In this document: in pieces, positions 1 to 27,393 of the stretch
Numbering within the stretch: the stretch's first letter is position 1
Layout of the letters: every line of letters begins with the position of its first letter
From: Coriobacteriaceae bacterium AM48-5
GTDB taxonomy: Bacteria > Actinomycetota > Coriobacteriia > Coriobacteriales > Coriobacteriaceae
Direction: 5' to 3'
Assembly: GCA_027669525.1 (NCBI GenBank)
Contig: JAQEDJ010000030.1
Span: 1-27,393 of the forward strand
Length of the DNA stretch: 27,393 nucleotides
The notes under the pieces: generated by a model
Database searches by the model: none
Seen by the model: only the letters and a program-made list of their open reading frames with translations
What the model was told of the DNA's origin: nothing
Position numbers and translations under genes: made by a program

Positions 1-94
1 ACCTGCGGAAACGAGGTGATGGCCAGGTGCCGGGAGCTATCTCCGCGTTGCGCTAGCTGCGGAAACGCGTGTTCCGTTCAGGCTGTTGCGTTGA

Positions 95-211
95 GATTGA
101 AAATCAACCAAAACAATTTAAGCATGTGTAGATGTTGATTGATTAACGATTGCTAGACCTCGTGCGACCTCCGATGAGTACAATCGGTCGAGCAAATGTT
201 GACCAATCAAC
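95..211. promoter_or_regulatory. Upstream region of the dehydrogenase operon with three TTGA/TCAA palindromes
   Basis: Three similar inverted repeats lie ahead of the alcohol dehydrogenase start: TTGA-aaa-TCAA at 97-107, GTTGATTGATTAAC (imperfect) at 134-147 and GTTGACCAATCAAC at 198-211. The last ends about 20 bases before the start codon. Repetition of one palindromic motif in a leader suggests operator sites for a dimeric regulator, but no regulator gene is adjacent and no convincing -35/-10 pair was found. Bases 1-94 hold only a 10-base direct repeat, TGCGGAAACG at 4-13 and 58-67, and no gene that I can support. Confidence 0.3.
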
Positions 212-230
212 AAATGAAGGAGCTTCCTTT

Positions 231-1451
231 ATGCATCTAGCCCGCCGCGCCTGGTGCCGAACGTATCAAACGGTTTTTCGCATCGCATTGCCGGTGCTGC
301 CCTATACCGAGCCACGCATTTTAGAGCACGCTGAGGAAGTGCCCGCAGTGCTTCAAAAGCGTTCAATACACCATGTTCTTATCGTGACAGATCCCGGCAT
401 TGCCCGTCTGGGGCTCACGGCACCGCTCGAGACAGCGCTCGCGTCCAAGGGAATTAGCGCTGCGGTCTATGCCGAAACACGAGCGAACCCCACGGTCTCA
501 AACGTGGAGGAAGCGGCATCTCTGTATCGAGAGAGCGCCTGCCAGGCCATTATCGGCTTTGGCGGCGGTTCGGCCATGGACTGCGCCAAGGGCGTGGGCG
601 CGCGCATCGCGCAGCCAAAGAAGCCCATCAACAAGATGCGCGGCCTGTTGCGTATCCATCGTCGCCTGCCGCTGCTCATCGCCGTTCCCACCACGGCGGG
701 CACGGGAAGCGAGGTCACGCTTGCAGCGGTAATTACCGACGACGAGACGCACTACAAGTATCCCATTAACGACTTTGTGCTGATCCCGCGCTTTGCGGTG
801 CACGACCCCGAGTTTACGCGCGGCCTGCCCGCCTCCATTACGGGGCAAACGGGCATGGACGCCCTGACGCATGCCGTCGAGGCCTTTATCGGGCGCAGCA
901 CCACGCCCTATACGCGCAAGATGGCGCGCCAGGCGGTGCAGCTCATCCACGACAATTTGCTCGAGGCCTATGAGCACGGGGAGAACATGCGTGCGCGCCG
1001 CAATATGCTTTCGGCGGCGTATAAGGCGGGTGTTGCCTTTACGCGCTCCTATGTTGGATACGTCCATGCCATCGCGCACAGCCTGGGCGGGCGTTACGGG
1101 ATTCCCCACGGCTTGGCCAACGCCATCATCTTGCCGCACATGCTTCGTGCCTATGGCGAAGCCGCTGCTCCTAAACTCGCCGATCTCGCCCGCATGGCCG
1201 GTATCGCGCCGGCTAACGCGCATGACAGCCTGGCGGCCGAGGCCTTTATTGATTGGGTCGATCGAATGAACGCCGCCTTGGACATTCCCAAATATGTGAC
1301 GGGCATTCGCCGCTCCGACATTCCCGAAATGGCGGCACATGCCGATGCCGAGGCCAATCCGCTGTACCCCGTTCCGCTTTTGATGGACCGCCTGGAGCTC
1401 GAGCATATGTACGAAGTCGTCGCGGGTGGTATGTTTGAGGGCGAGAACTAG
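231..1451 (+). CDS. Iron-containing alcohol dehydrogenase
   Basis: A 406-residue member of the iron-dependent alcohol dehydrogenase family (group III), expected to interconvert an alcohol and an aldehyde with NAD(P) in the cytoplasm. The NAD-binding GGGSAMD motif is at residues 111-117. The metal-binding half contains GMDALTHAVEAF and HAIAHSLGGRYGIPHG, which supply the usual His ligands. The reading frame stays open upstream to 150, but ATG 231 is preceded by AAGGAG with good spacing and begins where family homology begins, so I prefer it. The stop lies 8 bases before the aldehyde dehydrogenase, so the two form an operon that can turn an alcohol into a carboxylate or run in reverse. The substrate cannot be read from the sequence. 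Confidence 0.9.
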   Translation: MHLARRAWCRTYQTVFRIALPVLPYTEPRILEHAEEVPAVLQKRSIHHVLIVTDPGIARLGLTAPLETALASKGISAAVYAETRANPTVSNVEEAASLYRESACQAIIGFGGGSAMDCAKGVGARIAQPKKPINKMRGLLRIHRRLPLLIAVPTTAGTGSEVTLAAVITDDETHYKYPINDFVLIPRFAVHDPEFTRGLPASITGQTGMDALTHAVEAFIGRSTTPYTRKMARQAVQLIHDNLLEAYEHGENMRARRNMLSAAYKAGVAFTRSYVGYVHAIAHSLGGRYGIPHGLANAIILPHMLRAYGEAAAPKLADLARMAGIAPANAHDSLAAEAFIDWVDRMNAALDIPKYVTGIRRSDIPEMAAHADAEANPLYPVPLLMDRLELEHMYEVVAGGMFEGEN

Positions 1452-1459
1452 GAGGGTCC

Positions 1460-2839
1460 ATGAACACCGAGGAAATTGCGCGCATCGTCGGCGATCAGCG
1501 CGCCTACTTTAAGACGCACGCTACGTTTGATATCGATGCTCGACGTCGTGCGCTCGTGAGTTTACGCGATGCGGTGCGGGCCCACGAGGCCGATATTGCC
1601 CATGCGCTCAAGACCGATTTGGGCAAGTCGCATGACGAGGCCTATATGTGCGAGATCGGCACGTCGCTTTCCGAGATCCGTCATCAGATTACGCACGTGG
1701 CCCGATGGAGCCGCCCGCGCCTGCGCCCGTGCGACCTCGCCAACGCCGTGAGTGTGTGCAAGACGCAAGCCGTGCCCTATGGCGTCACGCTCATCATGGC
1801 TCCGTGGAACTACCCGTTTTTGCTGACGCTCGAGCCGCTCGCTGGCGCCCTTGCCGCGGGCAATACCGTGGTCATCAAGCCGAGCGCCTATGCTCCGGCA
1901 TCGAGCGCGGTGCTCAAGCAAATCTGTGAAGAGGCATTTGATCCGCGCTTGGTGACGGTCGTCGAAGGCGGGCGCGCCGAGAACGAAGCGTTGCTCGATG
2001 AGTGCTGGGACAAGATCTTCTTTACCGGTAGCGTTCCGGTCGGCAAGCTCGTTATGGAGCGTGCAAGTAAAAACCTCACGCCCGTGACGCTTGAGCTGGG
2101 CGGAAAGAGTCCCTGCATCGTGGATGCGACGGCTAACTTGAAGGTCGCGGCACGCCGTATCGCCTTTGGTAAATGGCTCAACTTGGGGCAGACCTGCGTG
2201 GCGCCCGACTACCTGCTGGTCGACACGCGCGTGCACGACGAGCTGCTGGGTCTCATCAAGGAAGAGACCCGCCGTATGTTTGGCGAGCATCCGCTCGATA
2301 ACGAAGATTACGGGCATATCGTCAACGCCAAGCATTTTGCGCGCGTGCGCGGGCTGATCGATCCCGATAAGGTCGTGCTTGGAGGCGCCGCGCGCGAGGC
2401 TTCGCTCAAGATCGAGCCGACGATTTTGGACGGCGTGTCCCCCGATGACGCCGTGATGCAGGAGGAGATTTTCGGCCCCATCTTGCCGGTGCTGACGTTT
2501 GAGAGCCTAGGCGAGGCCGAGACGTTTATTACGGATCGTCCGACGCCGCTGGCCCTGTATATCTTTAGCCAGGACCGTGAGGTTCAGCAGCGCTTTGTGC
2601 GTTACGTGCCCTTTGGTGGTGGCTGTGTTAATGACACCATTATGCATTTGGCCACGAGCCATATGGGCTTTGGCGGCATGGGGGCGAGCGGTATGGGACA
2701 GTACCATGGACGCGAGAGCTTCGATACGTTTAGCCACAAGAAGAGCATCGTGAACAAGGCAACGTGGCTGGACGTGCCGTTCCGCTATGCCCCTTACGCA
2801 AGCTGGAAGCACAAGTTCGTGCGCATGTTTGTGCATTAG
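1460..2839 (+). CDS. Aldehyde dehydrogenase, class 3-like
   Basis: A 459-residue NAD(P)-dependent aldehyde dehydrogenase. Visible family features are the APWNYPF segment near residue 114, the FTGS cofactor motif at 188-191, the general-base Glu in LELGGKSP (about residue 212) and the catalytic Cys in GQTCVAPD (about 246). The short length and basic, aromatic C-terminus (WKHKFVRMFVH) fit the class 3 / fatty-aldehyde dehydrogenase group rather than the roughly 490-residue betaine-aldehyde type. ATG follows AGGAGGG, 8 bases after the alcohol dehydrogenase stop. The pair probably handles an alcohol-aldehyde-acid interconversion; the physiological substrate is unknown. Confidence 0.93.
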   Translation: MNTEEIARIVGDQRAYFKTHATFDIDARRRALVSLRDAVRAHEADIAHALKTDLGKSHDEAYMCEIGTSLSEIRHQITHVARWSRPRLRPCDLANAVSVCKTQAVPYGVTLIMAPWNYPFLLTLEPLAGALAAGNTVVIKPSAYAPASSAVLKQICEEAFDPRLVTVVEGGRAENEALLDECWDKIFFTGSVPVGKLVMERASKNLTPVTLELGGKSPCIVDATANLKVAARRIAFGKWLNLGQTCVAPDYLLVDTRVHDELLGLIKEETRRMFGEHPLDNEDYGHIVNAKHFARVRGLIDPDKVVLGGAAREASLKIEPTILDGVSPDDAVMQEEIFGPILPVLTFESLGEAETFITDRPTPLALYIFSQDREVQQRFVRYVPFGGGCVNDTIMHLATSHMGFGGMGASGMGQYHGRESFDTFSHKKSIVNKATWLDVPFRYAPYASWKHKFVRMFVH

Positions 2840-2846
2840 AAAAGGG

Positions 2847-2887
2847 TGCGGGTAATACGAACAGATGTTCCTATTACCCGCATTTTG
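2847..2887 (+). terminator. Hairpin terminator after the dehydrogenase operon
   Basis: A perfect 10-base stem, TGCGGGTAAT at 2847-2856 and ATTACCCGCA at 2873-2882, is followed by a short T-rich run. It starts 8 bases after the aldehyde dehydrogenase stop. The loop contains a second palindrome (GAACA-ga-TGTTC) that could extend the structure and is listed separately as an SOS-box-like site. Confidence 0.65.
2858..2871. promoter_or_regulatory. SOS (LexA) box-like palindrome
   Basis: CGAACAGATGTTCC matches the Bacillus-type LexA consensus CGAACRNRYGTTYC at every position. It lies 74 bases before the small membrane-peptide ORF at 2945. Its 11-base core AACAGATGTTC recurs at 22145-22155, upstream of the TerB cassette. 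The caveat is that it sits in the loop of the terminator hairpin, so its dyad symmetry might serve RNA folding instead. No strong -35/-10 pair is visible next to it; TAGACT at 2891-2896 is the best -10 candidate. Confidence 0.4.
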
Positions 2888-2944
2888 CGTTAGACTACTG
2901 CTATGGAGCACGGATGGGCCAACTCCCTTTAGAAGGGATTTGGT

Positions 2945-3028
2945 ATGAACGTAAGCGATGTTATTTCGTTATTGGCGTTGTTGATCGCGGCTATCGAACT
3001 CGGCCTGTTTATCGGCCGAATGAAATAG
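2945..3028 (+). CDS. 27-residue membrane peptide, putative holin-like toxin
   Basis: A 27-residue ORF: an N-terminal MNVSDVIS, one hydrophobic segment (about residues 7-23, with a central Glu), and a short basic tail GRMK. The AGAAGGG ribosome binding site is well placed before ATG. The architecture, V-x-x-V-I-S-L then about 16 hydrophobic residues then basic end, resembles short Hol_Tox/Fst-like type I toxin peptides of Gram-positive bacteria. The GC-rich segment just after the stop (CCGCCCCCGCG...GACGGC) may fold as a short structure, as I recall seeing after such genes. With the SOS-like box upstream it is analogous in layout to TisB-type damage-induced toxins. No antitoxin RNA can be confirmed from sequence alone. 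Confidence 0.55.
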   Translation: MNVSDVISLLALLIAAIELGLFIGRMK

Positions 3029-3064
3029 CCGCCCCCGCGTAAGCGAAGACGGCCACTTCTCACG

Positions 3065-3244
3065 ATGAAAACGTGTATCGGAGTTGGCAAGACCCGCAGC
3101 CACGGGTGCCATCCGTGTCCCTATCTTAGCTGTAAGCGTTCCGCCGCGCAAGCGTTGCGGCAAGCGATTGAAAGACGCGGACGGGATGAATTTGTGTCCG
3201 CACGGGCCCGTAGACTTCTCAACTATGTTGTGGATGCTCGCTAA
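3065..3244 (+). CDS. Possible 59-residue cysteine-containing small protein
   Basis: An ATG-initiated 59-codon ORF encodes a basic peptide with four Cys at residues 4, 15, 18 and 23 (HGCHPCPYLSCKR), followed by an Arg-rich amphipathic region. The Cys/His spacing could bind zinc. It ends 18 bases before the next small gene's start, with that gene's ribosome binding site in between, which would fit an operon. Against it, no ribosome binding site precedes ATG 3065 and no upstream alternative start exists before the in-frame stop at 3026. I do not recognise the family, and the ORF may be fortuitous. Confidence 0.25.
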   Translation: MKTCIGVGKTRSHGCHPCPYLSCKRSAAQALRQAIERRGRDEFVSARARRLLNYVVDAR

Positions 3245-3262
3245 TCGGTAATGGAGGCGCAC

Positions 3263-3442
3263 GTGTTTGATGACGATGACCTGTTCGATCTGACAGACGA
3301 TCCGTTTGAGTGGGATATGCTACTCGATGACGATGAGTTGGAGCAGGACCGTAAGAAGCGGCAGGGCAAGAAGGCGCGGGATGACGCTTCGAAAAAGCAG
3401 GACAAGCGTCGCCGAGGTCTGTTCGGCGGGCTCTTTGGGTGA
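3263..3442 (+). CDS. Small charged hypothetical protein
   Basis: A short protein of about 59 residues with an acidic N-terminal half (runs of Asp/Glu: FDDDDLFDLTDDPFEWD), a strongly basic Lys/Arg half, and a glycine-rich LFGGLFG end. No domain is recognised. The bipolar charge pattern looks like a disordered or nucleic-acid/protein-binding tail. I chose GTG 3263 because GGAGG lies 5 bases before it; the ATG at 3251 would contain that ribosome binding site and add only four residues. It is followed at once by a promoter for the phosphoesterase. Confidence 0.55.
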   Translation: MFDDDDLFDLTDDPFEWDMLLDDDELEQDRKKRQGKKARDDASKKQDKRRRGLFGGLFG

Positions 3443-3468
3443 CTGTCTCATCGCCGCGTCTGTATACT
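3439..3468 (+). promoter_or_regulatory. Sigma-70-type promoter for the phosphoesterase
   Basis: GTGACT (-35, 3439-3444) and TATACT (-10, 3463-3468, preceded by TG) are separated by 18 bases. This places transcription start near 3475, about 35 bases before ATG 3509. Confidence 0.5.
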
Positions 3469-3508
3469 AAACAGGTCTTATACGCGCTGCGAAATGAGGG
3501 CATAGACG

Positions 3509-4054
3509 ATGATGTGGTTTACCGCCGATCTGCACCTGGGCGATACGAATATCTTGCACGACGTGGATCGACCGTTTGATTCGGTCGAGGAGATGAACCG
3601 CAAGGTCATCGATGCCATCAATGAGTGCGTGGCTGTGGACGACCGCCTCTATATCCTGGGAGACTTTACGTATCGTTTGCCCATGGCGGAGGCAGTGCGC
3701 CTGCGCGAGCGCATCGAATGCCAGAACGTGACGCTCATCCGTGGTAACCATGATGGCGATTGGGGAGATCCGGACGCGCCGCACATTTGGGATGAGGTGC
3801 GCGATTATCTGGAGGTCGCCCCCGGTTACGCTAAGGGCCATCGCCTGGTAATGAGCCATTACCCCATGCTCAGCTGGAATGGCAAGGCGCGCGGCGCCAT
3901 CATGCTGCACGGGCACATTCACAGCAGGGGAGACCGCACCAACGCGCGCAATCGCGATCGCGAGCGCCCTATCTTTCGCTACGACGTTGGCCTCGATGCC
4001 AACAACTACAAGCCCGTTAGCCGCGACCAGATTCTCGGCTTCTTTGGACTGTAG
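3509..4054 (+). CDS. Calcineurin-like metallophosphoesterase
   Basis: A 181-residue single-domain phosphoesterase with the complete two-metal motif series: DLH at 7-9, GDF at 51-53, GNHD at 79-82, the SHYP histidine at 117 and HGHIHS at 134-139. Stand-alone proteins of this size hydrolyse phosphodiesters or phosphomonoesters; the substrate is not deducible. ATG 3509 or the adjacent ATG 3512 may be used; GAGGG lies about 10 bases upstream. It has its own promoter and is followed by a GGGACAG hairpin repeat, so it is probably monocistronic or partly terminated there. Confidence 0.88.
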   Translation: MMWFTADLHLGDTNILHDVDRPFDSVEEMNRKVIDAINECVAVDDRLYILGDFTYRLPMAEAVRLRERIECQNVTLIRGNHDGDWGDPDAPHIWDEVRDYLEVAPGYAKGHRLVMSHYPMLSWNGKARGAIMLHGHIHSRGDRTNARNRDRERPIFRYDVGLDANNYKPVSRDQILGFFGL

Positions 4055-4062
4055 CCCTCAAG

Positions 4063-4095
4063 CCACCACAAAGGGGACAGGCACCTTTGTGGTGG
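4063..4095. repeat. GGGACAG hairpin repeat, copy 1
   Basis: A perfect 12-base stem, CCACCACAAAGG and CCTTTGTGGTGG, with the loop GGACAGGCA. It starts 8 bases after the phosphoesterase stop. A near-identical element is at 4893-4923 and a diverged one at 18988-19020. It lacks a T-run, so it is a dispersed REP-like element more than a classical terminator, though it could attenuate transcription or stabilise mRNA 3' ends. Confidence 0.7.
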
Positions 4096-4118
4096 TCCTT
4101 GCATAGATTGGAGTCGCT

Positions 4119-4882
4119 ATGAAGCAATTGCTCATTCGTGCCGACGATATCGGTTATTCGTATGCCGTTAACCTGGGGATTGCCCGCAGTATCAATGAGG
4201 GCCTGGTGCGCTCGGCGGGACTTATGCCCAATATGCCCGAGGCCGAGCGTGGCTGGTCGCTCGTGGCGGATGTCGGCATTGCGGTGGGTCAGCATACCAA
4301 CGTGTGCTGGGCAAGCCGTGTGCCGACCCGGCGCTCATTCCGAGCATGCTCAACGAGAACGGCGAGTTCCATAGCAGCCGTACCTTCCGCGATCATTTTA
4401 AGCGCGGCGAGGAGTTGATAGACTTCGACGAGGCCTGCATCGAGATCCGCGCGCAGCATGACCGCTTTGTCGAGATCGTGGGCCGCGAGCCCGATTACTT
4501 TGAGGCCCATGCCGTCATGAGCAAAAACCTTAACCGAGCGATCTCGGCGGTTGCTCAGGAGCTGGGCCTTAAGGAGCAAAAGGCGAGCTTCGACCCCGCG
4601 GCTGTGGTGCATTGCGGAGATGCTGATCTGCGCATGGTGATGCGCTCGATGGAGCCGGGCTACGAGCCCAAAGAGGCAATCATGCAGACGGTTCGCGAGA
4701 TGGTGGACGGCGAGACGGTCGTCTTTGTGTGCCATCCGGGCTATCTCGATCGTTTTATCCTGGAGAACAGCTCGCTCACGACCGACCGCACCAAGGAAGT
4801 CGATGCGCTGATTGACCCCGAGCTTCGCACTTGGCTTGAGTCTCAACCTGATCTTCGCCTGATCGACTACCGCGACCTGTAA
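4119..4882 (+). CDS. YdjC/ChbG-family carbohydrate deacetylase-like protein (frame broken once)
   Basis: The reconstructed 254-residue protein belongs to the YdjC/ChbG/HpnK family of metal-dependent deacetylases acting on N-acetylated or acylated sugars. The N-terminus has the metal-binding ADDIGYS (Asp 9-10), followed by GQHTN (His 59), EAHAV in the middle and CHPGYLD near the end. The usual SHxHxH-type segment is reduced to EAHAV. The frame breaks at about 4307: adding one C (TGC-CTG-GGC) restores NVCLGKP and joins both halves without loss. ATG 4119 has GGAG six bases upstream. The gene lies between two copies of the same hairpin repeat. Confidence 0.8.
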
Positions 4883-4892
4883 GGACCCAAGT

Positions 4893-4923
4893 CACCACAA
4901 AGGGGACAGTCGCCTTTGTGGTG
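4893..4923. repeat. GGGACAG hairpin repeat, copy 2
   Basis: An 11-base perfect stem, CACCACAAAGG and CCTTTGTGGTG, with the loop GGACAGTCG, starting 10 bases after the deacetylase stop. It is nearly identical to copy 1 (4063-4095), differing at the outer bases and in the loop. Confidence 0.7.
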
Positions 4924-5022
4924 GTTCTGGCGCCGTTGCCATTATGGCGGCGGCGTCTTTTTTTGTCCGTGCGGCGCGGTAGAGTGTAGGCGGTTGAAAT
5001 TTGCGTCCATCGAGGAGCTGCC

Positions 5023-6777
5023 ATGAACGAGATCAAGTGCCCGCATTGCGGCGAAGTTTTTAAGGTCGATGCGTCCGGTTATGCGGATATCGTCAAGCAG
5101 GTGCGCGATGCCGAGTTCTCGCGCGACCTGGATGAGCGCGTGAAGGCGGTCCAGCGCGAGGGCGAGCAGGCACTGGAGCTTGAGCGCTCGCGCTCGACGG
5201 CTGCTTTGCAAAAGGCAGAGTCTCAGCGCGACGCTCAGCTTGTCGAGCAGAAGAATGCTGCAGCTCAGCAGCTGGCGCAAGAGGTTGCCAAGCGCGACGC
5301 TGAGCTTGCCGAGCTGCGCGCCAAGCTCGAAGGCGCTGCCGCAGAGCGCGAGAGTGCAAGTCAGCGCGCGGCGGTTGAGGCCCGTTCCGATGCTCAAAAG
5401 GAGAATGCCGAGCTTCAGCGCGAGATCGACAATTTACGTGCGCAGTTGGAGCGCAAAGATGATGAAGCCAGGCTTGCCGAGGCGGCGGCACGCAATGCAG
5501 CTCAAAACGACCTGTCCGCGCGCGACGCTCAGATTGCCGAGCTGCAGGCCAGGCTCGCCGCGGCGGACAAGGCCCAGGAGATGGCGCTTGCCGCTGCCGC
5601 GGCAGAGTCGCAGCGTGAGCTCGATGCCGCTCGCAGCGAGGCCGAGCGCGCGCTTACTGACTATCGCGCGAAGGTGCAAGAGAAGTTTTCCGCCGCAAGG
5701 CTCAGTCTGAGCAGGAGGCCGAGGGTCTGCGTGCGAAGCTGCGCGAGCAGGAGCTGATGGCAAAAATGAGCCTGTCTGAGGCGGTCGCCGCGGCGGAGCG
5801 TGAGCGTGATGAGGCGCGTGCCAAACTGACGAGCGAGCTGGCAGTGCGCGATTCGCGCGAGGAACAGGCCAAGGCGGCACACGAGCTCGAGCTTGCGCAG
5901 GCCAAACGTGCGAGCGATGATCTGATTCGCTACAAGGACGAAGAGATTGAGCGCCTTAAGGATATGAAGATTCGTCTGTCCACCAAGATGGTGGGCGAGT
6001 CGCTCGAGCAGCACTGCGAGACCGAGTTTAACCGTCTGCGCATGACGGCATTTCCTAACGCGTACTTCGAGAAGGATAACGATGCGTCCGAGGGCACCAA
6101 GGGCGACTTTATCTTCCGCGAGTGCGACGCGAGCGGCAACGAGGTCATTTCGATTATGTTCGAGATGAAAAACGAGAACGATGAGACCGCGACCAAGCAT
6201 AAAAACGAGGACTTCTTTAAGAAACTCGATCACGATCGTCGCCAGAAAGGCTGCGAGTATGCGGTGCTCTGCACCCTGCTGGAGCCTGAGAGCGAGCTCT
6301 ATAACGCGGGTATCGTCGACGTGAGTTACCGCTATGAGAAGATGTACGTGATCCGCCCGCAGTTCTTCATTCCCATGATCACGCTGCTGCGCAACGCCGC
6401 CATGGGTTCGCTGCGCTATAAACAGGAGCTAGCGGAGTACAAACAGCAGAATATCGATGTCACGAACTTCGAAGCCAAGATGGAAAAGTTCAAGGACGGC
6501 TTCTCGCGCAACTACAACCTGGCGAGTAAGCAATTCGAGTCGGCGATCAAGGAAATCGATGCCGCCATCAAGCAGCTCGAGAAGACCAAGGACGATTTGC
6601 GCCGCAGCACCGAGAATCTGCGCCTGGCCCACAACAAGGCCGATGAGCTTACCATCGCAAGCTCACGTGGGGCAACAAGACCATGAAGCGGCGTTTGACG
6701 AGGCGCGCGAGACCGCGCCGGAGACAAGCGATGCGCCAGCCGAGGCGGATTCGTATGAGGTCGAAGATGCCGAGTAA
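5023..6777 (+). CDS. DUF2130 coiled-coil protein with nuclease-like C-terminal domain (frame broken three times)
   Basis: The reconstructed protein is about 585 residues. It begins with a CPHCG knuckle (6-10), continues as a long Ala/Glu/Arg-rich coiled coil to about residue 320, and ends in the DUF2130 domain with GDFIF (about 361), FEMKNE (about 380) and KCEY/AVL-type strands, a pattern compatible with a PD-(D/E)XK nuclease fold. A second helical stretch and the family-typical end GN-x-TM-(K)-AAFDEAR follow. Frame repair is needed near 5697 (GCA-AAG-GCT), 6657 (ATC-GGC-AAG) and 6686 (ATG-AAA-GCG), each by one base. The coiled coil is longer than in typical 430-450-residue members. Its cellular role is unknown; nucleic-acid processing is inferred only. 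Confidence 0.78.
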
Positions 6778-6796
6778 GGCATAGCGGATAGTGCAA

Positions 6797-6834
6797 AAGC
6801 GGGGTCGCTGGCGATGTTGCCAGCGACCCCGCTT
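6797..6834. terminator. Strong bidirectional terminator
   Basis: A perfect 16-base stem (6797-6812 and 6819-6834) with the six-base loop GATGTT lies between convergent genes, 20 bases after the DUF2130 stop and 23 bases from the helicase stop. A-rich sequence precedes it and TTCGTTTCG follows, so it can serve both strands. Confidence 0.85.
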
Positions 6835-6856
6835 CGTTTCGTCCCATTCTGTTCGG

Positions 6857-9537
6857 CTAGTCCTCGAGCAGGTCCTCGATAAAGCCGACACGGTAGTTCT
6901 TGAAGATTACCTCGCCGCCGTCTTGCGTGGCGTCCAGATCGACATCGCCCATGATGCCAAAATCGTGGTCGCCATCCTCGTCAGCAAAGATCTGGTGCAC
7001 GTGCCATACGTGCGCGGTCTTCTCGTCGGACTCGTCGATGGAAAACATCGCGGCGCTGCGGGCATCTCCGTCGGTGAGGATTTCCTCGTGCTGCTCGTGG
7101 TAAGCGTCGAGTGCTTTTTGCCAGCGGATCTCGCTCATGCCCCAGTCGTCGTCGAGCTCGCCCAGGTCGCGAACGTGCTCGCGGGCGGCAAGGGTCACGC
7201 GGCGGAAGAGCGCGTTGCGCACCAACAGCGTGCAGCCGCGGCGGTCCGCCACGACCTCGTCGATGCCCTGCGGCGGCGCAGCATCGAGGGCTGCCGGGTT
7301 GCCGGCGTTCTCCCACTCGTCCACCAGGCTCGAGTCCACCGAGCGCACCACAAAGCCGAGCCACGAGATAATGTCGCGCAGACGCTCGTCGCGCTTCTCG
7401 ATGGGCACGGTGCGGTCGAGCGAACGGTAGGCCTCTGCCAGGTAACGCAGCAAAATGCCCTCGGAGCGGGCGATGCCGAGCTTTTGAATGTAACCCTTAA
7501 AATCGCTCGCGCTTTCCAGCATATCGCGCAGGACGCTTTTGGGAGAGAGCTGGTAGTCGTTTGCCCAGGGCACTTCCTGGCAGTACTTGTCGAAGGCGGC
7601 GTCGAGCAAGTCCTCGAGCGGTTTTTCGTAGGTGACATCCTGGATGCGCTCCAGGCGTTCCTCATATTCGACGCCGTCAGCCTTCATTTCGGCCATCGCG
7701 CGGTCGCGCGCTGCGCGCTCCTGAGCGCGCAGCACCTGCTTGGGATCCTCGAGCGTTGCCTCGACCATCGAGATCAGGTCCATGGTATAGGTCTCGCTCT
7801 CGGGATCGAGCAGCTCCAACGCGGCGAGCAAGAACGGCGAGAGCGGCTGATCGAGCGCGAAGTCCTCGGGCAGATCGACCGTCAGCGCATAGTCGATGTC
7901 CGGCGCGGCGTCAGCCGGGGCGTCGGGTGCGGGCGGCACCTCGGTGCGAACGACGACGCCGGAATCGATGAGCGTGGCGAAGATTTCGTCGGCGCGAACC
8001 TCGAGCTTAGCCTTTTCCTCGGGAGTCTGCAGGCTTGTCTCGATGAGGTCGTGTACGCGGGCACGGGCATCGCCGCCCTGCTCGACCACGCTAATCACCA
8101 TGGAGTGTGTGATGCGAAGGCGCGGCTTGAGCGTCTCGGGCTGCGTCTCGATCAGGCGCTCAAAGGTCTGCTTGTTCCAGGTGACAAAGCCCTCGGGGGC
8201 CTTCTTCTTTTTAATCTTACGGAGCTTCTTGGGGTCGTCGCCCGCCTTGGCCATGAGCTTGGCATTCTCGATCTCGTGCTCGGGTGCTCGGCAATCACCA
8301 TGCCCTCGGTATCGAAGCCCGAGCGGCCGGCGCGACCGGCAATCTGATGAAACTCGCGGGCGCGCAGACGACGCATCTTGTAGCCGTCGAACTTGGTGAG
8401 CGCGGTGAGCACCACGGTATGGATGGGCACGTTGATGCCGACGCCGAGCGTATCGGTGCCGCAGATGACGGGCAACAGGCCCTGTTGTGCCAAGCGCTCG
8501 ACCAGCAGACGATAGCGCGGCAACATGCCAGCATGGTGCACGCCGACGCCGCATCCGAGCAAGCGCTTAAGAATTTTGCCAAAGGCCGTCGAGAAGCTCG
8601 TGCCCTTGGCCGCCTCCTTGATGGCCCCACGCTGCTCCTTGCTGGCAATACCAAAGTTGGCGAGGGATTGCGCCGTCGCAAGTGCGGCGTCCTGGCTAAA
8701 GTGCACGATGTAGAGCGGGGCCTCGCCGCGGCGCATTGCGAGCTCGACCGTGCCCTCGAGGGAGGTCGTCACATAGTCATAACTCAGCGGAACCGGACGC
8801 GGGGCGTCGACAACCAAGTCGCAGGTTGCGCCGGTGTGCTCCTCAAGTGAGGCGGCGATGGCAGTGACATCGCCGAGTGTGGCGCTCATGAGCATGAATT
8901 GCGTGTGAGGCAGGGTGAGCAGCGGCACCTGCCAGGCCCAACCGCGATCGGGGTCGGCAAAGTAGTGGAACTCGTCCATGGCGACGCAGCCAACATCGGC
9001 ATCTTCGCCCTCGCGCAGTGCGTCGTTGGCAAGGATCTCTGCCGTGCAGCAGATGACGGGTGCCTTGGTGTTGATATGCGTGTCGCCGGTGATCATACCG
9101 ACGTTATCGCGGCCGAGCACCTGTACCAGATCGAAGAACTTTTCGCTGACCAGGGCCTTGATAGGGGCCGTGTAATAGCAACGTTTGCCCTGCGCCATGC
9201 CCATAAAGAGCATGCCCAGCGCGACAAGCGACTTGCCCGATCCGGTCGGTGTTCCCAAAATGACGTGATCGCCGGCAGCCAGGTCCATGAGGGCCTCTTC
9301 TTGGTGATCCCACAGCTCGATGCCGCGGTCGCTCGTCCATTCAAAGAAGCGTTCGAAGGCCTGATCGGGCGTGAGCCACGGTTCGGGCTCACTGCCGTCT
9401 TCGGGCTCCCACCAGGTGGGGGAGAGCGCGCCGAGCGAGCCGAACTCGGCCTCGGTTCCCGTGCCGCCCGAGAATGAGCTGGCGGCGCCGGCGCCCGAGA
9501 CGGTGCTGGCGGCGGTATCTGTCGTGGTCTGTGCCAT
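6857..9537 (-). CDS. DUF3516-type superfamily 2 RNA/DNA helicase (frame broken once)
   Basis: The reconstructed protein of about 893 residues is a Ski2/DEAD-like helicase with the C-terminal DUF3516 region typical of Actinobacteria. Walker A GTPTGSGKS is at 95-103, DEFH at 188-191, SAT at 218-220 and motif VI QIAGRAGR at 398-405. A Lys-rich KKLRKIKKKK linker and an acidic, helical C-terminal half follow. The N-terminal 50 residues are low complexity. Frame repair is needed at the GGG run 8282-8284 (one base, giving IAEHPEHEIENAK). A TTG at 9570 would add 11 residues; ATG 9537 is preferred, although its ribosome binding site is weak. It probably unwinds structured RNA or DNA; the partner is unknown. 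Confidence 0.85.
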
Positions 9538-9661
9538 GTGTGGTTGCTTTCTCTCGCGATTGTCCGCCAACTATTATGGCGTAGCGGCGGCGCGGGGTGC
9601 CAGCGCGCGAGAAAATGCAGGAAATGGGCGTTCTGCCCAGCCGTTTGGTGCAGTAGCCAGC

Positions 9662-9782
9662 TAAGTGAGTAGACTTTTTGCGATATCGCGAGCACATGGC
9701 TTTTGCGCAAGGGCTCTACCTGCGGTTTTAGTTTTCGCTATGCGGGCTGTGCTTGGCTATTGCAAAAAAGTCTACTCACTTA
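9662..9782. mobile_element. MITE-like inverted-repeat element
   Basis: A 121-base unit with terminal inverted repeats TAAGTGAGTAGACTTTTTGC (9662-9681) and its complement with one extra base in the homopolymer (9762-9782). Both ends carry TA, as expected of a TA-target insertion, although only one copy is in view. No ORF is supported inside it. It occupies the 311-base gap between the helicase and trmB, which holds nothing else recognisable. Alternatively it is a structured RNA or large hairpin. Confidence 0.45.
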
Positions 9783-9848
9783 GGTTTGAGGGCCGTTCGC
9801 TGGCGCCTATTTGCGCTTGTTTGCCGACGCCGCGACTATCAGAAACCC

Positions 9849-10688
9849 CTAGGACTCCTGCGGCAAGCACTTCTTGCCCTTGCGGGCGCGGTTTCTAAAG
9901 TTCTCGACGGCTTCTTCCATGCCCAGAGGCACATAGGTGAGCTCATCGAGGTTATCGGGCAGGTAGCAGGCAAGACTTTGCTCCTGCATGTGACCCGCCG
10001 TGAGCACATCGTCACTGGGATGTGCGCCGGGTGTGGCGCAAATGCCATAGACGACGGCACCCATCTCGCGCGTGCGGCGCTCGTATTCGGTCTCGGGGTG
10101 CTCGGGATGGTCGCGGCGGACGTCGTCGCTTACCCAAAGCGTGTCGTAGCCTGCCGCAGCAAACTGCCCCAAGGCGTAGTCGCGCAATGGCTTACTGTCG
10201 GTTCGCAGTGTGACGGTGGCACCGGCTGAAAAGAGCGGACGGTACAGCATTAGGTGGTCGACATGGACGAGTCGCTTTTTGGCGTACTTGGCCTTGGGCT
10301 GCGGCGTGGGAAAGTTGATGGTGATGGCATCGAGCTCGCCTGCGGCAAATAGCTGCGGCAGCGATGCGGCACCTCGGGGCAGGACGAGTGCGTTGGACGG
10401 CCCCTGCTCGCAGATTTTCTGTGCGGCATAGGCGATGCAGATGGGCTCCTGGTCCATGCCGATAAAGAGCGTGTTTGGCTCGTGGGCCGCGCGCTCTACA
10501 AGGTACGTTCCCTTGCCACAGCCAAGATCCAGGTGAAGGTGCTCGAAAGGCTTGCTGCCAGCCGGCGCGCAGGCTTTGCGCCAATCTCCGGCATAGGCCT
10601 CGGGGTTCGTCTCAATCGCATCGGCATAGCGCTCCAGGCGCTCCTCGAGCACAAAGTTCTTAGGCGTGCGAACGTGGACTGCTCCCAT
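9849..10688 (-). CDS. trmB: tRNA (guanine-N7-)-methyltransferase
   Basis: A 279-residue SAM-dependent methyltransferase of the TrmB family, which makes m7G46 in the tRNA variable loop. The SAM-binding DLGCGKG is at 54-60; FIGMDQE forms motif II, and ITINFPTPQPK with KKRLVH sits where the family has NFSDPWPK..K/RHxKRR. The replacement of DPWP by PTPQP is unusual. It carries about 60 more residues than the E. coli-type core, mainly at the C-terminus (GMEEAVENFRNRARKGKK). ATG is preceded by AAGGAG. It lies 118 bases downstream of another methyltransferase on the same strand and may share its transcript. Confidence 0.9.
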   Translation of the reverse strand: MGAVHVRTPKNFVLEERLERYADAIETNPEAYAGDWRKACAPAGSKPFEHLHLDLGCGKGTYLVERAAHEPNTLFIGMDQEPICIAYAAQKICEQGPSNALVLPRGAASLPQLFAAGELDAITINFPTPQPKAKYAKKRLVHVDHLMLYRPLFSAGATVTLRTDSKPLRDYALGQFAAAGYDTLWVSDDVRRDHPEHPETEYERRTREMGAVVYGICATPGAHPSDDVLTAGHMQEQSLACYLPDNLDELTYVPLGMEEAVENFRNRARKGKKCLPQES

Positions 10689-10806
10689 GAGGCTCCTTAG
10701 TCATAAGTATGGAACGCATAGCTGCGCATTCCGTCAATGGGTTGAAAAAGGGTGGGCATAGTTTGCTCGAAAGATACGGTGCGGCTCGGCGGCGAGTCGT
10801 CGATGC

Positions 10807-11679
10807 CTACAGACGCTTGAGGATCACATAGCGATTGAGCTCGCCGCTGCGACCGTCGGCATGGAAGCGCTCAAGCTCGCGCACGGGGACCTCGCCACTC
10901 TTGTAGAACGTACGGACGCCGCGCACCAGGTCGGTGATCTGCTGATCGTCAAAGTGATGGCAATAGCGGTAGGCGTGGCGGTCGTTTTGCCAGCCAATGA
11001 GGTGGTCGCCGGCTTCAAACTGCGCGGAATCGTAACCCTCAAACGGTGGGGTGAGCTCGGCGCGGGCTTCGGCTCGAACGGCCTTTCGCGCCATACGCTC
11101 GTCGTTCATAAACTCCCAAAAGCTGATGGCGATGATGCCGCCCGGGCGCGTCTGGCGCACCAGGGCGTCGAGCACGCGCACGCGATACTCGCACGACGGC
11201 ACGTGGTGCATAAAGCCAAAGCAGACCGAGATGTCAGCGAGCGGGGCGTCGAAAAGCACGTCAGGTGTCTCGGCGGGGTTGAGCTTCATGAGGGCATCGA
11301 GCACATCGAGTTCCTGGAAGTGCAGGTTGGGAATGCGCAGGGCGTGTCCGTGGGCATCGATGGCCAGGTCTTGGCACGAGTCGACACCATAGAACTCAAA
11401 CGGGCAGCTGGCATCTGCCGAGGGGTTTGCGCCGTCGACGCCCTTGGCGGCAAGTGCCCCGCCGGCGGCAAAGTTCTCGAATCGCATATTGCCGCAGGCA
11501 AGGTCGAAGACGCGGACGGGATGCTCGATCGTGGCCACATCGAGCTGCTCGAGCGCGATATCCATGGTGCGCACCCAGCCGGGCCACGGGGCCTGGCGCG
11601 TATCGGAGAAGGAGGCGGAGTGCTCGCGATAGAACGTATTGTTGAGCTGGATGAGCGATGAGGCGAAATCGCGGTTCAC
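10807..11679 (-). CDS. Trm9/ALKBH8-like SAM-dependent methyltransferase
   Basis: A class I methyltransferase of about 290 residues. The N-terminal FYREHSASFSDTRQAPWPGW corresponds to the signature of the eukaryotic tRNA wobble-uridine methyltransferases Trm9/ALKBH8 (FSxTRxxPWP). SAM motif I DLACGN is at 59-64, followed by YGVDSC, ISVCFGFMHHV and TRPGGIIAISFWEF, which match the Trm9 order including its VHH segment. I chose GTG 11679 because GGAGG lies upstream and because the alternative ATG at 11727 overlaps the predicted -10 box. Role by homology: methylation of carboxymethylated wobble uridine. Elp3, which makes cm5U in Elongator, is 2 kb away on the other strand, supporting this. Confidence 0.75.
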   Translation of the reverse strand: MNRDFASSLIQLNNTFYREHSASFSDTRQAPWPGWVRTMDIALEQLDVATIEHPVRVFDLACGNMRFENFAAGGALAAKGVDGANPSADASCPFEFYGVDSCQDLAIDAHGHALRIPNLHFQELDVLDALMKLNPAETPDVLFDAPLADISVCFGFMHHVPSCEYRVRVLDALVRQTRPGGIIAISFWEFMNDERMARKAVRAEARAELTPPFEGYDSAQFEAGDHLIGWQNDRHAYRYCHHFDDQQITDLVRGVRTFYKSGEVPVRELERFHADGRSGELNRYVILKRL

Positions 11680-11725
11680 GGCGCGGAACTCCCTCCATTG
11701 GCGGTGTGGAATAAACAGTACGACC

Positions 11726-11755
11726 ATACTACCGTTAACGCCGCAACGGGGACAA
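11726..11755 (-). promoter_or_regulatory. Putative promoter of the Trm9-like gene
   Basis: On the minus strand TTGTCC (11755-11750) and TAGTAT (11731-11726) are 18 bases apart, placing transcription start near 11719, about 40 bases before GTG 11679. The rest of the divergent region 11756-11946 holds no gene that I can support. Confidence 0.4.
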
Positions 11756-11946
11756 CCAAGCTACGGGTCATTGCTTTGTTTGGACACATTTCCGCAGCTC
11801 ATATGCACCCGCAACCGCCGGTTGTCAAAAATCTCACTAGAATAGGTGGCATGCTTTTGGCGGTGGCGGATAGATTTTTAACTGTGCAAGGCGCCTTAAG
11901 AACAAAAACGGTCCGGCGGCACGGCTGGCATCACATAGGAGGAACC

Positions 11947-12659
11947 ATGAATGTAGAAACTGCGCAGCGGCTCGCCGACCTTCGTCGCAGCAAGGGTTTT
12001 AGTCAAGAAGGGCTGGCGCGAAAGCTAGGCCTGTCGCGCCAGGCGGTCAGTAAATGGGAGCGCGCGGAGAGCTCGCCCGATACCGAGAACCTGATCTCGC
12101 TCGCCAAGCTCTATGGCGTGAGCCTGGACGAGCTGCTCAATCCGAGCGATGAGATCGAGGACGATATCGAGTTTGAGAACGAGGACCGCGCCCGTCAGCG
12201 CGAGGCCGAGGCAGCGGAGCGCGCCCGTACCCATGAGGCAGCGGCACGTGCTACCGAGGCGGCAACACAGGCGAGTGATGCCGCCGCCAAGGCGGCGCAA
12301 GCGGCAAGCTGGAGCGCGCAGGCCGCCAATGCCGCTACGGCGCAGGTGACGAGTGGCGGCGCAGCTGGCTCGACTCCGGTGAAAGGTCCGTTCCAGTCGT
12401 TTCCGTATTGGGCCGTGTGCTGGCTGCTGTTCTTTTTGCTGATGTTCCTGTTTGGTGGCTCCTTTGCCGCGCTGATCTTCTTTACAATCCCCATCTATCA
12501 CTGGGTGGCGCGTGCGCTCGATGGCGATTGGGCACGCGGGGATATTCAGGATGGTCGGCGCCGGAGGCGGCTAAGGCTCAGGATGTTTCCGCTGCGGTTG
12601 ATACTGACGTGGCTTCCTCGACTGCCGCTGAGCCGAGCGCCAAAGAAGGTGATGAATGA
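11947..12659 (+). CDS. Membrane-tethered XRE-family transcriptional regulator (frame broken once)
   Basis: The reconstructed 237-residue protein has an N-terminal Cro/C1-type HTH (about residues 7-61, FSQEGLARKLGLSRQAVSKWERAE split over helices 2-3). An Ala/Glu-rich helical linker (80-145), one or two hydrophobic segments (about 153-188) and a short cytoplasmic tail follow. This is a DNA-binding protein anchored in the membrane. ATG has AGGAGG upstream. Adding one base near 12553 gives DIQDGSAPEAAKAQ and a stop at 12657-12659 that overlaps the next ATG as ATGA, which supports the repair and indicates translational coupling with the DUF4097 protein. Confidence 0.82.
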
Positions 12660-13553
12660 TGAAGCTCTCGCATGAGTCCAAGGTCCGCCTGGGCGTCGGT
12701 ATCGGAGCGTTCGTGCTCATCATCGGGCTTATCTTTGGCACTTCGCGGATATTGTTTCATTTTGATGGCCCGTGGGATCTCGGCGATATTGCATCCGGTT
12801 TGTCCGGTATGGACGATGTGGTTGACGGGGACGATTCTTTGGATGGCGGTAACTATTCCGCTCAGTCTCGGCAGCTTTCGAGCGAAACGTTTGATGCCGA
12901 CTCATTCCAGTCCCTTGACCTGGATGTGACATCGGGTGAGGTTGAGATCAAGTGCGTTTCCGGCGGGCAGGTGCGTGTCATCGAGAGCGGTCGTGTTGCA
13001 AAGGGGGTAGCTACCTACGATGCTGCCACTCAGAATCTGGCCGAGGTCAAGGGTTCTACACTCACGATTAGCCAGTTCGACTGCGATGACGAGCGCGCTA
13101 TCGATCGTTCGGTCACCATCGAGCTGCCGCGGGATGTTGCGGATAACCTGGTCGGCATACGGCGAGGGTGGGGTCGGGAGAACTGACGGTCGCGGACATT
13201 GCATGTCACGACTTCGAATTGACGTTGGACTCGGGAGACGTTGAGTTTGCGGGCACCGTAACCGACACCTTGGATGCCGAGGTCGGTTCGGGCGATGTGG
13301 CGTTCGAGCTCTACCAGCCCCCGCGAAGTCGATGGACGTAAGCGTGGGCTCGGGCGATGTGGAGATATCGGTTCCGAACTCTACGGGCTTTAAGGCGAGC
13401 CTCACCGTGGGCAGCGGTGACTTTGAGAGCGATTTCCTTCCGCTTGGCTACGATGGCGAGACCATATTGAATGCTGAATTCGACAACGGTGACAAGTCTG
13501 CAACGTATCGTTTTAAGGTCGGTTCGGGCGACATGTCGTTCGAATCGGTGTGA
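12656..13553 (+). CDS. DUF4097-family membrane-anchored beta-repeat protein (frame broken twice)
   Basis: The reconstructed protein of about 299 residues has an N-terminal transmembrane segment (about 11-31) and an extracytoplasmic domain of repeated SGDVE/GSGD-containing beta strands (TSGEVEI, DSGDVEF, GSGDVAF, GSGDVEI, GSGDFES, GSGDMSF). This is typical of DUF4097 putative adhesin/beta-solenoid domains. Frame repair is needed near 13160 (GV or RV before GSGELTVAD) and at the C-run 13319-13323 (PPAKSMDVS). It overlaps the XRE regulator by four bases, so it is likely the sensory or inhibitory partner of that membrane-bound regulator. What is sensed is unknown. Confidence 0.78.
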
Positions 13554-13600
13554 CATGCGGTTTTCGGAGATCGGTGCATATAGGCATGCTCTTTGATGGA

Positions 13601-13636
13601 GGCGCCGGGGCCGTGACTGGCTCCGGCGCCTTTGCC
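13601..13636 (+). terminator. Hairpin terminator after the XRE-DUF4097 pair
   Basis: GGCGCCGGGGCC (13601-13612) pairs with GGCTCCGGCGCC (13619-13630) with a single G-T wobble, followed by TTTGCCTTT. It lies 47 bases after the DUF4097 stop and just before elp3. Confidence 0.75.
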
Positions 13637-13650
13637 TTTACAATGGGGGC

Positions 13651-15556
13651 ATGGAACAGATTATTTTGAACATACTCGAGGCTCTGCGTCGCGGTGAGAC
13701 CGTGGACGACAAGGCGCTCGTCAAACTGATACATGCCGAGCGCGCCGTGAGGGTGCCGACAAACGAGATCTGGCCAAGCGCCGTCTGCTGCCGTTCTACC
13801 AGCGGGTTAAACGTGAGAAGCCGGCTCGTTGGGCTGGATGGAATGTCGATGCCGAGCTGGAGCGTCAGCTGCTGCAGGTGCTGCGCATGAAGCCGCGCCG
13901 CACGGCTTCGGGCGTGGCGACCATTACCGTCATCACCAAGCCGTGGCCCTGTTCGGGCGATTGCCTGTTTTGCCCCAACGATCTGCGCATGTCCAAAAGC
14001 TATCTGCATGCCGAGCCGGCATGCGCCCGTGCGGAGCAAAACTGCTTTGACCCGTATTTGCAGGTGAGCGCTCGCCTGACCGCACTTTCGCAGATGGGGC
14101 ATGCGACCGACAAGATCGAGCTTATCGTGCTCGGTGGCACCTGGAGCGACTATCCGCAAGGGTATCAGACGTGGTTTATGTCCGAGCTTTTCCGTGCGCT
14201 CAATGACGATGCCGTCGCCGGCGTGGCGGCAAACCCCATGTTGGCGCGTCCGGGCATCAGCCGTGCCGAGGCGGGGCGCCTGCTCGATGACGCTCCCGCC
14301 GATGCCCTGCCGCCGGTGGTAACAGAGCGCCGCGAGTGCTATCGGGCTGCCGGCATTGCGACAGACGAGGCCAAGCTCGCTGCCGGCGTTGCCGACGAGC
14401 AGGAGCGTGTGGATGCTGCCGTGGGCGGCTATAACCGCGCGGTGCGTCGTCTGTACGGCCCCGGTACGCCGTGGGGCGAGGTCACCGAGTGGCAGACGGC
14501 AACGATGGAGGAGCTCGAGCGTCAGCAGCGCATCAACGAGACGGCGAAGCATCGCGTGGTGGGACTCGTTATCGAGACGCGCCCCGATACCGTAACGCCG
14601 CAGGCGCTTACGCTCATCCGCCGTCTGGGCTGCACCAAGATACAGATGGGCATCCAAAGCCTTGACCAGCATCTACTCGATATCAACGAGCGTCGCATTT
14701 CGGTGGCGCAGATTGAGCGGGCGTTTTCGCTTGCGCGCCTGTTTGGCTTTAAGATCCATGCGCATTTTATGCTCAACTTGCTGGGCGCCACACCCGAGGG
14801 GGACAAGCGCGACTACGAGCGCTTTATGACCGAGGGGGCCTTTATGCCCGACGAGGTCAAAGTCTACCCGTGTGCGCTCATCGAGGGCTCGCGCCTGGTG
14901 GGCTGCTACGAGCGCGGCGAGTGGCGCCCCTATACCGAGGAAGAACTGCTCGATGTGTTGGCCGATGACATCGTGGTGACGCCGGCATTCTGCCGCATCA
15001 GCCGCATGATTCGCGACTTTAGTTCCGATGACATCATGGTGGGCAACAAGAAGCCCAACCTGCGTCAGCTCGTCGAGAACCGCCTGGCTGCTCGGGGTGA
15101 CGGTGCGACGGTGCGTGAGATTCGCTATCGCGAGATCAGCACGGCGGGTGCCGACTTGGATGAGCTATCTCTTGATGAGGAAGTAGCGTACGAGACGCCG
15201 GTGACTTACGAGCGCTTTTTGCAGTGGGTGACGCCGCGGGGCAAGATCGCGGGCTTTTTGCGGTTGTCGCTGCCCGATCGCGCTTTTGTTGCCGCACATG
15301 CGGACGAGCTGCCGACGATGCCGGACGAGGCGATGATTCGTGAGGTGCACGTTTATGGTATGGCGGCACGTGTGGGCGATCAGGCCAGGCAGCGCAGCAC
15401 CATGGATTGGGACGTTTGCTCGTGGAGCGTGCGTGCCAGATAGCTCGGGACGCTGGCTATACGTACATCAACGTGATCAGCGCGATCGGTACGCGCGAGT
15501 ACTATCGCCATCTTGGATTTTATGACCATGGCCTTTATCTGCAAAAGGAGCTCTAG
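13651..15556 (+). CDS. elp3: Elp3-type radical SAM/GNAT tRNA-modifying enzyme (frame broken twice)
   Basis: The reconstructed protein is about 635 residues. The radical-SAM cluster motif is C101-SGD-C105-LF-C108, followed by the Elp3-specific KSYL..EPA..RA..N.FDPY.Q and DKIELIVLGGTWSDYP. RPDTVTPQAL and QMGIQSLD follow, and the C-terminal GNAT domain has AQHHGLGRLLVERA and GTREYYRHLGFY. Eukaryotic Elp3 forms cm5U34 in tRNA from acetyl-CoA; bacterial Elp3 is monomeric and its in vivo product is poorly known. Frame repair by one base each is needed at the GGG run 13750-13752 and near 15387 (ARAAQHH). ATG 13651 follows a GGGGG stretch. The stop TAG abuts the next ATG. Confidence 0.85.
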
Positions 15557-16434
15557 ATGAACAAGCCGAGTGTTTCTGCCGGCGTCGTTGCCGGCGTTGC
15601 TCTGGGAGCCGCGGCGCTTGGTGCGGCCGCTGTCGCTGTTCGTGCTGCCTGTCTGCAGGTCGCGAGGACCCGCAATGGGCTGGCACGTGTGAAGCGCGTG
15701 CACGATGAGGGCGGCGACGAAGTTCGTGTATTGGTGCAAGGCGGCGTCTACCAAAGCGCGAGTTACGTTGGCGAGCGCTGGGCGGAGCCCGTCTTTGCGT
15801 ACTATCGCGCGTTTGACGACGTGTTTGAGGCCGAGGATGCGATGCGCGACGCTTATGGTCACGGTATCAACCGTATGCTTATGCTAGGTGGCGGCGGGTT
15901 TGCCTATCCCAAATTTGCGCTGATGTCGCACAAGGTCCTGCGCATGGACGTCATCGAGTATGACGGAGAGATAACGCGCTTGGCGCGCCGTTGGTTCTAT
16001 CTGGATGAACTGGAGCACGCGGTGGGCGATCGCCTGCGGGTGATTACCGCTGAGGCTCGCTCGTATCTGGGTGTGACGAGCGTGGGCCATCGTCGCTATG
16101 ACGTGGTCGTGAGCGATTGCTTTGGCGGTGCCGAGCCCGTGCGCGAGCTGGCGACCGTTGAGGCGCTGCGCCTGGTGCGGGCAGCCTGAACCCCGGGGGT
16201 ATCTACGTGGCCAATATCGTGAGCGCAAACGAGGGGAGCGATGTGACGTTCCTTCGCGACTGCGCTGCCACGGCACTCGAGGTATTCGTCCACGCCTGGG
16301 TGGTCCCATGTGGCGATGCGAAGTTCAGCGGCGAGGAAAACTACCTGCTCATCGCCAGCGACGGCGACTACGCCTTTGCCGAAGCCGTGCCCTTCGACAC
16401 CGACTTCCTCGGCACCGTCCTTCACGACAAGTAA
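15557..16434 (+). CDS. Spermidine synthase-like methyltransferase-fold protein, membrane-anchored (frame broken once)
   Basis: The reconstructed 292-residue protein has an N-terminal Ala/Gly/Val-rich membrane segment (about 8-32) and a spermidine-synthase/Rossmann domain: MLMLGGGGF (108-115), VIEYD (132-136), RYDVVVSDCFGG and, after repair, LNPGGIYVANI. Frame repair is one C near 16185. It starts directly at the base after the elp3 stop, with AAAGGAG inside the elp3 end, so the two are co-transcribed. Such anchored SpeE-like proteins are common in actinobacteria, and true polyamine synthesis is unproven. Substrate residues for putrescine are not clearly identifiable. Confidence 0.75.
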
Positions 16435-16461
16435 GTCTCCCCGTCCCAAAAAGGACTGGTC

Positions 16462-18904
16462 TTAGGCGTGGTCGCGCCAGCCGTGAACGCGCTGCTTCAT
16501 GCCCTCTATGTCGAGCACGCCTTCGGCAAAGCCTTGCGCACGAGCTCTTCGGGAACAAACTCGTCGTAGCGGTCAAAGTAAGGCACCTCGCCAGGATAGA
16601 CGAGCTCGATGGGATCGAAGTCCTTTTCGGCCTCGGCGGCGAGCACCTCAAAGAACGTCTCCTCGTCGGCCTTCATCTTAAACTGCATAAAGTACGGGCG
16701 TGACGGGTCGAGTCCGCGAAGGCCCAGCTCAGCGGCGCATTTGATTTTAAGCATGCGCTCGAGTGCTAGGAAGGCGTAGCTGCCCAACCAGGGGAAGAGC
16801 ACCCAGGTGTCGCCACCCAGGTTGATGAGCGGCTTAGTTCCCGCGCCCGAAATCTCGGCGGTATGACGAGCCTGCGCCAAGCGAGCCCGTGCGTTACCCA
16901 TAAGGTACGGATATGCTGCGTGCTCAGTGAGCGCTTGGCGCATGCGCTCGAGCACATGCGTGTTAATGTCGCCGGGGCAGTCGCCAAAGTAGGCCGGCAC
17001 CCGGCCCTTGACCTGCGTGGCAAAGACGGTATGACGCTTCCAGTCCACTTCCTCGACAATCCAGCAGTGTCCGGCGATGGCGATGCGCTCACCGGGCGGG
17101 GGCGGATTAACGATCGTGCCCAGCTCGGCCGATTCGCTCCGGACGGTAAACTCCTCGTTTTCCTGGAACACGGCGTAGAACTTAAAGTTGTTGATGATGC
17201 GCTCGCCCGCGAGACCCACGATGAGCCCGCCACCTTCGGTGACCTGGATATGGTCGATCTTAATGAGGTGACGTAGCAGCACACGGTAATCGTCTGCCGA
17301 GACACGGTGGAAATAGCTGAGCGTGAGCACGCGCTGGGCAAGTTCGGCCGGCGTGAGCTCGCCGGTGCTGGCGAGGGTCGACATAGTCTGGTGATAGAGC
17401 AGGCTGTAGGGGAGACGATCGAGCTCGGGTGGCTCGACCCACTTTTCCTTGCGATAGAGTTGTACGAGCGCGATACCCTGCAGGAGCTTCCAGGGAATGG
17501 TTTCGGGCATCATCGTGCGCGGCTCGGGCTCTTCCTCGCGCATGACAAACCACATCTCGGGCGGAAGATCGCGACGGCCCGTGCGCCCCATGCGCTGCAA
17601 AAAGGAGCTAACGGTAAACGGCGCGTCAATCTGGAAGGCGCGCTCCAGGCGGCCGATATCGATACCGAGCTCCAACGTAGAGGTGGTGACGGTTGTCTGC
17701 GTCTGCTCCTCGTCGCGCATGAGCTCCTCGGCCGTCTCGCGTAGCGATGCCGAAAGATTGCCGTGATGGATGAGAAAACGGTCGGGCTCGTGCCGGCTCT
17801 CGCAGTAGCTGCGCAGCATGGAGCACACGGCCTCTGCCTCCTCGCGCGAGTTGGCAAAGACCAGGCATTTGCGGCCGCGCGTATGCTCAAAGATATAGCC
17901 CATGCCGGGGTCGGCGTTGTCGGGCGCCGTGTCGGTGGGGTTGAGAAGCGCCTGCTCGGTCGCTCGTGGGATGTCGACTTCGCCCTCGGGGGCCGAGGAA
18001 GTGCGACGGTCTTTGGGAGCGGCCTTGCCCCGCGCCTGCTCACGACGTTGACGGTGTTCTTCCTGTGTAAGCCGTCCGCTGTGGCACATGTCTTGTCCGG
18101 ATGCGGGCAGCGCCGCGGGCGCCGCCGTCTCAATACGCTCGCAAGCAAGCACCTCGGCTTCTTGTGGACCTGTGCCTACGAATCCTCGTTGCTGAGCCTG
18201 GGGGCCCGAGTTGTAGAAGTGCTCCATGGAGATGCGCCACACGCGGCGCGGTTCCTCAAAGCGGGGGATAACGCAGTCGCGCCCCGTTCCCTGCGAGAGA
18301 AAGGCGCCCGTGCGCTCGGGGTCGCCGATGGTGGCCGAAAGGCCAATGCGGCGGGGCTGCACGCCTGCCATGCGCGAGAGGCGCTCGATAAGACAGAGCG
18401 TCTGCCCGCCGCGGTCGCCGCGCATGAGCGAATGGACTTCGTCGATAACCACATAGCGCAGGTCGCAAAACATGCGCGGGATCGCCATGTGCTTATGGAT
18501 CAGGAGCGCCTCGAGCGACTCGGGCGTAATCTGTAGGATGCCGCTCGGTTTTTTGATGAGTTTGGCCTTGTGTGATTGCGAGACATCGCCATGCCAGTGC
18601 CAGACGGGGATATCGGCTTCTTCGCACAGGTCGTTGAGGCGGACGAATTGGTCGTTGATGAGCGCCTTGAGGGGGCCAATGTAGAGGCGCCCACGCTTGC
18701 GGGCGGGTTCTCCCAAAACTCGGTCAGGATGGGAAAGAAGGCTGCCTCGGTTTTGCCGGAAGCCGTGGATGCCGTCAGGAGCACATTATCTTGCGTGTTA
18801 AAGATGGCATCAGCTGCTGCAACCTGGATAGAGCGTAGGCTCTCCCAATCGTGGGAGTAGATGAAGTCTTGGATAAACGGGGCGTAGCGGTCAAAGGCGT
18901 TCAC
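16462..18904 (-). CDS. Lhr/BrxHI-like superfamily 2 helicase (frame broken twice)
   Basis: The reconstructed protein of about 814 residues has Walker A TASTASGKTEA (about 44-54), DEVH at 155-158, SATIGD at 190-195, TSTLELGIDIG and QRMGRTGRR. An Lhr-type winged-helix/C-terminal region follows. It resembles Lhr-like helicases, including BrxHI of BREX type 2. Frame repair is one base at 18705-18707 (FWENPARKRG) and one near 16532, after which the end reads FAEGVLDIEGMKQRVHGWRDHA with the stop at 16462. GTG 18904 has AAGGAGG six bases upstream. It is the third gene of the TerB-BrxD-like cassette, separated from the ATPase by 116 bases that contain a hairpin repeat. Confidence 0.85.
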
Positions 18905-18987
18905 GGGGCCTCCTTTCAACATCGAATCTCTCAACGCGGCTGGCAACGGCTTGCTGCATTACTGCTTCAACGTTTGCCCAGATAAAA

Positions 18988-19020
18988 CCTGCCAAAATAA
19001 ACCTGTCCCTTTTTGGTAGG
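18988..19020. repeat. GGGACAG hairpin repeat, diverged copy 3
   Basis: CCTGCCAAAA and TTTTTGGTAGG form a stem of about 10 bases with one wobble. On the minus strand the loop reads AGGGACAGGTTTA, sharing GGGACAG with copies 1 and 2. It begins at the base directly after the BrxD-like ATPase stop codon, within the cassette. Confidence 0.6.
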
Positions 19021-20325
19021 TTAGATGGTGAACTCGGCGAAGTTGCGGTCGCCGTCTGCGGTGCCGGTGTCGCCTGTTGCGGCCGCCGGCGCCAGCGCGT
19101 CGCCGCCGACGCTTTGCAGCAGCTCGGCCACATTTGCATCGGGGTTCTGACACAGGATATCGAGCAGCTCGATAAAGTCACGGATAACCTCACGCGGCGT
19201 CAAGTGCGTATCGGCTCCCACGCGGCCGAACTCAATCTTGAGAAAGTCCACCAAGTCGTTTTCGGCAAGCGTGGGCGTCCAGCCAAAGTAGCCGGCATGG
19301 ATCTGCATGAGTTTTTCGATGAGCACCAGTAGCTCCTCGTAGGTGAGTGGCTGCAGGCGGATGATGGGCGCGAGCATGTCCTTAAGGTCTTCGCGCGCAA
19401 AGCGGCCCTGAGCGAGTCGGCTGCGCAGGGCCTCGTAGGAGAACACGCCGCGGCGGCGGTCTTCGATGGAGGTTGGCGTGCCGCCCATGATCATGCCCAG
19501 GTACTGCGCCTTGCCCTGGAGCGTGTCGTTGTACATAGTCAGGATCTTCTCGTAGTTGTATTGGCGCGTGATGGCGTTGGGAATCTTATACAGATTCACG
19601 AGCTCGTCGATGAGCACCAGCATGCCTTTGTAGCCACTGCAAACCAAAAAGCGCGCAATGAGCTTAACGTAGTCGTACCAGTCGTCATCGCTGATGATGG
19701 TCGAGGAGCCCAGCTCGGCGCGTGCCTCGCTCTTGGTGCGGTATTCGCCGCGAATCCATTTGGTCACGCGGCTCATGGTCTCTTCGTCGCCCCCGGATGC
19801 GGCCATGCGATAGCGGCGGAGCATACGGGTGAAGTCGAAGCCGTGGACCATCTCCTCGAGCGGGGCCAGTTGGGCATTGACGACCGACTCGTCGACGTCG
19901 GCACACGAGGCGACCCAGCGATCCAGAATAAGGTTGAGCGCACCGCCCTCGGGGCGCGTCTTGGTCGATATATTGCGGATGAGCTCGCGGTAGGTGGCAA
20001 GGCCCTGTCCCTGACCGCCCTGCAGGCGGCGCTCGGGCGACAGGTCGGCATCAGCGACGACGAATCCCTCGCCCATGGCGTGCGTGCGGATAGTCTGGAG
20101 CAAAAAGCTCTTGCCGGCGCCGTAACGACCGACCAGAAAGCGGAAGCTCGCGCCACCGTCGGCGATGAGACTCAGATCGGTGAGCAGGGCGCGGATCTCG
20201 ACCTCGCGCCCTACGGTGATGTAAGGAAGGCCGATGCGCGGGACCACGCCGCCCTTGAGCGAGTTGAGAATGACGGCAGCGACGCGCTTGGGCACGCGAG
20301 GTGCTGCGGATGCGGTATCACTCAT
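19021..20325 (-). CDS. BrxC/BrxD-family (DUF2791) P-loop ATPase
   Basis: A 434-residue AAA+-like ATPase of the DUF2791 / BREX BrxD group. Walker A GRYGAGKS is at 66-73, Walker B MLVLIDE at 235-241 and a GGTPTS sensor-like segment at 281-286. The N-terminal VPKRVAAVILNSLKGGVVPR and the GREVEI box are typical of the family. The frame is intact. ATG overlaps the end of the TerB gene by 8 bases, implying translational coupling. BrxD pairs with an Lhr-like helicase (BrxHI) in BREX type 2; the same pairing occurs here but without PglX, PglZ, PglW or PglY in view. Confidence 0.88.
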   Translation of the reverse strand: MSDTASAAPRVPKRVAAVILNSLKGGVVPRIGLPYITVGREVEIRALLTDLSLIADGGASFRFLVGRYGAGKSFLLQTIRTHAMGEGFVVADADLSPERRLQGGQGQGLATYRELIRNISTKTRPEGGALNLILDRWVASCADVDESVVNAQLAPLEEMVHGFDFTRMLRRYRMAASGGDEETMSRVTKWIRGEYRTKSEARAELGSSTIISDDDWYDYVKLIARFLVCSGYKGMLVLIDELVNLYKIPNAITRQYNYEKILTMYNDTLQGKAQYLGMIMGGTPTSIEDRRRGVFSYEALRSRLAQGRFAREDLKDMLAPIIRLQPLTYEELLVLIEKLMQIHAGYFGWTPTLAENDLVDFLKIEFGRVGADTHLTPREVIRDFIELLDILCQNPDANVAELLQSVGGDALAPAAATGDTGTADGDRNFAEFTI

Positions 20326-22091
20326 GGTCTAGGTATCCTCTCACGTCTGCTTCGTAGTCCTCGATAATCTGCGGCCCTGCTGCGCTAAATTCAATTACGG
20401 TGTCGCCCACCAGGTCAAAGAGCGCCTCGTTGATGGTATCGACGAGCATGTCCTCGCTCTGCTCCGATTGCACTACCGCCGATTCCGCCTGTACTGCGTT
20501 GTGCTCGAGCAGCGCGCGGAGATAGCGTCTGCGGCGGGCGCGAGTTCGTTTGTGGCGTCAGCGGGCGTAGCAGCTGCGAACGCGGGCGTAGCAGCTGCGA
20601 ACGCGGGCGTCGGCGCGAGAAGCGGTGCCACGACACCAAACTGTTCGGTGGATATGGTCGGCTCGTCGGACTCGTCCTGCCCTGCAGCCGCCGCGACCGC
20701 CTCGACCGTCGCGTCGGCTACGGGCTCGGCTTCCGGTTGCCCTGAGTCCGCTGCCTCGGCTTCTGCGGACGCGCCGTCCTCGCGTTCCTCGTCGATCAAA
20801 AGCGCTTCGCGCGTTTGTGCGGCAGCGCTCCGAATGTGCCCCAGCTGGCTCAAATCGATATCGATCTTGACGGGCTGGTGTGCGGCGTCCCACGAAAGCC
20901 ATGCCACAATCTCGTCATCGATAATCTTGGCCAGATATTTGGGGACCTTTTCTTCCTTAAGGGGATGGGCGGGGTCCAGCGCCAGGCGCAGGCGTTGGTC
21001 GCAGGCGCGCATCATTTCACCGAGCTTGCTGCTCTTTTGCCTGCTACCGTGAATCCGCATGCATTCCCAAAAACGTTTTGGCAACGGTAGATATGGATGG
21101 GGTCCAGACGGTATTCGCAGTCCTCGTGGCGCTCGGGCGCAAAGAATACGGCCGAGGCAAACATGGTGTAGGGCATGGCCGTCTCCTCCCCAAATAAACT
21201 TGCCACGATGCCGGTCTTTCGGTGCGTGTCATAGTAGCGCGCCATGCGGACATACACGGCGCACGCCACGTGGCGCAGATCACGGTGGTGGCTGCGGTCG
21301 AGCCGCGAGCTACTTAGGTTGTACGTGGAGAGGGCGTTGATGGCGGCCATGAGTCGCTCCTCGCGCACCTCATCGGGCGGAAGGGGGAGCGTGGGCTCGG
21401 AGGTTTTGCGACGCTTAGGGGTCTGGCCGGACGGTGCCGGTACAAGGTCTCGTGCCGCGCGCCGCAGTTCGATAAGGGCGTTATCGAACATGACGGTTTT
21501 AGAGTCGCGAAGCAGCTTGGGGTCGAGCCCGTGGAACACGGCGTAATCTTGCAGCCACACGCGCGCAAACCGGTCGATGCCGGGCTCGAAGGCGCGATAG
21601 ACATCCCAAAAAGCCTTGATCTTGTTAAAACCATCGAGTGGATTATCTACGCCAATGCCGCAGATCAGCTCATAGAGATACAGAAAGGCAAAGGACGTAG
21701 ACGTTTCCTCGACGGTTCCGCGGCGCACTTGGGCACGCCAGGTAAAGTAGCCGCGCAGTTGCCGGTCGCTCATGGCGTTGTAGGTGGGAAAGTACGACTT
21801 AAAGGTGCCGTTGTAGGGACAGTCGTCCTCAAAGCCGGCCATCAGCAGGCCCTGGCGGTAAAAAAGCTCGGCTTCCGAAAGCCAGCGGCCCGCACCGCCC
21901 TTGGGGTCATCCTGCCAGCGCGATATCTCGCGCATTTTACGGTACTGGTCGGGGAGGAAATTCTGCATCTGTCGGCCGGTTTTGAGAATCGGCTCGTCTG
22001 CGTAGATTTCGTTTGAGAAGCGGGCGGACTGATGGGTCCGGGCCTCGGCCATAATGCGCTCGATGAGCATCTTGATGTCCTGGTCGGCCAC
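20318..22091 (-). CDS. TerB_N/TerB_C domain protein (frame broken twice)
   Basis: The reconstructed protein is about 591 residues. The TerB_N domain covers roughly 50-260, with the typical YFTWRAQVRRG, FLYLYELICGIGV and GFNKIKAFW. The middle holds the YRCQN segment, then the TerB_C start RFWECMRIHGSRQKSSKLGEMM split across the frame break, then PLKEEKVPKYLAKIIDDEI. An acidic Ala/Pro/Glu linker with a short repeat leads to the C-terminal DTINEALFDLVGDTVIEF. Frame repair is one base in the A-run 21069-21073 and one near 20512. GTG 22091 is preceded by AGGAGGGG. TerB-domain proteins are linked to membrane-associated stress and phage-response systems; here it heads an ATPase-helicase operon. Confidence 0.8.
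20561..20602. repeat. 21-base tandem repeat inside the TerB gene
   Basis: Two exact 21-base units (20561-20581 and 20582-20602) and a partial third encode seven-residue repeats (TPAFAAA) in the low-complexity linker between the TerB_C domain and the C-terminal end. The period is a multiple of three, so copy number can change without loss of frame. Confidence 0.8.
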
Positions 22092-22127
22092 CGCCCCTCC
22101 TCTCGAACGCAGCTACGGTGACCTCAT

Positions 22128-22156
22128 ATCATAGCACAGCATCAAACAGATGTTCG
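22128..22156 (-). promoter_or_regulatory. SOS-box-like site over the TerB cassette promoter
   Basis: On the minus strand CGAACATCTGTTT (22156-22144) matches 9 of 10 half-site bases of a CGAAC-N4-GTTYG SOS box. It lies 10 bases upstream of a TATGAT -10 (22133-22128, preceded by TGC), so it would cover the -35/spacer region. Start GTG 22091 is about 30 bases after the expected transcription start. The core AACAGATGTTC is identical to the one at 2860-2870. Confidence 0.45.
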
Positions 22157-22178
22157 AAATACCGCTGCGTTGATAGAT

Positions 22179-22895
22179 TTAGAACAGGAGGGCGTAGATG
22201 ACGGCGATGACGACGGAGGGAAGCATATTGGCCGTGCGGAAGGTCTGAGGACGGATGAGGTTGACGCCGACGCAGAAGATGAGCATGGAGCCTACGAGCG
22301 AAAGGCTGTTGAGGGCCGCTGCGGTCATGATGGGGGAGAGCGCGCCGGCAAACAACGTAATCGTCCCCTGGAACACGGTGACGGGCAGGGCGGAGAAGAT
22401 GCAGCCGCGGCCAAGCGAGGCCGTCATGGTGCAGACGATGATGCAGTCCAGTGCGCCCTTGAGGGCAAGCGTTGACCAGTCGCCGAGCAGGCCGTCCTGA
22501 ATCGATCCCACAATGGCCATGGCGCCGATGCACACGGTGAGTGAAGTCGAGACAAAAGCGTTGGTAAATTCGTTATCGCCCTCACTGCCAGTCTTGCGCT
22601 TGAGCCATTCGCCAAGGTTCTCGATGGCGGCCTCCAAGTTGATGGCCTCGCCGATGAGCGAACCGAGCGCAAATGAGACGATGAGCATGGTGGTACCGGT
22701 GGTCGCTAGCGCCTTTCCATCGATGATGAGCATCTTTTGCATGGTGCCGCTCAGGCCGATAAACAGGACGCACAGCCCCGATGCTTTCATGAGCGTGTCT
22801 TGGATGCGCGGTGTAATGAAGCGGCCGCCCGCTAATCCCAAAAGACCGCCCGCAACTAAAAGCGCAACGTTGATGATTGTTCCCAAGCCCGGCAT
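22179..22895 (-). CDS. DUF554-family membrane protein (YdfK-like)
   Basis: A 238-residue integral membrane protein with about seven hydrophobic segments, matching the DUF554/YdfK family: MPGLGTIINVALLVAGGLLG at the start, TMLIVSFALGSLIGE in the middle and NMLPSVVIAVIYALLF at the end. ATG 22895 with GGAGGG upstream is chosen over a longer frame reaching 22964, which lacks a ribosome binding site. Family function is unknown; a transporter or channel role is assumed from topology. It lies upstream of the TerB cassette on the same strand, but the cassette has its own promoter-like site. Confidence 0.88.
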   Translation of the reverse strand: MPGLGTIINVALLVAGGLLGLAGGRFITPRIQDTLMKASGLCVLFIGLSGTMQKMLIIDGKALATTGTTMLIVSFALGSLIGEAINLEAAIENLGEWLKRKTGSEGDNEFTNAFVSTSLTVCIGAMAIVGSIQDGLLGDWSTLALKGALDCIIVCTMTASLGRGCIFSALPVTVFQGTITLFAGALSPIMTAAALNSLSLVGSMLIFCVGVNLIRPQTFRTANMLPSVVIAVIYALLF

Positions 22896-22964
22896 GAGCC
22901 CTCCTGTATTGATGCCAACGTGGCAATCGTGGCAGAACGAAATGCGAGGCACATCGCGACTCAT

Positions 22965-22990
22965 CTAATACGTTATATAAGTGGTATTAG
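22965..22990. promoter_or_regulatory. Inverted repeat upstream of the DUF554 gene
   Basis: CTAATAC (22965-22971) and GTATTAG (22984-22990) form a perfect 7-base inverted repeat with a 12-base AT-rich centre (GTTATATAAGTG). It is 70 bases upstream of the DUF554 start and 24 bases downstream of the surface-protein stop. It is likely an operator overlapping a promoter; no regulator is identified. Confidence 0.4.
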
Positions 22991-23013
22991 GAATGATGCG
23001 CAGCATTTAAGCC

Positions 23014-24444
23014 TCAGGTGGTTGTCGGGACATAGGGATAGTAGTCAAAGCGCAGTGTCATAAGCCGCTGTGGGGATTCAATAGCCGCGGCGATGATATT
23101 GGCATCGCGGGCACGATCAAACCCTTCGAGTTCGATCTGATACGAGACGTCTTGCATAATGTCCAGACGTCGCCAGGCTAGAAGTGTGTCGCCATCGAAT
23201 TCCAAGGTCTTGCTTCCGTCTGGGGCAACGGCGTATAGACGCAGTTTAGCGGTGGTTGCAGGGTCGACAACCGTGACCTTTTTAATTTCGTTTCGAGTAT
23301 TCTTGGCGCCCAACAAGGTGAGCAGTGTTGGGGCCACGACCTCGCCCGATGGCAAAAAGACGACTTCGATGGATTCGGGAAATGCGATGATGGCCGACTT
23401 GCGGACGGGCTGATTGGCGGCGGCAACTTCGTTGTTTGCAGCATCGATGACCTCCGTGTGGTCGAGGGCGGCAAGCACGCAGCAGTTACCTTCATCGATC
23501 TCCTGAGGATCAGCAAGCCCCAGACTGTCCGCGAGCTCGGGATCGTTTGGACCGGTAGCGGGCTCATTCGGCGCTTCGAAAGAAGCTGGGACGCTGTTTG
23601 TCGGCGACGGCGTGTCGCCCGCACCTGCTTCTTTGTCCGTGCTCTCTTCTTGTATGGTTGCGTTGATGGGTTCGTCGTTTGAGGGGAGCGTCTTGGCGTC
23701 AAGCGCGGAGGGGAGAATTCCGATGGCTCCGGATCCATTCCACTCCATTTCGAGAAGCGCCGGGTCGGCAAGAATGCGTTGCCTGCTTTGCGCGTGGGCA
23801 TCGATTTCAATAGGGCCTGCCTCTATCCCTCGTGTAAGGCTGAGTGATCCGGCTGGCTTCTCGAAATGAGCGTCTGTGTCTTTGGTGCTGACGGCGTAGA
23901 ACAGCAGGGACGCTTCTCCCGCCGCGATGGCATCGGTGCCCGCCTTGGTCAGCCGCAACGATGCCGTGAATGAGAGGGTGGGCTGCGTGTCATCTGCATT
24001 CGCGGCGGCGCAGCCCAGACATATACCGCCTCCTTTCTCGAAAAACGCACCGTCGAAGGCGACCTTCGCTCCGTTTGCCAAGTCATCGACCGAAGCGATA
24101 TCGATGCGCAACCCCAAATCGCACGGATCGCCATCTGCATCGAGCACAATCGAGCGCCACGTGCAGACGGCGCACCCCGCCTGGGAGCCGTTTGCCTTGT
24201 TCGAACGATTGATATCCACGACTATCGAGCCGTCCGTATTACGACGAAGGCATCCCGAGGTTGAGATTGCGGCCTGTGCGATCGAAAAACGCTTGCACGC
24301 AATGGCGCTCGACGGATTTGGTGCGGAGCTTAGGGCTGCTGGTAAGGAATCTGCCATGACGGGAGTCGCCCAAGCGGCGACAGGCGTTCCGGTTGCGAGC
24401 GCGCCGCAGAGTGCGACGACGGGCAAAAGGTTCTTCGATGCCAT
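23014..24444 (-). CDS. Secreted cysteine-containing surface protein, function unknown
   Basis: A 476-residue exported protein. Residues 1-31 form a signal peptide (hydrophobic core VVALCGALATG, cleavage near AWATPVMA). The mature part contains CAVC and CLGC pairs and a CC pair plus single Cys residues, which may form disulfides or a metal site. A Pro/Glu/Thr/Asn-rich spacer sits at about 265-315. The two flanking parts look beta-rich (SIEVVFLPSGEVV, TLRFDYYPY). There is no sortase motif or C-terminal membrane segment. ATG has AAGGAG upstream, 18 bases after the mini anchored protein. No family is recognised; co-localisation implies a surface assembly with the next three genes. Confidence 0.75.
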   Translation of the reverse strand: MASKNLLPVVALCGALATGTPVAAWATPVMADSLPAALSSAPNPSSAIACKRFSIAQAAISTSGCLRRNTDGSIVVDINRSNKANGSQAGCAVCTWRSIVLDADGDPCDLGLRIDIASVDDLANGAKVAFDGAFFEKGGGICLGCAAANADDTQPTLSFTASLRLTKAGTDAIAAGEASLLFYAVSTKDTDAHFEKPAGSLSLTRGIEAGPIEIDAHAQSRQRILADPALLEMEWNGSGAIGILPSALDAKTLPSNDEPINATIQEESTDKEAGAGDTPSPTNSVPASFEAPNEPATGPNDPELADSLGLADPQEIDEGNCCVLAALDHTEVIDAANNEVAAANQPVRKSAIIAFPESIEVVFLPSGEVVAPTLLTLLGAKNTRNEIKKVTVVDPATTAKLRLYAVAPDGSKTLEFDGDTLLAWRRLDIMQDVSYQIELEGFDRARDANIIAAAIESPQRLMTLRFDYYPYVPTTT

Positions 24445-24462
24445 GGGGTCTCCTTAGCTAAT

Positions 24463-24744
24463 TTAGTGCGGCCTGTCCGTGTTTCGTTTCTGGCTGCGTT
24501 TGATGTGCAGACCGAGGCCGGCGGTTCCCGCGCCTGCTGCCGTGGCGCCTGCTGCCAAGAGCCATCGTCTGTCGTCTGTCTGTGCCAACGGTTCCTTGCA
24601 GTTGCCGCGGTCGAGCTCCGAGAGGTCGACCGTCACTTGCGTGGCGGCCTGCGCCTGTTCTTGCTGGGCAAAGGCCACGGCTGGCCCAAACGCTAGGATA
24701 CTGACGGCGGCGGCCAGGGCGACGGCCTTATGCCGTGTGCGCAC
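24463..24744 (-). CDS. Miniature exported protein with LAQTD sortase-like C-terminus
   Basis: About 93 residues: a basic N-terminus and signal peptide (AVALAAAVSILAFGPAVAFA), a mature part of only about 25 residues, then LAQTD, a hydrophobic span of about 20 residues (WLLAAGATAAGAGTAGLGL) and a basic tail KRSQKR. This is the layout of a cell-wall sorting signal. LAQTD resembles the LAxTG motif of class E sortases, with Asp in place of Gly. I chose GTG 24744; a TTG at 24774 would overlap the upstream gene further. Its start overlaps the end of the upstream secreted-protein gene, indicating coupling. Confidence 0.65.
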   Translation of the reverse strand: MRTRHKAVALAAAVSILAFGPAVAFAQQEQAQAATQVTVDLSELDRGNCKEPLAQTDDRRWLLAAGATAAGAGTAGLGLHIKRSQKRNTDRPH

Positions 24745-25326
24745 CGGGCTCGACCGTCCAGGTGATCGTTGCAACCTGATCGCCTTCGCCGGTTACGCGG
24801 AAGATGTCGCGCGTGACGCGGGCGACGTTTCCGCTTGTCTTGAGCTTAATTTTGTCCGTGCCGCCGGCAATGCCTGGTAGCCCATGTCGAAGGCTGCATT
24901 CTTGGAAAGATCGAGGCCCGTCTCCTGCATTGCGGCGCTGGCGTTCTGGAGTGCACCGTCGGGGCCGACCTTAAAGTCGATGGAATTCTGCGCGGTTCCG
25001 GCCTTGGCGTCGGCGGCAATGGTCCAGGTGTTCATGGCGTCGATCTTCATGTTGGTGACATGGATGCCGTAGGCCGAATGATTGTCGATGGTGGTCGCGT
25101 CTTCTGAGGGGCCCTGAAGCGTGCCGTCGGCCTTGGCGACGAAGGGAATAACCGTCGGAACTTTGAACTCCACGTTGTCGATCTCGGTCCTGACCATTAC
25201 TTTCGTGGTTCCAACGCGCCCGGCTGCCAGAGCTGGCGTCGGGGCGGCGCCCATTGCGAGCGCGAGCGCGAGCCCTGCGCCCACGACGAGCGCTCTGGCT
25301 CCGTTCATGTTCCTGGTGATGTCCAT
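24728..25326 (-). CDS. Secreted beta-sandwich surface protein, WxL-like ending (frame broken once)
   Basis: The reconstructed 199-residue protein has a signal peptide (cleavage near PALAAG) and a mature beta-rich domain (FKVPTVIPFVAKADGTL, NHSAYGIHVTNMKI, ending ATITWTVEPGA). The terminal strand recalls WxL-type surface domains of Firmicutes, but the WxL motif itself is not present. Frame repair is one base near 24873 (GYQA-x-AGGTDKIKLKTSG), after which the frame ends at 24728 inside the next gene's start. ATG follows AAAGGAACG. It probably forms part of the exported complex with its neighbours. Confidence 0.72.
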
Positions 25327-25416
25327 GGTCGTTCCTTTCTATTCGCCGCGGGCCGTCCCCGCGATGATTGGACGAATGCTGGTGAATTGCGTGCGGTGCC
25401 GCGTCGGCCGAAAAAG

Positions 25417-25925
25417 CTAGTTCTCGGCTTGCTCAACCCGTACCTTGACACGTGTCGGATTGCCGTGGCTGTCGAGGGTCTTGGCATCGAGTGCCTGGAT
25501 CTCGATGTATGCCTCGCCTTCTTTGATGTCGCCGGCGGGGCACGTCTCGATTGTCTTGCCGGTCTCGACCACACCGGATTCGTACATGGTCTCGTCGTTT
25601 TGGATGACGCGGAATCGCTGGGGAAATTTATTGTCTTGGACGTTTTGCACGTTGACGCGCAGCTTGCCGTCCTCCTGTAGCTGAGCGACCGGCGCGACCG
25701 AAATCGTCATCATGTTGTCGCGGACGATGGCATCGAGCTCATCTTGGATTTCTTGTCGCGATTTGCCTCTGCCGTCGTGACTGAGGTGCCCGCTTCGGGC
25801 ACGGGCTGCGACTGCCAGGCGTATAGCCCTACGGCGATGAGGGCGCAGACGATAGCCAGGCAGACAACGACGAGTTTCTTGCGACGCCCCAGTCCTGCGA
25901 GGCGGGGCGGCTTCTTCGCACTCAT
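25417..25925 (-). CDS. Membrane-anchored extracytoplasmic protein (frame broken once)
   Basis: The reconstructed 169-residue protein has a short basic cytoplasmic start (KKPPRLAGLGRRKK), a transmembrane segment (about 18-36), then an exported domain with RQEIQDELDAIVRDNMMTISVAP, VQDNKFPQRFRVIQND and YIEIQALDAKT. It resembles small anchored proteins that I recall accompanying secreted beta-sandwich proteins in Firmicutes loci. Frame repair is one A at 25762-25764 (AEAKSRQEIQ). Its ATG overlaps the upstream TGA as ATGA, so it is coupled to the 98-residue gene. Confidence 0.72.
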
Positions 25926-26218
25926 GCGGCGTCCTTGGTGGTGTAGACACGTGCGAACGTGGACGGGTCCGCTCCAAAGAGCATGTGAAGCATCAGGCGG
26001 CGCGAGTAGATGAGCTCGTCAAAGTCGTGAGGGAGCTCGATGTCGTGGATACGCGCGATGTGGTGGGCGAGCGCCGAGAACGACTCGGGGTCGCAGATAA
26101 CATCGGTGGTGACGTGGTAGACCGCCGTATCGGGGAACGCCTCTTCGTCGAAAGGCAGGAGATAGGGATCGTCGTCGACCTCGATGGCGACGCCGTACTG
26201 GGGCCAGTAATATGCCAT
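25922..26218 (-). CDS. 98-residue hypothetical protein, first gene of the surface operon
   Basis: A soluble-looking acidic protein with no signal peptide, containing WPQYGVAIEVDDDPYLLPFD, VYHVTTDVICDPESFSALAHHI and DELIYSRRL. The order WPxYxVAIExDx ... VxxVTxDxxxDPExxxxL resembles the core strands of DUF559/VSR-like endonuclease-fold proteins, but the protein is short and the His and basic catalytic elements are not evident. A decayed or repurposed fold is possible. ATG has GGAGG five bases upstream. It overlaps the next gene by ATGA. Confidence 0.7.
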   Translation of the reverse strand: MAYYWPQYGVAIEVDDDPYLLPFDEEAFPDTAVYHVTTDVICDPESFSALAHHIARIHDIELPHDFDELIYSRRLMLHMLFGADPSTFARVYTTKDAA

Positions 26219-26564
26219 GGGAACCTCCCTGCTTCTGGGGCCAAAACTTCTATCGGTTTTGGTTGTCGACGCCGACCGTATCAGCCGCTACTTGACCAAT
26301 TTCTGACCAAATGCTTGACGGATTGACATCTCCGCAGGTAAAAGGTGGAAAAAATTACTTCAACTTTTTTCGAGCGACAATCGAGCGGTCGGCGACGGCG
26401 GGGCGATATGTGTCAAAAGCATCGTCTGCCGAGGAAGCCTTGCCGTTCGCCGAATTGCACAAACGTAAAAATCGCCAATTATGGAGACGGTCTCGAACAC
26501 GTCGACGAAACGATGCGGTAACATCTCCCTGCAAACACTGTAGTTAGCTAAAGGGGGAGTTCGC
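26219..26564. promoter_or_regulatory. Divergent intergenic region with TGACCAA repeats
   Basis: A 346-base region between divergent genes with no ORF that I can support. TGACCAA occurs at 26293-26299 and 26304-26310, 11 bases apart, followed by TTGACG at 26315 and TTGACA at 26323, giving a cluster of TTGAC-type half sites. GAAAAAA and TTTTTTC (26348-26354, 26365-26371) form an AT-rich inverted repeat. TTGCAC (about 26455) and TTATGG 18 bases later are a weak promoter candidate for the oxidase. Confidence 0.3.
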
Positions 26565-27393
26565 GTGTCTGCAACCATTAAACCCTTCACCGATGAGTTC
26601 GAAGAGTATGGCCGCGATGAATCTCGTGCATCGGGCGAAGCATCGAGCATCTCGTTTCCGACAACGGAAGACGAGGTCCGTGCCATTTTGGAAACGCTCC
26701 ATGCCGAGCGTGTCCCGGTAACGGTTCAGGGCGCCCGAACCGGCCTTGCCGCCGGTGCCGTGCCCCACGGTGGGCATATCCTCAATACTTCCCGTATGAA
26801 TCGCTACTTGGGCCTTCGCCGCGATGAACAAGGCCAATTTCTGCTGCGCGTGGAGCCGGGCGTTGTGCTCTCGGAGCTGCGTAAGCAGCTGAGCAAGAAG
26901 GTACTGCCGACCGCTGGTTGGGACCAGGCATCGCTTGAGGCCTACGAGGAGTTCCAAGAGTCCCCCGAGCAGTTCTTTCCCACCGATCCCACCGAGGCAT
27001 CTGCCTGTCTGGGTGGCATGGCGGCATGCAACGCCTCCGGCGCCCGCAGCTACGCTTACGGCCCCATGCGCCCGCATATCACGGGACTCCACGTCGCGCT
27101 GGCTGATGGCGATTTGCTTGAGCTTCAGCGCGGCGAGGCTTTTGCCCAGGGCCGCCACCTGTCGCTCGTGACGGCAGAGGGCCGTACGCTCGAGCTCGAT
27201 CTTCCCGGCTATACCATGCCCGAGACAAAAAATGCCTCAGGCTATTTCGTTGCGGACGATATGGACGCCATCGACCTCTTTATCGGCGCGTGCGGCACGC
27301 TCGGCGTTATCACCGAGCTCGAGATTGCCCTCAGGCGGCGCCTGCGGTCGTTTGGGGTGTGAGTTGCTTTTTCGATAGCGAGGACAAGGCGGT
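26565..27393 (+). CDS. FAD-binding oxidoreductase, GlcD-like, partial (frame broken once)
   Basis: The N-terminal 277 residues of an FAD-linked oxidase (glycolate oxidase / D-lactate dehydrogenase type). Visible features are VTVQGARTGLAAGAVPHGGHILNTSRMNR (the FAD pyrophosphate loop), FFPTDPTEASACLGGMAACNASG and the ASGYF..DDMDAIDLFIGACGTLGVITE segment. GTG 26565 follows AAGGGGGAG. Frame repair is one base near 27334 (ALRAAPAVVWGVSCFF), after which the frame stays open to the window end; the stop at 27360 is therefore probably artefactual. The electron-acceptor partner and substrate are outside the window. Confidence 0.82.

Follow-up and report, generated by a model that had tools for sequence, protein, structure and literature searches.

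The window, that is, the whole 27,393-nucleotide stretch of DNA analysed, can be assigned to Collinsella by similarity. It contains a cassette of three genes that share one strand, as the preliminary description had it; they are located on the minus strand in the order TerB_N/TerB_C protein, PF10923 ATPase and Lhr-like SF2 helicase. The genes and their neighbours are the following:

20318..22091, minus strand: sngA, TerB_N/TerB_C protein, in three frames in the window (PDLC03958 matches)
19021..20325, minus strand: sngB, intact gene for a P-loop ATPase of AAA+ type (434 aa; PDLC03959 match)
16462..18946 (5' end approximate), minus strand: sngC, Lhr-like SF2 helicase (PDLC03960 match)
13878..16703, plus strand: Elp3-like radical SAM and spermidine-synthase-like proteins, conserved neighbours beside sngC
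22179..22964, minus strand: DUF554 membrane protein, neighbour on the sngA side

The stop codon of sngA ends at 20318 and the start of sngB lies at 20325, in agreement with the 8-base overlap described earlier. The genes encoding the Elp3-like and spermidine-synthase-like proteins are convergent with sngC, and the cassette has the same neighbours in 16/16 loci of the C. aerofaciens group. Comparison of ten other window ORFs with defence models revealed generic helix-turn-helix matches only.

PADLOC searches indicated the SngA, SngB and SngC models as the best matches for all three proteins, above the BREX models, and the parts of Shango, a TerB-domain protein, a BrxD-like ATPase and an SF2 helicase, occur here together. 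Judged by its sequence, the cassette is Shango, an anti-phage system already in the literature, in which SngA is TerB-like, SngB is an ATPase and SngC is a helicase. Shango (SngABC) was reportedly described by Millman in 2022. In the passages of Johnson 2023 (PMC10250203) dealing with the locus, the PA14 Shango has the same order of TerB-like protein, ATPase and DEAD/DEAH helicase, on one strand as here, and its anti-phage activity is demonstrated in PAO1 (Pseudomonas aeruginosa). Of 691 matching plasmid records, seven loci were inspected, and all seven have the same gene order; one of these loci adjoins genes for Fic and DUF4297, and another adjoins AbiE. TerB-family domains are also shared with the Ter-linked stress and defence systems, reportedly treated by Anantharaman in 2012, but no TerC, TerD or TelA match was obtained here in a Pfam search of 18 ORFs and pieces.

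The features of the individual proteins agree with the earlier reading of them as a TerB_N/TerB_C protein, an ATPase with intact Walker motifs and an Lhr-type helicase. SngB (434 aa) matches PF10923, the former DUF2791, with an E-value of 1.3e-148, and the PADLOC model PDLC03959 with 1.2e-168; it contains the Walker A motif GRYGAGKS (20130-20104) and the Walker B region LVLIDELVN (19623-19591), and its catalytic motifs are invariant across 26 aligned SngB sequences, save one alternative residue. The C-terminal end of SngB is a conserved peptide, FAEFTI, common to sequences from Collinsella through an archaeon. The TerB_N domain of SngA is clear (Pfam E-value 5.6e-32), whereas TerB_C scores 18.5 bits on the window piece, below the cut-off of 26.3, and 56.5 bits, above it, in the SngA of an intact relative; PDLC03958 matches two window pieces (3.6e-45 and 4.3e-9) and the intact relative's protein (3.3e-75). 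Unlike the known Shango, the SngA of the tested relative has no match to PF05099, the middle TerB domain, at E 0.01, and at that threshold 2/4 SngA from elsewhere have none either. SngC matches PDLC03960 with 2.7e-237 on the main window piece and 7.3e-276 in the intact relative; the helicase motifs GKT, DEVH, SAT and QxxGRxGR were found, spread over two frames in the window, and the catalytic motifs are invariant across 36 aligned SngC sequences. In the part of the source that covers these helicases (PMC12278908), SngC, BrxHI, DruE and DpdJ are grouped together as a helicase clade that is potentially a distinct one.

Searches of Collinsella genomes revealed SngA in 43/43, SngC in 43/43 and SngB in 41/43, both SngB misses being located at contig edges; of the accessory controls, Cas1 was present in 7/43 of the same genomes and PglZ of BREX in 13/43. 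Outside the order Coriobacteriales, SngB was found in 1 of approximately 361 sampled genomes of the phylum. The between-genome distances of the sng genes correlate with those of rpoB (Spearman 0.72-0.78, 29-30 genomes, 0/999 shuffles as high); for SngA, 29 genomes were compared, since tblastn gave no SngA in G150. The dN/dS values of sngC (0.048), sngB (0.058) and sngA (0.134), with 0.056 for Elp3, are housekeeping-like and show purifying selection on the cassette, the history of which is largely, not purely, inherited. In a few genomes (G006, G021, G030), sngC is located far from sngAB; the scattering that the preliminary description named as evidence against its module thus occurs in part, but all three genes are kept.

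Another difference from the known Shango is that many relatives carry other genes between sngB and sngC. That the genes in the gaps between sng genes are defence cargo was largely rejected after PADLOC searches of 40 gap proteins and Pfam searches of 20 of these, some gap proteins being mechanical ORFs that may not be genes. PADLOC gave two strong matches to the candidate family PDC-S01 (best E-value 7.5e-147), which are probably two AAA_14/DUF4143 ATPases. Two proteins matched mad3 (4.8e-30) and mad8, a single protein matched mad2, one matched pVip together with pVip-kinase, and the hits of two others were weak. Pfam matched 13 proteins and left seven without a match; the families include ABC and MFS transporters, hydrogenase, peptidase, phosphatase, MupG, methyltransferase, S-layer, Wzz and the two AAA_14/DUF4143 ATPases.

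The ATPase is the sole cassette gene with a single open frame in the window, so the earlier statement that three genes are encoded holds for it, but not for sngA and sngC, which occupy three frames each: both are split by single-base deletions, and the breaks in sngC lie close to either end of the gene. Four private single-base deletions fall within the cassette, which could mean that the breaks are true mutations of the strain and the locus is decaying into a pseudogene. The comparison with seven relatives makes such decay improbable; 13 private single-base deletions were counted in approximately 17.4 kb of the window, as against 0-2 private frame-breaking indels in any single relative, and the rate per kb is about equal outside the cassette, with nine deletions in the rest of the 10.2-27.4 kb region and six private indels (five deletions, one insertion) at 4.1-10.3 kb, though none at 0.1-2.8 kb. 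The Elp3-like and spermidine-synthase-like frames are likewise broken, and the genus matches contain no internal stops (SngA in 43, SngB in 41 and SngC in 43 genomes, a few of the matches being cut by contig ends). As the breaks are absent from the seven close relatives and similarly frequent elsewhere in the compared window, those in sngA and sngC look like assembly errors, intact copies existing in relatives.

The preliminary description was right in recognising a conserved unit of TerB protein, BrxD-like ATPase and Lhr-like helicase tied to DNA processing or defence, but it took this unit for a minimal module derived from or ancestral to BREX. The likeness to the BrxD-BrxHI pair of BREX type 2 is real, as SngB and BrxD share PF10923, and the following Lhr-like helicases, SngC and BrxHI, are related. 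Yet reciprocal scores place the cassette outside BrxD/BrxHI: the window ATPase reaches 560 bits as SngB and 131 as BrxD in PADLOC, an annotated BrxD gives the reverse pattern, and the intact relative's SngC scores 916 for Shango and 407 for BREX. The NCBIfam BrxD model gives the window ATPase 131.6 bits, the cut-off of 350 not being reached, and a search with it of 197 genomes belonging to the class yielded nothing at E <= 1e-60. The cassette has a TerB protein, and no PglZ or PglX match was found among the window ORFs scanned, as noted before; where Collinsella genomes possess PglZ, it lies on another contig (nine genomes) or approximately 0.8 Mb or more away (four), never near the cassette, which is therefore no BREX remnant. 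In composition, gene order and matches to its own models the cassette corresponds to Shango, and both a fragment and an ancestor of BREX type 2 are highly improbable.

The reading preferred here, with a probability of roughly 0.8, is a chromosomal Shango (sngABC) of Collinsella, C. aerofaciens group, acting as a mostly inherited DNA-surveillance defence. SngA, SngB and SngC would form one ATP-driven machine, where SngC may translocate on DNA or unwind it, SngB would be an ORC/Cdc6/BrxC-like AAA+ switch keeping its partners together, perhaps via the conserved C-terminal peptide, and SngA would serve as sensor or scaffold, its TerB_C perhaps being winged-helix-like. Such a complex may stop incoming phage DNA from replicating; as no nuclease domain was matched in the cassette proteins, blocking, not cutting, is the simplest guess.

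It is also possible, though doubtful, that the Coriobacteriaceae Shango has turned into, or has been from the start, a core DNA-repair or replication-restart machine, with phage defence secondary or lost. The near-complete occurrence of the three proteins in Collinsella, the rarity of SngB elsewhere in the phylum, dN/dS of SngB and SngC resembling that of adjoining metabolic genes, retention despite a distant sngC, and the merely generic defence-model matches of the ten other ORFs all fit such a role. Nevertheless, a broadly useful defence could likewise become fixed, plasmid copies adjoin defence-type genes (Fic, DUF4297, AbiE), and the same gene set, in the passages mentioned (PMC10250203), protects Pseudomonas aeruginosa from phages.

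Shango itself is already known; what is unusual is that this lineage keeps a near-universal, mostly inherited chromosomal copy, a near-fixed genus trait as opposed to an island gene or an optional mobile extra, and Shango would here be a fixed layer of immunity, not mobile cargo. We know of no repair phenotype for Shango. Tentatively, the Coriobacteriaceae Shango might be a core, mostly inherited genome-integrity machine, kept even when split, with the SngB docking peptide as its assembly handle and a mobilised form elsewhere. A near-universal Collinsella 'defence' system under housekeeping-like selection, its parts kept when apart, is an unusual state in which the fixed form of Shango can be tested against the mobile one; it bears on whether helicase-ATPase systems generally sense damaged or foreign DNA, and the conserved SngB tail provides a concrete handle on the mechanism of Shango.

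The three genes are components of Shango, an already known anti-phage system. The PADLOC model of SngA matched two pieces of the window (3.6e-45 and 4.3e-9), that of SngB matched the ATPase (1.2e-168) and that of SngC a piece of the helicase (2.7e-237); the intact copies of the reference relative, Collinsella sp. TF06-26, gave values of 3.3e-75, 3.2e-168 and 7.3e-276, respectively. The features are located as follows:

22091–20318, minus strand: sngA, TerB_N/TerB_C protein gene, spread over three frames
20325–19021, minus strand: sngB, PF10923 ATPase gene, unbroken in a single frame (434 aa) and carrying Walker A and B motifs
about 18946–16462, minus strand: sngC, Lhr-like helicase gene, spread over three frames
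19021–19041, minus strand: FAEFTI, C-terminal peptide of SngB

Excerpts of a study of P. aeruginosa PA14 describe Shango as three genes, encoding a TerB-like protein, an ATPase and a DEAD/DEAH helicase, which cut plating 10–100 fold for many, not all, phages tested (PMC10250203). Reciprocal scoring sets the Shango ATPases and helicases apart from those of BREX: SngB scored 558 bits as SngB versus 131 as BrxD, whereas BrxD of a Streptomyces BREX-2 plasmid scored 686 bits as BrxD versus 113 as SngB; SngC scored 916 bits as SngC versus 407 as BrxHI, and BrxHI 1042 bits as BrxHI versus 380 as SngC. The preliminary description spotted the three-gene cassette correctly as a unit, but mis-assigned it as a minimal BREX module, as indicated by the Shango models and these scores. 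Relatives of SngB occur in 691 of 72,556 plasmid records, mostly distant from the window protein (under 60% identity), and all seven loci opened among these records (Paenibacillus twice, Azospirillum, Aeromonas, the archaeon Halocatena, Phaeobacter and Bradyrhizobium) contain these three genes, identically ordered.

Nine Collinsella genomes match the window at 92.6–94.6% identity over 15–18 kb, and a tenth at 87.6%; the nearest genome has 59% of sampled 31-mers in common with it, and 9 of the 16 closest named loci among the matches listed are called C. aerofaciens. The 8-base overlap of the TerB and ATPase genes and the Walker motifs, both described earlier, were confirmed. The TerB and helicase genes are each broken over three frames, and the first reading must have passed through these breaks.

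Alignment with seven close relatives revealed 13 private single-base deletions in the window over ~17.4 kb (four in the 5.7-kb cassette, nine in the remainder), one 6-base deletion and one in-frame 21-base insertion, and the same test found 0–2 private frame-breaking indels per relative. Against four relatives, the stretch 4110–10290 adds six more, namely five private deletions and one private insertion of a single base each, and 115–2835, against five relatives, adds none; together the comparisons covered 115–2835, 4110–10290 and 10200–27393. The neighbouring Elp3 and spermidine-synthase-like genes also carry frame breaks, and relatives possess intact sngA and sngC. Since private deletions occur both in the cassette and outside it, neighbours included, the breaks in sngA and sngC look like assembly error rather than mutation, and whole-protein analyses of SngA and SngC were based on the sequences of relatives. 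Across 10200–27393 and 4110–10290, the many private single-base deletions hit all kinds of genes; the assembly of the window appears rich in errors, and caution is due with any other finding in it that depends on frames. The 21-base insertion, at about 20561 in sngA, is carried by only one of the eight sequences compared, the window, and falls in a variable linker, where the protein has a tandem repeat.

SngA and SngC were each found in 43/43 Collinsella genomes and SngB in 41/43. In the two genomes missing SngB, G016 and G027 (the latter 72% complete), the SngA match extends to the end of its contig in the direction in which sngB would be expected, so the absence may be an assembly gap. At E 1e-30, SngC was matched in 8 of the 14 control genomes too, which makes this threshold unspecific; all 43 genus matches reached 7.9e-118 or better, and 42 of them 1.3e-252 or better. 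SngA was found in none of the 14 controls and SngB in one, and the accessory markers PglZ and Cas1 were found in 13/43 and 7/43 of the same Collinsella genomes. SngB is present in 62/65 genomes of the family among the matches listed and in 130/247 genomes (31/99 genera) of the order; in the phylum sample (E <= 1e-80), it occurs in 18/396 genomes, 17 of which belong to the order, with one occurrence among ~361 genomes outside the order among the matches listed. Given this high occurrence in the genus against a rare phylum background, Shango is here a lineage-specific core trait.

The order Elp3, spermidine-synthase-like gene, sngC, sngB, sngA, DUF554 and a gene for a 476-aa protein is the same in 16/16 C. 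aerofaciens-group loci (L041–L055 and L115); the conserved synteny to be expected of a single module holds there, but sngC lies apart in genomes G006, G021 and G030. In Collinsella loci, the synthase-like gene (15557–16703 in the window) flanks Shango at its sngC end; both Elp3 and the synthase keep this position in many of the less closely related Collinsella and Enorma loci, some fetched loci stopping too early to show these neighbours, and in many Olsenella/Thermophilibacter loci the synthase is on the sngA side instead. Among the best 80 named loci of at least 567 relatives, the sngA–sngB gap exceeds 700 bp in 10/78 and the sngB–sngC gap in 36/70. In the 41 genus genomes having both genes, the sngB and sngC matches are less than 700 bp apart in 23, 0.7–8 kb apart in 13, 9.7 kb apart in one and on different contigs in four; of the latter, G023 is fragmented, and in G006, G021 and G030 the separation is not explained by small contigs. 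In these three and G016, sngC adjoins the synthase (in three also Elp3) and sngA or sngAB is elsewhere, the separation in G016 resting on separate contigs. Most genes inserted between sng genes have metabolic or transport roles or no known function; among 40 scanned, two matched the candidate defence family PDC-S01 strongly, and there were a few weaker matches. An example insertion between sngB and sngC is seen in L057 (11296–18870), with similar gaps across L041–L120; in an Atopobiaceae MAG (L120, 11427–13781), the strand of the sngC match differs from that of sngA and sngB.

Ten window ORFs outside the cassette showed no defence match beyond generic helix-turn-helix matches of one ORF. Excerpts of published work place E. 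coli Shango in genomic islands (PMC11096173), and a community study reports Shango next to R-M genes outside defence islands (PMC10924106).

The protein distances of all three are correlated with rpoB distances (Spearman 0.72 for SngA, 29 genomes; 0.78 for SngB and 0.78 for SngC, 30 genomes each; 0/999 label shuffles reached these values), and the correlation is weaker within both the family (0.42–0.53; 0–5/999; 21 genomes) and the genus (0.47–0.49; 15–19/999; 12 genomes). Splits in common with rpoB number 15/27 for SngB, 10/27 for SngC and 8/26 for SngA, and supported splits contradicted by a supported rpoB split 4/14, 8/19 and 8/18, respectively; the history is mostly, but not purely, one of vertical inheritance. 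Median dN/dS against TF06-26 (15 pairs) is 0.048 for SngC, 0.058 for SngB and 0.134 for SngA, with 0.056 for Elp3, 0.097 for the synthase, 0.071 for DUF554 and 0.041 for an electron-transfer protein. The 476-aa protein (23014–24444), without a Pfam match, has the highest dN/dS (0.27) and the lowest dS (0.08) of nine locus genes compared.

At the sequence level, the system combines a TerB_N/TerB_C protein with a P-loop ATPase and an Lhr-type SF2 helicase whose motifs are present. Excerpts of a published paper group SngC with BrxHI, DruE and DpdJ in a potentially distinct clade (PMC12278908). A good model was obtained for SngA (pLDDT 81), and the last 80 residues show a weak predicted likeness to winged-helix DNA-binding domains; the SngB model is poor, and its top Foldseek rows are RdrA and ORC/Cdc6, BrxC ranking below them. 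SngC would move on DNA, SngB would serve as an ATP switch and SngA as a sensor or scaffold, and phage DNA replication would be blocked. At the C-terminus of SngB, a variable linker is followed by a short peptide that is conserved: [FY]xxFx[ILF] stands at the very end in 68/68 distinct, open coriobacterial proteins (from the best 80 of at least 567 loci), and [FL]xxFxL in 8/8 from elsewhere, including an archaeon, two of them with one or two extra residues past it. It is absent from the one BrxD examined. It looks like a candidate docking peptide and may be comparable to the SSB tip.

No description of fixed Shango in this lineage was found in the excerpts of open-licence literature searched. 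The fixed, loosened state of Shango in Collinsella is the interesting part, and its fixation could mean permanent immunity or genome maintenance.
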